Assembly: GCF_000226295.1 (NCBI RefSeq)
Contig: NC_016024.1
Location: 913,501 to 977,500 of the forward strand
Source: Chloracidobacterium thermophilum B
GTDB lineage: Bacteria > Acidobacteriota > Blastocatellia > Chloracidobacteriales > Chloracidobacteriaceae
DNA: 64,000 nt
Direction of reading: 5' to 3'
Below, piece by piece: positions 1 through 64,000 of this stretch (position 1 is the first letter of the stretch; each line of letters opens with the position of its first letter). The notes below the pieces were generated by a model. It was given only the letters and a program-made list of their open reading frames with translations, was not told where the DNA came from and made no database searches. A program made the position numbers and the translations under genes.

Positions 1-1
1 T

Positions 2-283
2 CTGCATCCAGAGCGATACAACTTCTCGGAAAACGACACGCCCGTGGCGTCGCTGCACTTCAACTTCGACGACGCCGACACAGCCGACGTGCATTTTGAT
101 TACTTCAATGCGCATGCACCGGGCGGCTGGCCGCTCATCGCCCACGCTTTCTGGGAGTACCCACTCAAATTTCTTGTGGACTACTCGAATGCCGAAGACA
201 TCCGGCGCTGCCTGCACGCGCGGGACGGATATGATCCCTGGCAGGTCGTCCGCCGGAACTGCGCCCGAAATTTGCTTGCCTGA
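2..283 (+). CDS. C-terminal fragment of an unrecognised protein (5' end outside window)
   Basis: The reading frame is open from the first bases of the window to a TGA at 281-283, so about 93 C-terminal residues are visible. The internal GTG at 44 could be read as a start, but the frame continues upstream of it (it begins LHPERYNFSEND), which suggests a gene cut by the window edge. The peptide is acidic and aromatic-rich (HFNFDDADTADVHFDYF, then FWEYPLKFLVDYSNAEDIRR). I do not recognise a family and see no membrane segment or cysteine cluster. The next gene on the same strand starts 113 bases downstream. Confidence 0.5.
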   Translation: MHPERYNFSENDTPVASLHFNFDDADTADVHFDYFNAHAPGGWPLIAHAFWEYPLKFLVDYSNAEDIRRCLHARDGYDPWQVVRRNCARNLLA

Positions 284-305
284 GCTATTTGAGGGTGGAC
301 GCCGC

Positions 306-376
306 TCACAAAGTCCCTGGCGGGGCCGATTGAAACAGTTTAATCACGCTTTTTTGGTTTTTGTGTCACAAAGTCC
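306..376 (+). repeat. 11-bp direct repeat upstream of the TonB receptor gene
   Basis: TCACAAAGTCC occurs at 306-316 and again at 366-376, exactly 60 bases apart, in the short interval before the receptor gene. The second copy ends 20 bases before the chosen ATG at 397. The spacing of nearly six helical turns would suit a dimeric or cooperative regulator, but chance duplication is also possible. Confidence 0.4.
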
Positions 377-396
377 ATCAAGGTCAGACTTGGGTC

Positions 397-3345
397 ATGG
401 CAGTTCGTGTTCCCTGGATTATCAGCTTGTTGGTTCTGGCGCTGTGGTTGTTTTCACCGGTGGGCTACGCCCAGAGCGGTTCAACAACCGGCACGATCAC
501 CGGGCGGGTCTGCGACGCTTCCGGGGCGGTCATCGGCGGCACGGAAATGGTCTGCCTTCAGGTGGGAACCGGGATACAGCGTACGGTTCAATCCCGTGAG
601 GACGGCACGTACGAATTTCTCAACCTGCCGCCGGGGGACTACGAACTGCGCGCCCGGGCGGCCGGCTTTGAGGACAGGCGGCAGACCATCCGCCTTTCGC
701 TTGGCACAACGGCGCTGGTGGTTATCACACTGGCCACGGCTGGGACGACCGACGTTATCGAAGTCGTGGCCGATGCCCGCAATGCGGCTGAATCGGCCAC
801 GAACATCCGGCAGAATGAAATCCCGGCACTCCCCATCAACCGGCGTGACTTCCTGCAATTTGCCATTACAGCGGCGCGAACTGTCCCGGACAACCTGCCC
901 GACCAGGGCGCTACGGCAACGTCGGGCATTTCCTTCAATGCCCAGTCACCACGGCTGAACAACCTCACCATTGACGGGCTGGACAACAACGATGCCACGT
1001 CCGGGAGCATCCGCTCGACATTTTCGCAGGAGGCGGTGCGTGAGTTTCAGGTTGTTTCGGATGGCTATTCCGCCGAGTTCGGACGCGCGCTGGGCGGCAT
1101 CATCAACATCATCACAAAGTCCGGCGACAACCAGTTTCGCGGGTCACTCTTTGGCTTCTTTCGCAACGCCGCCCTGAGTGCGCGGGAATCCCTCACGCCC
1201 GGCAAGCCGCCTTTCGAGCAGTACCAGTATGGCCTCACGGCCGGGGGCCCGCTGTGGCGCAACCGGGCGTTTTTCTTTGTGACCGGAGAGCGGCTCAACA
1301 TCAGGCAGAACACCGTCGTGACCATTTCCGACACCGTGCGCGCTGCAGCGCTGCGCAATGGATTTCGGTTCGAGACCGGAAGCATTCCCTTCAGCACCGG
1401 TGGCTCGACGGCCCTTGTCCGGGGGGATTGGCAGATCACACCGGAAGACAACCTCACGGTGCGCTACAACTACGGGGGGCAGGTGAATACGGCTTTTGAA
1501 CCCTTCGGAGGGTTGACCGCCAGCACCTTCACCGGAGAGCAGCGGCTGACCGATCACAACCTGGCCGTCAACAACACATTTGTCAGCCAACAGGCCTTTG
1601 TGGTGGAAAGCCGCTTTCTCTACAGCACCCGCCTGCAGGACATCGGTGCCACCGATCCGGGGCCGCGCATTGCCATCAATGCCCCGGAAGGACAGGTCAT
1701 TTTTGGGAAATCCCTCGTTCTGCCCCAGTTCCGCGACACCCAGACCTACCAGTTTTTCACCTCGGTAGGGTTGGTGCGTGGCCGCCACCAGATGAAATTC
1801 GGCGGGGATGTCCTGCGGGTGGATTCACGGCAGCGCCAGCCGGCCAGTGAAGGTGGTCAGGCTATCTTCTCAGCCGTCAGCCTTGCCGCCTTGGGCGGTC
1901 CGCCCGGCTCGCCGTCCATGTCGGCGCTCCAGGCTTTTGACCCGACATTGCGCACACCCCAGCAGCAGGCGGTGCTGGCACTCATCGGGGCTGGTCTGCC
2001 CAACCGTTTCCCCGGCTTTCCGGTGCTGCCCCTGGATGTCCTGCCCATCACGAATGACTACCGGCAGGGCTTTCTTGACCCACAGCCGACGCGGATACCG
2101 CAAACCGCCTGGAGCCTGTTTGCCCTGGATGATGTTTCGCTGCATCCGGCCGTAAGGCTCAATCTTGGTGTGCGCTATGACCTGATACGCGCGCGCAGTA
2201 CGCCGGAAAACAAAGGCTTTGTATCACCCCGCATCGCCTTGGTCTGGCAGCCTCTCCAGAAACTGACCGTACGGAGCGGCTACGGCCTGTTCACGGCCAG
2301 CAATCTGACGTTTCCGATTTTTACCATCGTCCCGTTGACGCGCCGGACACTCGTTTTGCCGTTTCCCTTCAGCATCCTGCCCTTTACCCAACCCAACCGG
2401 CAGCTTCCTCCGTCGGGCGATTTCCCCTTTGGTATTCAGCCTGTCCCCCAGTTTGGACTGGAGTTTCAGTTTGCCCGGCGCCTGCCGGTCAGTTACACCC
2501 AGCAGGCCAGCCTCAGCCTGGAGTCCCAGCTTGGCTCAACGTTGTTTTCGGTCGTTTATAACTACGTGCGGGGCAACCGCATTCTGTCGCTGCGCAACAT
2601 CAACCCGGTCGTCCGTCCGGGTGTCGATCCGCTCGACAGTGTCATTAACGGCCGTCTCGATCCCCGCCGGGGAACGGTGAATGAATATGCCGCCGCCTAT
2701 GACAGTTACTATCACGGCGTCACCTTTGGCGTAGAACGGCGGGTCGGACGCTTCACCGGTCGCGCCAGCTACACGTTGTCGAAAGCCATTGACAACTATG
2801 TGGATTTCCGTACGTCTTTGCAGGAATTTGCCGAGCCACTCGACGTGCGTCAGGAGCGTGCGCTGTCCATTCAGGATGCCCGCCACCGGCTGGTGATGTC
2901 CGGGGTGTGGAAGCTGGACTATTCCAAACACCTTCTGCTGCGGGATTACACCCTGTCCTACATCTTCACGGCGGTTTCGGGGCGTCCGTGGAATCTGCTG
3001 GCCGGGGTGGATTTGAATCGGAACGGCGATGCCAATGACCGGCCGGCCGGGCTGGGGCGCAACGTCGGGGTGACGCCAGCGTTCTACAATCTCGACGTGC
3101 GCCTGGCGCGGCGTTGCATCAACCGGGACCGCTTCAAGCTCGAAGGCATTGTCGAAGCCTTCAACCTTTTCAACCGAACCAATGTGCGCGAGTTCGGACG
3201 TACCTTCCCACCGGTGAATCCTCCGCTCAACACCGAGTTCAATCTTCCGCCGCGCCGTGGCGGGCGGTTCATCGTCACCCCTGATCGCTACCGGCGCGCT
3301 TTTCCGCCGCGTCAGATACAGGTCGGGTTTCGGATGACGTTTTAG
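397..3345 (+). CDS. TonB-dependent receptor, Oar-like, with carboxypeptidase-regulatory-like domain
   Basis: Outer-membrane beta-barrel receptor of 982 residues, predicted to import a substrate with TonB energy. Substrate unknown. The start was set at ATG 397, not the upstream TTG at 361, because it gives a clean signal peptide (hydrophobic run IISLLVLALWLFSPVGYA, cleavage after YAQ). Residues about 28-105 form a CarboxypepD_reg-like beta-sandwich (GTITGRVCDASGAVIGG). A plug domain follows at about 140-235 (GFxNxxLDGLDNNDAT-type region, then GGIINIITKSG). The rest is barrel, ending in Phe (VGFRMTF) as outer-membrane proteins do. This architecture is common in Acidobacteria and matches Oar-like proteins of Myxococcus. 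No TonB-box or substrate-binding lipoprotein partner is evident nearby. Confidence 0.9.
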   Translation: MAVRVPWIISLLVLALWLFSPVGYAQSGSTTGTITGRVCDASGAVIGGTEMVCLQVGTGIQRTVQSREDGTYEFLNLPPGDYELRARAAGFEDRRQTIRLSLGTTALVVITLATAGTTDVIEVVADARNAAESATNIRQNEIPALPINRRDFLQFAITAARTVPDNLPDQGATATSGISFNAQSPRLNNLTIDGLDNNDATSGSIRSTFSQEAVREFQVVSDGYSAEFGRALGGIINIITKSGDNQFRGSLFGFFRNAALSARESLTPGKPPFEQYQYGLTAGGPLWRNRAFFFVTGERLNIRQNTVVTISDTVRAAALRNGFRFETGSIPFSTGGSTALVRGDWQITPEDNLTVRYNYGGQVNTAFEPFGGLTASTFTGEQRLTDHNLAVNNTFVSQQAFVVESRFLYSTRLQDIGATDPGPRIAINAPEGQVIFGKSLVLPQFRDTQTYQFFTSVGLVRGRHQMKFGGDVLRVDSRQRQPASEGGQAIFSAVSLAALGGPPGSPSMSALQAFDPTLRTPQQQAVLALIGAGLPNRFPGFPVLPLDVLPITNDYRQGFLDPQPTRIPQTAWSLFALDDVSLHPAVRLNLGVRYDLIRARSTPENKGFVSPRIALVWQPLQKLTVRSGYGLFTASNLTFPIFTIVPLTRRTLVLPFPFSILPFTQPNRQLPPSGDFPFGIQPVPQFGLEFQFARRLPVSYTQQASLSLESQLGSTLFSVVYNYVRGNRILSLRNINPVVRPGVDPLDSVINGRLDPRRGTVNEYAAAYDSYYHGVTFGVERRVGRFTGRASYTLSKAIDNYVDFRTSLQEFAEPLDVRQERALSIQDARHRLVMSGVWKLDYSKHLLLRDYTLSYIFTAVSGRPWNLLAGVDLNRNGDANDRPAGLGRNVGVTPAFYNLDVRLARRCINRDRFKLEGIVEAFNLFNRTNVREFGRTFPPVNPPLNTEFNLPPRRGGRFIVTPDRYRRAFPPRQIQVGFRMTF

Positions 3346-3349
3346 CGGC

Positions 3350-3367
3350 GCTGCCCGGACGGGCAGC
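3350..3367. terminator. Hairpin between convergent genes
   Basis: GCTGCCC (3350-3356), loop GGAC, GGGCAGC (3361-3367) forms a perfect 7-bp GC-rich stem immediately after the receptor stop codon and before the convergent aminotransferase stop at 3397. No T-tract follows on the plus strand (an A-run does), so it is not a classical intrinsic terminator. It may slow polymerase or protect 3' ends. Confidence 0.45.
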
Positions 3368-3396
3368 CGGGAAAAAGCGTCGTTCAGAGATGCCAT

Positions 3397-4530
3397 TCAG
3401 AGATGGCGGGCAAGGATGTCGAGGCCGGCCCGGAGCTGGTCGGGTTCTGTCAGGCAGGACAGCATGAGGTGAACGCCCTGCTCGCAGCCGTAGAAGTAGC
3501 CGGGATGCACGAGGACGCCATGTTCGAGGAGTTCCAGTACAAGGGCTTCTTCGTCCTCCCACCCGGCAATCCGTGGAAACAGGTAGTAGCCGCCATCCGG
3601 CGGGTGGACGGTCACCTGCGGGCAGCCGCGCAGCCGGGCAAGCGCCAGATCGAGCGCCGCCCGCAGGCGGTCGCGCATGTGCTGTACGAAAGCCTGCCCC
3701 TGCTCAAACAGCGTCGGCAGCATGAACTGGGTCAGGGCATTGGCGCTCAGAAAGGCATCGTTGAGGATTTCCAGCCGCGTCCCGAATCTGGCCGCGGCTG
3801 GTTCGTTCAGCGCGATCCAGCCCAACTTCAGATCGGGCAGGGCCAGGCGTTTGGAAATACCGTCAAGATGAAAGACCGGAAGTTCCGGGTGCAAGGTTCC
3901 CAGCGGCGGGCTGGTTGAGGCCCGGTAGGTAAAAGTGGCAAACACCTCGTCACAGATGACGGGCAACCCAAGCTGGCAGAGCGCCGGCAGTGGTTGTTGG
4001 ACGATCATCCCGGTGGGATTGTGGGGCGACACCACCAGAACGGCACGGGTCTGCGCATCAGTTGCCGCGAGCAGTGAATCCTCATCAATCCGCCAGCCGT
4101 GGGCTTCATCCAGCCGGTAGGTACGCAATTCCACGTGGTGCATGGCCGCCAGATGCTCAAACAGCGGATACGTGACATCGGGACCCAGCACGTTGTCGCC
4201 CGGTTCGGTGAGCAGCGCAAAGAGCAGGCTGTAGGCTTCACTCGTGCTGGCGGTGATGAAAATGTTATCCGGTGCTACCTCAAGCGGCGGTGTACGGCGG
4301 GCGTAGTCCGCCGCAATGACCTCCCGCGCTGGCGGCCAGCCGTGCGGATCGGGACAGTAACACCGGCTGTTCCAGTAGCCGGCCGCCGCCGCCCGCAGCA
4401 CATCCGGCGGAAACAGCAACCCCTGGTGGGTTGGGTTGCTGCTCGTCAGGTCAATGTAGTGCCCCTTGCGCTGGCGTGCCTGTTCGATGCGATTGGGTGT
4501 CAGGTCGGCGTCAGCGAGAAAACCGGGCAT
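3397..4530 (-). CDS. PLP-dependent aminotransferase, class I/II
   Basis: Fold-type I aminotransferase of 377 residues, probably cytosolic. The N-terminal LTSSNPTHQGL substrate-loop region, the NPTG motif (VVSPHNPTG), the PLP-interacting Asp-Glu (VICDEVF), and the Schiff-base lysine motif (ISKRLALPDLKLGW) are all visible, followed by a conserved C-terminal small domain with GGYYLFP. Substrate cannot be assigned; the sequence is of the aspartate/LL-DAP aminotransferase type. The start ATG lies 10 bases after the stop of gltX on the same strand, so the two are probably cotranscribed. Convergent with the TonB receptor gene. Confidence 0.85.
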   Translation of the reverse strand: MPGFLADADLTPNRIEQARQRKGHYIDLTSSNPTHQGLLFPPDVLRAAAAGYWNSRCYCPDPHGWPPAREVIAADYARRTPPLEVAPDNIFITASTSEAYSLLFALLTEPGDNVLGPDVTYPLFEHLAAMHHVELRTYRLDEAHGWRIDEDSLLAATDAQTRAVLVVSPHNPTGMIVQQPLPALCQLGLPVICDEVFATFTYRASTSPPLGTLHPELPVFHLDGISKRLALPDLKLGWIALNEPAAARFGTRLEILNDAFLSANALTQFMLPTLFEQGQAFVQHMRDRLRAALDLALARLRGCPQVTVHPPDGGYYLFPRIAGWEDEEALVLELLEHGVLVHPGYFYGCEQGVHLMLSCLTEPDQLRAGLDILARHL

Positions 4531-4540
4531 GGGTCAATGT

Positions 4541-6070
4541 TCAGGATGTGGCCGCCGCGTCACGGCTGGCCGGCGCTTCGGCCATGAGCCGTTGCCCGGT
4601 GGCGCGGAGGCGGGCACAGGAACGCTCGCGGCCAATGAGGACAAAGACCTCAAACATGCTTGGCCCTACACTTTGTCCCGTGAGCGCCACCCGCGCCGCG
4701 TTGATGAACAACCCGGCCTTGACTTCCCGGGCCGCAGCAAAGTCCCGGAGCGCCGCTTCGACCGCTTCTGCCGTCCAGTCCGGGAGCGGTTCGAGCGTGT
4801 CGGCCAGTTCCGGCAGCCACGTTGCCAGGCGGGGGTCACGCAGGTTTTTCCGGGCAGCTTCCGGGTCAATGTCGAAGGTGTCGTCAAAGTACGCCCGCCC
4901 GTAGGTGGTGAAGTCCACCAGCGTGCGGAAACGCTCACGAATGACATCCACCGTACGGGCAAACCACGCCTGCCCGTCACCGGTAGCAAAGGCAGGCTTC
5001 CAGAGTCCGGCCGTCTCAAGCTGCGCCTGCACCATGGGGAGCAACCGGTCGAGCGGCAGAGTACGGAGATATTCTGCGTTGAGCCACAGGGCTTTCGGGT
5101 CGGTGAACTGCCGTGGGTCGGCCAGCGGCTGGTCCGCTGGCGGAAGGTTGAAAATCCCGTTGGTGCGGCTCACCTGGGCAAAATCAAAGGCGGCGATCAT
5201 GTCCTCCCGCGAGAGGATTTCCCGGTTGTCACCGGGGGACCATCCGATCAGGGCAATAGCATTGAGAAAGGCGTCCGGGATGAAGCCCTGCGCCTGATAG
5301 AACTGCACCGTCGCCCGTTCGCCATGCTTGCGTTTGGAGAGTTTGGCGCGTTTGCCATCCAGAATGAGCGGCAGGTGCGCAAAGGTGGGTTCCGGGACGC
5401 CCAGCGCCCGGTAGATGAGCAGTTGTTTGGGGGTGTTGGCAAGGCCGTCCTGCCCACGTATAACGTGCGTCACCCGTTCGGCAATGTCATCGGCCGCGTT
5501 GCTGAGAATGTAGAGCGGTGAGCCGTCCGAACGGAGCAGGGCAAAGTCCTCGATGTCGGCATAGCGCTTGGTCTGCTCCCCGTGAACCAGATCGTGGAAC
5601 GTCACGGCGCCGTCCGTCCGGGGGACGCGGAACCGCACGACATAGGGTATTCCCTGGGCCGTGAGCTGCGCCTCTTCTGCGGGGGACAGGATGCGGCCGC
5701 GAAACACAAAGGGCTGTTTGGCTGCCTCGGCCGCCTGCCGCATCGCTTCCAGTTCCTCTTTGGTTTCGTAGGACTTGTAGGCATGGCCGGCCGCGAGCAG
5801 GTGTTCGGCAAGCTGGCGGTGGGCTGCCAGCCGTTCGGACTGGTAAAAGGGACCTTCGTCCCAATCGAGGCCCAGCCAGCGCAGCCCGTCCAGAATGGTC
5901 GCCACGGCTTCCGGCGTGGAACGCTCGCGGTCCGTGTCTTCAATCCGCAAAATGAATGTACCGTGGTGTTTACGGGCAAACAGCCAGTTAAAGAGCGCCG
6001 TGCGCGCCCCGCCGATATGCAGGTAGCCAGTCGGAGAAGGCGCGAAGCGGACGCGGATGCCTGAGTTCAT
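4541..6070 (-). CDS. gltX: Glutamate--tRNA ligase
   Basis: Class I aminoacyl-tRNA synthetase (509 residues) that charges tRNA-Glu. The start ATG at 6070 was chosen because the protein then begins MNSGIRVRFAPSPTGYLHIGG, which is the canonical N-terminus with the HIGH-like motif (HIGG). The open frame extends 66 bases further upstream but that extension is not conserved-looking. The Rossmann catalytic domain carries LRIEDTDRER, and the KMSKS-equivalent reads KLSKRKHG. The C-terminal half is the anticodon-binding helical domain. Acidobacterial-type organisms may use this enzyme in the non-discriminating mode with GatCAB; the sequence alone does not decide. Followed closely by an aminotransferase gene. 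Confidence 0.96.
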   Translation of the reverse strand: MNSGIRVRFAPSPTGYLHIGGARTALFNWLFARKHHGTFILRIEDTDRERSTPEAVATILDGLRWLGLDWDEGPFYQSERLAAHRQLAEHLLAAGHAYKSYETKEELEAMRQAAEAAKQPFVFRGRILSPAEEAQLTAQGIPYVVRFRVPRTDGAVTFHDLVHGEQTKRYADIEDFALLRSDGSPLYILSNAADDIAERVTHVIRGQDGLANTPKQLLIYRALGVPEPTFAHLPLILDGKRAKLSKRKHGERATVQFYQAQGFIPDAFLNAIALIGWSPGDNREILSREDMIAAFDFAQVSRTNGIFNLPPADQPLADPRQFTDPKALWLNAEYLRTLPLDRLLPMVQAQLETAGLWKPAFATGDGQAWFARTVDVIRERFRTLVDFTTYGRAYFDDTFDIDPEAARKNLRDPRLATWLPELADTLEPLPDWTAEAVEAALRDFAAAREVKAGLFINAARVALTGQSVGPSMFEVFVLIGRERSCARLRATGQRLMAEAPASRDAAATS

Positions 6071-6287
6071 CAGAGGTTGGTGTCCTGTGGGCGTGAAGTT
6101 CCGGCGTCGGGCGACCGGTCGGCCAAGTCTTAGCAAAACATCCGGCCGTTCGTCACGTCCGACGGTCTATGAACGACCGGGCTGGCAACTGGGACCCCAC
6201 GGCCCGCCAGGTGTATCGCATCGTTGCGTTGGAACTGCGGCAACGATAGCATCGCCATTGTCAACCATCACCCTAAAGATACATCCC

Positions 6288-7217
6288 ATGGCACTTGGCA
6301 TTACGGAAGACATCACGGAACTCATTGGCAAAACCCCCCTGCTTCACCTGCGCTCCGTTGTTCCGGCGGGAGCCGCCAATGTGTACGCCAAGCTTGAATA
6401 CCTCAACCCCGGCGGAAGCATCAAAGACCGCGCCGCGCTGGGCCTCATCACCGATGCTGAGCAGCGTGGGCTGCTCAAGCCCGGCGCTACCATCATTGAG
6501 CCAACTGCTGGTAACACCGGAATTGGGCTGGCGCTCATCGGACGGACGCGCGGCTACCGGGTGATCCTGTGCGTCCCGGAAGGCTACAGCCGTGAAAAAA
6601 TGCAGGTTGCTGAGGCGTTGGGCGGGACGCTGGTCTATACGCCTCATGAAGAAGGCATCCCCGGCGCAATTCGCAAGGCGCTGGAGTTGGCAGAATCCAT
6701 CCCGAATGCTTTTGTGCCACAGCAGTTCAGCAATCCGGCCAATCCACGCATTCACTACCTGACGACCGGGGCCGAAATCTATGAACAGCTTGGCGGCAAA
6801 GTGGATGGGATTGCCATTGGCTGCGGCACGGCCGGGACCTTTTCCGGTGTGGCCCGCTACATCCGGGAACGCAACCCAAACGCGGTTTGTATTGCCGTCG
6901 AAACGGAAGGCTCGGTGCTTGGCGGCGGGCAGCCCGGCCCACACAAGGTCGAAGGTATCGGCACAAGCTTCATCCCGGAGAACTTTCACCGCGAGTTGTG
7001 CGATGAAGTGGTTGCCGTCACCGACCGTGACGCCTTCGCCATGGTGCGCCGCCTGGCCTGTGAGGAAGGTGTCCTGTGCGGTGGGTCGGCCGGTGCGAAC
7101 GCTTTTGCCGCCATCCAGCTTGCCCGCCGGCTTGGAGAAGGGAAGAACGTCGTCACGATTTTCCCGGACAGCGCCGAACGCTACATGAGCAAGGGAATTT
7201 TCGACGAACTGCCCTGA
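6288..7217 (+). CDS. cysK: Cysteine synthase (O-acetylserine sulfhydrylase)
   Basis: PLP fold-type II beta-replacement enzyme of 309 residues, making cysteine from O-acetylserine and sulfide. Start at ATG 6288 (MALGITEDITELIGKTPL) matches family N-termini; the longer upstream reading frame is not supported. The PLP lysine is Lys46 in NPGGSIKDRAA. The substrate-binding loop EPTAGNTGIGLA and the phosphate-cradle glycine loop GCGTAGTFSG are intact. No CBS or regulatory domain is attached. The gene is divergent from gltX across a 217-base interval in which I see no confident promoter. O-acetylserine- and O-phosphoserine-dependent members look alike, so substrate preference is inferred. Confidence 0.92.
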   Translation: MALGITEDITELIGKTPLLHLRSVVPAGAANVYAKLEYLNPGGSIKDRAALGLITDAEQRGLLKPGATIIEPTAGNTGIGLALIGRTRGYRVILCVPEGYSREKMQVAEALGGTLVYTPHEEGIPGAIRKALELAESIPNAFVPQQFSNPANPRIHYLTTGAEIYEQLGGKVDGIAIGCGTAGTFSGVARYIRERNPNAVCIAVETEGSVLGGGQPGPHKVEGIGTSFIPENFHRELCDEVVAVTDRDAFAMVRRLACEEGVLCGGSAGANAFAAIQLARRLGEGKNVVTIFPDSAERYMSKGIFDELP

Positions 7218-7440
7218 CAGGCGGTTCCGGCTTGTTCCCCGTTACCTGCTCTTACCCCCATCCCCTTCAGAAGTCCTGCTCTGGATACCGCTGACAGCAA
7301 TCTGCCACAGCGTAGGGCAAGACTTTTTTCGCATGGGACGGCACGCGCATGCGATAGTGGAAGTGGAACCACCACGGAGGCTCTACCCCCACGCCGGCCA
7401 GCAGGCTGTGGTTCATCTTGCCTTTGTGACACCCGAAGCC

Positions 7441-9606
7441 ATGGATATTGCGGAAGCGCGCGCTGCCAATGTACGCGGCAACGAACATCTGCAACGTGGG
7501 GACTATGCGGCTGCCATCGCTGCCTACCGGGAAGCCATTGCCTGTGACCCGCATGCGCGGGCTTATCCACGTGAGCGGGGTATCATCCACGCCAATCTCG
7601 CCTACGCCTTGTTTTTGGCCGGAGACCTTGACGCGGCCTGCGAGGCGTACCACACGGCAATCCGGCTGGAGCCACGGCGGGGCACCTATCACAATGAACT
7701 GGGCGATGTTCTGTTTCGCCTTCAGGATTGGTCAGCCGCGCTGGCGGCCTATCACCGGGCGGCGCAGTCGGAAACGTTTTTGCGGGCTTACCCGGACGCG
7801 CCGGGACTGATTCAGTACAACTTGGGTCTCACCTACTGTCAGCTTGGCGACCTTGAAGCCGCACGGCGGCATTTTGCAGAAGCCCTGCGCCGCGAACCCA
7901 AAAATGAAACCTACCGTGCGGCTCTGGAGCAGCTTGGCCCGTTGCCTTCACCTGCGCCTTCATCGGCATCAGTCATCCAATCCAGAACACAACCCGGCGG
8001 GCGTCCGACCTTTGCCCACGTTGGGGGATACCAGGAAGCCAAGCAGACCATTGCCCAGGCCGTACGCATTGTGCTCGAAGCCGAGCGGGCTGCGCAGTAT
8101 CGCATTCACCTGAACGGCATTCTGCTCATTGGCGGGCCGGGCAGCGGCAAGACCTTTCTGGCGGAAGCGACAGCAGGTGAGTTTCAACTGCCGCTCGTGC
8201 GCGTCACCCTCAGCGAAGTGACCTCGAAATGGTCGGGAGAAGGCGTCGAACGTCTGCGTCAGGTCTTCGAGCAGGCGGCGCAGCGCGCTCCGTGCCTGTT
8301 GTTTTTTGACGACTTCGAGGGCCTGGCGGCCAACCTGCGCGATACGGAGTCCAACATCGAGCATCGCCGCTTTCTGGAAGCCTTTCTTCAGCACATCGAG
8401 CAGATTCGGCAGAAACCGGGCGTGGTGCTGATGGCGGCAACCTCCCAGCCGGATGTACTGGATGCAGCAATGGTCCGTCCCGGACGGTTCGACTGGCGCG
8501 TGACGCTGCATCCACCGGAAGTTAACGAACGCCGCGCCATGCTCGAAAACCTGCTGCATGCGCGCCCCATTGGAGACATCAACTACGAGCACTGGGCGCA
8601 GCGCACGGCCGGGTGTACGGCGGCTGACCTGGCACGGCTCGTCAACACCGCCGCCCTGGAAGCTTTTGCTGCCAATCAGCCGATTGCCGACCACCACCTG
8701 GCGGCGGCGCTGGCGAAGTTTGAGGCCGATGAGCGTTTCGTGGGCGTGCGCCGCTCCTGGTCAGACATTGTATTGACAGAAGAAGTACGGGCGGCGTTTC
8801 GCCTCATCCAGCATCTGCTGGAAAACCCCGAGGCCGGGCAGTCCTTTGGGCTGACCCCGCCCCGTGGGGCCATCCTGTACGGCCCGCCGGGAACCGGTAA
8901 AACTACGCTGGCGCGTGTTCTGGCACACGAGGCGCGGTGTAGCTTCTATGCCGTGACGCCGAGTGACATCTACGCCAAGTGGGCCGGTGAATCGGAACGT
9001 CGCGTCACGGAGCTGTTTCAGCGCGCCCGGGCGCATCGTCCGAGCATTATCTTTTTTGACGAAGCCGATGCCTTGTTTGGCGCGCGGTCTGCCGCTGCGG
9101 CTGAGGCTGCCCCCCACGTCAACCGTGTCCTGAATCAGTTTTTGGCCGAGATGGACGGGCTGCGGGCCAACGACCGCCTTTTTATCCTGGCGGCAACCAA
9201 CCGGCTTGACCTCATTGACCCCGCCATGCTGCGTGCCGGGCGCCTGTCAGAAAAAATCCACGTTCCGCTGCCGGTGCAGGAACAGCGTCTGGCGCTCTTC
9301 AGGCTGTTTACCCGGACCATGCAGCTTGATCCGTCCGTGCGGCTGGAGGAACTGGCTGCTGCAACAGCCGGGAAATCCGGCGCGGACATCGAGGAACTCT
9401 GTCATGCGGCGGCACGGGTGGCGTTTCTCCGGTATGTGGACCGGTCCGTGCCGTCACCTCAGCCGCTTGTGACCGGAGAAGACTTCCAGGCAGCGATGTC
9501 ACTGCTGGGAATTGCGGCTTCTCCTGCGCCATCTCCGCCGCCCCCGGGAAAACAGCCGGACCTGACATCGCCTCTGCTGACCGAAGAAGCGGCCCTGACA
9601 CCTTAA
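7441..9606 (+). CDS. TPR protein with two AAA+ ATPase domains (Cdc48/VCP-like arrangement)
   Basis: A 721-residue protein. Residues about 1-165 are TPR repeats (GNEHLQRGDYAAAIAAYREAI and three further units). Two AAA domains follow. AAA1 has Walker A GGPGSGKT near residue 230 and a Walker B LLFFDDFEG near 287, in which the usual catalytic Glu is Asp. AAA2 has Walker A GPPGTGKT near 480 and an intact Walker B IIFFDEADALFG near 537. Both have the RPGRFD/RAGRL box. Such tandem ATPases unfold or remodel proteins; here TPRs replace the N-domain, presumably for adaptor or substrate binding. The start ATG 7441 was preferred to the upstream reading frame because TPRs begin directly after it. Its stop overlaps the convergent glgP stop. 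Confidence 0.85.
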   Translation: MDIAEARAANVRGNEHLQRGDYAAAIAAYREAIACDPHARAYPRERGIIHANLAYALFLAGDLDAACEAYHTAIRLEPRRGTYHNELGDVLFRLQDWSAALAAYHRAAQSETFLRAYPDAPGLIQYNLGLTYCQLGDLEAARRHFAEALRREPKNETYRAALEQLGPLPSPAPSSASVIQSRTQPGGRPTFAHVGGYQEAKQTIAQAVRIVLEAERAAQYRIHLNGILLIGGPGSGKTFLAEATAGEFQLPLVRVTLSEVTSKWSGEGVERLRQVFEQAAQRAPCLLFFDDFEGLAANLRDTESNIEHRRFLEAFLQHIEQIRQKPGVVLMAATSQPDVLDAAMVRPGRFDWRVTLHPPEVNERRAMLENLLHARPIGDINYEHWAQRTAGCTAADLARLVNTAALEAFAANQPIADHHLAAALAKFEADERFVGVRRSWSDIVLTEEVRAAFRLIQHLLENPEAGQSFGLTPPRGAILYGPPGTGKTTLARVLAHEARCSFYAVTPSDIYAKWAGESERRVTELFQRARAHRPSIIFFDEADALFGARSAAAAEAAPHVNRVLNQFLAEMDGLRANDRLFILAATNRLDLIDPAMLRAGRLSEKIHVPLPVQEQRLALFRLFTRTMQLDPSVRLEELAAATAGKSGADIEELCHAAARVAFLRYVDRSVPSPQPLVTGEDFQAAMSLLGIAASPAPSPPPPGKQPDLTSPLLTEEAALTP

Positions 9607-12137
9607 ACCTCACAAGTCACCATGTTGACTGGCACTGGTGAAACTCTCCAGATGGATTGGGCATACTCCTGGATTGTCCGGTCACTCGAAAACTTGCCCA
9701 TTTTGGCTGTATTGAGAATGGATTTCCGTGTCCATTGGTCCTGGTCAAGGTAGGCCTGTGCCACGCGCTCCTGACATTCGACGTATGCACGATAGTCAGC
9801 CAGAACGAAATACTGATCGCCCCCTTCGAGCAGGGAGAACAGAATTGGGTGAAAAAGCTCTTTGTCCAAGGGGCTGAAGTATCCGGCGCCGATCATGTTG
9901 AGTATTTCGTTCAGCTCTGGATCGGAGTGGAAGTAGTCCCAAGGTGAATAGTGTGGCTTGAGCTTAGCGATCTCCTCAACGGTGAGTCCAAAAATGAAGA
10001 TGTTATCACGTCCAACTTCTTCAGCAATCTCAATATTGGCTCCGTCGAGTGTTCCAATAGTCAAGGCACCGTTGAGAGCAAACTTCATGTTGCCAGTGCC
10101 GCTGGCTTCCATACCGGCCGTTGAAATCTGTTCCGAAAGCTCAGCTCCCGGCATGATTTTTTCTGCCAGAGAAACACGATAGTTTGGAAGGAAAACAACC
10201 CGCAGGCGGTCTCTTGTGACCACATCGTGGTTGATGATGTCAGCAACAGCATTGATAAGGCGGATGATGAGCTTTGCCAGACGGTAACCTGGAGCTGCTT
10301 TTCCTGAGAAGAAAATAGTTCTTGGCACTATGTCGAGATTCGGCTGGTGGCGGAGGCGGTTATACAGCGTGATGGCGTGAAACAGGTTAAGCAGTTGCCG
10401 CTTGTACTCGTGGATTCTCTTGACCTGGCAATCGAACAGAGATTGTTTGTCTATACGTAGCTTGTGTTTCCACGTCTGGTTGACGACTTCAATAAGAATA
10501 TCCTTACCGTCCTGCTTGACTTTTTGCCAGGCCTGCCGGAAACCCGGATCATCGGCAAAGGGAATGAGTTTTTCCATCTCATACAGGTCGGTCATCCATT
10601 TGTCGCCAATGGCTTCTGTGATGAGAGAGGCAAGTTGAGGGTTACAGCATGCCAGCCATCTCCTTTGCGTGATGCCGTTTGTCTTGTTTTCAAACTTTTC
10701 AGGAAACATCAGCGCAAAATCCCTGAACAGGTCGCGCTTGAGAATTTCAGTATGCAGTGCTGCCACACCGTTGACCCGGTGTGAGCCAACAATAGCCAGA
10801 TTGGCCATGCGTATGGACTTGGGACGAATGCCGGGCACCGGCTCTTCAACAAGAGAGACTCTTTGGACAAGCTCTTCATTATTGGGGTACCTGACTCTGA
10901 CGTCCCGGAGGAAGTGGTAGTTGATGTCGTAGATAATCTCCAGGTGACGTGGCAGAACCTTGCCCAAAAGTTCAACGGTCCATTTTTCCAGTGCTTCGGG
11001 AAGCACTGTGTGGTTAGTGTAAGCGATTGTCGCCTGGGTCAGCTCCCAGGCTTTTTCCCAGGGGATATTCTCTTCATCAAGAAAAATGCGCATCAGCTCG
11101 GCGATAGCAATGGCTGGGTGTGTGTCATTGAGCTGTATGGCTACTTTGTCAGGGAATTCGTCGAAAGTTTTTCTTGTCTTCTTGTAGCGTCGGATAATGT
11201 CCTGAAGTGTGGCGGCAACGAAAAAGTATTCCTGTTTTAGCCGAAGTTCTTTGCCTGAGTGCCGGTTGTCATTTGGGTAGAGAACCTTTGAGATGGTTTC
11301 TGATTCTGTTTTGCTCCTGACGGCGCTTATGTAATCACCTTCATTGAAGTGGTGGAAGTCAAACTCGCGTGATGCTTTCGACGACCAAAGCCTTAGTGTG
11401 TTGACATTTTGGACACCATATCCGGGAATAGGCGTATCATAAGCCATAGCCAGAACCGTTTCGGTTTTGATCCATTTGTGAGCAATTTTGCCGTTCCCGT
11501 TTGGAAATTGGACTACCTCCCCGTAGTAGTGGACGGGATAGAGCACTTCCGGTCGTGCAATTTCCCACGGGTTTCCGTACCGAAGCCAGTTGTCTGGCTG
11601 TTCGACTTGCTCACCGTCCTTGATCTCCTGGTTGAAGATACCGTACTCATAGCGAATACCATAGCCGTAGCCGGGCAGTGCGAGTGTCGCCATGGAGTCC
11701 AGGAAACAGGCCGCCAACCGCCCAAGCCCCCCATTGCCAAGTCCCGCATCTGGTTCAGTTTCCTGAATGTCTTCGAGCCGGTAGCCAAGGTCGAGCAGCG
11801 CTCTCCGGCATTCTTCCTTGAGGTTGAGATTGACAATGGCATTGCCCAACGTGCGTCCCATAAGAAATTCCATGGAGAGGTAATAGACCCGTTTGGCATC
11901 AGCCCGGTAGTAAGTATCCTGAGTGCGCAACCAGCGTTCAATGAGCCGATCACGAACGGCATAGGCCAAGGCGAGATACTGATCCAGATGGGTCACGGTA
12001 AAGCGGTCTTTGGCGAGTGTAAATTCGAGGTGGTCAAGAAAGCTCCGCTGTATGGCTTCGGCGGTCAGTCCGTGATAACTCTCATACGCTGAAAGATTGG
12101 CAGCCGATTCTGAAAGTGATGTTTTTACTTCGGACAT
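9603..12137 (-). CDS. glgP: Glycogen/starch/alpha-glucan phosphorylase
   Basis: GT35-family enzyme of 844 residues releasing glucose-1-phosphate from alpha-1,4-glucans. The catalytic core is intact: N-terminal MEFLMGRTLGNA and GNGGLGRLAACFLDSMATL, and the PLP-lysine segment ASGTGNMKFALNGALT near the C-terminus. Start ATG 12137 is preceded by a good ribosome site (AAGGGAGAAA). Base composition is clearly more AT-rich than the neighbours (by eye 28 of 60 G+C at 11161-11220 against 36 of 60 at 8521-8580). Its TAA stop and that of the convergent AAA gene share the palindrome TTAA. No other glycogen genes are adjacent. Confidence 0.96.
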   Translation of the reverse strand: MSEVKTSLSESAANLSAYESYHGLTAEAIQRSFLDHLEFTLAKDRFTVTHLDQYLALAYAVRDRLIERWLRTQDTYYRADAKRVYYLSMEFLMGRTLGNAIVNLNLKEECRRALLDLGYRLEDIQETEPDAGLGNGGLGRLAACFLDSMATLALPGYGYGIRYEYGIFNQEIKDGEQVEQPDNWLRYGNPWEIARPEVLYPVHYYGEVVQFPNGNGKIAHKWIKTETVLAMAYDTPIPGYGVQNVNTLRLWSSKASREFDFHHFNEGDYISAVRSKTESETISKVLYPNDNRHSGKELRLKQEYFFVAATLQDIIRRYKKTRKTFDEFPDKVAIQLNDTHPAIAIAELMRIFLDEENIPWEKAWELTQATIAYTNHTVLPEALEKWTVELLGKVLPRHLEIIYDINYHFLRDVRVRYPNNEELVQRVSLVEEPVPGIRPKSIRMANLAIVGSHRVNGVAALHTEILKRDLFRDFALMFPEKFENKTNGITQRRWLACCNPQLASLITEAIGDKWMTDLYEMEKLIPFADDPGFRQAWQKVKQDGKDILIEVVNQTWKHKLRIDKQSLFDCQVKRIHEYKRQLLNLFHAITLYNRLRHQPNLDIVPRTIFFSGKAAPGYRLAKLIIRLINAVADIINHDVVTRDRLRVVFLPNYRVSLAEKIMPGAELSEQISTAGMEASGTGNMKFALNGALTIGTLDGANIEIAEEVGRDNIFIFGLTVEEIAKLKPHYSPWDYFHSDPELNEILNMIGAGYFSPLDKELFHPILFSLLEGGDQYFVLADYRAYVECQERVAQAYLDQDQWTRKSILNTAKMGKFSSDRTIQEYAQSIWRVSPVPVNMVTCEV

Positions 12138-12169
12138 AACAGTTTCTCCCTTCCTGGATTGAAAAATGA

Positions 12170-12649
12170 CTAACGTCCGCCTGAAGCCTGTGCTGGCAGA
12201 GGAATCAATCTTGAGAAGACGAACCTTCCCAGACAGGCCAGAAAGATACAGGGAATGGGTGCTGTAAACAAGGCAACTGTGCGTGGAATCAAAGCCCTAT
12301 AGCCAATTTCCGTTCCTTCCTTGATATTCAGTGAGTCCCAGTGCAGGAAATATGAGTTCTGCAAATTTCCTATCAGGCTTGCAAAAGTCATTATCCAGAT
12401 GAGAATTTCTGCAAATTCAGCGATGATGAGACCAATGAGTACGGTTTCTGTCCAGCTAAATCTGCCAACCGGTGACGACAATGCCCCGAAGTAGAGTGAA
12501 CTGAGTAGCATGGTGTTGACGATGGAAAACATGGCATTTCCACGCGGTGCATAGGGGACGCCTGAAATTCCAATGATGGAACGCCCCATTGCAATCAGAA
12601 AAATCACAATGAGTGGCATCTTCACAAAGCTGAAAACTTTTAGAAACAT
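12170..12649 (-). CDS. Small polytopic membrane protein, unknown function
   Basis: A 159-residue protein with about four hydrophobic helices (MPLIVIFLIAMG, IVNTMLLSSLYFGAL, TVLIGLIIAEFAEILIWIMTF, TVALFTAPIPCIFLACLG). It lies 32 bases upstream of glgP on the same strand and 21 bases downstream of the AddB-like gene, so it is probably read as part of the same transcript. I do not recognise a family. Composition is AT-rich like glgP, suggesting the two arrived or evolved together. The ribosome site before ATG 12649 is weak. Confidence 0.6.
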   Translation of the reverse strand: MFLKVFSFVKMPLIVIFLIAMGRSIIGISGVPYAPRGNAMFSIVNTMLLSSLYFGALSSPVGRFSWTETVLIGLIIAEFAEILIWIMTFASLIGNLQNSYFLHWDSLNIKEGTEIGYRALIPRTVALFTAPIPCIFLACLGRFVFSRLIPLPAQASGGR

Positions 12650-12670
12650 AATGTTTTTGCCTTGACCGAC

Positions 12671-15600
12671 TTACACTGTCTTACACTGTTCCGTCACTCT
12701 TCTGTGTTTGCGTTGGATTCTGTGTGTCTCATAACGGCAAACCGGCTTGAAATCACAAAACCGGCATTCTTCCGGTCCACGTGACGGGAGCACCTGAAAA
12801 TGCCCTTTTTCGATTTTCTCTTTGTACTTCCACACATAACCCAGGATTGACTCATAGGTTTCCCTGAATTCTTCTTTTGAAAGGTAGTAGTGCTTCTGCT
12901 CCTTTGGCAACAGTTCTTCGCCATCGATTCGGTAGAGTCCATTACTGCAGCGGGGAGTTTTTGTGATGGAGTAGTATCCACCTCCAATGACAGGTTGGAG
13001 CGATGGAAAACACTTCTCTATTGATGCCAGGTAAATTGCAATCTGCACATCACGTCCTTTCCTCATTTCATCAATGGAAGTTCCTTTTGAAAGCTTGTAG
13101 TCATAGACAATGAAAAATTCCTGCTCTTTTTCTGCCTGAGGCAATTTTGCTTTCAGCACATCAATTCTGTCAATCTGGCCCCGGAGGAGAATTTTTTGCC
13201 CCTGTTTGTTCATGAGTTCCAGAGGTTGCGAGACAGAGGATTCATCAGCTCCGGTTATCTTCATACCGAAAGCCAGCTCTGTGATATGTCGTGTCGCTTT
13301 TTTGTCGTAGGATAGTTCCTCAGCAATCAACTGTTCCAGAAAGGTGATCAGGATACGTTTTTCAATTGCCCATATTTTCATGTTGAGGGGCGGAATGTGT
13401 TGCTCATACTGTACAAATACTTTTTCAGCGATTTCTCTGAGACGGGTGAGTGCTGTTTCAGAGCCTGTGCTCTGGTGTGGCAGGGGCCCGGCCCGGTAAA
13501 AGTCGCGCAGAATGTCGTGGAGAAGCCGTCCGCGTTCTGAAGCTTGCAGATCGAGTGCGGTGCTGACCCTGGGGTGCAACCGGAGGACGCGGTGGGCAAA
13601 GAAACGGAAGGGACAGGCGGCATACTCATTGAAGGCTGTGGCGCTGAAGACGTGCTGTTCCCCGAACCGTTTGTTGAGTTCGGCCTGCAAACCCTGGTCT
13701 TCAATTTGACCGTCAAAAGGCGTCCAGAGATGACTGTACCGGTCTGCTTCCACCTCCTGGCGCTGCCGGAGATTGTCCGACAGCCATTGTTGCTGCTGGA
13801 CATATTCCTGCACGGCTTCCAGTTGTTCGGTCGGGGATAACACCAAGCGGCCATTTCCTTCCATTTGGGCAGCGGAGTCCGGTTCTGAAACAAGTTGCGT
13901 GGTCGTCTGTCCACGGCGCAGTCGGGCCTCTGCGGCGGCGGTCTGGCGGAGCAGTTCGTGGCGCGTGGTGGCTTCCAGAAACGTTGCGCCGTCGTAGCCC
14001 TTGGCAACCAGAATGCGGTGCGGCTTACTGGAGTCTGTGGCTGACTTGGAGTTCGTGGCCAGCTCGAAGTCCGTGGCCGGCTCGGGGGCCGTGGCCGGCA
14101 CGAGACGCTTGATTTCGGCCAGAAACGAGGACGGGACAAGTTCCTGGTCTTCCGCGCCGACGGTCGGATAGGAAAGGTGGACGGCCTCAGTTGCCCGGCA
14201 CACAACCTGGTAGAAATAGTGTTCTTCCTTGACCATGGTGGCCGGGGAGATGTCTTCCAGAACAAGACCGTCTTCCTTGAGGCGTTCGCGCTCGGCGGGC
14301 GGATACAACCAGTCGCCCGGCAGCCGGGGCGGAAAGCCGCCCTCAACCATGCCGGGAACGAAGATGATGGGAAAATGCAGGCCGCGAATGGTGGTGACTT
14401 CGAGAATGTGTACTGCGCCAAACGTTTCCGGCTCGACGCGCAAGGTCAGGTCATCGAGTGCCTGCAGGATGTCCGACAGAAAAACCGCCAGTGTCATCCG
14501 GGCCGGCTGGCTACCGTCAGCCGTGGCTGGCTCACCCAGCGTGGCGGCAAGGCTTCGGGTCGCCAGCCGTTCGGCATCGGCCACCGCGATGGCTGCACGG
14601 CGGACTGCCTGAAGCCCCCGCAGGTCAAGGGTGGCCTGGAGACGTTGCTGTGGTTGACCGATGGCTTTCTGGATGTTGGCTTCAAGCGCCTTTTCGTAGG
14701 AAAGCTGGCTCAGGGCCTGCTCAATGGCTGCGTTTAGCTCGCCAGCCGGGCCTTCGATGGGAATTTCCGCCAGGATTTGCCCCAACTCCCGCAGGCTGCG
14801 CCCGGCTTCCTGCAACTGCGTGGCCGTGACGGCATCCGGGCGAACCATTGGCTCGCCTGACTCCACATCGCTGCCTTCGCCGGTTTCTTCTTCGTCTGCT
14901 GTGGGAGAACTGCTGTTCGCTTCCGTCGGCGGGAGAGCTTTTGCCAGGCATTCGGCACGCTTCAGCCAGTCGGCAAGGTGGAGTTGTTCACCAACAAAAG
15001 CCACGACGTTTTCAATGTCGTCGGCAGACATCTGGTGTCCGGGAAGCGTGAAATAGTCACTTTTGAGAATGTCGATCAGCCGGCTGACCGGTATCCGGTC
15101 GGGCGTTGTGTCCCCAAGGGGACGGTCGGCGGCTGCGGCGACGAGCTTGAGCCAGGCACGTACGGCCGGGATGTCGGTCACGGGCAGGCGTTCGTCAAGG
15201 GCATAGGCAATTCCTTCATCACTGAGCACCCGCCGCAGGTGCGCCCCGTAGGTGTCCCGGTCGCGGAGTACGATGGCGATGTCGGCCGGCGACCGACGCT
15301 CTTTACGGACATACCGCTTGATGGTTTTGGCAATGTGGCGAAGTTCGCGTTCGATGTCCGGCGCCACGGCCAGAAAAACCGGCACTGGTGTGTCCGGTGG
15401 GGGCGTAAACGCCGGGTTGAACAGTCCCAGGCGCAGAACATCAAGACCCGGAGCCGTGGGCAGGCGCGTCACCGGCTGGCTGCCAGTGCGTTCGTGAAAG
15501 ATGACCTCCCGGCAACCATCACCCATCATTTCCCGAATCTTGGCGATGGTTTCGTGGACGGCAGCAAAAACGGCGGGATTGTCGGCGTCGTCGTCGAAGT

Positions 15601-16492
15601 TAAACGTCACGCGCGGTATCCGTTTGATGAGGCGGCGCAGAATTTCGCCCTGTACCGGCGTGAGGTCGAAGAACCCATCCACGATGAGCCACTCAACCCC
15701 ATCCAGCAACGGGGTCTGGCAGGGAAGTCCATCGAGGCTGCCGTCGAGGGCGGCCATGGCGCGCAGGTAATCGGCATCACTCTCGGTGAACTTTTCTGTG
15801 GCGGCCGGGAACTGATCCGTATGGGATGGATGCGGGCTGTTTTCGGGTATGCCGCCATTCAGCGCCGTGGCATAGCACCGCATGATCTGCGCCACATCCC
15901 GTTCATAGCCATAGATTTGTTCGGCTGACTGCGGAGAGGGAGGGGGCGGTAAGCTCTCTTTGAGGCGTGCAATCCGGTTTTCGACGATGTCCGTAAACTC
16001 GGCAGCGGTTTTTCCGGCGCGGGTGATTTCACCGATAAGCCGCGTGACAGAAGCCACACAGCCGCGCGCCGTAGCCAGTTGGCCGAATGCCGGAAGCTGT
16101 CCACGCCGGGCAAGCTGCCGCATCAGTTGGGCGATGAGCGGACGGCGCAGCGGATAATCCTCTGCGCTGATGTCACGGCGGTAAGCCACCTTCTGCCAGC
16201 CGATCCCCTCGTGTTTGACGCGCGCCGTCCGCAGCAGCCGCCGGAGGAGACCGTTGAAAAGATACACCGGTAGCCCATCGAAGACGCCCTTTTGTCCAGC
16301 GAGGATTTCCAGGGAAATGGCCTTGAGCATGGGACGCGAGGCCACGAGATAGATCACGCTGTGGCCGCCGACCGGTGCGCCCGACCGTGACCCCTGCTGA
16401 AGGTACTCCCTGACTTCTTTCAGCAATTCCTGACGTTGGTTGCCCAGAAGCGGGCCACGCCAGATGGTATGCCCAACCTTCGTCGTGCTCAT
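12671..16492 (-). CDS. AddB/RexB-like PD-(D/E)XK nuclease with Fe-S cysteines
   Basis: A 1273-residue protein resembling the B subunit of AddAB-type helicase-nucleases that process DNA double-strand ends. The start was placed at ATG 16492, which has AGGAG eight bases upstream; the in-frame GTG nine bases earlier lies inside that ribosome site. The large N-terminal region is a degenerate UvrD-like helicase fold with no recognisable Walker A. The C-terminal nuclease shows GRLLHDILRDFYR, GQIDRID and YDYKLSKG, and a likely 4Fe-4S set formed by the Cys of AACPFRF plus ECRFCDFKPVC. No addA-type helicase gene is in the window. The last roughly 265 codons are much more AT-rich than the rest of the gene. 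Confidence 0.78.
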   Translation of the reverse strand: MSTTKVGHTIWRGPLLGNQRQELLKEVREYLQQGSRSGAPVGGHSVIYLVASRPMLKAISLEILAGQKGVFDGLPVYLFNGLLRRLLRTARVKHEGIGWQKVAYRRDISAEDYPLRRPLIAQLMRQLARRGQLPAFGQLATARGCVASVTRLIGEITRAGKTAAEFTDIVENRIARLKESLPPPPSPQSAEQIYGYERDVAQIMRCYATALNGGIPENSPHPSHTDQFPAATEKFTESDADYLRAMAALDGSLDGLPCQTPLLDGVEWLIVDGFFDLTPVQGEILRRLIKRIPRVTFNFDDDADNPAVFAAVHETIAKIREMMGDGCREVIFHERTGSQPVTRLPTAPGLDVLRLGLFNPAFTPPPDTPVPVFLAVAPDIERELRHIAKTIKRYVRKERRSPADIAIVLRDRDTYGAHLRRVLSDEGIAYALDERLPVTDIPAVRAWLKLVAAAADRPLGDTTPDRIPVSRLIDILKSDYFTLPGHQMSADDIENVVAFVGEQLHLADWLKRAECLAKALPPTEANSSSPTADEEETGEGSDVESGEPMVRPDAVTATQLQEAGRSLRELGQILAEIPIEGPAGELNAAIEQALSQLSYEKALEANIQKAIGQPQQRLQATLDLRGLQAVRRAAIAVADAERLATRSLAATLGEPATADGSQPARMTLAVFLSDILQALDDLTLRVEPETFGAVHILEVTTIRGLHFPIIFVPGMVEGGFPPRLPGDWLYPPAERERLKEDGLVLEDISPATMVKEEHYFYQVVCRATEAVHLSYPTVGAEDQELVPSSFLAEIKRLVPATAPEPATDFELATNSKSATDSSKPHRILVAKGYDGATFLEATTRHELLRQTAAAEARLRRGQTTTQLVSEPDSAAQMEGNGRLVLSPTEQLEAVQEYVQQQQWLSDNLRQRQEVEADRYSHLWTPFDGQIEDQGLQAELNKRFGEQHVFSATAFNEYAACPFRFFAHRVLRLHPRVSTALDLQASERGRLLHDILRDFYRAGPLPHQSTGSETALTRLREIAEKVFVQYEQHIPPLNMKIWAIEKRILITFLEQLIAEELSYDKKATRHITELAFGMKITGADESSVSQPLELMNKQGQKILLRGQIDRIDVLKAKLPQAEKEQEFFIVYDYKLSKGTSIDEMRKGRDVQIAIYLASIEKCFPSLQPVIGGGYYSITKTPRCSNGLYRIDGEELLPKEQKHYYLSKEEFRETYESILGYVWKYKEKIEKGHFQVLPSRGPEECRFCDFKPVCRYETHRIQRKHRRVTEQCKTV

Positions 16493-16552
16493 CGTTGTCA
16501 CTCCTGTGCCCGGTACGGCTGGAAACTGACAGCCAGGAGGATGGCTGTCAAC

Positions 16553-17788
16553 TCACGACCGGGCAGAGGCTGTTGTTTTGACCGCCACAAAGGCCAGGAA
16601 TACGGCGGCAGCCAGCGCCGCAACGGATGCCCCGGTGACGAAGGGGGACGCCACAGAGACGTGTTTCATCGCATAGCCGCACCAGGCCGGGGCCAGAATG
16701 CGCCCCAGGCTGGCAACGGAAGCGGCCACCCCCAGCACTTCCCCGCGTTCGTCCTCGGCAGCGCGGTTGGTGAGCAGGGCCAGCAGGGTCGGGTTGGCGA
16801 GCGCCGTCCCAACGCCCATGCCGCCACACAGCCAGACGAGTCCCGTAACGGTATCGGCAAATGGGGCAACAGCCAGCGTCACTGTCAGCAGTCCGATACC
16901 AACCGCAAAGATGGTGCGCTCTCCGAAACGGTGAACCAGCGGACGGATACAGCCACCCTGCACCACCGTCATGGTGAGACCGAGAAAGGCAAACAGGTAG
17001 CTGTTGTCGCGTTCCCCAAGGCCGAAGCGGAGGTTGGTGTAGAGCGGAAGCATCATCTGGTAGCAGGATGCCGCCACGATGAACAGAAAATTGATGATGA
17101 GCAGGGACCCAAGCTGTGGGTGCCGGAACCAGTTCCCCAGCGAGGTGATATGCCCTTCCTGGTGCTGGAGGGTGGCTTCGGCGCGCTGTTCGGGGGACAG
17201 ACTTTCCGGCAGCAGCCACCACATCACCAGCGCATTGCTGAGTGCCAGTCCGGCGGCGACATAAAACGGCGTGGCCGCATCGGTGTAGTGGGCAATGATG
17301 CCGCCCAGTGCCGGGCCAATCGTGTAGCCCAACCCAATGGCCGCGCCGATGAGGCCCAAGCTCTGGGCGCGTCGCTCCGGGGGGCTGACATCACTGGCGT
17401 AACTCATCGCCAGCGCCGTGTTGCCGCCCGTCACCCCATCCAGGGCCCGCGCCAGAAACAGGACGCCCAAGGCAAACGCGCCATCCGTCAGCAGCGAAGC
17501 TGCTCCGGTGGCGGCGGCTGCCACCGCCGAGCCGCCCATACAGGCCAGCAGTAGCGGCTTGCGCCCTTTGCGGTCTGAAAGCCGCCCGATGGCTGGCGCA
17601 AAGAGCAACTGGGCAATGGAATACGAGGCCAGCAGCCATCCGACGACCACTGCCGAGCCGCCAAAGGTGCGGGCATAGGTGGGAAGAATGGGGATGACCA
17701 TTCCCCAGCCAATCTGGTCAACCAGTGTAACGATAAAAATCAGCAGCGATGCCCGCCGCGCCTGGTCTGGACTCGACATCATAAGCAT
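16553..17788 (-). CDS. MFS drug/metabolite exporter (TetA/DHA1-like)
   Basis: A 411-residue major facilitator protein with about 12 hydrophobic helices. The N-terminal DQIGWGMVIPILPTYAR and the motif-A loop GRLSDRKGRKPLL between helices 2 and 3 are typical of the DHA1 drug:proton antiporters, and a weaker second copy occurs after helix 8. The substrate cannot be deduced. ATG 17788 lies 6 bases beyond the stop of the queD-like gene on the same strand, so the two are probably cotranscribed; a role exporting a pterin or deazapurine compound is possible but only inferred from that linkage. The AddB-like gene follows after 60 bases. Confidence 0.85.
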   Translation of the reverse strand: MLMMSSPDQARRASLLIFIVTLVDQIGWGMVIPILPTYARTFGGSAVVVGWLLASYSIAQLLFAPAIGRLSDRKGRKPLLLACMGGSAVAAAATGAASLLTDGAFALGVLFLARALDGVTGGNTALAMSYASDVSPPERRAQSLGLIGAAIGLGYTIGPALGGIIAHYTDAATPFYVAAGLALSNALVMWWLLPESLSPEQRAEATLQHQEGHITSLGNWFRHPQLGSLLIINFLFIVAASCYQMMLPLYTNLRFGLGERDNSYLFAFLGLTMTVVQGGCIRPLVHRFGERTIFAVGIGLLTVTLAVAPFADTVTGLVWLCGGMGVGTALANPTLLALLTNRAAEDERGEVLGVAASVASLGRILAPAWCGYAMKHVSVASPFVTGASVAALAAAVFLAFVAVKTTASARS

Positions 17789-17794
17789 CCACTC

Positions 17795-18172
17795 TTACGC
17801 ATTGTCTGGTGCCTCACCGTAGTAGTGGCAGGCCGAAGTGCAGGTTTCGGCAATGCTCACCCGATACAGACAAGGTAAGGCCGGCGCGAGCCGTTCCCAA
17901 ATCCAGCGGGCGAGGATTTCACTGGTGGGATTTTCGAGTCCGGGAATGTCATTGAGGTAGTAATGGTCCAGTTGCTGGCGGATCGGCTCAAAAGCCTGCC
18001 GGATGGCGTCGAAGTCCATCAGCCAGCCCAGTTCGGGATCGACTTCACCGCGCACGACAATCTCCACACGATAGCTGTGGCCGTGCAACCGCCGACACTT
18101 GTGGTGGGGCGGGACGTGAGGCAGATGATGGGCGGCTTCAAACGTAAAGGTTTTCGCCAACTCGACACGCAT
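17795..18172 (-). CDS. queD: 6-carboxy-tetrahydropterin synthase / 6-pyruvoyltetrahydropterin synthase family
   Basis: A 125-residue T-fold enzyme. QueD converts dihydroneopterin triphosphate to 6-carboxytetrahydropterin in queuosine/preQ0 synthesis. Zinc-ligand histidines are visible in FEAAHHLP and LHGHSYRV, the catalytic Cys lies in KCRRLHGH, and the C-terminal Glu is in VSIAETCTS. PTSEILARWIWE is the usual conserved helix. The family also includes eukaryote-like PTPS; the single-Cys KCRRLHGH spacing favours QueD. It is the first gene of a minus-strand unit followed by an MFS transporter. No queC, queE or queF is in the window. Confidence 0.85.
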   Translation of the reverse strand: MRVELAKTFTFEAAHHLPHVPPHHKCRRLHGHSYRVEIVVRGEVDPELGWLMDFDAIRQAFEPIRQQLDHYYLNDIPGLENPTSEILARWIWERLAPALPCLYRVSIAETCTSACHYYGEAPDNA

Positions 18173-18258
18173 AGTCCGCTGTAAACAACTGGAAAACTGA
18201 AGGTGATCTTACGCACAATGCCTGTGGCGTCAACGTACGGCCGAATGTCGGCAACAGC

Positions 18259-18286
18259 TTGACGTGGCCCGACTGCGGCCCATACC
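18259..18286 (+). promoter_or_regulatory. Candidate sigma70-like promoter for the kinase-GGDEF gene
   Basis: TTGACG (18259-18264) and CATACC (18281-18286) are separated by 16 bases in the 222-base divergent interval between queD and the large kinase gene. The -35 is 5 of 6 to consensus, the -10 only 3 of 6. This would give a leader of about 100 bases. Confidence 0.3.
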
Positions 18287-18394
18287 GTTTAGGGCGCGCA
18301 CACTCAACGAAACCCTCGACTCGTTATCTTTCACCGTGATGAGCTGCATCTGAAGCCACTCCAGGATGTAGGTGATCACGCCCTTGGCCTGCAC

Positions 18395-21300
18395 ATGACC
18401 GAACGCGAGTCGCCGCCGATGGAAATGACCGATGACCAGCCCGACCCGCTGCTGGGGATGACGGTGGACGGCAAGTACCGCATCGAACGGGTGCTTGGCG
18501 TGGGCGGGATGGCCACGGTGTATGCGGCCGTGCGGCTGCAAATTGGCGACACGGCTGCCATCAAGGTGCTTTCACCGGAGTCAAAATCCGTTCCGCTGGC
18601 GGTCGCCCGTTTCCAGCGTGAAGTGCGCGCTGCGGCCCGGATCAAACATCCCAACGTCGTGTCCATCTATGACTTCGGGACGCTGCCCGATGGCCGCGCC
18701 TACATGGTCATGGAGTACATCACCGGGGAGTCCCTGCGGGAAGAACTCAAGCGGGCGGGGCGTCTGTCTCCCGAACGCGCCGTGGCCATTATGACCAGCG
18801 TGTGCGCCGCCATTCATGCTGCCCATCAGGAAGGGATTCTGCACCGCGATCTCAAGCCGGAAAACATCATGCTGGCGCGCATGCGGGATGGGAGCGAAGT
18901 CGTCAAAGTGGTGGATTTCGGCGTCGCCGAGCTGCATGAGCAGGCGGCTACGTCAGCCATGACAAAGCTGACCGAATACGGGCTGATGGTGGGGACACCC
19001 CACTACATGTCGCCGGAGCAATGCCGGAGCGAGCCGCTCGATGTGCGGTCGGATGTGTACAGCCTGGGCATCATTCTCTACGAACTGCTGACCGGCAGTG
19101 TACCGTTCAATGCCCGGACGGTTTCAGCCGTCATCATCCAGCAGGCGACGGAAGCACCGCGCCGTCCGCGCGATTTGAACCCGGAGCTGAGTTGGGCGCT
19201 GGAGCATGTCGTGCTGCGGGCGCTGGAGAAAGACCCGGCGCGTCGGCCGCAGACGGCAGCCGAACTGGCCCAGGACCTGCAGTTGTCGCTGACCAATGTG
19301 AGGGCCACGGGGTCGTTCGGTTTTTCCGCCCCACCGGCCCGTGATACGACCGGTTCACTGCCGCCGGTGACGTTCGGGAGCACTTCCGAGCACCTCACGC
19401 CGCGCTCCCTGGTGGTACGCCGGTCGGGAACACTCCGCTACGACAGCCTGACCGGGATTCGGAACCTGACCTTTCTCAAGCAGGAGGTGGAAAGTCTCGT
19501 TGCCGCCCGCCGGACGGCTTCGCTGCTGCTGGTGGGGGTGGATGGCATGAAGGCCGTCAACGACCGCTTCGGCTACACCGTGGGGGACAGCCTGTTGCGG
19601 GAACTGGCCCACTGGCTGCGTGAGCACGTGGGTGAACTGGGCATTGTGGCGCGGCTGGGCGGGGATGAGTTTGCCATCCTTCTGCCTGGCAACACGGCGG
19701 CCGACGCCATCGTGTTTGCCGACCGGATGAAGCAACGCCTGGCTGAGCAACGGTTCCTGCGGGCTGAAGTGACCGGGGGACTGCCGGTGCAGGTGACGAT
19801 TGCCGTGGTGGTGTCGCCGGATGATGCGGTCACTGGTGTTGGCCTGCTCGATGTGGGTGGGCAGGCACTGGCAGCGGCGAAGCGGCAGGTGCCGGGGGGC
19901 ATTTACCGGCAGGGGCTGGATGAATCCACCCTGCGCGCCCACCCGAACTTCAACGCCTTTGTCGGTCGGGAACGGGAACTGCAACGGCTGCGGGAAATGT
20001 TTGACCGGACGGTGGCCGGGCGCGGACAGCCGGTGCTGGTGCTTGGCCCAACGGGAATCGGCAAAACCCGTCTGCTCCAGGAATTTCGCCGCCAACTCGC
20101 CGGTCAGGAAGTCACCTTTCTGACCATGCCCTTCTACGAGGCTGGTCAGGGGACGCCGTACAAGTCCTTCTACGACAGCCTGCGGGGAAGCTTGCAGTTG
20201 CTGCTTGAAGCCAATGAGCCGCCGGTCGTCCAGCAGATTCTCGGTCCGCTGGCCGAGCGGGTGTCGCTGGAGTTTGCCACCGAGGACGGGTTTCTGCACT
20301 TCTGCGATTCCGTACAGTCGGAAAACCAGCACGAGCGCTATCTGGCCTTTGACTATCTGGTGGCGCTGTACGCGGCGCTGGCGCACCAGCAGGTCACGGT
20401 GCTGTTTGTGGATGACGCGCATTTTGCTGATGAGCTGAGCCTGGATTTGCTGGCGTATCTGGCGCGCTCAACCGTTGGGCAACGACTGATGCTGGTGCTC
20501 ACGGCGCGGACGGAAGTGCTGACCGAGCAGCATCCCCTGCGCAACTGGATGCGGGCTGTCAATCAGTCGGTTGGGTATCAGTCCCTGACGCTCGAACCGT
20601 TGTCTCTGGAGGAGTCCACGGCGCTGCTCCACACGACGTTTCCCAATCTGAAGGTTGCCAGCAGCACTGTGGCCCGTCTGCATGCGGAGACCCGTGGCAA
20701 TCCGTTCTTTCTGGCCGAGATCCTGCGCCACCTCGTGCAGACCCAGCATATTGTGCGTCAGGAAGACAGTTGGGTGTTTCCGCCACTGACGGATGTCTCC
20801 CTGCCGCCGTCGGTCGTAGAGGTCGTTGAGGCTTCCTTTTCGCGTCTTTCTCCGACGGCTCTGGAGTTGTTGTCCCAGGCAGCGGTCATTGGCATGGACT
20901 TTACCTTTGACCTGCTCGTGGAAGTGACCGAGCGCCCGGAACGGGAAGTTCTGGCGGCGGTCGAGGAGGGCCTGGCGCAGGGCATCATCACCGAGTTGAC
21001 CGAAGCCGAGGAAGACAGTTACCGCTTTCGCCACGGAACGGTGCAGAAGGTGCTTTACAACCGGCTCAACCGGCGGCGGCGGCGCACAACGCATGCCGCG
21101 GTGGGATATGCGCTTGAAAAGGCGACGACCGTGACCGGGCGCAGCAGCCGCCTGGCGGGTGAACTGGCCTTTCACTTCTACCACGCGGCGGAGTATCTCC
21201 CCACCCTGCGCTATGCCGCCCTGGCCGGAACTCATGCCTGGCGGAGCTGGGCCATTGATGAGGCCCTTAAGTTTTACGGCTGGGCCGAAGAAGCCGAGCG

Positions 21301-22540
21301 CCGGTTGAACATCCTGGTGGATGTCATCTTTGATGAGAAGCAGGCATCATTCGACAACGTGCCCGTAGAGCAACTGCGGCTCATTGCCGACTTCAACCTC
21401 AACTACGGGCAGATGCTCATTCACATCGGCCGGCTGGATGAGGCTGAAAAAAAGCTCCAGCTTGCCCAGACCCTGGCGCGTCCTTCCCAGGACGAGCACC
21501 TGCGGGGCAAGACGCTGGCGGCGCTTGGTGAACTGTGCGAGGCCCGGAGCGAGTACTCCTCGGCGCTGCTCTACTGCCACCAGTCCCTTGAAATCCTGCG
21601 GCGCAAGGGCGACAAACGCGCCGAAGCCCGAACGATGGCAATGATTGGTACACTGTACGACCGGCTGGGGCAGTTGGCGCGTGCGGCTGATGCGCAGGAA
21701 AAAGCTCTGGCGCTGGCGCGCGCCATCCGGGACCGCCAGATTGAAGCCATTGCCCTGCGGGAAGGGAGCTTCGTCCGCGCCCGGCAGGGATTGTTTGCCA
21801 CGGCGGTGGCGCTGGCCAAAGAAGGCATTGCCGCTGTGGAGCGGCTGTCTGACCCGCTGGCCCTCTCGATTGCCACCAGCATCCTTGGTTTTGCCCTGCG
21901 CTCCCAGGGCGACTACGAAACCGCCATAGGGCATTTTCAACGGGCGCGCCAGCTTACCCAGGAACTGAATCGGCCCCGCAGTGAGTGCATTGAACTCATT
22001 AACATCGCGGAATGCCACATCGGGTTGGGAGAATCCTCCCTGGCGCTCGAAAAGGCCCAGACGGCGCTGGATATTGCCCTCAGGATTGGCAACCGTCAGC
22101 TTGAAGGGCTGGCAACGCTGACCATTGGCCGCGCCTATCGCCAGCGGGAGGAACTCGGTGCAGCCGTGGTGTGCTTCCAATCAGCCCTGAAGCTGCTTTC
22201 ATCCATCAGTGACCGGGCGGCCGAGTGTGATGCGCTGCTGGCGCTGGCCGATTGGCACTGTCTGGACCGGCATCCGATTGAAGCTCTCGAACTGATGCAC
22301 CAGGCACTGGCGGTACTGCCGGATGAAACCGCCCGGCCGTGGCAGTGGCGGATTGCGGTGATGTTGGCCCGTTGCCACCGGCTGTTGCGGCAGGTGGATG
22401 TTGCCCGGACTGATCTTGAGAAAGCGCGCGCCATCATCGAGGCCCTGCGGAGCAATCTTGATCCAAGTGTGCCTCCCGACCGCTTTGCGCGGGTAACACG
22501 GGCCTTTGACGAGGAATGGGCGGAAGTGTACGGCCAGTGA
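18395..22540 (+). CDS. Ser/Thr kinase - GGDEF - AAA ATPase - TPR multidomain signalling protein
   Basis: A 1381-residue cytosolic protein (no signal or membrane segment seen). Residues about 28-295 are a Hanks-type kinase: glycine loop GVGGMATVY, AIKVL lysine, HRDLKPEN near 150, DFG, and the MSPEQ activation-segment end. Residues about 348-505 are a GGDEF domain with YDSLTGIRN, the metal/base region DGMKAVNDRFG and an intact RLGGDEF near 422; the allosteric RxxD I-site upstream is absent. Residues from 522 (FVGRERELQRL) are a STAND/AAA_16-like ATPase with Walker A GPTGIGKT near 550 and LFVDDAH near 667. About 1000-1370 are TPRs. It stands alone, divergent from queD. The kinase-ATPase-TPR part resembles PknK-like proteins; the inserted diguanylate-cyclase domain is unusual. 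Confidence 0.88.
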   Translation: MTERESPPMEMTDDQPDPLLGMTVDGKYRIERVLGVGGMATVYAAVRLQIGDTAAIKVLSPESKSVPLAVARFQREVRAAARIKHPNVVSIYDFGTLPDGRAYMVMEYITGESLREELKRAGRLSPERAVAIMTSVCAAIHAAHQEGILHRDLKPENIMLARMRDGSEVVKVVDFGVAELHEQAATSAMTKLTEYGLMVGTPHYMSPEQCRSEPLDVRSDVYSLGIILYELLTGSVPFNARTVSAVIIQQATEAPRRPRDLNPELSWALEHVVLRALEKDPARRPQTAAELAQDLQLSLTNVRATGSFGFSAPPARDTTGSLPPVTFGSTSEHLTPRSLVVRRSGTLRYDSLTGIRNLTFLKQEVESLVAARRTASLLLVGVDGMKAVNDRFGYTVGDSLLRELAHWLREHVGELGIVARLGGDEFAILLPGNTAADAIVFADRMKQRLAEQRFLRAEVTGGLPVQVTIAVVVSPDDAVTGVGLLDVGGQALAAAKRQVPGGIYRQGLDESTLRAHPNFNAFVGRERELQRLREMFDRTVAGRGQPVLVLGPTGIGKTRLLQEFRRQLAGQEVTFLTMPFYEAGQGTPYKSFYDSLRGSLQLLLEANEPPVVQQILGPLAERVSLEFATEDGFLHFCDSVQSENQHERYLAFDYLVALYAALAHQQVTVLFVDDAHFADELSLDLLAYLARSTVGQRLMLVLTARTEVLTEQHPLRNWMRAVNQSVGYQSLTLEPLSLEESTALLHTTFPNLKVASSTVARLHAETRGNPFFLAEILRHLVQTQHIVRQEDSWVFPPLTDVSLPPSVVEVVEASFSRLSPTALELLSQAAVIGMDFTFDLLVEVTERPEREVLAAVEEGLAQGIITELTEAEEDSYRFRHGTVQKVLYNRLNRRRRRTTHAAVGYALEKATTVTGRSSRLAGELAFHFYHAAEYLPTLRYAALAGTHAWRSWAIDEALKFYGWAEEAERRLNILVDVIFDEKQASFDNVPVEQLRLIADFNLNYGQMLIHIGRLDEAEKKLQLAQTLARPSQDEHLRGKTLAALGELCEARSEYSSALLYCHQSLEILRRKGDKRAEARTMAMIGTLYDRLGQLARAADAQEKALALARAIRDRQIEAIALREGSFVRARQGLFATAVALAKEGIAAVERLSDPLALSIATSILGFALRSQGDYETAIGHFQRARQLTQELNRPRSECIELINIAECHIGLGESSLALEKAQTALDIALRIGNRQLEGLATLTIGRAYRQREELGAAVVCFQSALKLLSSISDRAAECDALLALADWHCLDRHPIEALELMHQALAVLPDETARPWQWRIAVMLARCHRLLRQVDVARTDLEKARAIIEALRSNLDPSVPPDRFARVTRAFDEEWAEVYGQ

Positions 22541-22655
22541 GGCCCGCCCTGCCTTCACCAGCACGCCGTGAGACAACAGGGGCACCCTGCAAGTAGGGTC
22601 GGCTTTCCGGCGGCTGTACCTTGTCTGGTTTTACGCCGTCCTGCCTTTGGCTGGC

Positions 22656-23645
22656 TCAATACCGCTCCGTAACCAGCAACAGTTTGCCCATGACAGTACG
22701 GCTTTCCAGTTGTTTGTGGGCGGCAGCGGCGGCAGCAAGTGGAAAGGTAGCCGCAATTGGCACTTGAAACGTGCCGTTGGCAACCTGCGCCAGAATAGCT
22801 TCAAGGTCAGTTCGTGCCTCCGGGTAGCGCCCGGCCGCCATGAGGTTGCCCAACTGGAAGCCGTAGATGTGGGCATTCTTGGGGTAGAAATCCCGTACGT
22901 TGATAAGCGACGGTTCGAGTGTCACATTCGCCAGTGCGGCCACTCGTCCAAAGGGAGCCAACGCCTTGAGTCCATCGGCAAAAGTCTGCCCGCCGACCGT
23001 ATCGAGAAAGGCCGTCACGCCCTTGTTTTCAGTGATGTCCCGGAGGGCTTCAAGGAGGTTGATTTCGGCGTAGTTGACCAGAATGTTCGCGCCGAGACGG
23101 GCGGCAAAGGCCAGTTTTTCCGCGCTGCTTGCGGCCGCAATGACCGTCGCCCCGACGTGGCGCGCGATCTGGATAGCGGCTGTCCCGACGCCACTGGCGG
23201 CAGCCGGAATGAGCAGCGTGTCATCCGGGCGCAGCCGGATGAGGCGGTGCAGGCAATACCACGCCGTGAGCCAGTTGACGGGCAGCGCCGCGGCCGTCGT
23301 CGTGGTGACCACTTCGGGAAGCAAAGCGACTTCATCCTCGTGCACGACGGCTTCCGTCACATAGAGACCCTTCCGGTGGCCAAAAATGACAACCCGACTG
23401 CCAACCGGTAGCCGGGCGGCACGTGACTCCACCACCACGCCAGCCGCTTCGAGTCCCGGCCGCGCCGGAGGCTGCGCACCATGGTAAGCTCCGGTGCGGA
23501 GCAGGATGTCAGCCCGATTGACGCCAATGGCCTCAATCGCCACACGGATCAAACCGGGTTCAAGGGCTGGGGTTTCTTCCGTAATCAGGTGGAGGACATC
23601 AGGGCCGCCAAAAGCTTCAACGATGATGGCTTGCCGTGTGGGCAT
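22656..23645 (-). CDS. Zinc-independent MDR-family NAD(P)H:quinone oxidoreductase-like enzyme
   Basis: A 329-residue medium-chain dehydrogenase/reductase of the zeta-crystallin/quinone-oxidoreductase group. Start at ATG 23645 (MPTRQAIIVEAFGGPDVL) is typical; the frame stays open upstream but that sequence overlaps the divergent gene. The N-terminal GroES-like domain has GVNRADILLRTGAYH and RPGLEAAGVV. The Rossmann domain has AAASGVGTAAIQIARHVGATVIAA. The catalytic and structural zinc ligands of alcohol dehydrogenases are not present. Likely reduces quinones or enones with NADPH; the exact substrate is unknown. It is convergent with the kinase-GGDEF gene and divergent from the propeller-kinase, with 71 bases between starts. 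Confidence 0.85.
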   Translation of the reverse strand: MPTRQAIIVEAFGGPDVLHLITEETPALEPGLIRVAIEAIGVNRADILLRTGAYHGAQPPARPGLEAAGVVVESRAARLPVGSRVVIFGHRKGLYVTEAVVHEDEVALLPEVVTTTTAAALPVNWLTAWYCLHRLIRLRPDDTLLIPAAASGVGTAAIQIARHVGATVIAAASSAEKLAFAARLGANILVNYAEINLLEALRDITENKGVTAFLDTVGGQTFADGLKALAPFGRVAALANVTLEPSLINVRDFYPKNAHIYGFQLGNLMAAGRYPEARTDLEAILAQVANGTFQVPIAATFPLAAAAAAHKQLESRTVMGKLLLVTERY

Positions 23646-23716
23646 ACGGGTTGGAGATGTACCTTTCGTCAGGTGATGCTGTGCTGTGGCTGCAAAGTGT
23701 ATGTTCCCGCACAACC

Positions 23717-26700
23717 ATGCCACGGCTGCACCGGATTTGGCTACTCGGTCTGTGGTGCGTGCTGGCCGGGTTTGCCGGGGGGATAAGAGCTGACCCACGT
23801 CCTGTAACAGACGTTTCGGACGGGCCGCCGGTACGTCCGTTGACGCGCCTCTTCACCGGGAAAGACGGACTACCCCAGGTTTCCGCCATGAGCCTGGCGA
23901 CTGACCGGGAAGGGTATCTCTGGGTGGCGACCCAGGATGGTGCCGCCCGGTTCGACGGACGCACCTGGAAAACCTTTGCCATGCCCAACCGCCAGCGGTC
24001 GAACTTCCTGCGGGTGTGCCTGCCCACTGGCGACGGACGCCTGTGGTTCGGACGCCAGGATGGCGGACTCGCCTGCCGCCTGCCCGATGCCACTTGGGAA
24101 AACGCGGATGAAACCACCGGGCTTCCGGCCGGTCGGGTCAATTGTCTGCTGGAGCGGACGGAAGGTGAACTCTGGATTGGCACGGAACGCGGGCTGGCCG
24201 TCTGGCGGGCAGCGACACGGCACATCGAAGTCCTGCCGGGTCCGCTTTCCGGCGAGAGGGTGCTCTGCCTGGCCAAAACTCCCGACGGCAGCGTGTGGGT
24301 TGGCACACCGAAGGGACTGGTTCGGCATGACGGACACACCTGGGAAACCATAACCGCTGGCCCAACCGGAAGTGTCTCGGCAGGTTACGTGGACGGGACA
24401 GGGGCGCTCTGGGTGGGGGGCAGCGAGGGACAGCTCTGGCGCCGGGAAAACCGTACCTGGCGGCGCTGGCCGCTGCCGATCCGCAGCCGCATCACGACAC
24501 TGACCGAAACGACGCCGCCCCAGGGGGCACGCCGCCTGTGGGTTGGAACGGATGGTGACGGCTTGCTGTACCTGCTCCCGGACAATCCGCCTGACCTTCA
24601 GGCTGTACGGGCGTTCGATGCGGCGTATGGGCTGCCCAACGTCAGTGTCTGGAGCCTGCTCGCCCTGCCGTCCGCCACTCCGGGGCAGCACGTCGGGCTG
24701 TGGGTCGGCACGGATGGCGGCCTGCTCCAGGTTTCATTTACCGGCTGGGCCACACTCGACAACATCCCCACCCTCGCCGGTGCGAGTGTCTATGGGATGT
24801 GCGCCGTGCGGCGTCCCGATGGCGGAACCAACTACTGGTTCGGGACACGCGGCAACGGACTGGTTGGCTACGCGGATGGGCGCTGGCAGCAGCTCACCGT
24901 GGCCGACGGCCTTTCGACCAACACGGTGTTCAGTGTGCATGAAACCTTTGCGGCGCAGACCGGTCGTTCCCTGTGGATTGGAACGCAGGCCGGACTGTTC
25001 CGCCGACCGGCCGGGGGGCGGGTCGCGCCGGTGCGTGCCGTGCCCAAACTCGAACGGGCAAGTGTGCGCGGCTTTCTCGAATCGGATGACGGTCTATGGA
25101 TTGTCACGGCCGGCGCCGGTCTGCTGCGCTTCGAGGCGGAGCGGTGGACGGTTTTCGACACCGCCAGCGGTCTGCCGACCGACAACCTGCACGCCGTTTG
25201 TGAAAGTGTGTCGCCCGCCGGCGAAAAAAGTCTCTGGGTGGGAATGGAAAACGGCGGACTGGCGCGGCTGGTCAACGGGCAATGGCAGGTGTGGCAGGCG
25301 CCGGTGCTGCCCAATAACACGGTCATGACCGTCCAGGTCATGGACTTTTCCGACGGACGGCAGTTTCTGTTTGCCGGGACGGAGGGCGGCGGCCTCGTTA
25401 CGGCAGAACTCGATGGTACGCCACTTCACTTTCAGGTGTGGTCAGAGACGACGACGCCCGGCTTTCCCAACGACACGGTCTATCAGGTGCGCTTCGATGC
25501 GCAACGGCGCGCCTATGCACTGACCAACAAGGGCGTGGCGCGACTGACCTACCGGGGAAATGGCAACTTCACCATCGAAACCTTTGACACCGAAGACGGT
25601 TTGCCCAGCGGAGAGTTCAACGGCGGCGCTTCGATGGTGGACCCGCTGGGGCGCATCTGGGGTGGAACCCCCAACGGCGTGGCGGTATTCAATCCGGCGG
25701 CGGAGGCGCTGGCGTTGCCACCCCAACCGCCGAGGCTTCAGGCCGCAACCGCCGATGCCAATCCCCAAAGCTTTGCCGACGGACTGACGCTGCCCGCTCG
25801 TGTGCGCAGTCTGGTTTTTGAAATCTCAGCCCCGACGTTTATCGCCGTCTCGCGCCTGCGCTACCGAACCCATCTTGAAGGCTTCGATGAACAGCCAACT
25901 GACTGGGGTTCCGAGTCCCGGCGCACCTTCACCAATCTCCGGCCCGGCGAGTACGTCTTCACCGCCTGGGTACGTGACGGATACGGACGCGAGAGCCAGC
26001 CCACCCGGATACGTTTTCGGATTGCCACGCCGTGGTGGCTGACGTGGTGGGCGTGGGTGGGGTACGTGGGCTGCGGGTTCGGAGTGGTCTATGCCGGGGT
26101 GCGGTGGCGGCTGCGGGCGCTGGAGCGGCAGAACGCGGAACTGGAAGCGAAGGTGGCCGAGCGGACGGCGGCGCTGGCCGCCGCCAAGGCGGAGGTGGAG
26201 GCGCAGAATCAGGCGCTGGCGGCGGCCAAGACCGAAGTGGAGCGGAAGAACGCGGCGCTGGACGAGAAGGTGGCGGCGCTGGAGGCGAGCCAGCGGCGTG
26301 CCGACCGGATATTTTCGGCATTGGCGGAGGCGTTGCCGGGGACGGTGCTGGACGGGAAGTACCGGTTGGGGCGGAAGCTTGGGGCAGGCGGGTACGGGGT
26401 GGTGTTTGTGGGGGAGCATCTTGGGTTGCAGCGCGGGGTGGCGGTGAAGGTGTTCAAGCCGGTGGCTGGGAATGACAGTGCGGAGGCTTTGGAGCGGTTT
26501 CGGCGGGAGGGGTTGCTGGCGGCGCAGATACGGGATCGGCACGTGGTGGAGGTGGTGGATGCCGGGGTGTCCGGGGAGGGGATGGCGTATCTGGTGATGG
26601 AGTTGCTGGAGGGGTATGCGGTGCGGGAGGAAATGCGTGGTGGTGGGATGGGGGTGGAGCGGGCGTTGCGGGTGTGCGGGGCGGTGTGTCGTGGGTTGGC

Positions 26701-27415
26701 GGCGGCACACGCGGTGGGAGTGGTGCATCGGGATGTGAAGCCGGAGAACGTGTATGTGGACTGGTCGAGCGGGGAGGAGGTGGTGAAGGTGGTGGATTTT
26801 GGGATAGCGACGGTGCTGGAGCGTGGAGGCGTGGGAGGATTGGAGACATTGACGGGGACGGGGGCGGTGGTGGGGACGCCAGCGTATGTTGCGCCAGAGC
26901 GGGTGGTAGGGGGTGAGTATGACGGGCGGGCGGATGTGTATGCGGTTGGGGTGATGCTGTACGAGATGGTGTGTAGGGTGTTGCCGTTTGGGGGGCGTGG
27001 GGAGAGTGGGATACGGGTGTTGCTGGCGCACGTGCATGAAGTGCCGGAGCGTCCTGGGGTGTTGGTGGCGGGGCTGGACGAGGAGGTGAGCGGGTATATG
27101 CTGCGGCTGCTGGCGAAGGATGCTGGGGAGCGTCCGGCGGCGGCGGAGGCGGCGGTGGAGTTGGAACGTCTGGCCGACAAGGTGGCGGGCGGGGCAGATA
27201 CAGTCCAGTCCGCGCCCTTGGGACGGTCAGCCGCGTTGTCGGACACGATGCGGGAGATGGTAGGTGGGAGGGTGGTGTCCGATGAGGCACCGACGTTGGC
27301 GGCTGCCACGTCGCCGGGGTTGCAGCCGGAGGCGACGCTGACCGAGGCGCCGGGGTCGGTGACTGCCCCGGCAGAGGGTGAGGACACCGCCGACACGACA
27401 GGTCAGCCACAATGA
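23717..27415 (+). CDS. Periplasmic Reg_prop propeller / Y_Y_Y sensor fused to a Ser/Thr protein kinase
   Basis: A 1232-residue one-component membrane receptor. The start ATG 23717 gives a signal peptide (HRIWLLGLWCVLAGFAGG). Residues about 40-680 are repeated Reg_prop propeller blades (GYLWVATQDGAARFDG, GELWIGTERGLAVW, RSLWIGTQAGLF). About 691-771 are a Y_Y_Y domain (RYRTHLEGFDEQPTDW, LRPGEYVFTAWVRDG). One TM helix (WWAWVGYVGCGFGVVYAG) lies near 775-795, then a coiled coil rich in heptads to about 870, then a kinase: LGAGGYGVVF, AVKVFK, HRDVKPEN, DFG, APER. This is the sensor layout of Bacteroidetes hybrid two-component systems but with a Hanks kinase in place of the histidine kinase. The TM-to-kinase DNA is extremely G-rich on the coding strand. 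Its stop overlaps the next start by ATGA. Confidence 0.88.
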   Translation: MPRLHRIWLLGLWCVLAGFAGGIRADPRPVTDVSDGPPVRPLTRLFTGKDGLPQVSAMSLATDREGYLWVATQDGAARFDGRTWKTFAMPNRQRSNFLRVCLPTGDGRLWFGRQDGGLACRLPDATWENADETTGLPAGRVNCLLERTEGELWIGTERGLAVWRAATRHIEVLPGPLSGERVLCLAKTPDGSVWVGTPKGLVRHDGHTWETITAGPTGSVSAGYVDGTGALWVGGSEGQLWRRENRTWRRWPLPIRSRITTLTETTPPQGARRLWVGTDGDGLLYLLPDNPPDLQAVRAFDAAYGLPNVSVWSLLALPSATPGQHVGLWVGTDGGLLQVSFTGWATLDNIPTLAGASVYGMCAVRRPDGGTNYWFGTRGNGLVGYADGRWQQLTVADGLSTNTVFSVHETFAAQTGRSLWIGTQAGLFRRPAGGRVAPVRAVPKLERASVRGFLESDDGLWIVTAGAGLLRFEAERWTVFDTASGLPTDNLHAVCESVSPAGEKSLWVGMENGGLARLVNGQWQVWQAPVLPNNTVMTVQVMDFSDGRQFLFAGTEGGGLVTAELDGTPLHFQVWSETTTPGFPNDTVYQVRFDAQRRAYALTNKGVARLTYRGNGNFTIETFDTEDGLPSGEFNGGASMVDPLGRIWGGTPNGVAVFNPAAEALALPPQPPRLQAATADANPQSFADGLTLPARVRSLVFEISAPTFIAVSRLRYRTHLEGFDEQPTDWGSESRRTFTNLRPGEYVFTAWVRDGYGRESQPTRIRFRIATPWWLTWWAWVGYVGCGFGVVYAGVRWRLRALERQNAELEAKVAERTAALAAAKAEVEAQNQALAAAKTEVERKNAALDEKVAALEASQRRADRIFSALAEALPGTVLDGKYRLGRKLGAGGYGVVFVGEHLGLQRGVAVKVFKPVAGNDSAEALERFRREGLLAAQIRDRHVVEVVDAGVSGEGMAYLVMELLEGYAVREEMRGGGMGVERALRVCGAVCRGLAAAHAVGVVHRDVKPENVYVDWSSGEEVVKVVDFGIATVLERGGVGGLETLTGTGAVVGTPAYVAPERVVGGEYDGRADVYAVGVMLYEMVCRVLPFGGRGESGIRVLLAHVHEVPERPGVLVAGLDEEVSGYMLRLLAKDAGERPAAAEAAVELERLADKVAGGADTVQSAPLGRSAALSDTMREMVGGRVVSDEAPTLAAATSPGLQPEATLTEAPGSVTAPAEGEDTADTTGQPQ
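26030..27190 (+). other. Tract of extreme G-over-C strand asymmetry within the propeller-kinase gene
   Basis: Counting by eye, 26641-26700 holds 37 G and 7 C, and 26041-26100 holds 33 G and 9 C, whereas 25501-25560 in the same gene holds 20 G and 19 C. The change coincides with the first codons of the transmembrane helix and ends soon after the kinase domain. Codons GGG, GTG, TTG and GCG dominate. All three minus-strand frames stay open across most of the tract as a by-product. Confidence 0.85.
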
Positions 27416-28020
27416 CGGAATGGACACCGGAGACGGTTATAGCAGCGTCAGTAGCCGGGGAAGCTCCACAGACAACACCGGAGGCTTTCTCGGCGCTGGA
27501 GCCGGAAGTCATTGCTCTGTGGCGGCTCAATGGGGGTATTGAGTGGGCCATCCTGCTGTCCGTGACGTTCGTCATCATCACGGTGGGCAGCATCATGCTG
27601 TCTTTGGGACTGTGGTTCTGGGCGTTGCTGGCGGCCTGGGTGCTGGCACTGGTTGTGGCGGTGGTTCAGACCATCTGGTATCCGCCGCTGGCCTATCGCT
27701 ATTCCGCCTACCGCATCACTGACCGCGTCATTGAAGTCCGGCATGGGGTGTGGTTTCGGGAGAGCCGTCTGATACCGCTGTCGCGCATCCAGCATATTGA
27801 CCTGCGGCAGGGACTTTTTGAGCGGTCGTACGGCCTGGCAACCCTTGTCTTCCACACCGCCGGCATGCACGAGTCGAGTACGCCCCTGCCGGGCCTGGCT
27901 GCCGGCAAAGCCGCTGCCCTGCGCGACCAGCTCATCGGACAGCTTCACCACCGGCCGCTGCCGGCTTCCGTGACGCCACCTGATGCCCCGGAAACGACCA
28001 ACGGAGACGCCACACTGTGA
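27412..28020 (+). CDS. YdbS-like membrane protein with bacterial PH (bPH2/DUF304) domain
   Basis: A 202-residue membrane protein. Two hydrophobic helices (residues about 44-92) are followed by a bPH2 domain with the family hallmark YRITDRVIEVRHGVWFRESRLIPLSRIQHIDLRQG. The ATG overlaps the stop of the propeller-kinase gene (ATGA), implying translational coupling, and its own stop overlaps the GTG start of the next gene. In Bacillus the homologous ydbS-ydbT pair is linked to resistance against foreign antimicrobial peptides, so an envelope-protection role is plausible. Coupling to a kinase receptor suggests shared regulation or substrate status, which is inference. Confidence 0.8.
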   Translation: MTEWTPETVIAASVAGEAPQTTPEAFSALEPEVIALWRLNGGIEWAILLSVTFVIITVGSIMLSLGLWFWALLAAWVLALVVAVVQTIWYPPLAYRYSAYRITDRVIEVRHGVWFRESRLIPLSRIQHIDLRQGLFERSYGLATLVFHTAGMHESSTPLPGLAAGKAAALRDQLIGQLHHRPLPASVTPPDAPETTNGDATL

Positions 28021-29534
28021 ACGCCGAAGCCGCCTACCGGCTGCCTTTGGCCGGGCGACTTCATCCCTGGACGCTCGTGTTCGGCCTGTTTGCCGTGGCG
28101 CGCCAGATGTTGATTCCGCTGCTCTACTGGGTCTTTTCCGGCTTCAGTGTCTTTGGCACGTTGCTGGTGCTGACGTTTGGCATTCCCAACCTGTTGCTGG
28201 TTGTTGCCCGTTACTGGACCTTCCGCTACCGGGTGGAGCAGGGCGAGCTGGTCGTCGAGCAAGGCATCCTGCGCCGTCAGGAGCGGCACATTCCCCTTGC
28301 CAACATTCAGGAAATCCGCCTCGAACAGAACCTCATCCAGCGCCAATTGGGGGTTGCCCGGGCCGACATCGAAACTTCAACCGGCGGCGGCGTTGAAGCC
28401 TCACTGGCCCTGCTCTCCGTTGATGACATTGCCCGTTTGCGCCGGTGTGTGTTCGAGCACCGGAGCGAGGGCGTACCGCAAGCCGGAGCCCTGCCAGCCG
28501 AAGCGCCGGCCATTGCGGAAGTGCCGCTGGTGAGGCTGGGGTGGCCGGAACTGCTCATTGCCGGGCTGACCTCAAACGGCATTTTCACGCTGTTTGTCAT
28601 TCTCGGCGCGCTGCTCCGGTTTGCCGAAGAATGGCTGCCGGACGCCGGACGGCGGGCTTTGCTCCGGGGGATCGAAGCGGCGGTTCGCGCACTTGGCGGC
28701 CAGAGTACGACCATGATGCTGACAACGGTCTTCCTGTCAGTGGCATTGCTCATGCTGTTGAGCGTGGCAGCTTCGGGCGTCATGACCGTAGTGCGTTTTT
28801 ACGACTTTCGGCTGACCGAACAGGGAACGGCCCTGCGGCGTACCTACGGGCTGCTGACCCGTCACATCAGCAGTCTGTCACCGGCGCGGATTCAGTTGCT
28901 GGCCATTGAGCAAACCCCGCTGCGGCGGCTGTTTGGCTGGGCATCGCTGCGGGTGGATGTCGCCGGTGTGGCTTACGAGCGCCAGGAAGAGCAACAGGGG
29001 CGGGGGGTGCTGGTGCCGCTGATCCGCCCGGCGGCAGCCGAAGCCCTGCTGGCCCGGTTTATGCCCGGTTGCGTCATGGCGCCGGGTGCGTGGCGCAAGG
29101 TGTCGCCGCTGGCGGTTCGGCGCGGCATCCTGCGGCGTTCGGTGTGGCTGGTGGCGCTGACGGCCGCGGCGCTGTGGTGGTGGTCATGGCCGTATGGACT
29201 GTGGCCGCTGCTGGTGGGCTTGCCGGTCATCGGGCTGGTGAGCTGGCTGGACTACCGCGCCCGTGCCTATCTTCCCGGTGCACGCTACTGGTTCGTGCGG
29301 CAGGGATGGGCCAGCCACGCCGTGTATGCCATTCCGGTCAACAACATCCAGGCGGTGGTCGTGGCACAGACGCCTTTCGATCTGCGGTTGGGCTTGGCCA
29401 CGCTCATCCTCGACACAGCCGGACAGACGCCGGTCATCATCCGGGACCTCCCGGTTGCCGAAGCCTGCGCGCTGGGGCGGCAGGTGGCGCGGCAGGTTGA
29501 AGACACATCAGGTCGCAAGGCAGTAGGTTTCTGA
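28017..29534 (+). CDS. YdbT-like polytopic membrane protein with repeated bPH2 domains
   Basis: A 505-residue protein with several paired hydrophobic helices and about three bPH2 (DUF304) domains. The first has YRVEQGELVVEQGILRRQERHIPLANIQEI, the second YDFRLTEQGTALRRTYGLLT, the third YWFVRQGWASHAVYAIPVNNIQ. The GTG start at 28017 overlaps the stop of the YdbS-like gene (GTGA). The pair matches the ydbS-ydbT arrangement. Function is not established beyond envelope stress and peptide resistance in Firmicutes. It ends the kinase-bPH2 operon; a short hairpin and T-run follow. Confidence 0.8.
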   Translation: MNAEAAYRLPLAGRLHPWTLVFGLFAVARQMLIPLLYWVFSGFSVFGTLLVLTFGIPNLLLVVARYWTFRYRVEQGELVVEQGILRRQERHIPLANIQEIRLEQNLIQRQLGVARADIETSTGGGVEASLALLSVDDIARLRRCVFEHRSEGVPQAGALPAEAPAIAEVPLVRLGWPELLIAGLTSNGIFTLFVILGALLRFAEEWLPDAGRRALLRGIEAAVRALGGQSTTMMLTTVFLSVALLMLLSVAASGVMTVVRFYDFRLTEQGTALRRTYGLLTRHISSLSPARIQLLAIEQTPLRRLFGWASLRVDVAGVAYERQEEQQGRGVLVPLIRPAAAEALLARFMPGCVMAPGAWRKVSPLAVRRGILRRSVWLVALTAAALWWWSWPYGLWPLLVGLPVIGLVSWLDYRARAYLPGARYWFVRQGWASHAVYAIPVNNIQAVVVAQTPFDLRLGLATLILDTAGQTPVIIRDLPVAEACALGRQVARQVEDTSGRKAVGF

Positions 29535-29576
29535 CCTTCCCCTTTTGTTGTGATTGTTGCCGTGTGGACGCTTTGT

Positions 29577-29598
29577 GCTTGACAAGCTGTTTTTTTTT
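29577..29598 (+). terminator. Short hairpin followed by nine T residues
   Basis: GCTT-GAC-AAGC (29577-29587) is followed two bases later by T9 (29590-29598), downstream of the YdbT-like gene. The stem is only 4 bp, so termination may be weak. The same bases include TTGACA (29579-29584), which could be a -35 box, but I cannot find a -10 at normal spacing. Confidence 0.4.
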
Positions 29599-29642
29599 GC
29601 TCTCATGCAATAAACCCTTATGAAGTACAGGAAGCAACCCCA

Positions 29643-29921
29643 ATGCCATCCAAACGTGCGCTGCTGTCTGCCCTGCTGCTTGCCCTTACTTGGGCAATGC
29701 TCCTGCCATCGCCGTCCCTGGCACAAAAGGCATGCATCAAAGGCGAGACGGGATCGCCTGAATTCCGGTACTTTGAAGTCCTCCAGCTTTGCCACAACTG
29801 TCAATGCCACGTACGAATCTGCCTGTCCGGTTGCTTCAGGTGGAATTGCTACTGTGATGCCACATCATTGCGTGTGATTGATTGTGGTGACTGCGATGCG
29901 TACCCACTGCTTCATCCCTGA
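29643..29921 (+). CDS. Small secreted cysteine-rich protein, unknown function
   Basis: A 92-residue protein beginning with a clear signal peptide (RALLSALLLALTWAMLLPSPSLA, cleavage near AQ|KAC). The mature part of about 63 residues contains ten cysteines, most in closely spaced pairs (LCHNCQCHVRICLSGCFRWNCYCD, shown in part as CHNCQC and CFRWNCYC), with the last two in DCGDC. This suggests a disulfide-rich or metal-binding exported peptide. A purine-rich ribosome site (AGGAAG) sits 9-10 bases before ATG 29643. The next gene starts 30 bases downstream and is also exported, so they may work together. I do not recognise a family. Confidence 0.65.
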   Translation: MPSKRALLSALLLALTWAMLLPSPSLAQKACIKGETGSPEFRYFEVLQLCHNCQCHVRICLSGCFRWNCYCDATSLRVIDCGDCDAYPLLHP

Positions 29922-29951
29922 GGTCCCAAAACATGTAAGGAGAAGATAGCC

Positions 29952-31031
29952 ATGTTCCGTTTCACCCTGAAGTCTGCCTGTCTTTCCTTTGCTATCCCTG
30001 GTGTGGTTTTGGGTGTCTTCGCGCTGACCCGGCCTGACCTTTGGAGTTCTCATCCGGCCGAGGCATCGGCCTCCACCTTGACCTATGAAGAGTTACATCG
30101 GGAGCGGGAAGCTTTTCTGAAGGTAGCCTGCCTGGAAGACATCAGGAAGATCGGTCTGCTGGGCAATACAGCCTCCCTGGATTTCGACACCATCAGGAAA
30201 ATAAAGCTCGATGGTCGGAACAATCTCTATGTTTCGGGAGCGGTTCTGAGCGGGAATGTCAGTGCGCTTGGTCTGAAAAGGATTTCACAGGGAAGTGGCC
30301 AGGTTCAAAACCTCATGGAGGGCCCACTTGCAGAATATATATTGATGGATGCAGATGTCACGAGTCAGGGAGATGTCTATCTGCTTCTTGGCAAGTTCAA
30401 GGTTTTTGAGAACTGGATTGCGCATTACACAGCGGATGGGGTGCTGGAATCCATTGTCCCTCTTCATGACTTTCTCGGAGGGTACATTATGGCTGACCAG
30501 GATGGAAGTCTGTGGGTCTTTGGGGTAGAGAAGTCACTGGCCAGCAGGTTCGGCATGGCACAGACTGCCGAGATCAGAAACATCGGGCGGGATGGAAAAA
30601 CCATTGCCACGGTTGTCAAAGACATCCCGACTCACGAGACTCTCGAAGGCCTGTTTGTACGAAACCGGGGCAGAGTCAACTTTGTTTCCAATACCTCTGG
30701 AAAGCTTTATGACTTCGACAAGCAAAGGCTTCTGGAAATTTCACCCATGCCTTTTGAAAAGTATCCGGCGGTTGTCAAACTTATCATAACTGATACCGTA
30801 AATCTGGAAGACGGCACAACCCGCTGGATTGGTCTTCTTGAAGGCCGAAAGGGAAAAATCTTCAGAGGCTTCGTTGCTGTGACTGATGCCAACGGAAAGG
30901 TTATCTTTCAGAAGCCCATGCCAGCCGCCCAACCCTACGTCGTCGCCCTTGATGCGGAGGGAAATCTGGTTATGCGGAACAAGGACCGCCTTGAGCAGTT
31001 GGAGAAGTTTGCCTTCAGTGTGAGCCAGTGA
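29952..31031 (+). CDS. Exported protein of unknown function, propeller-like repeats
   Basis: A 359-residue protein with an N-terminal hydrophobic segment (AIPGVVLGVFAL) that looks like a signal peptide or anchor. An unusually strong ribosome site AAGGAGA precedes ATG 29952. The body has repeating strand-turn units with Gly-Asp/Asn turns (LDGRNNLYVSG, SQGDVYLLLG, ADQDGSLWVFG, DAEGNLVMRN), suggesting a beta-propeller such as the NHL or 6-bladed type. Base composition is lower in G+C than the flanking genes. It follows the cysteine-rich gene by 30 bases and overlaps the convergent phosphatase gene by 17 bases. Function unknown. Confidence 0.65.
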   Translation: MFRFTLKSACLSFAIPGVVLGVFALTRPDLWSSHPAEASASTLTYEELHREREAFLKVACLEDIRKIGLLGNTASLDFDTIRKIKLDGRNNLYVSGAVLSGNVSALGLKRISQGSGQVQNLMEGPLAEYILMDADVTSQGDVYLLLGKFKVFENWIAHYTADGVLESIVPLHDFLGGYIMADQDGSLWVFGVEKSLASRFGMAQTAEIRNIGRDGKTIATVVKDIPTHETLEGLFVRNRGRVNFVSNTSGKLYDFDKQRLLEISPMPFEKYPAVVKLIITDTVNLEDGTTRWIGLLEGRKGKIFRGFVAVTDANGKVIFQKPMPAAQPYVVALDAEGNLVMRNKDRLEQLEKFAFSVSQ

Positions 31032-31659
31032 GCACCGGGACGAAATTGTGCAGCCGCAGCCGCGGATGCAGCGGCCCAAAGGTAATGACGTTGAGACAGC
31101 CGTGGTCCTGTTCGAGTCGGACGAGATACTCATCCGGCAGACCAAGCGCCCAGCCCAGAATGATGCGGTTGACGCCGGAGTGCAGCGCCATCGCAATGGT
31201 TGCTCCGGCATGTGCGCTGAGTAACCGCTCGACGGTCGGCAGGACCCGCTGTTTGACTTCCTGAAAACTCTCCCCGTTGGGAAACCGGCAGGTTGCCGGG
31301 TTGCTCCGCCACGCGGCAACCGTTGCCGGAAAGCGCTCCGGCAGATCATCCACCAGGCAACCTTCGAGGTCGCCAAAGTTGATTTCACGCAGGGCGTGCA
31401 CGGCCGTTGGGCGCAGGTCCTGCCCTTCGGTCAGAATGTCCGCTGTCTGGCGCGAACGCTGAAGGTCGCTGCTGTATATCGCCGCCGGTTGCCCATCGCG
31501 CAGGTAGGCGCGCAGGTACTCGCGCAGCCGCTCAATCTGCGTCCGGCCCGTATCCGAGAGCGGCAGGTCCGTCCAGCCATGGCAGCGGGGGGCCGGGCCG
31601 TCAATTGTTTCCCCGTGCCGAATCAGAAGCAGGGTCGTCACCGGTGTTTCAAGTGACAT
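31015..31659 (-). CDS. Histidine phosphatase family protein (phosphoglycerate mutase-like)
   Basis: A 214-residue branch-1 histidine phosphatase. The phospho-acceptor motif is LLIRHGETIDG; further conserved elements are LSDTGRTQIERL, YSSDLQRSRQTADIL, and the second histidine in AMALHSGVNRIIL. Members include CobC alpha-ribazole phosphatase and general phosphatases; the LREINFGDLEG segment is shared with CobC, but no cobalamin genes are nearby, so the substrate is open. ATG 31659 lies 3 bases after the stop of the acetyltransferase gene, so the two form an operon. Its 3' end overlaps the convergent exported-protein gene. Confidence 0.85.
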   Translation of the reverse strand: MSLETPVTTLLLIRHGETIDGPAPRCHGWTDLPLSDTGRTQIERLREYLRAYLRDGQPAAIYSSDLQRSRQTADILTEGQDLRPTAVHALREINFGDLEGCLVDDLPERFPATVAAWRSNPATCRFPNGESFQEVKQRVLPTVERLLSAHAGATIAMALHSGVNRIILGWALGLPDEYLVRLEQDHGCLNVITFGPLHPRLRLHNFVPVLTGSH

Positions 31660-31662
31660 CGG

Positions 31663-32166
31663 TCAGGTTGCTTGCGGGCTGCCCTCACGGAGCATCTCAA
31701 CGTGCGGCAAGCCGTCCTCATCGTAGGGTGCGGAAACCGTCCGGTAGCCAAAAGCCCGGTAAAAACGTTCCAGATACTGCTGGGCCGAAATCCGGTTGCC
31801 CCGACCAGGATATAGCGCCTCGTGCAGGGCCAGCGCCTGCTGCATGAGCGCCTTGCCAAACCCCTGTCCACGTCCGGCCGCTGTTGTGATCACCCGCCCA
31901 ATGGATGGCTCGGCATACTTGACGCCCGGCGCGACAAGCCGACAGTAGGCTACCAGCTCGCGTTCCGTCGCCGTCTGTCGCCAGCCCAGGATGTGGTGCG
32001 CCTGGCGGTCAATGCCGTCAATGTCCTGATAGATGCACTGCTGCTCAACGACAAATACCGCGGCCCGCGCCTGAAGCAGGGCGTACAGCTCATCCACCGT
32101 CAGTTCCGTAAAGTGCGCCGCCCGCCAGATCAGTGCGGGCGCAGAAGAAGAGGTTTCCGCCGTCAT
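31663..32166 (-). CDS. GNAT family N-acetyltransferase, ElaA-like
   Basis: A 167-residue acetyltransferase. The N-terminal signature FVVEQQCIYQDIDGIDRQAHH is characteristic of the ElaA group, and the acetyl-CoA loop region reads VITTAAGRGQGFGKALMQQAL. A C-terminal NRISAQQYLERFYRAFGY completes the fold. The acceptor substrate of ElaA proteins is unknown. It is first in a two-gene unit with the histidine phosphatase and is divergent from the TetR regulator, whose promoter and operator occupy the intervening 95 bases, so co-regulation is possible. Confidence 0.85.
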   Translation of the reverse strand: MTAETSSSAPALIWRAAHFTELTVDELYALLQARAAVFVVEQQCIYQDIDGIDRQAHHILGWRQTATERELVAYCRLVAPGVKYAEPSIGRVITTAAGRGQGFGKALMQQALALHEALYPGRGNRISAQQYLERFYRAFGYRTVSAPYDEDGLPHVEMLREGSPQAT

Positions 32167-32181
32167 AGGTGGAAAACTAGC

Positions 32182-32209
32182 TTGTCGGCGGATGGGACGC
32201 CAGTATAGT
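32182..32209 (+). promoter_or_regulatory. Sigma70-like promoter of the TetR/RND operon
   Basis: TTGTCG (32182-32187), a 16-base spacer and TATAGT (32204-32209; 5 of 6 to consensus). The predicted transcription start falls at about 32216, directly at the dyad described next, which makes an autoregulated promoter likely. Confidence 0.5.
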
Positions 32210-32214
32210 CTCTG

Positions 32215-32234
32215 GTGAGTAAGTGAATACTAAC
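32215..32234. promoter_or_regulatory. Candidate TetR-type operator
   Basis: Imperfect inverted repeat GTGAGTA-6-TACTAAC (32215-32221 and 32228-32234), pairing at 6 of 7 positions. It lies just downstream of the -10 box and upstream of the ATG at 32262, the usual position for a self-repressing TetR-family regulator. It also sits in the divergent interval with the ElaA-like gene. Confidence 0.5.
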
Positions 32235-32261
32235 TTTGTGAGCAAGCATACCTTGGCCGCC

Positions 32262-32960
32262 ATGACCAGCGCCCCACCAACAACTGCCCGCCCGGCAACC
32301 ACGTCCCGTCGCATGTCGGGTGAAGACCGCCGGCGGCAGATTGTCCGCATCGCCATGCAGCAGTTTTCCGAAAAGGGCTTCAATGGCGTCACAACCAAAG
32401 AAATTGCTGCGCGTGCCGGTGTGAGTGAGGCCATCATTTTTCGGCACTTTGCGACCAAGCAGGACCTCTATGCTGCCATTCTCGACCAGAAGATGAAGGA
32501 CGCCGACGCCCGGAGTTTCTGGGAGCGCATGCGTGAGCTGGCCGCCCGGCGCGATGACCAGAACTTCTTTGAAACCATCATGCGGCACGTCATCGAGCGG
32601 CACCGCGCCGATTATTCCTTCCAGCGGTTGCTGTTTTTCAGCGCCCTCGAAGGCCACGAACTTTCCGATATGTTCTTCCGGCTCTATGTGCGCGACATTT
32701 TTGACTTCCTCGCCGATTACATTGAAACCCGCATCCGTGAAGGCGCGTTCAGGGAAGTCAATCCCCATGTGGCGGCGCGTTCCCTCTTTGCCATGCCCTT
32801 TCTGCAAACGATGTTCGAGCAGCTTCACGGCGACCAGACCGTGACCGGATCGCCCGAAGCGCTCGCACGCGCCTACAGCAGCATTTTCTTTGAGGGCATC
32901 CGGCGGCCGGCAGCCGGGGCCCGGGTTCATCCTGCCAGCGAAACCGTTGTACCGTCATGA
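32262..32960 (+). CDS. TetR/AcrR family transcriptional regulator
   Basis: A 232-residue regulator. The helix-turn-helix lies near residues 20-65 (RRRQIVRIAMQQFSEKGFNG, VTTKEIAARAGVSEAIIFRHF, then FATKQDLYAAIL). The C-terminal helical domain presumably binds an inducer. Start ATG 32262 was chosen over the GTG at 32223 because that GTG falls inside the candidate operator and downstream of the TATAGT box with no leader. The stop overlaps the ATG of the adaptor gene (ATGA), so the regulator is the first gene of the efflux operon and probably represses it, with release by an exported compound. Confidence 0.87.
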   Translation: MTSAPPTTARPATTSRRMSGEDRRRQIVRIAMQQFSEKGFNGVTTKEIAARAGVSEAIIFRHFATKQDLYAAILDQKMKDADARSFWERMRELAARRDDQNFFETIMRHVIERHRADYSFQRLLFFSALEGHELSDMFFRLYVRDIFDFLADYIETRIREGAFREVNPHVAARSLFAMPFLQTMFEQLHGDQTVTGSPEALARAYSSIFFEGIRRPAAGARVHPASETVVPS

Positions 32961-34231
32961 AGAAGCTGCTTTGTTGGAGTCATGTCTGGCGGGCGGGACG
33001 CCCGCCTTCCCAGGGAGGCGGAAGCCCGCACTTCCAAGGGGTGCTGGTGCTGCTGCTGGTCAGCCTGCTGAGCGGCTGCTCACACAAGAAAGAAACAGTC
33101 AGCGCCGCCGCTGACAATGCTGCACCGCCGCCAGTGCTCGAAGTCCGAACGACTCCGGCCGTCGAACGGCTCATCAGAAAGTCCATCGAAACCGTCGGTT
33201 CGCTCGTGCCTGATGAGCAGGTGGTCGTCGCCGGTCAGGTCGGCGGCGAAATCGCCGAACTCACCGTGGATGTCGGCAGCCCGGTCAAGGCCGGACAGGT
33301 CATTGCTCGCATTTCCCCCAGGGAATACGAACTCAAGCTCCAGCAGGCTGAAGCTGCCCTGGCGCAGGCCCGCGCCATGCTCGGCGAAGCCGGACGGCGT
33401 GACCCCATAGACATCGAAGCCGTCCCCACGGTGCGCCAGGCCAAAGCCGCGCTCGATGACGCCCGCGCCCAGATGGAACGAACCCAGCGCCTCGTCGAAT
33501 CGGGGGATGTCCCCCGGCAGCGGTGGGATACTGTCGAAGCCAACTACCGCGCGGCCGAAGCCCGTTACCAGGCGGCCCGCGATGAAGCCGTCATGCGCAT
33601 CGGCATGGTCGAACAGCGCCAGGCCGAAGTGCGGCTGGCCAGAAAAAAACTTGAAGACTCCGCCGTTCGCGCCCCCATCAGCGGGTTCGTCAGCGTCCGC
33701 CACAAGTCACGTGGCGACTTCATCAACGAACAGGGCGGCAACCGGGACATCGTGACCATTGTCCGGCTCGATCCCATCCGGTTGCAGGCCAATGTCGCCG
33801 AAGTCGGTGTGTCCTACGTCAAGCCCAATATGCCAGTGCGCTTTACGACCGATGCCTATCCGGGACGCGATTTTCCGGCGCGCGTGGCACGTATCAGCCC
33901 CGTCCTCAACCAGCAGGCGCGGCTGCTGATGGTCGAAGCCGTGGCTCCCAATCCGCAGGGGCTGCTCAAACCGGGCATGTTTGCGCGGGTGTATGTGGAC
34001 ATCGCCAGTGATGTCCCGGCGGTGTTCATCCCGTCCCTGGCCGTGGTCAGTGTGGCCGGCGTCGAAAAAGTCTTCGTGGCTGTGGACGGCAAGGCCGTGG
34101 AACGCAAGGTACGCCTGGGCAAACGCGATGGCGAATCGGTCGAAATCACCGAAGGTCTCAAGCCGGGCGAACAGGTCATCACCACGGCCCTTGACCGCCT
34201 CACTGACGGCACGCCGGTCAGAGTTTCCTGA
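32957..34231 (+). CDS. RND efflux periplasmic adaptor lipoprotein (MFP/HlyD family)
   Basis: A 424-residue adaptor linking the inner-membrane pump to an outer-membrane channel. Lipobox LLSGC with lipidated Cys41. The membrane-fusion core is present: biotinyl-lipoyl half-motifs (AGQVGGEIAELTVDVGSPVK and APISGFVSVRHKSRGDFI), a coiled-coil hairpin (residues about 115-225), a beta-barrel domain (LQANVAEVGVSYVKPNMPV) and a membrane-proximal end. The signal peptide is abnormal: an interspersed palindromic repeat of about 53 bases is inserted in frame between MKKLLCWSHV and GVLVLLLV, adding WRAGRPPSQGGGSPHFQ. An alternative GTG start at 33041 would leave almost no n-region. ATGA overlap with the TetR gene. 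Confidence 0.88.
   Translation: MKKLLCWSHVWRAGRPPSQGGGSPHFQGVLVLLLVSLLSGCSHKKETVSAAADNAAPPPVLEVRTTPAVERLIRKSIETVGSLVPDEQVVVAGQVGGEIAELTVDVGSPVKAGQVIARISPREYELKLQQAEAALAQARAMLGEAGRRDPIDIEAVPTVRQAKAALDDARAQMERTQRLVESGDVPRQRWDTVEANYRAAEARYQAARDEAVMRIGMVEQRQAEVRLARKKLEDSAVRAPISGFVSVRHKSRGDFINEQGGNRDIVTIVRLDPIRLQANVAEVGVSYVKPNMPVRFTTDAYPGRDFPARVARISPVLNQQARLLMVEAVAPNPQGLLKPGMFARVYVDIASDVPAVFIPSLAVVSVAGVEKVFVAVDGKAVERKVRLGKRDGESVEITEGLKPGEQVITTALDRLTDGTPVRVS
32987..33039 (+). repeat. Interspersed palindromic repeat inserted in a coding sequence
   Basis: The segment begins with a perfect 8-bp stem (GGCGGGCG at 32988-32995, loop GGA, CGCCCGCC at 32999-33006) followed by GC-rich imperfect palindromes (CTTCCCAGGGAGG and similar). 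It encodes WRAGRPPSQGGGSPHFQ within the adaptor signal peptide. From general knowledge, short repeats reading AGRPPS or GGTPAFPG in alternative frames are scattered in many GC-rich genomes. I found only this copy in the window. Confidence 0.6.
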
Positions 34232-34259
34232 CGCTTCCAGCAGCGTGGAGCCACTTCCT

Positions 34260-35039
34260 ATGAACATCAAGGATCGGGTCATCGTCATTACCGGCGCATC
34301 GAGCGGCATTGGCGCAGCCACGGCCCGGCATCTTGCCGCACAGGGCGCCAAAGTTGTCCTCTTTGCCCGGCGTGAAGCCCGACTCCAGGAGCTGGCCGCG
34401 GCCATCCGGGAACAGGGCGGGCAGGCGCTCGTGGTCGTTGGCGACGTGACCCAAAGCCACGACGTACGCCGCCTTATGCAGGAAACCATTGCCACGTTCG
34501 GAAAGCTGGAAGTGCTTGTCAACAACGCCGGCACCGGCGGCGGTCTCAACCTGTGTGACACCCGCGATGAACTGCTCCGGCAGGTGCTTGAAGTCAACGT
34601 TCTGGGCTGTGCGCTGTGTGCCAAGTACGCGCTGCCACACCTGCCGCCCGGTGGCGTCATCGTCAACATCGGCTCGGTGGCCGGGGAAGTCGCCACGGTG
34701 GGGATGTACACCGCATCGAAATTCGCCGTGCGTGGCTTCAACGATGCCCTGCGGCGGGAAGTCAAAGGCCGCGGGCTGCACGTCGTACTCGTCGCGCCGG
34801 GATTCATTCGCACCGAGATGACCGCCGGACTGCGCTATGCCATGCCGGGGCCGGACATCGTCGCCCGCGCCATTGAAAAAGCCATCCGGTCGCCCCGGCG
34901 CAAAATCGTCGTGCCGTGGTGGTACCGCCCGTTGATGTATCTCGGCAAGATTCCCCCGATTGCCGATGCCATTTTTGGCAACCCGAAGACACAAGCCCGT
35001 TACCGCGACCGCGACAGCGTGAAAAAGTTGACGACCTAG
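34260..35039 (+). CDS. Short-chain dehydrogenase/reductase (SDR, classical)
   Basis: A 259-residue NAD(P)-dependent oxidoreductase. Cofactor loop TGASSGIG near residue 11, NNAG in the central strand, catalytic SVAG...YTASK with Tyr150 and Lys154, then PGFIRTEM. The C-terminal segment IVVPWWYRPLMYLGKIPPIADAIF is hydrophobic and could bind a membrane or lipid substrate, as in DltE/short-chain ketoacyl reductases. The gene sits between the adaptor (28 bases upstream) and the RND pump (36 bases downstream) on the same strand, an unusual place that suggests modification of the pump substrate or simply an operon passenger. Confidence 0.87.
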   Translation: MNIKDRVIVITGASSGIGAATARHLAAQGAKVVLFARREARLQELAAAIREQGGQALVVVGDVTQSHDVRRLMQETIATFGKLEVLVNNAGTGGGLNLCDTRDELLRQVLEVNVLGCALCAKYALPHLPPGGVIVNIGSVAGEVATVGMYTASKFAVRGFNDALRREVKGRGLHVVLVAPGFIRTEMTAGLRYAMPGPDIVARAIEKAIRSPRRKIVVPWWYRPLMYLGKIPPIADAIFGNPKTQARYRDRDSVKKLTT

Positions 35040-35075
35040 CGCCGCTGCGGGCGGCTGGTCCCGCACTCTGCCGTT

Positions 35076-38000
35076 ATGCAAAAACTCGCCGAACTGTGTA
35101 TCAAGCGTCCCGTCTTCGCCACGATGCTCGTCATGGCGCTTATCGTCGTGGGGGCGTTTTCCTACTTCAAGCTGGGTGTTGATCTCTTTCCCAAGATTGA
35201 CCTCCCGACGGTGACGATCACGACACGCCTCGACGGGGCCTCGCCGGAGGAAGTCGAAACCCAGGTCACGAAGCGCATCGAGGAAGCCGTCAACACCATT
35301 GCCGGGGTGGATGAACTGCGTTCGGTTTCAGCCGAGGGCGTGTCGCAGGTGTTCGTCGTCTTTGTGCTGGAGCGCGACATAGACGAAGCCGCCCAGGATG
35401 TCCGCGACAAGGTCAACCGCATCCTTGGCGAGCTGCCTTCCGATGTCAAAGCGCCGGTCATCGAAAAGCTCGACCCCGACACCCAACCCGTGCTGTCACT
35501 GGCCATTTCCGGCAATCGTTCGGCGCGCGAAATCACCGAAATTGCCGACAAGCTGGTGAAGCAAAACCTGGAATCGCTCAACGGCGTGGGGCGCGTGTCC
35601 TTCATCGGCGACCGCAAACGGGAGATTCAGATTGTTCTCGATGCGTCGAAGATTGCGTCCTACAACCTCAGCGTCGAAGCCATCAAGCAGGCGCTGCGCG
35701 CACAGAACGTCGAAATTCCCGGCGGGCGGCTCGAAGATGGTCGCCGGGAGCTGTCGCTGCGTACCCTTGGGCGCGTCACCAGCGTCGAAGACTTCAACCG
35801 CGTCATCGTTGGAACCGCCAACGGACTGCCGATCTACGTCAAAGACATCGGCTATGTTGAAGACGGCGTGGAAGAACCCCGTTCGCTGGCCCGCCTCGAC
35901 GGAAAGCCGGCGGTCATTCTGGAAATCCGCAAGCAGTCCGGGACAAACACCCTTGAAGTTGTGCGGCTCGTCAAGGAGCGCATGGCGGAAATCCTGCCCC
36001 AGCTTCCGGCGGACTTCCGGGTGCAGTACCTTAAGGACCAGTCTATTTTCATTCAGGATTCCTTTGACGCCGTACAGGAGCACCTGCTGCTCGGCTCCAT
36101 CATGGCGGCGCTCGTCATCCTGCTGTTTCTGCGCAACTGGCGCTCGACGGTCATTTCCGCCATCGCAATTCCCGCCTCGGTCGTGGCGACGTACGGATTG
36201 ATGTACGCCATGGGCTTCACGCTCAACCGCATGACGATGCTGGCGCTGGTGCTCAGCGTCGGGATTGTCATTGATGATGCCGTCGTGGTGCTCGAAAACA
36301 TCTACCGCTTCATGGAAGAGAAGGGGATGTCAGCCTTCGAGGCCGCCAGGGAAGCCACGGCCGACATCGGTTTTGCCGTTCTGGCGACGACCCTTTCGCT
36401 GGTCGTCATCTTCGTCCCGGTGGCGTTTATGGGTGGCATTGTCGGGCGCTTTATGTCGTCCTTCGGCTTCACCTGCGCCTTTGCCATTCTGGTCTCGATG
36501 TTTGTCAGCTTCACGCTGACGCCGATGCTGTGTTCGCGCTTTCTGCGTCCGCCCAAGGCCGACGGCGTACGGCACAGGTCATCGCGCGCCACAGGCTTTT
36601 ATGGCTGGCTGGAGCGGGGCTACACGTGGTTGCTGGAGTGGTCGCTGCGGCGTCCGGTGGTCATCATCGGCATTTCGGTGCTCACGGTGCTGTCAGTTGT
36701 CCCCATTTTTTCCGTGATTGGCAAAAACTTCATTCCCTTTGACGATGTGGGTATGTTTGAGGTCGCCGTCAAGCTGCCCGAAGGCACGTCGCTGGAAGAA
36801 GCTGAAAAACAGATGGCCAACCTCGAAGCCATCGTCCAGACGACGCCGCACGTCACCCACTGTCTGACCACACTCGGCGGCGATGAACAGCGGCGGGTCA
36901 ACCGGGGCAACATCTTCGTCCAGTTGACGCCGCTGACAGGGCGCGCCCTGACCCAGGCAGACCTGATGCAGATCGTCCGCGACAAGCTGGCCGACCAGCA
37001 GGGGAAACACATCTCAGTGCAGTATGTGCAGGCCATTACCGGCGGTGGAAACTCGGCTGCGCCGGTGCAGTATGTCGTCCGGGGGCCGGACATTGCCAAG
37101 CTCACGGACGCTTCCCAACGGCTGATGGACTTTTTGAAAGGCATGCCGGGGGTGGTGGACGTGGACACAACGCTCGAAGTCGGAAAGCCTGAACTGCGGG
37201 CGGTCATTGACCGCGAAAAGGCTGCCAACCTGGGTGTGAACGTGGCCACAGTGGCTTCCGCGTTGCGGACGCTCGTGGCTGGGGAAATCGTCGGCACGTA
37301 CCGCGAAGGCGACGACCGTTACGACGTACGTTTCCGACTGCGCCAGGAAGACCGTACGGGACCGGAAACGCTGTTGCGCTTGTATGTGCCCTCGACCAAG
37401 CTCGGCAATGTGCCCATTGCCAACTTCGTTTCGTTTTTCAGTGGCGTTGGGCCGGCGCAGATTGACCGGTACAACCGGCAGCGCCAGGTGACGATCTCCG
37501 CCAACCTGCAGCCGGGCTATTCGCTGGACCGCGTCCTGCAGGCGCTGGATGAGAAGTCCAAACAGCTTGGACTGGGTCCGGAGTACCAGGCCAGCAAGCT
37601 CGGCCAGAGCAAGGAACTGGGGAAGGCGGCCGCCAACTTCCTGATGGCTTTCGTCCTGTCGTTCGTCTTTATGTACATGATTTTGGCGGCGCAGTTTGAA
37701 AGCTTCCTGCATCCGGTGACGATTCTGCTGAGCCTGCCCATGGCGGTGCCCTTTGCCCTGCTGTCGCTGATTCCCTTCGGCGAGACGCTCAACATCTTTT
37801 CGGCGCTGGGGATTCTGATGCTGTTCGGTGTGGTGAAGAAAAACTCCATTCTGCAGATTGACCACATCAACGTGCTGCGGGCGGCCGGGCAGGAACGATA
37901 CGCTGCGATTGTGGCTGGCTGCCGCGACCGGCTGCGGCCGATTCTGATGACGACCCTGGCACTGGTGGCCGGGCTGATTCCCATGGCCGTGGCGCAGACA

Positions 38001-38231
38001 CCCGGCTCGGCGGCGCTGCGTTCCGTGGCGATTATCGTCATCGGCGGGCAGTCGCTGTGTCTGCTTCTGACACTGGTCGCCATACCGGTGCTGTATGAGC
38101 TTTTCGATGATCTGACGGATGGTTCGTGGTGGCGGGCGCGGTTTGGCACCCTGCGCAACCTGTGGCGTCCGGTGCCTGCCGAAGATGCCCCGGCGGATGT
38201 CTCAGCCGCAGCGCGCAAGCAGGTCCCGTGA
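35076..38231 (+). CDS. RND multidrug/solute efflux pump, HAE1/AcrB-like inner-membrane permease
   Basis: A 1051-residue proton-driven pump. N-terminal RPVFATMLVMALIVVGAFSY is TM1; two large periplasmic loops and two blocks of TM helices follow. The proton-relay motif in TM4 is intact (LSVGIVIDDAVVVLENIYRFME). The C-terminal half has FMYMILAAQFESFLHPVTILLSLPMA and GVVKKNSILQIDH. It should form a tripartite complex with the adaptor two genes upstream; no TolC-type outer-membrane protein gene is in the window, so that partner is encoded elsewhere. Its stop TGA overlaps the ATG of the next gene by one base. Confidence 0.93.
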   Translation: MQKLAELCIKRPVFATMLVMALIVVGAFSYFKLGVDLFPKIDLPTVTITTRLDGASPEEVETQVTKRIEEAVNTIAGVDELRSVSAEGVSQVFVVFVLERDIDEAAQDVRDKVNRILGELPSDVKAPVIEKLDPDTQPVLSLAISGNRSAREITEIADKLVKQNLESLNGVGRVSFIGDRKREIQIVLDASKIASYNLSVEAIKQALRAQNVEIPGGRLEDGRRELSLRTLGRVTSVEDFNRVIVGTANGLPIYVKDIGYVEDGVEEPRSLARLDGKPAVILEIRKQSGTNTLEVVRLVKERMAEILPQLPADFRVQYLKDQSIFIQDSFDAVQEHLLLGSIMAALVILLFLRNWRSTVISAIAIPASVVATYGLMYAMGFTLNRMTMLALVLSVGIVIDDAVVVLENIYRFMEEKGMSAFEAAREATADIGFAVLATTLSLVVIFVPVAFMGGIVGRFMSSFGFTCAFAILVSMFVSFTLTPMLCSRFLRPPKADGVRHRSSRATGFYGWLERGYTWLLEWSLRRPVVIIGISVLTVLSVVPIFSVIGKNFIPFDDVGMFEVAVKLPEGTSLEEAEKQMANLEAIVQTTPHVTHCLTTLGGDEQRRVNRGNIFVQLTPLTGRALTQADLMQIVRDKLADQQGKHISVQYVQAITGGGNSAAPVQYVVRGPDIAKLTDASQRLMDFLKGMPGVVDVDTTLEVGKPELRAVIDREKAANLGVNVATVASALRTLVAGEIVGTYREGDDRYDVRFRLRQEDRTGPETLLRLYVPSTKLGNVPIANFVSFFSGVGPAQIDRYNRQRQVTISANLQPGYSLDRVLQALDEKSKQLGLGPEYQASKLGQSKELGKAAANFLMAFVLSFVFMYMILAAQFESFLHPVTILLSLPMAVPFALLSLIPFGETLNIFSALGILMLFGVVKKNSILQIDHINVLRAAGQERYAAIVAGCRDRLRPILMTTLALVAGLIPMAVAQTPGSAALRSVAIIVIGGQSLCLLLTLVAIPVLYELFDDLTDGSWWRARFGTLRNLWRPVPAEDAPADVSAAARKQVP

Positions 38232-40765
38232 TGTTGTTCCGAACCTGGTCACGTCTGCTGCGCCCACGCCAGACGGTGCCACCGGCACCGGCGGGACAAC
38301 CGCCGGACTCCGCGCCGTCTGACAGCATGCTTTCCGCCGTTTCGTCGGCCGGGCTTGGAGCCACTCTTGGTGCGGCAGCCATGGCTGCACTGGAGCGCAC
38401 ACGTTCCGCTCTGGAACGGTCGTCGCCGCAGTTGGCGGCTGAGTTCAGCACCCGGTTTCCATCTTTGGCGGCCCAGCTCGGAGAACCCGTGGTGGTGGGT
38501 CTCTGTCACCTGCTGGAACAGGCGGCAGCATCCCGGCACACGGCGCGCCTGGCGGACATCGTCCGGGAAACCTGTCAGTCGGCGTTGGCGCTCAGTGAGG
38601 ATGAGCCACGCTGCCAGGGATTGTTTCAGAGCGCCGCGCCGCTCTATGCCAGTGTGCCGCTGCTGGGGGCGGCAGCGCTGCGCGTTGCGGCCCAGCACCC
38701 GGAACTGACGCCGGAGCGGTTTCACGCCTGGTTATCCTGTGGTCTGGAGCGCCATGGAGCGGATGCTTCGCGGCTGGCGGCGTTCATCCGCCTGGAAACA
38801 ACCCAGGCGCGGGAAACTCTGGAGTCCTGTTTGCCGGGGTTGCCCCTTGGAGAGGCCGCCCCGACGCTGCGGCACTACCTGCGGGCGCTGACCGGACATC
38901 ATTTTCAGTTGGTGGCGGCCACGCCTGTCGCCGATACGGTGGAAGTCGGAGGCCGGGTCACAGTGGACGGGCCGGCCCGTCATCTGGCCTTGCCCCGGCG
39001 GGTGGCCGTCTTCGATGAGCGCGAGCGGAACTTTGTGCTTTACAAGCTTCTGGCGGCGCAGGGAGCGGGCCGGTTGCTCTTTGGCGGAGATGTAGCGGAC
39101 AGCCCGGCGCTGCGGGCGGCCTACGAAACGACACGCGCCTTTTTTGCCGATCTGGGCGCGGGTGCGGGCGGACTGTCGCACGTGGATTTTGCCCTGATCC
39201 GCGAACGCGCCGTGGAGTATGTCCTGCCGCCGCGCCCGGAAACCATCACCGTCGGGGCCACACTGGCGCTGTTTCCTGATGCCGAAATGGCCACGGTGCT
39301 GTTTGATGTCATCGAAATGGCCCGTGTGCTGCGTGGTATGCGCCGGGCTTACCGGGGTGTGGCGCGTGATACCGAGACACTGGCCGAACCGTTGCTGGCC
39401 AGTCGGCGTTCTCTGGCCGGTGCACCGCTTGGGGCCGCGGCCGTCGAACTGCTGTTCCGCCTGGCGCTGGTGGGACAGGTTGGCCCGGCCGTGCAGGCCG
39501 AATACGCTGCCCTGACCCACACGCTGACCGAGGCCCTGTCGCCCTGTCTGGCAGAAGGCGCAACGGTGGCCGACAGCCTCCGGGTGACGCTCGACATCTA
39601 CCGCCTGCTTCCGCCGCCGACGCAACGCCGCTGGCAGCCGGATACCCGCCCGGACGAAGAAACCCTGTCTGGTCGCCACACTCCGTCTGACACTTCAGCT
39701 ACAGCGGCGGCGCGGTCGTCGTCGGCCCTGGTCAGCATCCCGATGCAAGGGGAACAACCGCCGGCGGAAGGCACCGCTTCGGATGCCGGAGAACGACCGG
39801 TTGTGACGCCCATGCCGGACGAAACCGACCACAACGGCCCGACCCCGGTGGTCTGGCAGGCAGCGGAGGTACAGCCTTACCCAGAGTGGGATGTCCGTCT
39901 GGGGGACTACCGTCCGAACTGGTGTCGGGTAGCGACGCTCCGCCTCGCCCAGGCGCCGGCACTTGGGTCGCCGCCGTGCGACGAAGCGGCTGTGCGCCGT
40001 CTGCGGCGAGCCTTTGAACGCTGGCAGCCAAGTGACCTCGCCTGGGTGCGCCCGACAACGGACGGGCAGGAACTTGTCGTCGAAGCCCTTATCGAGCGTC
40101 ATGTCGAGCGGCGAACCCAACCGTGGGCTTCGGATGCGGTCTATGCCGTCCGCCAGCGAACGACGCGCTCGGTGGCCGCCCTGCTGTTGCTGGATGTCTC
40201 CCGCTCGACCGGTGAACACCTGGCCGGTGGAAGCCGGGATGCGTCGCCACGGCGGGTGCTGGACGGGGAAATCGAGAGTGTCCGGTGTCTGGCCGCGGCG
40301 CTTGAGCAGCTTGGGGACCGCTTTGCCGTCTATGCGTTCAACAGTCAGGGACGCCAGTCCGTGCGGTGTTTTCAGCTCAAGGCGTTTGTGGAACCAGCGC
40401 ACTGTCTGCCCTCCCGCCTGGCGGCGCTGGCGCCGGCGGCCAATACGCGCCTGGGGGCGGCTGTGCGCCACGCCACACAGTTGTTGCTGCGTGAAGCCGC
40501 GCGGTCGCGCCTGCTGCTGGTGGTGACGGACGGGCTGCCGCAGGACAGCGACTACGGCGATGTGACCTATGCCGTCGCGGATACGGCGCAGGCCTTAGCC
40601 GAAGCGCAGGCCGTTGGGGTCAAGCCCCTGGGGGTGGCGCTGGAAGCCGGGCAGGACGAAGCCCTGCTGGATATTCTCTTCGGGCGGGGACGCTACGCCC
40701 GCATCCGCGAGGCCGCGCACCTGCCCGAAGCCCTGCCTCGTCTGTACCGGCGGTGGGCCAGGTAA
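38231..40765 (+). CDS. NorD/CbbO-like protein with C-terminal VWA domain
   Basis: An 844-residue protein. The C-terminal 200 residues are a von Willebrand A domain with MIDAS motif LLLLDVSRSTGE near residue 650, a Thr site (PAANTRLGAAVRHA) and an Asp site (LLVVTDGLPQDSDYGD). The first 640 residues are helical, Ala/Leu-rich, with the RRLRRAFERW and middle regions typical of NorD-type proteins. NorD and CbbO work with MoxR-type AAA+ ATPases (NorQ/CbbQ) to activate metalloenzymes. No such ATPase, nitric oxide reductase or RuBisCO is nearby. ATG 38231 overlaps the RND pump stop (TGATG), so expression is coupled to the exporter. Confidence 0.7.
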   Translation: MLFRTWSRLLRPRQTVPPAPAGQPPDSAPSDSMLSAVSSAGLGATLGAAAMAALERTRSALERSSPQLAAEFSTRFPSLAAQLGEPVVVGLCHLLEQAAASRHTARLADIVRETCQSALALSEDEPRCQGLFQSAAPLYASVPLLGAAALRVAAQHPELTPERFHAWLSCGLERHGADASRLAAFIRLETTQARETLESCLPGLPLGEAAPTLRHYLRALTGHHFQLVAATPVADTVEVGGRVTVDGPARHLALPRRVAVFDERERNFVLYKLLAAQGAGRLLFGGDVADSPALRAAYETTRAFFADLGAGAGGLSHVDFALIRERAVEYVLPPRPETITVGATLALFPDAEMATVLFDVIEMARVLRGMRRAYRGVARDTETLAEPLLASRRSLAGAPLGAAAVELLFRLALVGQVGPAVQAEYAALTHTLTEALSPCLAEGATVADSLRVTLDIYRLLPPPTQRRWQPDTRPDEETLSGRHTPSDTSATAAARSSSALVSIPMQGEQPPAEGTASDAGERPVVTPMPDETDHNGPTPVVWQAAEVQPYPEWDVRLGDYRPNWCRVATLRLAQAPALGSPPCDEAAVRRLRRAFERWQPSDLAWVRPTTDGQELVVEALIERHVERRTQPWASDAVYAVRQRTTRSVAALLLLDVSRSTGEHLAGGSRDASPRRVLDGEIESVRCLAAALEQLGDRFAVYAFNSQGRQSVRCFQLKAFVEPAHCLPSRLAALAPAANTRLGAAVRHATQLLLREAARSRLLLVVTDGLPQDSDYGDVTYAVADTAQALAEAQAVGVKPLGVALEAGQDEALLDILFGRGRYARIREAAHLPEALPRLYRRWAR

Positions 40766-40824
40766 GTGTTGCCGGGTGAAGCGGGTTGGTTTTTTGAGCA
40801 GCGGGCAGGAGTCCAAAACGGTGC

Positions 40825-40853
40825 TTGACACTTCTGTGAACCCGGCACATCAT
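40825..40853 (+). promoter_or_regulatory. Sigma70-like promoter of the surface-polysaccharide operon
   Basis: A perfect -35 TTGACA (40825-40830), a 17-base spacer and CATCAT (40848-40853; 4 of 6). It lies in the 117-base interval between the VWA gene and the ABC ATPase gene, with the predicted start point about 25 bases before the TTG start codon. Confidence 0.5.
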
Positions 40854-40882
40854 CGGCGGCTTGACGCCCTGGGAGGTGCCCG

Positions 40883-41659
40883 TTGACGGTTGCCATTCAC
40901 GTCGAACATCTCAGCAAGACCTTCAAACGCTACCAGCCCCGCCGGTATCGGACGCTCAAAGAGTCCATTATCAATGGCGAAATGTTCGAGCGGCGGCTGT
41001 CAGAACGGATAGAGGCGGTCAAGGATGTTTCATTTTCGGTTGCCGCCGGTGAAACCTTCGGCATCATCGGGCGCAACGGGGCCGGAAAAAGCACGCTGCT
41101 GAAGCTGCTGTGCGGCATCCTCAAGCCGACCACAGGGCGCATTGCCGTCCGGGGCCGGGTGGCGGCCCTGCTGAGCCTGGGCGTCGGCTTTCACGAACAG
41201 ATGTCGGGCCGCGAGAACGTCTTTCTCAACGGGCTGGTGCTGGGGCTGTCGCCACGTGAAATCCGGGCCCGCTTCGATGACATCGTCACCTTTGCCGAAC
41301 TGGAAGATTTCATTGACGCGCCGGTGTGGACGTACTCAACCGGCATGCGCATGCGACTGGCCTTTTCAGTGGCCGTCAACGTCGATCCCGACGTTCTCAT
41401 CATTGATGAAGTCCTGGCTGTGGGCGACATTGCCTTTACGGAGAAATGTCTGGAGCGGATGCGGATGTTTCAGGAAAAGGGCAGGACCCTGCTGCTGGTC
41501 ACTCACGACACAGCCACGCTGGCGGCCTGGTGCCAGCGCGCGCTGTGGCTTGACCAGGGGCAGGTGCGGGCGCTGGGGGACCCGGCCGAAGTGGCACAAG
41601 CTTACCTCAGTGCCTTTTCTGAATCCGTGGCCGTTCCGGCCATGAACGCCGTTGCATGA
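40883..41659 (+). CDS. ABC transporter ATPase, polysaccharide/O-antigen export type (Wzt/TagH-like)
   Basis: A 258-residue nucleotide-binding subunit. Walker A GRNGAGKST, the export-family region GRVAALLSLGVGFHEQMSGRENVFLNGLVLGL, signature WTYSTGMRMRLAFSVA, Walker B VLIIDEVLAVGD and the H-loop LLLVTHD are all present. It lacks the C-terminal carbohydrate-binding domain of long Wzt proteins. The start is TTG 40883, decided by the ribosome site GGGAGG (40871-40876) at a spacing of 6; no in-frame ATG or GTG is near. The membrane partner (Wzm/TagG) is not in the window. Its stop overlaps the next start (ATGA), coupling it to a glycosyltransferase. Confidence 0.88.
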   Translation: MTVAIHVEHLSKTFKRYQPRRYRTLKESIINGEMFERRLSERIEAVKDVSFSVAAGETFGIIGRNGAGKSTLLKLLCGILKPTTGRIAVRGRVAALLSLGVGFHEQMSGRENVFLNGLVLGLSPREIRARFDDIVTFAELEDFIDAPVWTYSTGMRMRLAFSVAVNVDPDVLIIDEVLAVGDIAFTEKCLERMRMFQEKGRTLLLVTHDTATLAAWCQRALWLDQGQVRALGDPAEVAQAYLSAFSESVAVPAMNAVA

Positions 41660-44187
41660 AACCCGTTGTCTTCTGCACCATCGCAGCCAAAAACTACTTT
41701 GCCTGCATCCGAACGCTGGCTGATTCCCTCCGGGCGCAGCATCCCCAGGCGGATGTTGCCGCCTTGGTGGTGGACCGCGACGAACTGCCGCCCCTGGCGG
41801 CAGATGAGGTGACGCTTCAGCTTCACGGGCCGGCGGACTTTCTGCCGGAAACCCGCTTTCGCCCGATGGCTTTCAAATACGATGTCACTGAGCTGTGCAC
41901 AGCGGTCAAACCGTTTTACCTCAGCCATCTTTTCAGGCAGGGCTACCGGAAGGTGGTCTATCTTGACCCGGACATTCTCGTGCTGCGGCCGCTGGACATC
42001 GTTCTTGACGCGCTTGACCAGTCCAACATCGTCCTGACGCCCCATCTGGTCGAGCCGCTGCCGCTCGACGACAAAATCCCGACTGAAGTCAACATCCTCC
42101 AGGCCGGTGCATACAACCTGGGCTTCATCGGACTGGCAGCCGGAGCCGAAACCGAACGGATGCTGGCGTGGTGGAGCCGGCGGCTGGAAGACTTTTGCTT
42201 CAACGAAGTCAGCAAAGGGCTGTTTGTCGATCAGAAGTGGATTGATCTTGTGCCGGGGCTGTTTGACGGCGTGCAGGTGCTGCGTCATCCGGGTCTCAAC
42301 GTGGCGTACTGGAACCTGCGCGAGCGGGACATCACGCAGCAGGACGAACAGTTTTTTGCCAAAGGTGAGCCGATCCTGTTCTTTCACTTCAGCGGCTACG
42401 ATACGTCCCACCCGACCGTCATCTCCCGGCATCTGTCGCGCTACACGCTGAAAGAGTACCCGGTGGTTGCGCCGCTGTTTGAGCGTTACACGAAGCTGCT
42501 GGCAGCCAACGGCCACGCGCGCTACCGCCGGATTCCCTATGGTTTTGCGACGTTTGACAACGGCTTTCCCATCGAGCCGGCCATGCGCCGCCAGTACGCC
42601 GAAGCTCTCCGGCAGGGCCGGCAGTTTGGTGATCCTTTTGCAGCGGGTGGGCGGCGTTCCTTCTTTCAGGAAATCACCGGCATTGAGCCGGTTGAGCTGC
42701 CGATGGGTGTCAACATTGCCGGTTACTTTCGGGCCGAACTGGGCATCGGCGAGGCGGCGCGGGGGTATGTCCGCGTCATTCAGAAGCTGGGCTATGCCAC
42801 AAGCCTGTATGACTTTTCCGATACGGCTCCAAGTCGAAAGCTCGATACCACATTTGGTGAGTTTTCACGTGACAACCCCTTTGGCATCAATCTTATATGT
42901 GTCAACGCCGACCAGGTCGAGGTGTTTGCCAGCCGGGCGACGGAGGATTTCTTCCGGGACCGGTACAACATCGGTCTGTGGGCGTGGGAACTGCCGGACT
43001 TTCCTTCCGAGTGGGTGCCATGTGCGCGCCGCTTTGATGAAATCTGGACGGCCAGCCACTTCATCCGCGCCAGCCTGGAAAAAAGCCTTGAAACGCCGGT
43101 GTACACCATTCCCCACGTGGTCGAGCCGGGGGCAGTGACGCCGCGCAGCAAGTCGTATTTCGGGCTGCGTGAGGATGAGTTTTGTTTCCTCTACTCTTTT
43201 GACTTCAACAGCACGTTCGAGCGGAAAAACCCACTGGCGGCAGTGGCAGCCTTCAAGCGCGCCTTTCGCCCCGACGAGCCAGTGTGCCTCGTGCTCAAGT
43301 GCATCAACGAGCACCTGGCGCCGGAGTCTTTTGCCCGGCTCACGGCGGCCGTCCAGGGAAGCAACATCCGTATTCTGAATGGCTATCTCTCGCGGGAAGA
43401 CAAGCATGCGCTGACGCAGGCCTGTGATGCCTACATTTCGCTGCACCGCTCGGAAGGCTTCGGGCTGACGATTGCCGAAGCGATGTATTTTGGGAAGCCG
43501 GTCATTGCTACAGGCTGGTCGGGCAACATGGACTTCATGACACCGGACAACAGCTTTCCGGTCGAAGTCGCGCCGGTGGTCATTCGTGAAACCACGCACG
43601 TCTATCGCGCTGGGAACATCTGGGCGGAGCCGAACATCGAGCATGCGGCGCGGCTGATGCGGGAAGTCTATGAGCACCCGGAAGCGGCCCGCGCGCGCGG
43701 TGAGCAGGCGGCACATGACATGCGGGAATACCATTCGATAGCCGCCATCGGCCGTGTGGTGGAAGCCCGGCTGCGTGAGATTGAGCAGTGCCGCCGGGCG
43801 AAAGTCATCCAGCGCACCCTGGCCGCACGCCAGGAGACAGCGCCAGCCGCACCGGCTACCCCGCCGGTTGCCAGCCCATCGGCGGCCATGCTCAATGGCC
43901 ATCGATCAGGTCAGGGGTGGCAACTGGCACTGCGCTCGCAGCCCGAACTGGCGCGGCAGATGTTGCCGCTGCCCGGTGAGGCATACGTGGAAGATTCCAA
44001 AGTGGGCACGCTGGGGCGTCTCTCAAAGCGCCTGCTGGCGCGACTGTTCCGGTTCTACATCTTCCACCAGAACAAGCTCAATGTGCACCTTCAGGGACGG
44101 GTGATGGAGTTGACGGAGGATGTCCACCGTCTGAACGAAGCCCTGGCGGAGTTGCGCGCCCAACTCTTTCACCTGGAAAAGCACTGA
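41656..44187 (+). CDS. Two-domain glycosyltransferase (GT-A N-terminal, GT4-like C-terminal)
   Basis: An 843-residue cytoplasmic protein. Residues about 1-290 form a GT-A nucleotide-diphospho-sugar transferase domain with the DxD-type VVYLDPDILVL near 103. Residues about 350-720 form a GT-B domain with MGVNIAGYFRAELGIGEAARG at its start and the donor-site motif HRSEGFGLTIAEAMYFGKP near 597. The last 45 residues (LNVHLQGRVMELTEDVHRLNEALAEL) look like a coiled coil, perhaps for docking to partners or membrane. The order of sugars added cannot be read. Coupled by ATGA to the export ATPase; the next glycosyltransferase starts 36 bases downstream. Confidence 0.83.
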   Translation: MKPVVFCTIAAKNYFACIRTLADSLRAQHPQADVAALVVDRDELPPLAADEVTLQLHGPADFLPETRFRPMAFKYDVTELCTAVKPFYLSHLFRQGYRKVVYLDPDILVLRPLDIVLDALDQSNIVLTPHLVEPLPLDDKIPTEVNILQAGAYNLGFIGLAAGAETERMLAWWSRRLEDFCFNEVSKGLFVDQKWIDLVPGLFDGVQVLRHPGLNVAYWNLRERDITQQDEQFFAKGEPILFFHFSGYDTSHPTVISRHLSRYTLKEYPVVAPLFERYTKLLAANGHARYRRIPYGFATFDNGFPIEPAMRRQYAEALRQGRQFGDPFAAGGRRSFFQEITGIEPVELPMGVNIAGYFRAELGIGEAARGYVRVIQKLGYATSLYDFSDTAPSRKLDTTFGEFSRDNPFGINLICVNADQVEVFASRATEDFFRDRYNIGLWAWELPDFPSEWVPCARRFDEIWTASHFIRASLEKSLETPVYTIPHVVEPGAVTPRSKSYFGLREDEFCFLYSFDFNSTFERKNPLAAVAAFKRAFRPDEPVCLVLKCINEHLAPESFARLTAAVQGSNIRILNGYLSREDKHALTQACDAYISLHRSEGFGLTIAEAMYFGKPVIATGWSGNMDFMTPDNSFPVEVAPVVIRETTHVYRAGNIWAEPNIEHAARLMREVYEHPEAARARGEQAAHDMREYHSIAAIGRVVEARLREIEQCRRAKVIQRTLAARQETAPAAPATPPVASPSAAMLNGHRSGQGWQLALRSQPELARQMLPLPGEAYVEDSKVGTLGRLSKRLLARLFRFYIFHQNKLNVHLQGRVMELTEDVHRLNEALAELRAQLFHLEKH

Positions 44188-44223
44188 AGGGAAACGTCCT
44201 GAACTGCGCCGGACGGGAAGGCT

Positions 44224-46119
44224 GTGAAGTCACTGCTCGATTACTACCGTCGCCATCCTCATCGGATTCGGCAGGCTGTGCAGACGGCACGCCGCCTCTG
44301 GCAGACCGAAGGCGCAGGGGGCGTGTGGCGGCACATCCAGATGCGCCTTGCCGAAGAAGCACACACTGCGCCGCCGCGTTGCCCGTACCACAGGTGGGTG
44401 GCGCGCTACGACCGCCTGACCGATGTTGACCGACGGCGCATCCGGGAACGTCTTGCCCGGCTGACCCATCGCCCGCTGTTTTCAATCCTCATGCCGGTGT
44501 GTGATCCTGAACCGCGATGGTTGCAGGCCGCGCTGGATTCCGTCACCCGTCAACTGTATCCGCACTGGCAGCTTTGCATTGCCGATGACGCCTCGACCCG
44601 CCCTGAAGTACACCGGTGTCTGGCCGAAGCGGCCCGGGCGGATGACCGCGTACGTGTCGTCTATCGTCCAACGCGCGGCCACATTGCCGCCGCTTCCAAC
44701 AGCGCCCTGGAACTCGCTACCGGCGATTTCATCACCTTTCTCGACCACGACGACGTACTGGCCGAGCACGCGCTGGCCTGCCTGGCCGTGGCCCTTGATG
44801 AACAGCCTGAAACCGATGTGATCTACACGGATGAAGACCAGATCGACATGCGGGGGCAGCGCTTTGCCCCACACTTCAAGCCCGGCTGGAGTCCAGAGCT
44901 GTTACGCGGCTGCCACTACCTTTCCCATCTGACTGTCTATCGTGCAACGAAAGTGCGCGAAGTCGGCGGCTTTCGACCGGGCCTGGACGGCGCGCAGGAT
45001 TATGACCTGTGTCTGCGCATCACGGCGCAGACCGAGCCGGCGCGGATTCGGCATCTGCCGCACGTGCTCTACCACTGGCGGGTGACGGCCGGTTCCACGG
45101 CCGGGCGGCACGAAGCCAAACCTTACGCCATGGCGGCCGGAGAGCGGGCGCTGGCCGAACATCTCGCCCAGGTCGCGCCGGGGGCGGAAGTGACCCGGAC
45201 GCCGACCGGACGCTATCGGATACGTTATCCGTTACCAGCACCACTGCCGCGTGTCAGCATTCTGATGGGCACGCGCGACCAGGCGGAACTGACCCGTACG
45301 GCACTTGACGGAGTGCTGAACGCTACGGATTACGCGAATCTCGAAGTCGTCCTTGTGGACAACGGCAGCCGCGAAGCTGAAACACTGGCGCTGTTTGAAA
45401 CGCTGCGGCATGACGCGCGGGTACGCATCGTGCGCTATGACGCGCCGTTCAACTTTTCGGCCATCAACAACCTGGCCGCGCGTCATGCCACTGGAGACGT
45501 ACTCGTGCTGCTCAACAACGATGTGCAGGTCATCCACGCGGACTGGCTGCGGGAAATGGTCTCGCACGTCGTGCGCCCGGAGGTTGGCATCGTCGGTGCG
45601 AGGTTGCTGTACCCGGACGACACGATTCAGCACGTGGGCGTCGTGCTGGGAATTCGCGGCGTGGCCGGACACGTTCACCAGGGCGAGCCACGGACGGCAC
45701 GCAGCATCCCTTCCAATGTCCAACGGCTGTGGAATGAGGTTGTACGGGAAGTTTCAGCAGTGACGGCTGCCTGTCTGGCCATCCGCCGGACGGTGTTTGA
45801 AGCCGTTGGCGGCCTCGATGCCGAACACCTGCCGGTAGCCTTCAACGACGTGGATTTGTGCCTGCGGGTGCAGGAACAGGGCTACCGCGTGCTGGTGACG
45901 CCGCATGCCGAACTCTACCATCTGGAATCGGCCTCGCGTGGTTCCGACCAGCGCCCGGAGCGGCGCGCCGCCTTTCAACGGGAGTGCGAGTACATGCTGG
46001 CGCGGTGGGGGGCGCGGCTGGCCGATGACCCGTACTACAATCCAAACCTGACCCTGGAACGTCTGGACGCCTCACCCGCCCGTCCACGCCGACCCTATTT
46101 CTTTCGGGAGTCATCCTAG
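44224..46119 (+). CDS. Tandem GT2-family glycosyltransferase
   Basis: A 631-residue protein with two GT2 (GT-A fold) domains. The first starts at FSILMPVCDPE near residue 86, has the metal-binding FLDHDDVL near 175 and the acceptor-side DYDLCLR. The second starts at VSILMGTRDQAEL near 343, has LLNNDVQVI near 433 and FNDVDLCLRVQ near 541. The first 80 residues are basic and helical. Such bifunctional enzymes build surface polysaccharide or glycoprotein chains. The start is GTG 44224. The HAD-family gene begins 2 bases after its stop, so it sits in the middle of the polysaccharide operon. Confidence 0.85.
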   Translation: MKSLLDYYRRHPHRIRQAVQTARRLWQTEGAGGVWRHIQMRLAEEAHTAPPRCPYHRWVARYDRLTDVDRRRIRERLARLTHRPLFSILMPVCDPEPRWLQAALDSVTRQLYPHWQLCIADDASTRPEVHRCLAEAARADDRVRVVYRPTRGHIAAASNSALELATGDFITFLDHDDVLAEHALACLAVALDEQPETDVIYTDEDQIDMRGQRFAPHFKPGWSPELLRGCHYLSHLTVYRATKVREVGGFRPGLDGAQDYDLCLRITAQTEPARIRHLPHVLYHWRVTAGSTAGRHEAKPYAMAAGERALAEHLAQVAPGAEVTRTPTGRYRIRYPLPAPLPRVSILMGTRDQAELTRTALDGVLNATDYANLEVVLVDNGSREAETLALFETLRHDARVRIVRYDAPFNFSAINNLAARHATGDVLVLLNNDVQVIHADWLREMVSHVVRPEVGIVGARLLYPDDTIQHVGVVLGIRGVAGHVHQGEPRTARSIPSNVQRLWNEVVREVSAVTAACLAIRRTVFEAVGGLDAEHLPVAFNDVDLCLRVQEQGYRVLVTPHAELYHLESASRGSDQRPERRAAFQRECEYMLARWGARLADDPYYNPNLTLERLDASPARPRRPYFFRESS

Positions 46120-46121
46120 CC

Positions 46122-46745
46122 ATGCCGCTCCGGGCGGTGGTGTTCGATTACGGCAAGGTGCTTTGTCAGCCGCAGCCGCCGGCCGTTCGGGAAGCTCTGG
46201 CGACGCGGTTGGGTGCGCCACGGGAAGCCTTTGAAGCTGCCTATGCGCGGTTTCGGCCCGAATATGATCGCGGCACGCTTGATGATGTGGCCTACTGGCA
46301 GGCCGTAGCACAGGCTTGCGGACGGACGCTCGATGCCAAGACGGCGCAGTGGCTGGCCGATGTTGACGCGCGTGGCTGGTCATATCCCAACCTGCCGCTT
46401 GTGAACTGGGCCGGGCAGGTGCGGCAGGCTGGCTTCCAGACAGCGATTCTCTCCAACATGCAGCGCAGTTTGCGGCAACGGCTGGCCGAGTTGTGTCCCT
46501 GGCTGCCGGAAGTGGATGCTGCGGTTTTTTCAAGCGACATTGGCTTCGTCAAGCCGGAGCCGGAAATCTACTGCCAGGTGGTGGAACTGTTGGCCGTTGC
46601 GCCGCAGGAGGCGCTGTTCATTGACGACGTGGAAGCGAATGTTGCTGGGGCGCGGCAGGTGGGACTGTCTGCGTTGCGGTTCACCGATGTTCCAACGCTG
46701 CGGCAGGCGTTGACCGCGTTTCCCGAACTACCGCCAATCCTGTGA
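46122..46745 (+). CDS. HAD-superfamily hydrolase, subfamily IA
   Basis: A 207-residue HAD protein. Motif I reads VFDYGKVL: the nucleophile Asp8 is present but the second Asp of DxD is Gly, as in other FDFGGVL-type members such as the YihX group, which still act on small phosphates. Motif II is the Ser of AILSNMQ, motif III the Lys of SSDIGFVKPEPEIY, and motif IV LFIDDVEANV. It is two bases downstream of the GT2 gene. A sugar-phosphate substrate is plausible from context. Substrate unproven. Confidence 0.85.
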   Translation: MPLRAVVFDYGKVLCQPQPPAVREALATRLGAPREAFEAAYARFRPEYDRGTLDDVAYWQAVAQACGRTLDAKTAQWLADVDARGWSYPNLPLVNWAGQVRQAGFQTAILSNMQRSLRQRLAELCPWLPEVDAAVFSSDIGFVKPEPEIYCQVVELLAVAPQEALFIDDVEANVAGARQVGLSALRFTDVPTLRQALTAFPELPPIL

Positions 46746-46761
46746 ATGGTTCGCCGTGGGT

Positions 46762-48738
46762 ATGAACTTCAACTTGAGTCCACTGGATGAGCCGGACATG
46801 ACTTCCCGCCGCGTCTGGCAGCAGCGTGCCGTGCTGGCTGTCCTGCTTGGCGTATTGGCCGGGCTGACCTGGCGCAAGTGGGGCGATCCGGTGGTGGACT
46901 TTGGCTGCGAGTTGTATGTGCCGTGGCAAATCACGCAGGGAAAGCACCTCTACCGGGATATGGTCTGGTTGGGTGGGCCGCTGGCGCAGTACGGCAACGC
47001 GCTGGCCTTTGCCGTGTTCGGCGTTTCCCTGACAACGCTCATCTGGGTCAATCTGGTGCTGCTGGCCCTGTTGACGGAACTCATCCGGGGCTATTTCGCC
47101 CGCTGTGTCTCGCCGTTGGCCGGGCTGGTGGCCGGGCTGCTGTTTCTGAGCCTGTTTGCCTTCGGGCAGTATGGCCCGCTGGCCAACTACAACTACCTGA
47201 CACCATACCGCCACGAGCCGGTTCGCGGCGTGTTGTTGGCGGTTGGTGCGCTGTGCGCCGCGACCCATGCCTGGCAACTCCGGGCAGAAAATGGTACGCC
47301 TGCTGCCCGGCGCATGGGTTGGTGGCTGGGTCTGAGCGGGCTGCTTTTTGGCGGCGTCTGCCTGACGAAGCTTGAAATTACCCTGGCCGCAGGGCTGGCG
47401 TTGCTGGCCGGCTTTGTTGTCGGGATGGCGCGGCTTGGCATTCGTGGTCAATTCCTGTGGAAGCTGTCGGGCTGGTTTTTGGGTGGCACGCTGGTGCTGC
47501 CGGTGGGGTTTGTGGCCTACCTTGCGCTGCACATGCCGCTCACGCTGGCCCTGCGCGGTGCGCTGGGCAACCTGGCGACGGTTCTGACCGCCAACCCGGC
47601 GCAACAGGCATTCTACCGGCAGGTGCTTGGCCTCGATACCTGGGCGCAGCACGTCACCGACATCACGACCGGCTGTGGCTTTGTCAGCCTGGCCGGTCTG
47701 GTGGTGCTGGCCGGGGAAAGGTGGCTGCCGCACCGGTGGCATCGGGCGGGTGCGTTGGTCGGCGCATTATCAAGCGGCTGGCTGGCTTATCGTTTCGTGC
47801 CGTGGGAGCGATTTGCCAAGCCTTTTCCGGTGCTTCTGGCGCTGACGGCCGTGGGACTCATCTATGCCGTGCGGCAGGAAACCGACCGTGACCGTCTCGG
47901 CCGGCGCTGGCTGCCGCTGCTGATGTGGAATCTGCTGGCGCTGGTGCTCATCGGGCGACTCGGACTGGCAGCGCGCCTGTATCACTACGGCTTCGTCCTC
48001 GCCTTTCCGGCTTTTCTGTTGCTGGCGCTCATGGTGCTGTTCGTCCTGCCGGCTGTGTTGCGCGGGCAGCCGTCCGGCACGGGTAGGCTGACAAGTGGTG
48101 TGGCAGCCGGTTTTTTGCTCGTTTGCGTGACGGCACACCTTCAGTTTGCCTTCTATCACTATGAGAAAAAAACACAGCCGGTAGGTTTGGGCGGCGATCA
48201 TCTGCTGGCCTACGGCCCGCGTTGGACGCGCGTGGGACGAGTGCTGGCCGAAACAATAGCCGGCTTGGACCAATCACTGCCGCCGGAAGCGACGCTGCTG
48301 GTGCTGCCGGAGGGCATTACCCTCAACTACTGGCTGCGGCGCACCTGTCCAACCTCCTTTCTGGTTTTCGACCCGTACTATCTGTCCGCCGGAGGAGGAG
48401 AAGCCGCCGTTGTGGCGGAACTCGAACGCCACCCGCCGGATGTTATTGCGTTGATTCGGACTGACATGCGGGAGTATGGTGTCGGCTGGTTCGGTGAAGA
48501 CCCAAATTACGGACGCCAGGTCATGGTTTGGGTGCTCCAGCGCTACGAAGTTGCGCAAGTGTTTGGTAAATGGGAAGATTTTGGCGTCGTGCTGTTCCGG
48601 CGGCGGGCGGCTGATCCCCCACCCGTGCCAATGATGGGTTCTCCGGCGGTGTCACCAGGGCAGGTCAATCATTATGAGTCACCCCACAAACGATTCTGTC
48701 GCGCCAGAGCTGTTTGCCGCGGTCTTTCAAAGTCTTGA
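46762..48738 (+). CDS. Polytopic membrane protein, GT39/PMT-like glycosyltransferase family
   Basis: About 658 residues with roughly 11-12 hydrophobic helices and a soluble C-terminal domain. The first periplasmic loop has DFGCELYVPWQITQGKHLYRDMVWLGGPL, of the type found in GT-C enzymes (DFG/E and GPL elements) that use polyprenyl-phosphate sugars. ATG 46762 or the GTG two codons earlier (46756) could be the start. The C-terminus overlaps the following sensor kinase gene by 65 bases in another frame, and the last 30 residues have no hydrophobic or conserved look. Its position suggests transfer of a sugar on the periplasmic face. Donor and acceptor unknown. Confidence 0.72.
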   Translation: MNFNLSPLDEPDMTSRRVWQQRAVLAVLLGVLAGLTWRKWGDPVVDFGCELYVPWQITQGKHLYRDMVWLGGPLAQYGNALAFAVFGVSLTTLIWVNLVLLALLTELIRGYFARCVSPLAGLVAGLLFLSLFAFGQYGPLANYNYLTPYRHEPVRGVLLAVGALCAATHAWQLRAENGTPAARRMGWWLGLSGLLFGGVCLTKLEITLAAGLALLAGFVVGMARLGIRGQFLWKLSGWFLGGTLVLPVGFVAYLALHMPLTLALRGALGNLATVLTANPAQQAFYRQVLGLDTWAQHVTDITTGCGFVSLAGLVVLAGERWLPHRWHRAGALVGALSSGWLAYRFVPWERFAKPFPVLLALTAVGLIYAVRQETDRDRLGRRWLPLLMWNLLALVLIGRLGLAARLYHYGFVLAFPAFLLLALMVLFVLPAVLRGQPSGTGRLTSGVAAGFLLVCVTAHLQFAFYHYEKKTQPVGLGGDHLLAYGPRWTRVGRVLAETIAGLDQSLPPEATLLVLPEGITLNYWLRRTCPTSFLVFDPYYLSAGGGEAAVVAELERHPPDVIALIRTDMREYGVGWFGEDPNYGRQVMVWVLQRYEVAQVFGKWEDFGVVLFRRRAADPPPVPMMGSPAVSPGQVNHYESPHKRFCRARAVCRGLSKS

Positions 48739-50629
48739 CATCCCCATCGTTGTTGTGGACTACGCCACCCGCCGCGTTGTCGCCGTCAACCAGGCCTTTA
48801 CCAACGAATCCGGCTACACTGCTGAACAACTCATCGGGCGGGAAACCAGGGAGCTTTCCCTGTTTCCTTCGGAAGCGGCCCGCGACCAACTCTACGCAAA
48901 ACTGGCCGAGCAGAAGCAACTGACCACAACCGTGGTGAGGCAGGCCCCGGATGGCAATGTGGCTGAACTGACCCTGTGCCTGTCGCTGGCCGAGGTTGGC
49001 GGCCGGCGCTACATGGTCATTTACACCAAGTTCATGAACACCCTGCTGGACGAGACGCATCAGGTGGAGCAGCGCCTGCGGGATGTCCTGGCGGTGGTGC
49101 CGGGCGTGATTTACCAGTACCGCTACGATGCTGCCGGGAAAGGACGCTTTACCTACCTGAGCAACAAGACGGAAGCCCTGTGGGGGATCACAGCCAAGGA
49201 CATCGTGATGCATGAAGGCTGTTTCTGGGAGCACGTGCCGTACGAACATCGGCGCGAGGCCCGGGACAGCTTCGCAGCGGCAGCCGCCAACCGCAGCCCG
49301 TGGGAGTGGAAGTTTCCGCTCCGCCACGTGCGCACGGGTGAAGAACACTGGTTTTACTGCATTGCTTTTCCGAAGATGCTGCCTGACGGCGGTACGCTGT
49401 GGACGGGTTTTGTTTCTGACATCACCCAACTGCACCGCCTGCAGGAAGCGCAGCAGGCTGCCCAGACGCTGCTCCAGGAAGAGCGCCTCCAGAAAAACAA
49501 ACTGGAGTCACTGGGGACGCTGGCCGGCGGCATTGCCCACGATGTCAACAACCTGCTGGCCGTGCTCACCGGCAATCTGGGACTCATCAAACGGGATACG
49601 TCCCTGGGAGAGGAGAGCCAGCGCCGGCTGGAATCCATCGAGCGCGCTACGGAACGCGCCAAATTGCTTGCCAAACAGCTTCTGACCTTTGCCAAGGGCG
49701 GCGACCCGGTTCTGGAAAATGTCTCGCCGGAAGTGTTCGTCGTCGAACCCATGCAGTGTATCTTGGAAGGCCGCGGCGTGGATGTCACCTTCCATCTCGC
49801 TACACCCCTGTGGCGTGTGCGGGCGGATGTCGGCCAACTGAGTCAGGTGTTTCAGAACCTGGCCACCAATGCGGCGGATGCCATGCCGGAGGGCGGGCAG
49901 GTGCGGGTGCATCTTCAGAACCGCACTCTGGCGGGACAGGATGTGCCGGGCCTGGCGGCGGGTGATTATGTACACATCAGCGTCACCGACACCGGCTCCG
50001 GGATTGCACCGGAACATCTGTCACGGGTTTTTGATCCCTACTTTACGACCAAAGCCGAGGGCTATGGTCTGGGGCTGGCGATTGTCTATAGCGTGATTTC
50101 CAAACACGGCGGCCACATTTCCGTGACTTCAACCTTGGGCGTCGGGACGCGCTTCGATATCTATCTGCCGGCCAGGAAGACCATGGAAGTCACGCTTGAA
50201 TCGGCGGCGCTGACCGGGGATGAAGCTGACCGGATTGCCAACCGCCGCCTGCTGGTGATGGATGACGATGAGTTGGTTCGGGAAATGCTCGGCACGGCGC
50301 TGGAAACCTTTGGCTATAGTGTGGTGGCCTGTCGGGCAGGTGAGGAAGCCATTGAACGCTACCAGGCTGCTCTGGCGACTGGTTGCCCGTTTCTGGGGGT
50401 GATTCTCGACCTGCACATCAACCGTGGAATGGGAGGGCGGGAAACGCTGGAGCGGTTGCGGCAGCTTGATCCGCAGGTGACGGCCATTGTCTGTAGTGGC
50501 TATCACGACGACAGCATCATGGCGAACTACCGGGCCTATGGCTTCGCGGCCAAGTTGCCCAAGCCATTCGACATAGATGCCCTAGGCGCCATTCTCAGCC
50601 GGCTGTTTCCTGATTCACCCAAACCATGA
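48674..50629 (+). CDS. Hybrid histidine kinase with two PAS domains and C-terminal receiver
   Basis: A 651-residue cytosolic sensor without TM helices. PAS1 about residues 10-120 (DIPIVVVDYATRRVVAVNQAF), PAS2 about 135-265 with a PAC-like GFVSDITQLHRL. HisKA phospho-acceptor GGIAHDVNNLLAVL near 285, N-box FQNLATNAADAMPEGG, G1 DTGSGIAPEH, F-box FDPYFTTK, and G2 GYGLGLAIV. A receiver follows (VMDDDELVREML, phospho-Asp in VILDLHINRG near 578, Lys in AKLPKPFD). No output domain, so the phosphate must pass to an Hpt or another regulator elsewhere. It overlaps the upstream membrane-protein gene by 65 bases and the downstream oxidase gene by ATGA. Confidence 0.9.
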   Translation: MSHPTNDSVAPELFAAVFQSLDIPIVVVDYATRRVVAVNQAFTNESGYTAEQLIGRETRELSLFPSEAARDQLYAKLAEQKQLTTTVVRQAPDGNVAELTLCLSLAEVGGRRYMVIYTKFMNTLLDETHQVEQRLRDVLAVVPGVIYQYRYDAAGKGRFTYLSNKTEALWGITAKDIVMHEGCFWEHVPYEHRREARDSFAAAAANRSPWEWKFPLRHVRTGEEHWFYCIAFPKMLPDGGTLWTGFVSDITQLHRLQEAQQAAQTLLQEERLQKNKLESLGTLAGGIAHDVNNLLAVLTGNLGLIKRDTSLGEESQRRLESIERATERAKLLAKQLLTFAKGGDPVLENVSPEVFVVEPMQCILEGRGVDVTFHLATPLWRVRADVGQLSQVFQNLATNAADAMPEGGQVRVHLQNRTLAGQDVPGLAAGDYVHISVTDTGSGIAPEHLSRVFDPYFTTKAEGYGLGLAIVYSVISKHGGHISVTSTLGVGTRFDIYLPARKTMEVTLESAALTGDEADRIANRRLLVMDDDELVREMLGTALETFGYSVVACRAGEEAIERYQAALATGCPFLGVILDLHINRGMGGRETLERLRQLDPQVTAIVCSGYHDDSIMANYRAYGFAAKLPKPFDIDALGAILSRLFPDSPKP

Positions 50630-51999
50630 GCCTTGCCCAGCGTACCGTGCGCCTGACCAGTTGGGGACGTTTTCCGGTGGCCACGGCAAAGGTGGTGCGT
50701 CCGGCCCGGCAGGGCAACCTGGTGGAACTGCTCGGTGACGACACCCACCCTTCACTCATTGGGCGCGGTTATGGCCGCAGCTACGGCGACGCTGCCCTCA
50801 ACACGTCGGGCGTCGTTGTCGAACAGGTGCATTTTGACCGCATGCTGGCTTTCGACGAGACCGCCGGGGTGCTTGTCGCCGAAGCCGGGCTGCGGCTTAA
50901 GGACATTCTGGAAGTTTTCGTTCCACGGGGTTGGTTCCTGCCGGTCACGCCGGGAACAAAGTACGTCAGCCTGGGTGGGGCGCTGGCCTGTGACATTCAC
51001 GGAAAAAATCACCACGGCGACGGTTCGTTTTCCAGTCACGTGGAATGGTTTGACCTGCTGACCGCTGACGGCCAGGTACGCCGTTGTTCCAAAACCGAAC
51101 AGTCCGACCTGTTCTGGGCCACGGCCGGGGGCATGGGCCTGACGGGCATCATCCTGACGGTGGCGCTGAAGCTGCGCCGCATTGAGACGGCTTACGTCAG
51201 CGTGGATTACCGCCGTACCCGCGATTTGGACGAAACGCTGGAACGCTGTGAAGCCGAAGACCATCACTACCGCTATGCCGTATGCTGGATTGACTGTCTG
51301 GCCCGGGGAAAACATCTGGGGCGCAGCGTCCTGATGCGCGGCGATCACCTGCCGCTGGCCGACCTGCCGGCCCGCTACCGGACACAGCCACTCCGGCTGC
51401 CGCGCAAGCCCGAAGTGACTGTGCCCTTTTCCTTTCCCAACGGCGTCATCAATGCCTGGACGGTCAGAGCCTTCAACACCGTCTTTTACCACAAGCACCC
51501 GAAGGCAACGTCGGGCGTGGTCGTGGACTTCGATTCGTACTTTTATCCGCTGGATGCCGTGCTGGAGTGGAACCGGGTCTATGGCCGACGCGGATTCATC
51601 CAGTACCAGCCGGTAATTCCGTTGGAAACCAGCCGCGCCACACTCGTCGGGCTGCTGGAAGAACTCAGCCGGGCCGGGATTGCTTCGTTTCTGGCGGTGC
51701 TCAAGCGGTTCGGGCCCCAGGAAGGGCTGCTGTCCTTTCCCATGCCGGGCTACACGCTGGCGCTCGACATTCCGGTAAGCGGAGACGCCATGTTTGCCCT
51801 GCTCGACCGGCTGGATGAACTCGTCGTGCAGTCCGGTGGACGGATTTATCTGGGCAAGGATGCCCGTCTGAAACCGCAGCATCTGGAGGCAATGTATCCG
51901 CAGCTTCCAACCTGGCGACGGATCAAGCAGACGGTTGATCCCGAAGGCCGGTTTTCGTCCGATCTGGCGCGGCGCGTGGGCCTTGTGCCGCCGGACTAG
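50626..51999 (+). CDS. FAD-dependent oxidoreductase, DprE1-like (decaprenylphosphoryl-ribose oxidase family)
   Basis: A 457-residue flavoprotein of the VAO/PCMH fold. The FAD-binding region has LIGRGYGRSYGDAALN and the glycine-rich SLGGALACDIHGKNHHGDGSF, followed by TAGGMGLTGIIL; the C-terminal part has RIYLGKDARLKPQHL. These elements match DprE1, which with an SDR partner (DprE2) epimerises polyprenylphosphoryl-ribose to arabinose in actinobacteria. Here the gene ends a surface-polysaccharide operon, coupled by ATGA to a sensor kinase, so an epimerisation or oxidation of a lipid-linked sugar is plausible. No DprE2-type SDR is adjacent. The convergent TPR gene ends 6 bases downstream. Confidence 0.82.
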   Translation: MSLAQRTVRLTSWGRFPVATAKVVRPARQGNLVELLGDDTHPSLIGRGYGRSYGDAALNTSGVVVEQVHFDRMLAFDETAGVLVAEAGLRLKDILEVFVPRGWFLPVTPGTKYVSLGGALACDIHGKNHHGDGSFSSHVEWFDLLTADGQVRRCSKTEQSDLFWATAGGMGLTGIILTVALKLRRIETAYVSVDYRRTRDLDETLERCEAEDHHYRYAVCWIDCLARGKHLGRSVLMRGDHLPLADLPARYRTQPLRLPRKPEVTVPFSFPNGVINAWTVRAFNTVFYHKHPKATSGVVVDFDSYFYPLDAVLEWNRVYGRRGFIQYQPVIPLETSRATLVGLLEELSRAGIASFLAVLKRFGPQEGLLSFPMPGYTLALDIPVSGDAMFALLDRLDELVVQSGGRIYLGKDARLKPQHLEAMYPQLPTWRRIKQTVDPEGRFSSDLARRVGLVPPD

Positions 52000-52005
52000 G
52001 CGGCG

Positions 52006-53793
52006 TCAGGGCTGTTTGTCCGGGCGGAACGGACGTTCCTTTCCGGCCACAGCTTCGGCGTAAGCACCGCCCCGTACGTCGCCAAGGGCAATGGCCCGCT
52101 CGTAGGCAGCCAGGGCTTCCGGCCGCCGGTCGGCGAGGTCGTAAATCTTGCCGATGGCGACGTAGGCCCGCGATGCCAGCCAGCGTTCTTCGGGCTTGGC
52201 CAGCCGGGCCGCGCGTTCGTACAGCTCGACGGCCTGTTCGAGCCGTTCCTGGAGGGCGGCCAACTGTTCGCTTTCATCGGCGGCAGGGTCCGTTTCCACA
52301 GTGGTGGGTTGTTTGGCCGTGAGTTCCGCGAGGCCGAAGGCGGCGCGGGCATCCTGGGGGTCTTCACGCAGCAGGGCTTCGAGTACCTGCCGCGCCTCGG
52401 CGTATTTTTTGGCGCGCAGGAGGGCGTCGGCCTGCTCGATGCGCGAAAGGTTTCTAGCCGCCGGGGCAGCGCGGACAAGCTGCCGGCGCTCTTCGACCCG
52501 GGCGCGCAGGGCGGCCAGTTCCGTCGGGCGGCGGCGTTCGCGTTCAGCGTCAAAACCCGACACCATGCGCGGAAGCCAGTCGAGAATGTCCACGCCGGTT
52601 TCATCAAGTGCGGCAAGCTGCTCGAAGAAGTGCAGGGCCAGAACGCCGCCACGCTCCCAGACGCCCAGCAGTTCGACGCGCGCTTCTTCATCGGCAAGCT
52701 GAAGCTGGGCCCGTTCGGTGTCATCGTCCGTCTGGCGCGCGGCCTGCCGTGCCGCCTGAATGGACAGGCGGGCCTCGATGGCCCGGCTCAGAGATTCCCG
52801 GACGATTTCAAAGACGTTGCTTTTCAAGGCCGGATCAGCATTGGGGAGGCTGCCGGCCAGTTTCACAATGGCAGTACGCCGGTCGGCGATGAGTTTGCCC
52901 GAACGGGCAATGACCGGCTCCAGAAGAAAGCGCAGCAATGCCCGCCGGATAGCCCGGTTGGGGGCTTCCCGAGGGGCGCTGACGACGAGAAAGAACTCGT
53001 CTCCGGGCCGGCGGTAGGTACGCCGGTCTGCACCGTTCAGAATGTCATTGCGCGTGACAACCCGCCCCACCGGGCCCAGCAGGTCAGGCAGGATGAACAT
53101 CCGCCGGGTACGTTCGCGGAGTTCACCGGCCGGCAGGTTGGCACTGGTCAGGGTGTCGAGATCGGCAATGGGCGGCGCGTCCCGGGCCGTGACGATGGGC
53201 TGCGTGTGCAGAAACGTCAGCAGGCGGAGGGTTTCTTCATCAGCGATGGACTGGAGCCGTTCGGTAAAGGCCGTGTAGTTGGCGGCGTATTTGGGAAATG
53301 CCGTCCGCACCGGGGAGCGGGCGGCAAATTCGGCCACCAGTGGCGCCAGACCGGCCAGAGGACGCACATCTGGCGGCAGGGTCTCGGTGGGCGGCAGGGT
53401 GAAATCCGGCAACGGGCGCGCCAGCAGGGCCAGTGCCACGGCGCTGCCCAGAAGGGTCGGGCGGTGGCGTTCGGCTTCAGGTAACTGTTTCCAGAAAGCG
53501 CGCAGCTTTTCGGCGATTTCCGGTGGGGTGGTTTGCTGGAGATCGCGAAGCAGTTGTGCCCAGACTTCATTGGGCGGGGCGTCCGGCGTTTCGGCGTCGA
53601 AGCCGGCCAGATTGAGCGCAGCGAGCGTCACAAAGAGCCGCTCATCCGTTCTCACGACGATGTTGGCCCGGGCGGATGGCGACTCGGTTTGCGCGGTGAC
53701 GGCTCCGGCTGTCCAGGCCAGGACCAACCAGACCACAAGCCTGACGGGCCAGAGGTGGTGTCGCATCCGTAAGAAGGGCATAGAAGGTTGCAT
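52006..53793 (-). CDS. Secreted TPR-repeat protein, unknown function
   Basis: About 595 residues from ATG 53793; alternative starts are ATG 53781, ATG 53766 or TTG 53811, none with a convincing ribosome site. A signal peptide is clear (LVVWLVLAWTAGAVTAQ). The first 430 residues are helical and contain no family I recognise (FVTLAALNLAGFDAE near the start, RRPGDEFFLVVSAPREAPNRAI in the middle). From about residue 450 there are TPR units (ADALLRAKKYAEARQVLEALLREDPQDARAAFGLAEL, then AVELYERAARLAKPEERWLASRAYVAIGKIYDLADRRPEAL; each is longer than a single TPR). Probably periplasmic scaffold. It follows the epimerase gene on the same strand after 40 bases. Confidence 0.7.
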   Translation of the reverse strand: MQPSMPFLRMRHHLWPVRLVVWLVLAWTAGAVTAQTESPSARANIVVRTDERLFVTLAALNLAGFDAETPDAPPNEVWAQLLRDLQQTTPPEIAEKLRAFWKQLPEAERHRPTLLGSAVALALLARPLPDFTLPPTETLPPDVRPLAGLAPLVAEFAARSPVRTAFPKYAANYTAFTERLQSIADEETLRLLTFLHTQPIVTARDAPPIADLDTLTSANLPAGELRERTRRMFILPDLLGPVGRVVTRNDILNGADRRTYRRPGDEFFLVVSAPREAPNRAIRRALLRFLLEPVIARSGKLIADRRTAIVKLAGSLPNADPALKSNVFEIVRESLSRAIEARLSIQAARQAARQTDDDTERAQLQLADEEARVELLGVWERGGVLALHFFEQLAALDETGVDILDWLPRMVSGFDAERERRRPTELAALRARVEERRQLVRAAPAARNLSRIEQADALLRAKKYAEARQVLEALLREDPQDARAAFGLAELTAKQPTTVETDPAADESEQLAALQERLEQAVELYERAARLAKPEERWLASRAYVAIGKIYDLADRRPEALAAYERAIALGDVRGGAYAEAVAGKERPFRPDKQP

Positions 53794-53833
53794 CAGCGGG
53801 GAAAGGGACAAGCTGCCGGGAGTACCCGAAGGC

Positions 53834-54793
53834 TTACCGGTTGGGTTTATACACCTGCCGCATCCAGTCGGCCGTCAGGCGCAGGCCTTCTTCAAGACTG
53901 TAGGTGTTGCGGTGGTCAAGGTCACGCACGGCTTTGCTCGTGTCCACCAGCTTGATTTTGGTCGTCAGCGGTTCGGCGTCGGCATAGCGTACCAGGGTGG
54001 GTGAAGCGCCGGTCACTTTCAGCACCAGGTCGGAGAGTTCCTCGATGGTGTGAAGCTGGTCGCCGCCGATGTTGTAGGTTTCGCCCGGCTTGAAGTGTTC
54101 AACCAGGTTGGCCACCGTGCGGATGGTATCGGCCAGAAACGTGGAAGTCCGGGCATGGCCGCGATAGACCGTCCACGGCAGGCCGTGCAGAGCGCAGTAG
54201 AGAAAGCGGCAGTTCACCGAGCGGTAAGGGCTGTAGTACTCACCCGGACCGTAAGTGTTGAACAGGCGCACGACAACTGTTTCGACGCCATGCTGGGCAA
54301 TGGCGTTGCGGATTTGTATCTCGTTGACCCACTTTGACAGGGCGTAATCGTTGAGTTGCTTGATTTCGACTTCGTCCGTGATGTGTTCGGCCATCAGGTG
54401 GGGATAGTCGCCATAGACTTCCGATGAAGAGAAGTGCACCATCCGGAACCGCTGGCTTTCCTGGAGGCGCAGCAGGTGCTTGGTGCCAATGACGTTCGTG
54501 CGCCAGAGCGTTTCGTAGAAGTCTTCTCCGTTCCAGCGTCCAAACTCGGCGGCGCAGTGGAAGACGTAGTCGAAACGGCCGAAGTGCTCAAACAGGCGGA
54601 CGAGTTGGCGAAACTCGCTGATGTCGCAGCGGGCATAGCGCGGTTCGCGGATGTCTCCGTGCAGCCCAAACGCGACTTCGTCGGGCTGGTGCGCGAGGTC
54701 ACAGGAGATGACATCGTGATGTCGTTCACGAAGCTCACGGACGAGCCAGGTGCCAACGACACCCAACCCGCCCGTGACCAGAATCCGTGCCAT
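53834..54793 (-). CDS. NAD-dependent epimerase/dehydratase (extended SDR)
   Basis: A 319-residue extended SDR. The NAD motif is TGGLGVVGTWL, then VFHCAAE, the catalytic Ser-rich HFSSSEVYGDY and YALSKWVNE with the YxxxK pair, and VRLFNTYGPGEYYSPYRSVN. The last motif is typical of sugar-nucleotide enzymes (UDP-glucose/galactose epimerases, dTDP-glucose dehydratases, UDP-glucuronate decarboxylases); which one cannot be told. The late segment YNIGGDQLHTIEEL is also family-typical. It lies between the secreted TPR gene and the STAS gene on the minus strand and probably supports surface polysaccharide synthesis. Confidence 0.85.
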   Translation of the reverse strand: MARILVTGGLGVVGTWLVRELRERHHDVISCDLAHQPDEVAFGLHGDIREPRYARCDISEFRQLVRLFEHFGRFDYVFHCAAEFGRWNGEDFYETLWRTNVIGTKHLLRLQESQRFRMVHFSSSEVYGDYPHLMAEHITDEVEIKQLNDYALSKWVNEIQIRNAIAQHGVETVVVRLFNTYGPGEYYSPYRSVNCRFLYCALHGLPWTVYRGHARTSTFLADTIRTVANLVEHFKPGETYNIGGDQLHTIEELSDLVLKVTGASPTLVRYADAEPLTTKIKLVDTSKAVRDLDHRNTYSLEEGLRLTADWMRQVYKPNR

Positions 54794-54912
54794 CGTTACG
54801 TGTGGCGTGAAGGGACCGTTTCAGCCAGCAGCCCTGGAGATTGGGATACCGGCGCCCACTCCAGCGAGGTCGAGGAGACTGAAAGGCCGGAAATGCAAAC
54901 AGGAAAGCCGCT

Positions 54913-55257
54913 TCAGGAAAAGCTGGCAATAGCGTCGGCTTCGTTGTCGAACGTATCGAACACCGTCAGCAGCTTGGTAATCATCAGCAGGTCCTGAATC
55001 TTCTTCGTGAGGTTCAGCAGCTTGAGTTGCCCCTGCTGATTTTTGACCGTCGTGTAGCTATGGACGAGTTCACCAATCCCGGAGCTGTCCACGTAGCTCA
55101 CATCGCCCAGGTTGAGCAGGATGTTTTTGTTGCCATTTTCGAGCAGGGACTTGACAGCTTCCCGGAGTTGGACGCTGCCTTCACCAATCGTGATTTTGCC
55201 GCTGAGGTCCAGGATGGCGACATCGCCAACAGTACGATGGGAAATGGTCAGTGACAT
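54913..55257 (-). CDS. STAS-domain anti-sigma factor antagonist (SpoIIAA/RsbV-like)
   Basis: A 114-residue partner-switching protein. Start ATG 55257 ([18 protein letters not shown]) was chosen over the longer open frame, whose upstream part has no conservation. The phospho-acceptor loop [11 protein letters not shown] places Ser58 at the SpoIIAA phosphorylation position. When unphosphorylated it should bind an HATPase anti-sigma factor, most simply the RsbW-like protein encoded 204 bases upstream on the same strand. No sigma factor or PP2C phosphatase gene is in the window, so the output could be a sigma factor elsewhere or another partner. Confidence 0.9.
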
Positions 55258-55461
55258 ACGGACGCGGGACTCCTTCGCTGAAAAATATCGGCTGGTGCGC
55301 CGGTGTGATTCAAGTCTGTTTGTCGGTGGCAGCCTATCATTGCTGTCTTGAGGTTGGTTTTCAAACTTTGTTCCGCCGCCGGTTCGGGGGCAGGTTGCAG
55401 GGGGGAATGGACCCCACAGATGGCTCCCCGACCTGCCATCAGACATCTGTCCCGGCTGCTT

Positions 55462-55953
55462 TCAGTCTCGGCTGCGGCTGTGGCTGGCGCTACTGCCGTT
55501 GCTGCGGGCCTGGCTGGTCGGGCGGTACTTCACCATGCGCACTTCGAGTCCGCCCTGCTGATGGGGCAGGAATTCGACGGTATCCATGAAGGTTCGCATG
55601 TAAAAAATGCCCCGGCCATTGGGGTTCAGCAGGTTCTCCGGGTCACGCGGGTCAGCCAGGTGATCGGCATCAAAGCCTTGGCCACGATCACGTACGACGA
55701 CGATGAGTTTTTCATCCGTCAACTGAAAGCGAACCTGAACCGGTTTGGAAATATCGAGTTGGTTACCGTGCTTGATGGCGTTGACGATGGATTCCCGAAC
55801 GGCCAATCCAACCCAGTCTGCATTTTCAGCCTCGAATCCCGCCAGTTGTGTCAACTGGTCGGCAACGGCCCCAACCATTTCCACGAACCGGTAGTGACTT
55901 GCAATCGTGACTTCAATGACCGTATCGGCCGCACCCTGAATGTCATCTGGCAT
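55462..55953 (-). CDS. HATPase anti-sigma factor-like serine kinase (SpoIIAB/RsbW family)
   Basis: A 163-residue GHKL ATPase. N-box AVRESIVNAIKHGN, G1 VVVRDRGQGFD and G2 NPNGRGIFYMRTFMD are intact, as in RsbW and SpoIIAB, which phosphorylate STAS antagonists. Start ATG 55953 is my choice; the frame is open to 56127, but that extension contains two 16-bp tandem duplications whose length is not a multiple of three, making it unlikely to be coding. No strong ribosome site is seen. The C-terminal tail is Ser/Arg-rich (NGSSASHSRSRD). With the STAS protein downstream it forms a partner-switching module. Confidence 0.85.
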   Translation of the reverse strand: MPDDIQGAADTVIEVTIASHYRFVEMVGAVADQLTQLAGFEAENADWVGLAVRESIVNAIKHGNQLDISKPVQVRFQLTDEKLIVVVRDRGQGFDADHLADPRDPENLLNPNGRGIFYMRTFMDTVEFLPHQQGGLEVRMVKYRPTSQARSNGSSASHSRSRD

Positions 55954-55986
55954 TGCTTTCACGATTGTTGCCCGCCTGCACGCCGA

Positions 55987-56018
55987 CTGAAGTTGAATCC
56001 CGCTGAAGTTGAATCCCG
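55987..56018. repeat. 16-bp perfect tandem duplication, unit CTGAAGTTGAATCCCG
   Basis: Two exact head-to-tail copies, 55987-56002 and 56003-56018. It starts 34 bases upstream of the chosen start of the HATPase gene (on the minus strand), where a promoter or regulator site would be expected. Confidence 0.9.
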
Positions 56019-56033
56019 GTACATCCCCAACAA

Positions 56034-56065
56034 CTTGAGCGCCACTGGCCTTGAGCGCCACTGGC
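56034..56065. repeat. 16-bp perfect tandem duplication, unit CTTGAGCGCCACTGGC
   Basis: Two exact head-to-tail copies, 56034-56049 and 56050-56065, only 15 bases beyond the other 16-bp duplication. The identical unit length with different sequence is striking. Confidence 0.9.
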
Positions 56066-56131
56066 TCGGCTAGATAACACGCGGTGAAAACGAGCGTCAA
56101 GGCAGGGGGCGTCATGGCCGTGGGCAATTCG

Positions 56132-56140
56132 TGCTATGAT
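56132..56140 (+). promoter_or_regulatory. Extended -10 promoter for the alpha/beta hydrolase gene
   Basis: TGC-TATGAT (56132-56140) is an extended -10 element with 5 of 6 consensus bases; no clear -35 lies 16-18 bases upstream. The predicted start near 56147 would give a leader of about 200 bases to GTG 56353, or about 100 to GTG 56245. Confidence 0.45.
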
Positions 56141-56352
56141 TTCCGACTGAGGGCGACCGTCCTGTAAGATGGTCTGCCGGTTCCGGTGTGGTGGGCCGGC
56201 GCCGTATGCCGCTTTGAGCATCTGCCTGAAGACTTGGTGGAAAGGTGGACAACGACCCGTCACGACCCGTGAACGTCTGGTGCTGGGACGGTTCACAGGC
56301 GGGCTTCAGGTATGGGGCTTCTGAGCTTGTCGTTTTTGGGGGAAGTGATTTC

Positions 56353-57495
56353 GTGAAAGCAAAACAATGGTTGGCAGCGCTGGGGGGAGCCACCCTGGCC
56401 GGTGGTTTGGCCTGGCAGTATCTCAAGCGTCCGCGCGATGTGCGCTGGATTGATTACGTGGGTGAACTACCGCACCCGGATGCCAGTCGCTTTACGGTGG
56501 TGGATGGTGTGCGGTTGCACTACCAGGAATTTGGCGCCCCGGACGCGCCGGTGCTGCTTCTGCTCCACGGCTACTGTTCATCCAACTACACGTGGAAAGA
56601 TGTGGTCGAGCCACTGGCGGCGGCTGGCTACCGGGTGATTGCACCCGATCTGAAGGGGTTCGGTTTTTCGGAAAAACCGGCCGACCGCCGCTACCACGTG
56701 CAGGACCATGCTCAACTCGTGATTGGGCTGCTTGACCGGCTGGGTATCGAGACCGCCACCTTTGTGGGCAACTCCTTTGGCGGTGCAGTGGCACTGGCCT
56801 GCGCCCTGATGTGGGCCTCGCGGGTGACGGGACTGGTGCTCATTGACGCGGCCTACAACGATGCACCCTTGCGGCAGTATCCATTCAGTCTCTATGCCCG
56901 GATTGCCCGGACCTGGCTGGTTGGGGAAGCGGCCGTGCCCTTGCTGATGGCAACCCGGCAGACTTCGGAGACCCTGCTGCGTGGGTTCTTCCACGATCAG
57001 CAGGTGGTGACGCCGGAGCGGATCACGGCATACTTTCGTGCGTTGCGAACCGTGGAAGGACAACGCGCCGCTCTGACAACGGCCCGCCAGTGGGACCTGA
57101 ACTGGATCGAGCAGGAGTTGTCCGGCATCACCGTCCCGGTGCTGATCATCTGGGGAGAGTATGACCGGTCCATTCCGGTTACGCTGGGTGTTCGTCTGCG
57201 CGCCCGTCTTCCACAGGCCGAATTTGTGGTCATTCCCGATTGTGGACACATCCCGGAGGAGGAACGCCCGGAAGAAACCACGGCTCTGATCCTTGACTTT
57301 TGCCGGCGGCAGGCGGTGCGTCCGGTGCCGTCTCTGGCGGCTTCAGCCACGGCGGCTCTGGCGGCAGGTGCATCCTCCACTGGAGCCCCGGTCAACCTGG
57401 CCGTGGCTGTTCAGCCCGACACGTCCGCTTCGGCTGACACCACGCCACCCCATACCACTTCACCCCAAGCGGCAGAGGAATCGCCGGCGGAGTAG
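56353..57495 (+). CDS. Alpha/beta hydrolase with N-terminal membrane segment
   Basis: A 380-residue hydrolase. Start GTG 56353 follows GGGGGAAG at good spacing and gives an N-terminal hydrophobic anchor (WLAALGGATLAGGLAW); GTG 56245 would add 36 residues with no feature. Oxyanion region LLLHGYCSSNYTW, nucleophile elbow VGNSFGGA with Ser141, acid residue in IIWGEYDRSIP, and catalytic His in PDCGHIPEEERP. It belongs to the epoxide hydrolase/haloalkane dehalogenase/esterase group; substrate unknown. The last 60 residues are a low-complexity Ala/Thr/Pro tail. The YhbH-like gene follows after 81 bases. Confidence 0.85.
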   Translation: MKAKQWLAALGGATLAGGLAWQYLKRPRDVRWIDYVGELPHPDASRFTVVDGVRLHYQEFGAPDAPVLLLLHGYCSSNYTWKDVVEPLAAAGYRVIAPDLKGFGFSEKPADRRYHVQDHAQLVIGLLDRLGIETATFVGNSFGGAVALACALMWASRVTGLVLIDAAYNDAPLRQYPFSLYARIARTWLVGEAAVPLLMATRQTSETLLRGFFHDQQVVTPERITAYFRALRTVEGQRAALTTARQWDLNWIEQELSGITVPVLIIWGEYDRSIPVTLGVRLRARLPQAEFVVIPDCGHIPEEERPEETTALILDFCRRQAVRPVPSLAASATAALAAGASSTGAPVNLAVAVQPDTSASADTTPPHTTSPQAAEESPAE

Positions 57496-57576
57496 CCCGT
57501 GGGTGGTGTCGGGCAAGGCACAACTTTGGCAGCACGCCCTGGCCCTTCAGGCAGGGGGCGCTTTGGGAGTACACCA

Positions 57577-58746
57577 ATGGCGATTCAGCAGCATGACTGG
57601 AGCCTTCAGCGCAAGGGCGTCATTGACCAGGAGCGCCACAAGGAGCGCGTCAAAGAGGCCATCCGTAAGAACCTCAGCTCGATTGTTTCCAACGAGGCCA
57701 TCATCCTTTCGGATGGACGCAAGACGGTCAAGGTGCCCATTCGGTCGCTGGATGAGTACAAATTCCGCTTCGACCGCAACAAGCAGAAGCATGTCGCCCA
57801 AGGGGACGGCAACTCAAAAGTGGGCGATGTGGTGGCGCGGGAAGGCCAGTCCGGCAGTGGGCCGGGCAAAGGCGGCACGGGGCCGGCCGGCAGCGATGCC
57901 GGGCAGGAATACTACGAAGCGGAGGTCAACATTGACGACATCGCGGCGCTCATTTTTGAGGACTTGGAACTGCCGTTTCTCGAAGAGCGTGCCAACAAGG
58001 CGATGCCGGCCCGCACCACCCGCTTCACGGAAATCCGCCGCACCGGAGCCTTTTCCAACCTCGACAAGCGCCGCTCGATTATCGAGAACATCAAACGCAA
58101 TGCCATCGAGAGGGGACGCGCCCAGGTGGGCGGATTCAAAAAAGAAGACCTGCGCTTCAAGAGCTGGGAGGAAGATGTCCGTTTCGAGTCCAATGCCGTC
58201 GTACTGGCGCTGATGGATGTCTCCGGCTCGATGGGTGAGTTCAAGAAATACATCGCCCGCAGCTTTTACTTCTGGATGGTGCGTTTTCTGCGTACCAAGT
58301 ACGACAACGTCGAAATTGTCTTCATCAGCCACCACACCGAGGCCAAGGAAGTCACCGAGGAGCAGTTCTTCACCCAGGGGGAATCCGGCGGCACGGTGGT
58401 GTCCAGCGCCTACAAACTGGCGCTCGACATCATTGACAAACGCTACCCTCCGAAGGACTGGAACATCTATCCGTTTCACTTCTCGGATGGTGACAACTAC
58501 TATAGTGACAACGAGGAAGCCGTCCGGCTTGCCGACAAGCTCATCACCACGTGCAATCTCTTTGGGTATGGCGAAATTGGAGATGAAGGGGCGTCCAGCT
58601 ACCGACGTTCGTCGGGGGCGTTGCTTTCGATTTTCAAGGAACATCTCAAGCACCAGAAACGCTTTATCGGAGTGCGCATTGACAGCAAGGAAGACGTGTA
58701 TCCGGCGCTCAAGGAGTTTTTTGGTGCGCGCAACATCAAGGTTTGA
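57577..58746 (+). CDS. YhbH/YeaH family VWA protein (DUF444)
   Basis: A 389-residue protein of the YeaH/YhbH family, related to sporulation protein YhbH in Bacillus and the stress protein YeaH in enterics. Start ATG 57577 has GGGAG upstream and gives the usual MAIQQHDWSLQRKGVIDQERH-like N-terminus (shown in part: DWSLQRKGVIDQERHKERV). The middle holds a Gly-rich linker (GQSGSGPGKGGTGPAG). The VWA MIDAS motif is LMDVSGSMGEF near residue 213. In other genomes it clusters with PrkA kinase and SpoVR; neither is present here. Function in bacteria without spores is stress-related but poorly defined. Confidence 0.88.
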   Translation: MAIQQHDWSLQRKGVIDQERHKERVKEAIRKNLSSIVSNEAIILSDGRKTVKVPIRSLDEYKFRFDRNKQKHVAQGDGNSKVGDVVAREGQSGSGPGKGGTGPAGSDAGQEYYEAEVNIDDIAALIFEDLELPFLEERANKAMPARTTRFTEIRRTGAFSNLDKRRSIIENIKRNAIERGRAQVGGFKKEDLRFKSWEEDVRFESNAVVLALMDVSGSMGEFKKYIARSFYFWMVRFLRTKYDNVEIVFISHHTEAKEVTEEQFFTQGESGGTVVSSAYKLALDIIDKRYPPKDWNIYPFHFSDGDNYYSDNEEAVRLADKLITTCNLFGYGEIGDEGASSYRRSSGALLSIFKEHLKHQKRFIGVRIDSKEDVYPALKEFFGARNIKV

Positions 58747-58771
58747 CCTGAACCGCTGAAGCCCACTGGGT

Positions 58772-58788
58772 GGCGGCCGTCGGCCGCC
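58772..58788. terminator. GC-rich hairpin downstream of the YhbH-like gene
   Basis: GGCGGCC-GTC-GGCCGCC forms a perfect 7-bp stem with a 3-base loop, 26 bases after the YhbH stop. No T-run follows, so intrinsic termination is uncertain. Confidence 0.35.
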
Positions 58789-58884
58789 GCGGGTGGTGAC
58801 GCCGAAACTCCGCTCACGGCCCACAAGTTTCAGGCCAGACGAGCTGGAGCGGGTCTTAACGTAACCGACGGGAAGAGCAGCAAC

Positions 58885-59385
58885 GTGAAGTGTCCGTACT
58901 GTGGCAACCTTGAAGATAAGGTTGTGGACTCGCGCGAAAGCCGTGAAGGCGATGTCATCCGCCGTCGTCGTGAATGTCTGAAATGTGAACGACGGTTCAC
59001 ATCTTATGAACGGATTGATGAAATCCCCTACATGGTCATCAAGAAAGACGGCCGGCGGGAACCTTTTGACCGGCAGAAGGTGCTGGCGGGCTTGGCCCGG
59101 GCCTGCGAAAAACGTCCTGTGCCGGCCGCCAAGCTCGAAGCCATTGTGAATGCGGTCGAGAAATACGTTCAGGAATCGCGTGACCGGGAGCGGTCAACAC
59201 AGAAGATTGGCGAACTCATTATGCGCCGGCTCAAGGATTTGGACAAAGTGGCCTACGTCCGCTTCGCTTCGGTGTATCTGGAGTTCAAGGATGTGACCGA
59301 GTTTATGTCCGAGTTGAAATCGCTCGTGAAGTCAACCCCGACCACGTCCCGCCGGAGACGTGGCACGAATGGGATTTCCGCCTGA
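58885..59385 (+). CDS. nrdR: Transcriptional repressor NrdR
   Basis: A 166-residue ATP-cone repressor of ribonucleotide reductase genes. The N-terminal zinc ribbon has CPYCGN and [13 protein letters not shown] (Cys3, Cys6, Cys31, Cys34), with [12 protein letters not shown] making the DNA-contacting surface. The ATP-cone follows ([25 protein letters not shown]) and the C-terminal [19 protein letters not shown] is canonical. The start is GTG 58885. It senses ATP/dATP. No nrd genes are in the window. The C-terminus has a short basic tail ([11 protein letters not shown]). Confidence 0.96.
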
Positions 59386-59400
59386 GTTTAGGACTGGAAG

Positions 59401-59414
59401 CGTGCGGCCGCACG
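59401..59414. other. 14-bp perfect palindrome between nrdR and the PilT-type gene
   Basis: CGTGCGGCCGCACG reads the same on both strands, 16 bases after the nrdR stop. It could be a protein-binding site; without a loop it is a poor RNA hairpin. Confidence 0.4.
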
Positions 59415-59521
59415 GCTGCGTCGCCACCGTTGTTTCAACCAGGTTGCCGCTTGCACCCGCTGCGGTACTGGTATAGCGTGCCGGAATCACAAGGACCGGT
59501 TTTCGGACGGGGCTACAACGA

Positions 59522-59555
59522 CCTGCCTGACGGCAGGCCATGGTTGCTGCAACCA
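59522..59555 (+). other. Two adjacent hairpins in the leader of the PilT-type gene
   Basis: CCTGCC-TGAC-GGCAGG (59522-59537) and TGGTTG-CTG-CAACCA (59541-59555) are both perfect 6-bp stems, 3 bases apart, about 50 bases before ATG 59602. They may form a structured 5' leader. No U-run follows. Confidence 0.4.
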
Positions 59556-59601
59556 CAGACCACAGCCGCGAGAAAGGGCGGGGAACAGGGAGTACAGGCG
59601 T

Positions 59602-60861
59602 ATGAGTTACTTTGACCTGCCACCGATCATCGAACGCATGCTGGCGGTAGATGACAAAATCAGTGACCTGAACTTTTCCGTCGGGCGTCCGCCGCAAGTC
59701 GAACTCAACGGCAAGCTCGTTCCGGTGGACATCAAGGGGCTGCGCAACCTGACCCCCTACCAGACCGAAATCATCGCCATGGCGCTCATGGCCGGAAACC
59801 ACGAAGCAGCGGAGAAGCTGGTGCAGACGGGTTCCGTGGACCTCTCCTACAGTCTGCCTTCCCGGACGCGCTTCCGTGTCAACATCTTCTCGCAGCGTGG
59901 GACGTATTCCATCGTCATGCGCGTCATTCCGACGGAAGTCCCCACGCTTGAGTCGCTGGGGCTGCCGCCGCAGTTGGGCGAGATTGCCAATCTCAAAAAT
60001 GGGATCGTGCTGGTGACGGGGCCGACCGGCAGCGGCAAGTCTTCGACGCTGGCGGCGATTCTGCGCAAGATCAACGAGGAAAAGTTCTACCACATCGTCA
60101 CCATTGAAGACCCCATCGAGTTTCTGCACACCCACAAAAACTGCACCATCAATCAGCGTGAACTCGGCAGCGACACGCCAAGTTTTGCGCTGGCCTTGCG
60201 GGCAGCCCTGCGGCAGGCACCGAAAGTCATCCTTGTGGGTGAAATGCGCGATCTGGAGACCACCGAAATCGCGCTGGAAGCTGCCGAAACGGGTCACCTG
60301 GTGTTTTCAACCCTGCACACCACAGACGCTTCCAAGACGGTGGACCGCATCATCGGTATCTTCCCGAAGAATGAGGAACACGTCATCCGTGTACGGCTGG
60401 CGCAGGCTTTCCGCTACATCATCAGCCAGCGTCTGATCCCACGGGCGGATGGCAAAGGGCGGGTCGCGGCGGTGGAAATCCTGAAGTCCACGCCCCGTAC
60501 CCGCGAGTACATCGAAAAGGGTGAAAGTGAAGGGAAGTCACTGCTGGATGCCATGGAAGATGGTTCGCTCGACGGCATGCAGCACTTCGATCAGGTGATT
60601 GAGCGGATGATCCGGGAGGGCATCATTACGCAGGAAGATGGTGTGGCCTTCGCCACCAATCAGAACAACCTCCTGCTGCGCCTTTCCGGTCTTGGCTCTT
60701 CCAGCGATTTTGCCGGTGCCGGGGGCAGCGAGATCAACCGCATGCAGAAGGAGCAACAGGGGTTGCGTCCAACCTTGGGGGGCATGCGTCCGATTGCGCC
60801 GCCGGTGCGCAACACGACCGAGACGCCGCGCCCGTCCATGCTCGACATCATCGAACGGTGA
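59602..60861 (+). CDS. Type IV pilus retraction ATPase, PilT/PilU family
   Basis: A 419-residue hexameric motor ATPase. Walker A GPTGSGKSST near residue 140, Asp box TIEDPIEF, Walker B LVGEMRDLET near 210 and His box HLVFSTLHTT are intact, and the PAS-like N-domain precedes them. The C-terminal region (EYIEKGESEG, then DGMQHFDQVIERMIREG, ending FATNQNNLLLRLSG) resembles PilU and PilT2 rather than classical PilT, which carries AIRNLIRE. It probably powers retraction in twitching motility or DNA uptake alongside another PilT encoded elsewhere. A low-complexity tail of about 60 residues follows. No other pilus genes are nearby. Confidence 0.9.
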   Translation: MSYFDLPPIIERMLAVDDKISDLNFSVGRPPQVELNGKLVPVDIKGLRNLTPYQTEIIAMALMAGNHEAAEKLVQTGSVDLSYSLPSRTRFRVNIFSQRGTYSIVMRVIPTEVPTLESLGLPPQLGEIANLKNGIVLVTGPTGSGKSSTLAAILRKINEEKFYHIVTIEDPIEFLHTHKNCTINQRELGSDTPSFALALRAALRQAPKVILVGEMRDLETTEIALEAAETGHLVFSTLHTTDASKTVDRIIGIFPKNEEHVIRVRLAQAFRYIISQRLIPRADGKGRVAAVEILKSTPRTREYIEKGESEGKSLLDAMEDGSLDGMQHFDQVIERMIREGIITQEDGVAFATNQNNLLLRLSGLGSSSDFAGAGGSEINRMQKEQQGLRPTLGGMRPIAPPVRNTTETPRPSMLDIIER

Positions 60862-60908
60862 CGGCGGGAAACTGCTGCCACCTCCCTTCGGCCTGTGGAT
60901 GACGACTC

Positions 60909-61595
60909 ATGAAAGTTGTCTGCACGCAGTGTCGCGCGAAGTTCGACATTCAGGAAAAGAACCTGCCGGACAAGCCGTTTCAGGTCAACTGCCCGAAGTG
61001 TCGCTTCGAGATGACGGTCAAGCCACCGCCAAAAGCTACTCCCACGTTGCGCGGAGCACCAAAGCGTATGCAAGCTAATCAGGATGCCATCATGCAACTT
61101 GTGGCCCTGCTGACCGGGCAAACCGCCCGCAATGCTGATGGTTCGACGGGACCACTGGCCAGTTGGCAGCGCCGCCAGACACTGCTCTGTCTGGCAGACC
61201 CGGCGCAGGCTCAACACGTGCTCGAAAAACTCGACCACCAAGCGTATGCCCCGACAGTTTGTACCGAAGTATCCAAAGCCATTGAGCTGATGCGGGACTC
61301 AAGGGTGGACATGGTACTGCTTGACCCGCAATTTGACAGCGCCAACCAGGGCGGCATCACTATCCTTCGGCATATCAACTCACTGCCTCCGAAGTACCGG
61401 CGTCGGACGTACCTCGTTCTGGTCTCACCGCAGGTCAAGACGCTTGACACGTACATGGCGTTTCTGAACGGCGTCAACCTCACCATCAACACCTCTGACA
61501 TTGACACCATCAACCAGATACTGGAGCGCAGTATCCGTGACTTCAACGAACTGTATCGCGGTTACAACGCAGCAGCGGGGCTAAGCCCATTTTAG
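60909..61595 (+). CDS. MJ0042-type zinc-ribbon protein with receiver-like domain
   Basis: A 228-residue protein. Residues 1-36 form an MJ0042-type zinc ribbon (VVCTQCRAKFDI and VNCPKCRFEMTV). After a Pro/Thr linker, residues about 90-215 resemble a receiver: TLLCLADPAQAQHVLEKL, then VDMVLLDPQFDS with a candidate Asp, but the conserved Lys after strand 5 is missing (LVLVSPQVKTLDTYMAF), so phosphorylation is doubtful. The gene starts 47 bases after the PilT/PilU gene on the same strand, and a role in pilus control is plausible by linkage only. Confidence 0.65.
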   Translation: MKVVCTQCRAKFDIQEKNLPDKPFQVNCPKCRFEMTVKPPPKATPTLRGAPKRMQANQDAIMQLVALLTGQTARNADGSTGPLASWQRRQTLLCLADPAQAQHVLEKLDHQAYAPTVCTEVSKAIELMRDSRVDMVLLDPQFDSANQGGITILRHINSLPPKYRRRTYLVLVSPQVKTLDTYMAFLNGVNLTINTSDIDTINQILERSIRDFNELYRGYNAAAGLSPF

Positions 61596-61600
61596 CCCCG
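61576..61600 (+). terminator. Hairpin overlapping the stop codon of the zinc-ribbon gene
   Basis: CGGGGCTAA (61576-61584), 7-base loop, TTAGCCCCG (61592-61600): a perfect 9-bp stem whose 3' arm contains the TAG stop (61593-61595). No T-run follows, so it is a terminator-like or stability structure. Confidence 0.45.
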
Positions 61601-61757
61601 CCTCCCGTTGGAAGCCGCAGGGTGCGCGATGCCTGAAGGGTGGGCAGGCTTGGAGCGTGTCCAAATCGCTGGCGTCATGGCATGCTAGGGCGTGCCGAAG
61701 CGTGCCCGGCGCACTTGGATTTTCTATGGCATTGTTGTTGAGGTTGAAGCCAACGTG

Positions 61758-62222
61758 ATGCAGGTCAAATCACGTGTGAATAAGTTGCTTGTAGCCCTGT
61801 GGTTGCTTGTCGGGTCCGTTAGTCACGGCGGGGCCGGGACACCGGCACCAACGGTTTTGCGGTTTCGCGATCTGGATGGTGTGCAGGTCAACGGTCGGGA
61901 AGTCGTCTTTCCGCCACGCGCCCAGCAGCTCAATGGCAAGCAGGTGGAAATCAACGGCTTCATGGTGCCGCTTGGCATCAGCGATGGGAAAATCCGCCGG
62001 TTCATTCTCATTGAAGTTCCACTGGCCTGCTGCTTTGGTGATGGGCCGGGCATCGAGCAGATGATTTTCGTGACCCTCGCACCGGGACAGGAACTCAGCG
62101 CCGCCAGTGACTACCCCGTGGCGGTCATCGGCACACTTCAGGTTGGGGTGCAGCGCCGGGAGAGCGGAGCCGTCGAAAGCCTTTACCGGATTGTCAATGC
62201 GCGGGCGCGGAAGCTGGTGTGA
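61758..62222 (+). CDS. Exported DUF3299 family protein
   Basis: A 154-residue protein with a signal peptide (LLVALWLLVGSVSHGGAG). The mature domain matches DUF3299: FPPRAQQLNGKQVEINGFMVPL followed by FILIEVPLACCFGDGP (a conserved paired-Cys segment) and QMIFVTLAPGQ (shown in parts). The two adjacent cysteines suggest metal or heme-related chemistry in the periplasm; DUF3299 genes often neighbour transport or metal-handling genes in other genomes, but no such genes flank it here. Start ATG 61758 was chosen over 61692, which would put a basic extension before the signal peptide. Function unknown. Confidence 0.75.
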   Translation: MQVKSRVNKLLVALWLLVGSVSHGGAGTPAPTVLRFRDLDGVQVNGREVVFPPRAQQLNGKQVEINGFMVPLGISDGKIRRFILIEVPLACCFGDGPGIEQMIFVTLAPGQELSAASDYPVAVIGTLQVGVQRRESGAVESLYRIVNARARKLV

Positions 62223-62286
62223 AAGCCCCCACGCTCCCGGTCTGTCGGTGCAACCGGAAACGGCCTGAAACCATAGGCTTGTCACG

Positions 62287-63324
62287 TCACGCCGGTTTTG
62301 TCCGGCTGATGCTCACCGGGGTGCCGCGCTGGGCAAGTGAGGTCTGAATGGCTTCGAGCGTACGCACGACAGCCAAACCGCTTTTGCCGTCGGAAACCGT
62401 CAGACTTCCCCGCCGCAGCCCGTCGAGGAAGTAGCGCGCCTGTGCCTTGAGCGGTTCTTCAAGCTGAATGCGTGGAATGGAAATGTCGCCTTCACGGGCA
62501 AGTAGTTGGAATTGCCCGTAATCCTCGTAGTACGGCTCACGGATCACACCCTTGTCATAGACACAGATGGGCCCAATGGTGGCCAGGTCATCCCAGATGA
62601 GCATTTTCCGGTCGCCCACAATGGTAATCTCGCGCACCTTGCGCGGGTTGAGCCACGACACATGGACGTGCGCCAGCAGGTCGTTGGGATAGCGCAGGGT
62701 GATGAACGCCAGGTCTTCAATGCCGGGCTGGAGATAGGCCGCGCCCGAAGCCGAAACTTCGAGTGGTGTAGCGCCGGTCAGAAAGTCAAAAATGGCGATG
62801 TCGTGGGAAGCCAGGTCATAAACGGCATTGACATCCTTGCGAATCGGCCCCAGGTTCGTGCGGGTCGAAACCATGGTGTAAATCCGCCCCAGATCGCCAA
62901 ATTGCAGGTATTCCTTGAGCTTGAGAATCCCACGGTTGAACAGGAAGACTTGCCCGACCATCAGCAATCGGTTCCGTTCAGCCGCCAGGGTGACGAGTTC
63001 CTCGCCCTCTTCCGCTGTGCGGCAGAGCGGTTTTTCGACCAGAACGTGCTTGTCGGCCAGCAGGACATCCCGGACGATGGCATGGTGTGTACTTGTCGGC
63101 GTGGAGATAACGACGGCATGGATGTCGGTTTCAGCCAGCATCCGGCGGTAGTCCTCAAACAGGGTGAGTCCCGGATAAGCCCGGCCGACCCGTTCCAGGT
63201 TCTGGCGGCTGACATCGGCTGCCGCGACGACCTTGGCTTCGGGAAAGGACGAAAATGTGCGGATGTGGTTTGGTCCCCAGTGACCACACCCGATGACGGC
63301 GATATGAAAGGTGGTTTGGCTCAT
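62287..63324 (-). CDS. Gfo/Idh/MocA family NAD(P)-dependent oxidoreductase
   Basis: A 345-residue sugar or inositol dehydrogenase-like enzyme. Start ATG 63324 (MSQTTFHIAVIGCGHWGPNH) is canonical, with the GCGHWG nucleotide loop. The catalytic EKPL motif is present in HVLVEKPLCRTAEEGEEL, followed by LMVGQVFLFNRG and the C-terminal alpha/beta domain with DLASHDIAIFDFL. The HDIAIFDFL element and GPNH start are shared with sugar-nucleotide (UDP-GlcNAc-type) dehydrogenases of surface polysaccharide pathways; the exact substrate is unknown. It is divergent from the partial membrane-protein gene across 274 bases in which I see no confident regulatory site. Confidence 0.88.
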   Translation of the reverse strand: MSQTTFHIAVIGCGHWGPNHIRTFSSFPEAKVVAAADVSRQNLERVGRAYPGLTLFEDYRRMLAETDIHAVVISTPTSTHHAIVRDVLLADKHVLVEKPLCRTAEEGEELVTLAAERNRLLMVGQVFLFNRGILKLKEYLQFGDLGRIYTMVSTRTNLGPIRKDVNAVYDLASHDIAIFDFLTGATPLEVSASGAAYLQPGIEDLAFITLRYPNDLLAHVHVSWLNPRKVREITIVGDRKMLIWDDLATIGPICVYDKGVIREPYYEDYGQFQLLAREGDISIPRIQLEEPLKAQARYFLDGLRRGSLTVSDGKSGLAVVRTLEAIQTSLAQRGTPVSISRTKPA

Positions 63325-63598
63325 AAAGGTCTCGTCAGGTTTTTGGATACAGGTTGGCCGGCCGGTGGCGTCCGAACATGCGCCGGGGTTGGCCAAAAGC
63401 GCAGCCGTCCAAGTGCAATCGGGCTTGCTCCCGAATATACATCGTTCAGTGGTGGAGCGGGTCGGTTTTGGTCATTGGGTCCGTCAAGCGGGATGCCGGG
63501 AAGGGAGCCAGTCACCGGCGGCACTGGCATCCTTTGTCTGTGGAACCGGCCTCGCAGGTGTTTTGCCGGACTGACCCGGTGCCACTGAAGCCTGCGAC

Positions 63599-64000
63599 AT
63601 GCTGCTTACCCTTGCCATCTGGACACTCATGATTGTGCTGGCGGGCCTGATCGGGCGGGTCTGCCTCTCCAAGGTTGTCTTTTCCAGCACGTCTGAGCAG
63701 TTCACGATCAGCCTGTGGTTTGGGGTCGGGGTGTTGTCCAACCTGTGGTTAAGCACGGCCTTCCTGCTCCCACTCGCGCCCTGGGTCGCCGCCCTGACGG
63801 CTGTCATTCTGCTCCTGTGGCTACAGCGGGTGAAGCCAGCCCATCGCCGTCTGTCCGAGTGGGGGAAGCGGCGTCTGTCGGCGGCAGCCGGACTGTCTGC
63901 ACTGGCCCTGCTGGCAGCGGCGGCGGTTGCCGTTTCTCCCGTCACACTGGTGGACACCGGGATTTACCACTACCCCGCGATGCGCTGGTTGGCCGAGTAT
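63599..64000 (+). CDS. Polytopic membrane protein, LIC_10190-like (3' end outside window)
   Basis: The frame from ATG 63599 is open to the window edge, giving 134 codons. At least four hydrophobic helices are visible (LLTLAIWTLMIVLAGLIG, FTISLWFGVGVLSNLWL, LLPLAPWVAALTAVILLLWL, LSALALLAAAAVAV). They are followed by LVDTGIYHYPAMRWLAEY, a motif resembling the DxGLYHLQxxxW segment of LIC_10190-type proteins, a family of large membrane proteins of uncertain role in polysaccharide or glycolipid assembly. No ribosome site is obvious. Confidence 0.6.
   Translation, partial: MLLTLAIWTLMIVLAGLIGRVCLSKVVFSSTSEQFTISLWFGVGVLSNLWLSTAFLLPLAPWVAALTAVILLLWLQRVKPAHRRLSEWGKRRLSAAAGLSALALLAAAAVAVSPVTLVDTGIYHYPAMRWLAEY

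What the first reader, a model, noticed from the sequence alone, without database searches (positions are those of the whole stretch)
26030..27190. Sharp G-rich strand asymmetry exactly over the TM-coiled coil-kinase module
Coding-strand G:C counts change from 20:19 to 33:9 and then 37:7 within one gene, starting at the transmembrane segment. Amino-acid choice cannot explain it, since synonymous codons shift to GGG, GTG and TTG. It marks the kinase module as a separately evolved or recently captured cassette, or a site of biased mutation (R-loop, diversification or gene conversion among paralogous kinases).
Basis: seen in the sequence. Interest (0 to 1): 0.65.

Follow-up and report, generated by a model that had tools for sequence, protein, structure and literature searches.

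The report
G-skewed receptor-kinase module undergoing gene conversion
The G-rich stretch is real and marks exactly the part of a bacterial receptor kinase gene that is copied back and forth between two neighbouring sister genes in related species; a similar strand bias is known from the recombining surface-protein cassettes of Lyme Borrelia, but why recombining DNA becomes G-rich on one strand is not settled.

Summary
Confirmed. In a receptor kinase gene (propeller sensor, TM, coiled coil, Ser/Thr kinase; 23636-27415) of a genome whose size equals Chloracidobacterium thermophilum B, four-fold G:C changes from 199:196 in the sensor to 194:17 in the module, with a change-point at 26027. None of about 37 other kinases in the genome, and 1 of about 717 other sampled gene models, is comparably skewed.

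Two related species with closed genomes carry two adjacent genes with unrelated sensors (36% aa) but near-identical modules (98.3% and 99.3-99.5%). Sensors group by copy, modules by species: concerted evolution by gene conversion. The converted segment starts at window 26027, the skew edge. The window's gene joins the copy-1 sensor to the copy-2 tail; this is a real deletion or a 454 assembly collapse.

The skew also affects codon positions 1 and 2 (Gly, Val up; Ile, Pro down), so it is DNA-level pressure, shared by the genus and not a recent capture. An Rpn gene repeats the pattern (four tandem copies in the sister species). Unskewed duplicates and skewed single-copy genes exist, so the causal direction is open. 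Closest known case: Borrelia vls cassettes (coding-strand skew about 0.52).

The parts
23636..27415 (+). receptor Ser/Thr kinase gene, 1259 aa: Reg_prop propeller, Y_Y_Y, TM, coiled coil, Pkinase, tail
   Evidence: ORF list, Pfam
23636..26026 (+). sensor part (Reg_prop propeller and Y_Y_Y), no skew; orthologous to copy-1 sensors of G001 and G006
26027..27186 (+). TM-coiled coil-kinase module; the stretch homogenised between tandem copies in G001 and G006
26027..27350 (+). G-skewed tract; the 3' end is gradual
26360..27151 (+). protein kinase domain PF00069; glycine loop, AVKVF, HRDVKPEN, DFG and APE motifs present
27187..27415 (+). C-terminal tail, related to the copy-2 tail of G001 and not to the copy-1 tail: junction of a collapsed pair
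27412..28020 (+). bPH_2 domain membrane protein, conserved downstream neighbour
28017..29534 (+). second bPH_2 protein, conserved downstream neighbour
25826..27037 (-). one of three long antisense ORFs over the tract (also 26209-27396, 26454-27596); by-product of the lack of TTA, CTA and TCA on the + strand
   Evidence: inference

Best explanation
The tract is the shared output module (TM, coiled coil, kinase) of a tandem pair of receptor kinase genes with different propeller sensors. Recurrent gene conversion between the copies keeps the modules nearly identical while the sensors diverge. Over the age of the genus this recombining stretch has come under coding-strand-specific pressure that removes C and accumulates G, strongly enough to move first and second codon positions. 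My preferred mechanism, inferred: GC-favouring repair of heteroduplexes during conversion together with C loss on the coding strand (for example deamination of the displaced strand in R-loops), so that G becomes the sink. Shown: the skew, its edges, concerted evolution, effect at all codon positions, absence from non-converting homologs. Inferred: the causal link and the molecular steps. In the window the pair is reduced to one gene by a real deletion or by assembly collapse.
For: Within-species module identity 98.3% (G001) and 99.3-99.5% (G006) against about 85% between species. Modules group by species (99/98, 89/94), sensors by copy (100/100). Skew edges lie within about 30 bp of the homology edges in the window gene (5'), G001a (both), G001b (5') and G006b (both); in the window 26027 for both. 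15 of the 20 differences between the G001 copies lie in the last about 55 bp, a conversion edge. Non-converting kinases, including homologs of the same architecture at 41-49% aa identity, are unskewed. Gly 31-49 against 21.6+/-3.4, Val 33-45 against 23.1+/-4.4, Ile 3-6 against 15.8, Pro 7-9 against 16.3; codon position 1 and 2 skews outside or at the edge of the range of 59 other kinases. Four-fold G+C rises from 0.77 to 0.87 although C is lost, as GC-biased repair plus C loss would give; T also gains over C at two-fold sites. The second most skewed gene of the sample, an Rpn nuclease, is a four-copy tandem array in the sister species. Single-copy G002 has a weaker skew (0.68) than the species with pairs (0.93-0.96). 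Replication asymmetry is far too small.
Against: Local duplicates without skew exist: 325 bp at 98.8%, 408 bp at 95.8%, 306 bp at 92.8%, an older 1.76-kb pair at 83.5%, 126-bp repeats. Skewed genes with no DNA paralog exist: a LivM-like permease and an IS200-like transposase. In the Rpn array the unit ends are homogenised but unskewed, and diverged single Rpn genes carry skew in their 3' half, so skew may come first. Polarised recent substitutions show G loss (12 and 10) at least as frequent as gain (6 and 5), so the pressure is at equilibrium or over. In copy b of G001 the skew extends about 170 bp past the homology, and the G006a 5' edge is fitted 234 bp inside the module. No experiment on conversion or R-loops is available.
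Confidence: 0.5

Rival explanations
1. Skew first: an older G-rich coding strand, arising for another reason, makes the tract prone to R-loops or G-G interactions and so to breaks, tandem duplication and gene conversion, as proposed for Borrelia vls. The skew causes the recombination, not the reverse.
For: Skewed single-copy genes and unskewed duplicates; unskewed ends of the Rpn units and older skew in diverged Rpn genes; kinase module skewed in single-copy G002; a mildly skewed glycosyltransferase is single in G001 but a tandem pair in G000.
Against: G-run number in the module equals the synonymous-shuffle expectation and runs of 5 or more are depleted (5 against 13); no Chi-like word enriched; does not say where the skew comes from or why weaker skew goes with the single copy.
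Confidence: 0.27
2. A transcription- or translation-linked bias or selection unrelated to recombination (for example selection for C-poor mRNA or Rho evasion) acts on a few genes.
For: The extreme tail is coding-strand only (80-codon windows above 0.8: 48 against 1, most of them from the kinase itself); some skewed genes have no copies.
Against: Sharp edges inside one gene at the homology limit; codon positions 1 and 2 and amino acids also changed; all other kinases unaffected.
Confidence: 0.13
3. Recently captured foreign cassette with its own codon habits.
For: Composition unlike the rest of the gene; the same module sits behind two unrelated sensors.
Against: Module present and skewed in all three lineages of the genus, at the same locus where neighbours could be read; its relatives are Chloracidobacterium and family-level kinases of the same architecture without skew; the genome collection gives no nearer source.
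Confidence: 0.05
4. Sequence or assembly artefact of the window.
For: The window genome is a 454 assembly by size match; its single copy may be a collapsed repeat.
Against: The same skewed module is in genomes whose sizes match the PacBio assemblies. Only the copy number is in doubt.
Confidence: 0.03

Closest known systems
Borrelia vls cassettes (vlsE/vlsS), PMC11499132
   Same: Coding-strand G skew (0.52 there, about 0.5-0.6 here) confined to a segment that undergoes gene conversion, with G-rich codons; non-recombining homologs lack it (vlsH there, other kinases here)
   Different: Two expressed genes and no silent cassette array; conversion homogenises and does not diversify; a signalling kinase, not a surface antigen; G runs not clustered beyond codon use; much higher genomic G+C
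Concerted evolution of tandem paralogs by gene conversion
   Same: Within-species identity far above between-species identity, sharp tract edges, trees of the two parts disagree
   Different: The strong one-strand composition bias and the amino-acid shift
GC-biased gene conversion
   Same: Four-fold G+C is higher in the tract (0.87 against 0.77)
   Different: It predicts G and C to rise alike; here C is almost lost on one strand
Rpn (PF04754) tandem arrays, PMC10327210
   Same: Local tandem duplication; in this genus the Rpn gene has a similar internal G skew
   Different: Unrelated protein; skew covers only the middle of each unit

Membership tests
Concerted evolution by gene conversion | copies more alike within than between species | tested here: met
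   98.3% and 99.3-99.5% against about 85%
Concerted evolution by gene conversion | flanking parts keep copy-specific history | tested here: met
   sensors group by copy 100/100, modules by species
Concerted evolution by gene conversion | sharp tract limits | tested here: met
   1161 and 1151 bp blocks; differences pile up at the 3' end in G001
vls-type antigenic variation system | coding-strand GC skew limited to the recombining segment | tested here: met
vls-type antigenic variation system | expression site plus silent cassette array | tested here: not met
   two full genes, no cassette array
vls-type antigenic variation system | clustered G runs beyond codon expectation | tested here: not met
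   54 runs against 51 expected; runs of 5 or more 5 against 13
vls-type antigenic variation system | sequence switching during growth in a host | not testable with these tools
   needs passage and long-read sequencing
Reg_prop/Y_Y_Y receptor Ser/Thr kinase | propeller, Y_Y_Y and Pkinase domains | tested here: met
   Pfam over cut-off
Reg_prop/Y_Y_Y receptor Ser/Thr kinase | kinase activity | not testable with these tools
   catalytic motifs present in the sequence
Recently transferred cassette | patchy presence or foreign nearest relative | tested here: not met
   found across the genus

The most novel reading that the evidence does not exclude
In this genus, long-lived recombination between tandem copies is coupled to a coding-strand-specific C-loss/G-gain process that rewrites both codons and protein composition of the exchanged segment. 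A vls-like skew would then be a general, readable footprint of chronic gene conversion in bacteria and not a special adaptation for antigenic variation.
Probability: 0.33. Interest if true: 0.78.

Novelty: new variant of a known kind. Interest (0 to 1): 0.52.

Why it matters
The skew of Borrelia vls has been read as selected for antigenic switching. A parallel in a free-living phototroph, on a signalling kinase where conversion keeps copies the same, suggests that skew may accompany chronic recombination in general. It makes a testable question: does recombination create one-strand G skew, or does G skew create recombination? It also shows two different sensors kept on one identical kinase output by gene conversion, and warns that short-read assemblies may hide such pairs.

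Tried and rejected
Chi-like or other enriched words: none beyond synonymous-codon shuffles. Selection for G-quadruplex runs: G-run number as expected, long runs depleted. Replication-strand asymmetry: only about 0.1. A property of all kinases: rejected. Near-identical kinase elsewhere in the genome: none in the assembly. Recent capture: rejected by presence across the genus. Duplication alone as sufficient cause: rejected by unskewed duplicates. Ongoing intensification: polarised substitutions do not show it. The whole genome was not available as a file, so rarity rests on sampled stretches. The first kinase table read minus-strand loci unturned; one search corrects this. A motif scan of the other delta-60 genes gave no result and was not pursued. 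One accession guess was not in the collections.

Full report
What is there. The finding lies in a 3780-base gene (23636-27415) coding for a receptor kinase: Reg_prop propeller, Y_Y_Y, a transmembrane segment, a coiled coil and a Ser/Thr kinase domain with its glycine loop, Lys, HRDVKPEN, DFG and APE motifs. The genome has two contigs of 2,683,362 and 1,012,010 bases; the sum, 3,695,372, is the size given for the 454 assembly of Chloracidobacterium thermophilum B in PMC8245765. G001 (3,715,176) and G006 (3,659,143) equal sizes of PacBio genomes in that table; the names are inferred from size alone.

The observation. GC skew rises from about 0 to 0.5-0.6 over the tract. Third-position G against C has a single change-point at 26027 with LLR 70; the best of 2000 shuffles gave 9.5. 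Four-fold sites are G199 C196 in the sensor and G144 C6 in the kinase. In gene models from about 0.96 Mb of sampled stretches of this genome, 2 of 718 exceed 0.9 in any 80-codon window, and no gene is below -0.85. All other kinases of this genome lie between about -0.3 and +0.31 (one search did not turn minus-strand loci, one search does).

What the tract is. In G001 and G006 two receptor kinase genes stand side by side. Their sensors are unrelated beyond the fold (36% aa), but the stretch from the transmembrane segment to the end of the kinase is 98.3% and 99.3-99.5% identical over 1161 and 1151 bp, against about 85% between the species. Trees disagree: sensors group by copy (100/100), modules by species (99/98 and 89/94). 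This is concerted evolution by gene conversion. The skew edges fit the homology edges: G001a 11270-12404 against 11270-12430; G006b 14196-15351 against 14226-15376; window 5' edge 26027 against 26027. Exceptions: the skew runs about 170 bp past the homology in G001b, and the fitted 5' edge of G006a lies 234 bp inside.

The window's own copy. Upstream sequence and sensor match copy 1 of G001 (96.5%), and everything after the module matches the sequence after copy 2. So the pair has been reduced to one gene. This may be a real deletion, but the assembly is 454 and its PacBio re-sequencing is 61 kb longer, and the four-copy Rpn array of G001 is also a single copy here; assembly collapse is quite possible.

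History of the skew. The three lineages {G000, G001}, {G006} and {G002, G004, G005} are about equally distant (about 70% DNA identity) and all carry the skewed module. G002 has one copy with its own copy-1-like tail and a weaker skew (0.68 against 0.93-0.96). In G004 and G005 contigs break inside the module. G003 has a frameshifted relic with low skew. Homologs of the same architecture at 41-49% aa identity, in the genus and the family, are unskewed.

DNA-level pressure. The skew is present at codon positions 1 (0.39-0.54 against 0.16+/-0.07), 2 (0.08-0.31 against -0.12+/-0.07) and 3 (0.48-0.81 against -0.03+/-0.11). Gly and Val are raised above all 59 other kinases, Ile, Pro and Gln lowered. 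At two-fold sites T gains over C and G over A; at four-fold sites G replaces C and A, and total G+C rises from 0.77 to 0.87. This fits C loss on the coding strand plus pressure towards G/C. Recent substitutions, polarised with G006, show G losses of 12 and 10 and gains of 6 and 5 in the two lineages, so the process is at equilibrium or past it.

Is it general? Scanning the sample gave one other gene above 0.9 in this genome: an Rpn/YhgA-like nuclease with skew in its middle part, which is a four-copy tandem array in G001. A glycosyltransferase with patches of skew is single in G001 and a tandem pair in G000. A delta-60 repeat gene in G003 has skew 0.34-0.41. Against a simple rule: duplicates without skew, skewed genes with no copies, unskewed ends of the Rpn unit, and skew in diverged single Rpn genes. 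The association is suggestive and rests on few genes; the kinase and relatives fetched through it are not an independent sample.

Mechanism. I prefer that chronic conversion with GC-favouring repair, plus coding-strand C loss in a recombining, transcribed stretch, produced the skew (0.5 for the whole statement; about 0.9 for the gene-conversion part alone). The main rival turns the arrow round. No Chi-like word is enriched and G runs are not clustered beyond codon use, so a selected G4 device is not supported.

Comparison. The nearest known case is the vls locus of Lyme Borrelia, whose cassettes have a coding-strand GC skew of about 0.52, absent from the non-recombining vlsH (PMC11499132). Here the resemblance is in the skew and its limits; the silent cassettes and G-run clustering are missing, so it is not filed as a vls system. 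A search for papers joining gene conversion, GC skew and tandem bacterial paralogs found nothing on this point, within the limits of that library.

Noticed in passing
G001:C2:870088-874275 (L196) and G000:C2:866418-867416 (L180:16418-17416): Rpn/YhgA-like nuclease (PF04754) with internal G skew; four tandem copies in G001, one in the window's genome; variable QQGL/QQGM repeats near the C terminus.
   Followed up: partly
L118:8800-11500 (G003:C1): Frameshifted relic of the kinase module followed by a delta-60 (DUF5122) repeat gene with G skew 0.34-0.41.
   Followed up: partly
L246:2824-6353 (G000:C1:97.8-101.4 kb): Glycosyltransferase-like gene as a tandem pair, second copy broken; single in G001; moderate patches of G skew.
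   Followed up: partly
L114:5802-7559 and 9280-10994 (G006:C1): Another tandem pair of propeller-type sensor genes, 83.5% identical over 1.76 kb, without skew.
   Followed up: partly
L161:11951-13962 (G000:C2): Relaxase-like gene in low-GC DNA next to a 41-bp repeat block, with strong skew of both signs; looks foreign.
   Followed up: no
L084:4709-7914 (G001), between window 22540 and 22672: About 3.2 kb with two minus-strand ORFs present in G001 and absent from the window.
   Followed up: no
window 18395-22540: Kinase-GGDEF-AAA-TPR protein next to the finding, conserved in synteny.
   Followed up: no
L049:5853-7133 (G000:C2): LivM-like permease with skew up to 0.80 in 80 codons and no DNA paralog in the genome.
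   Followed up: partly
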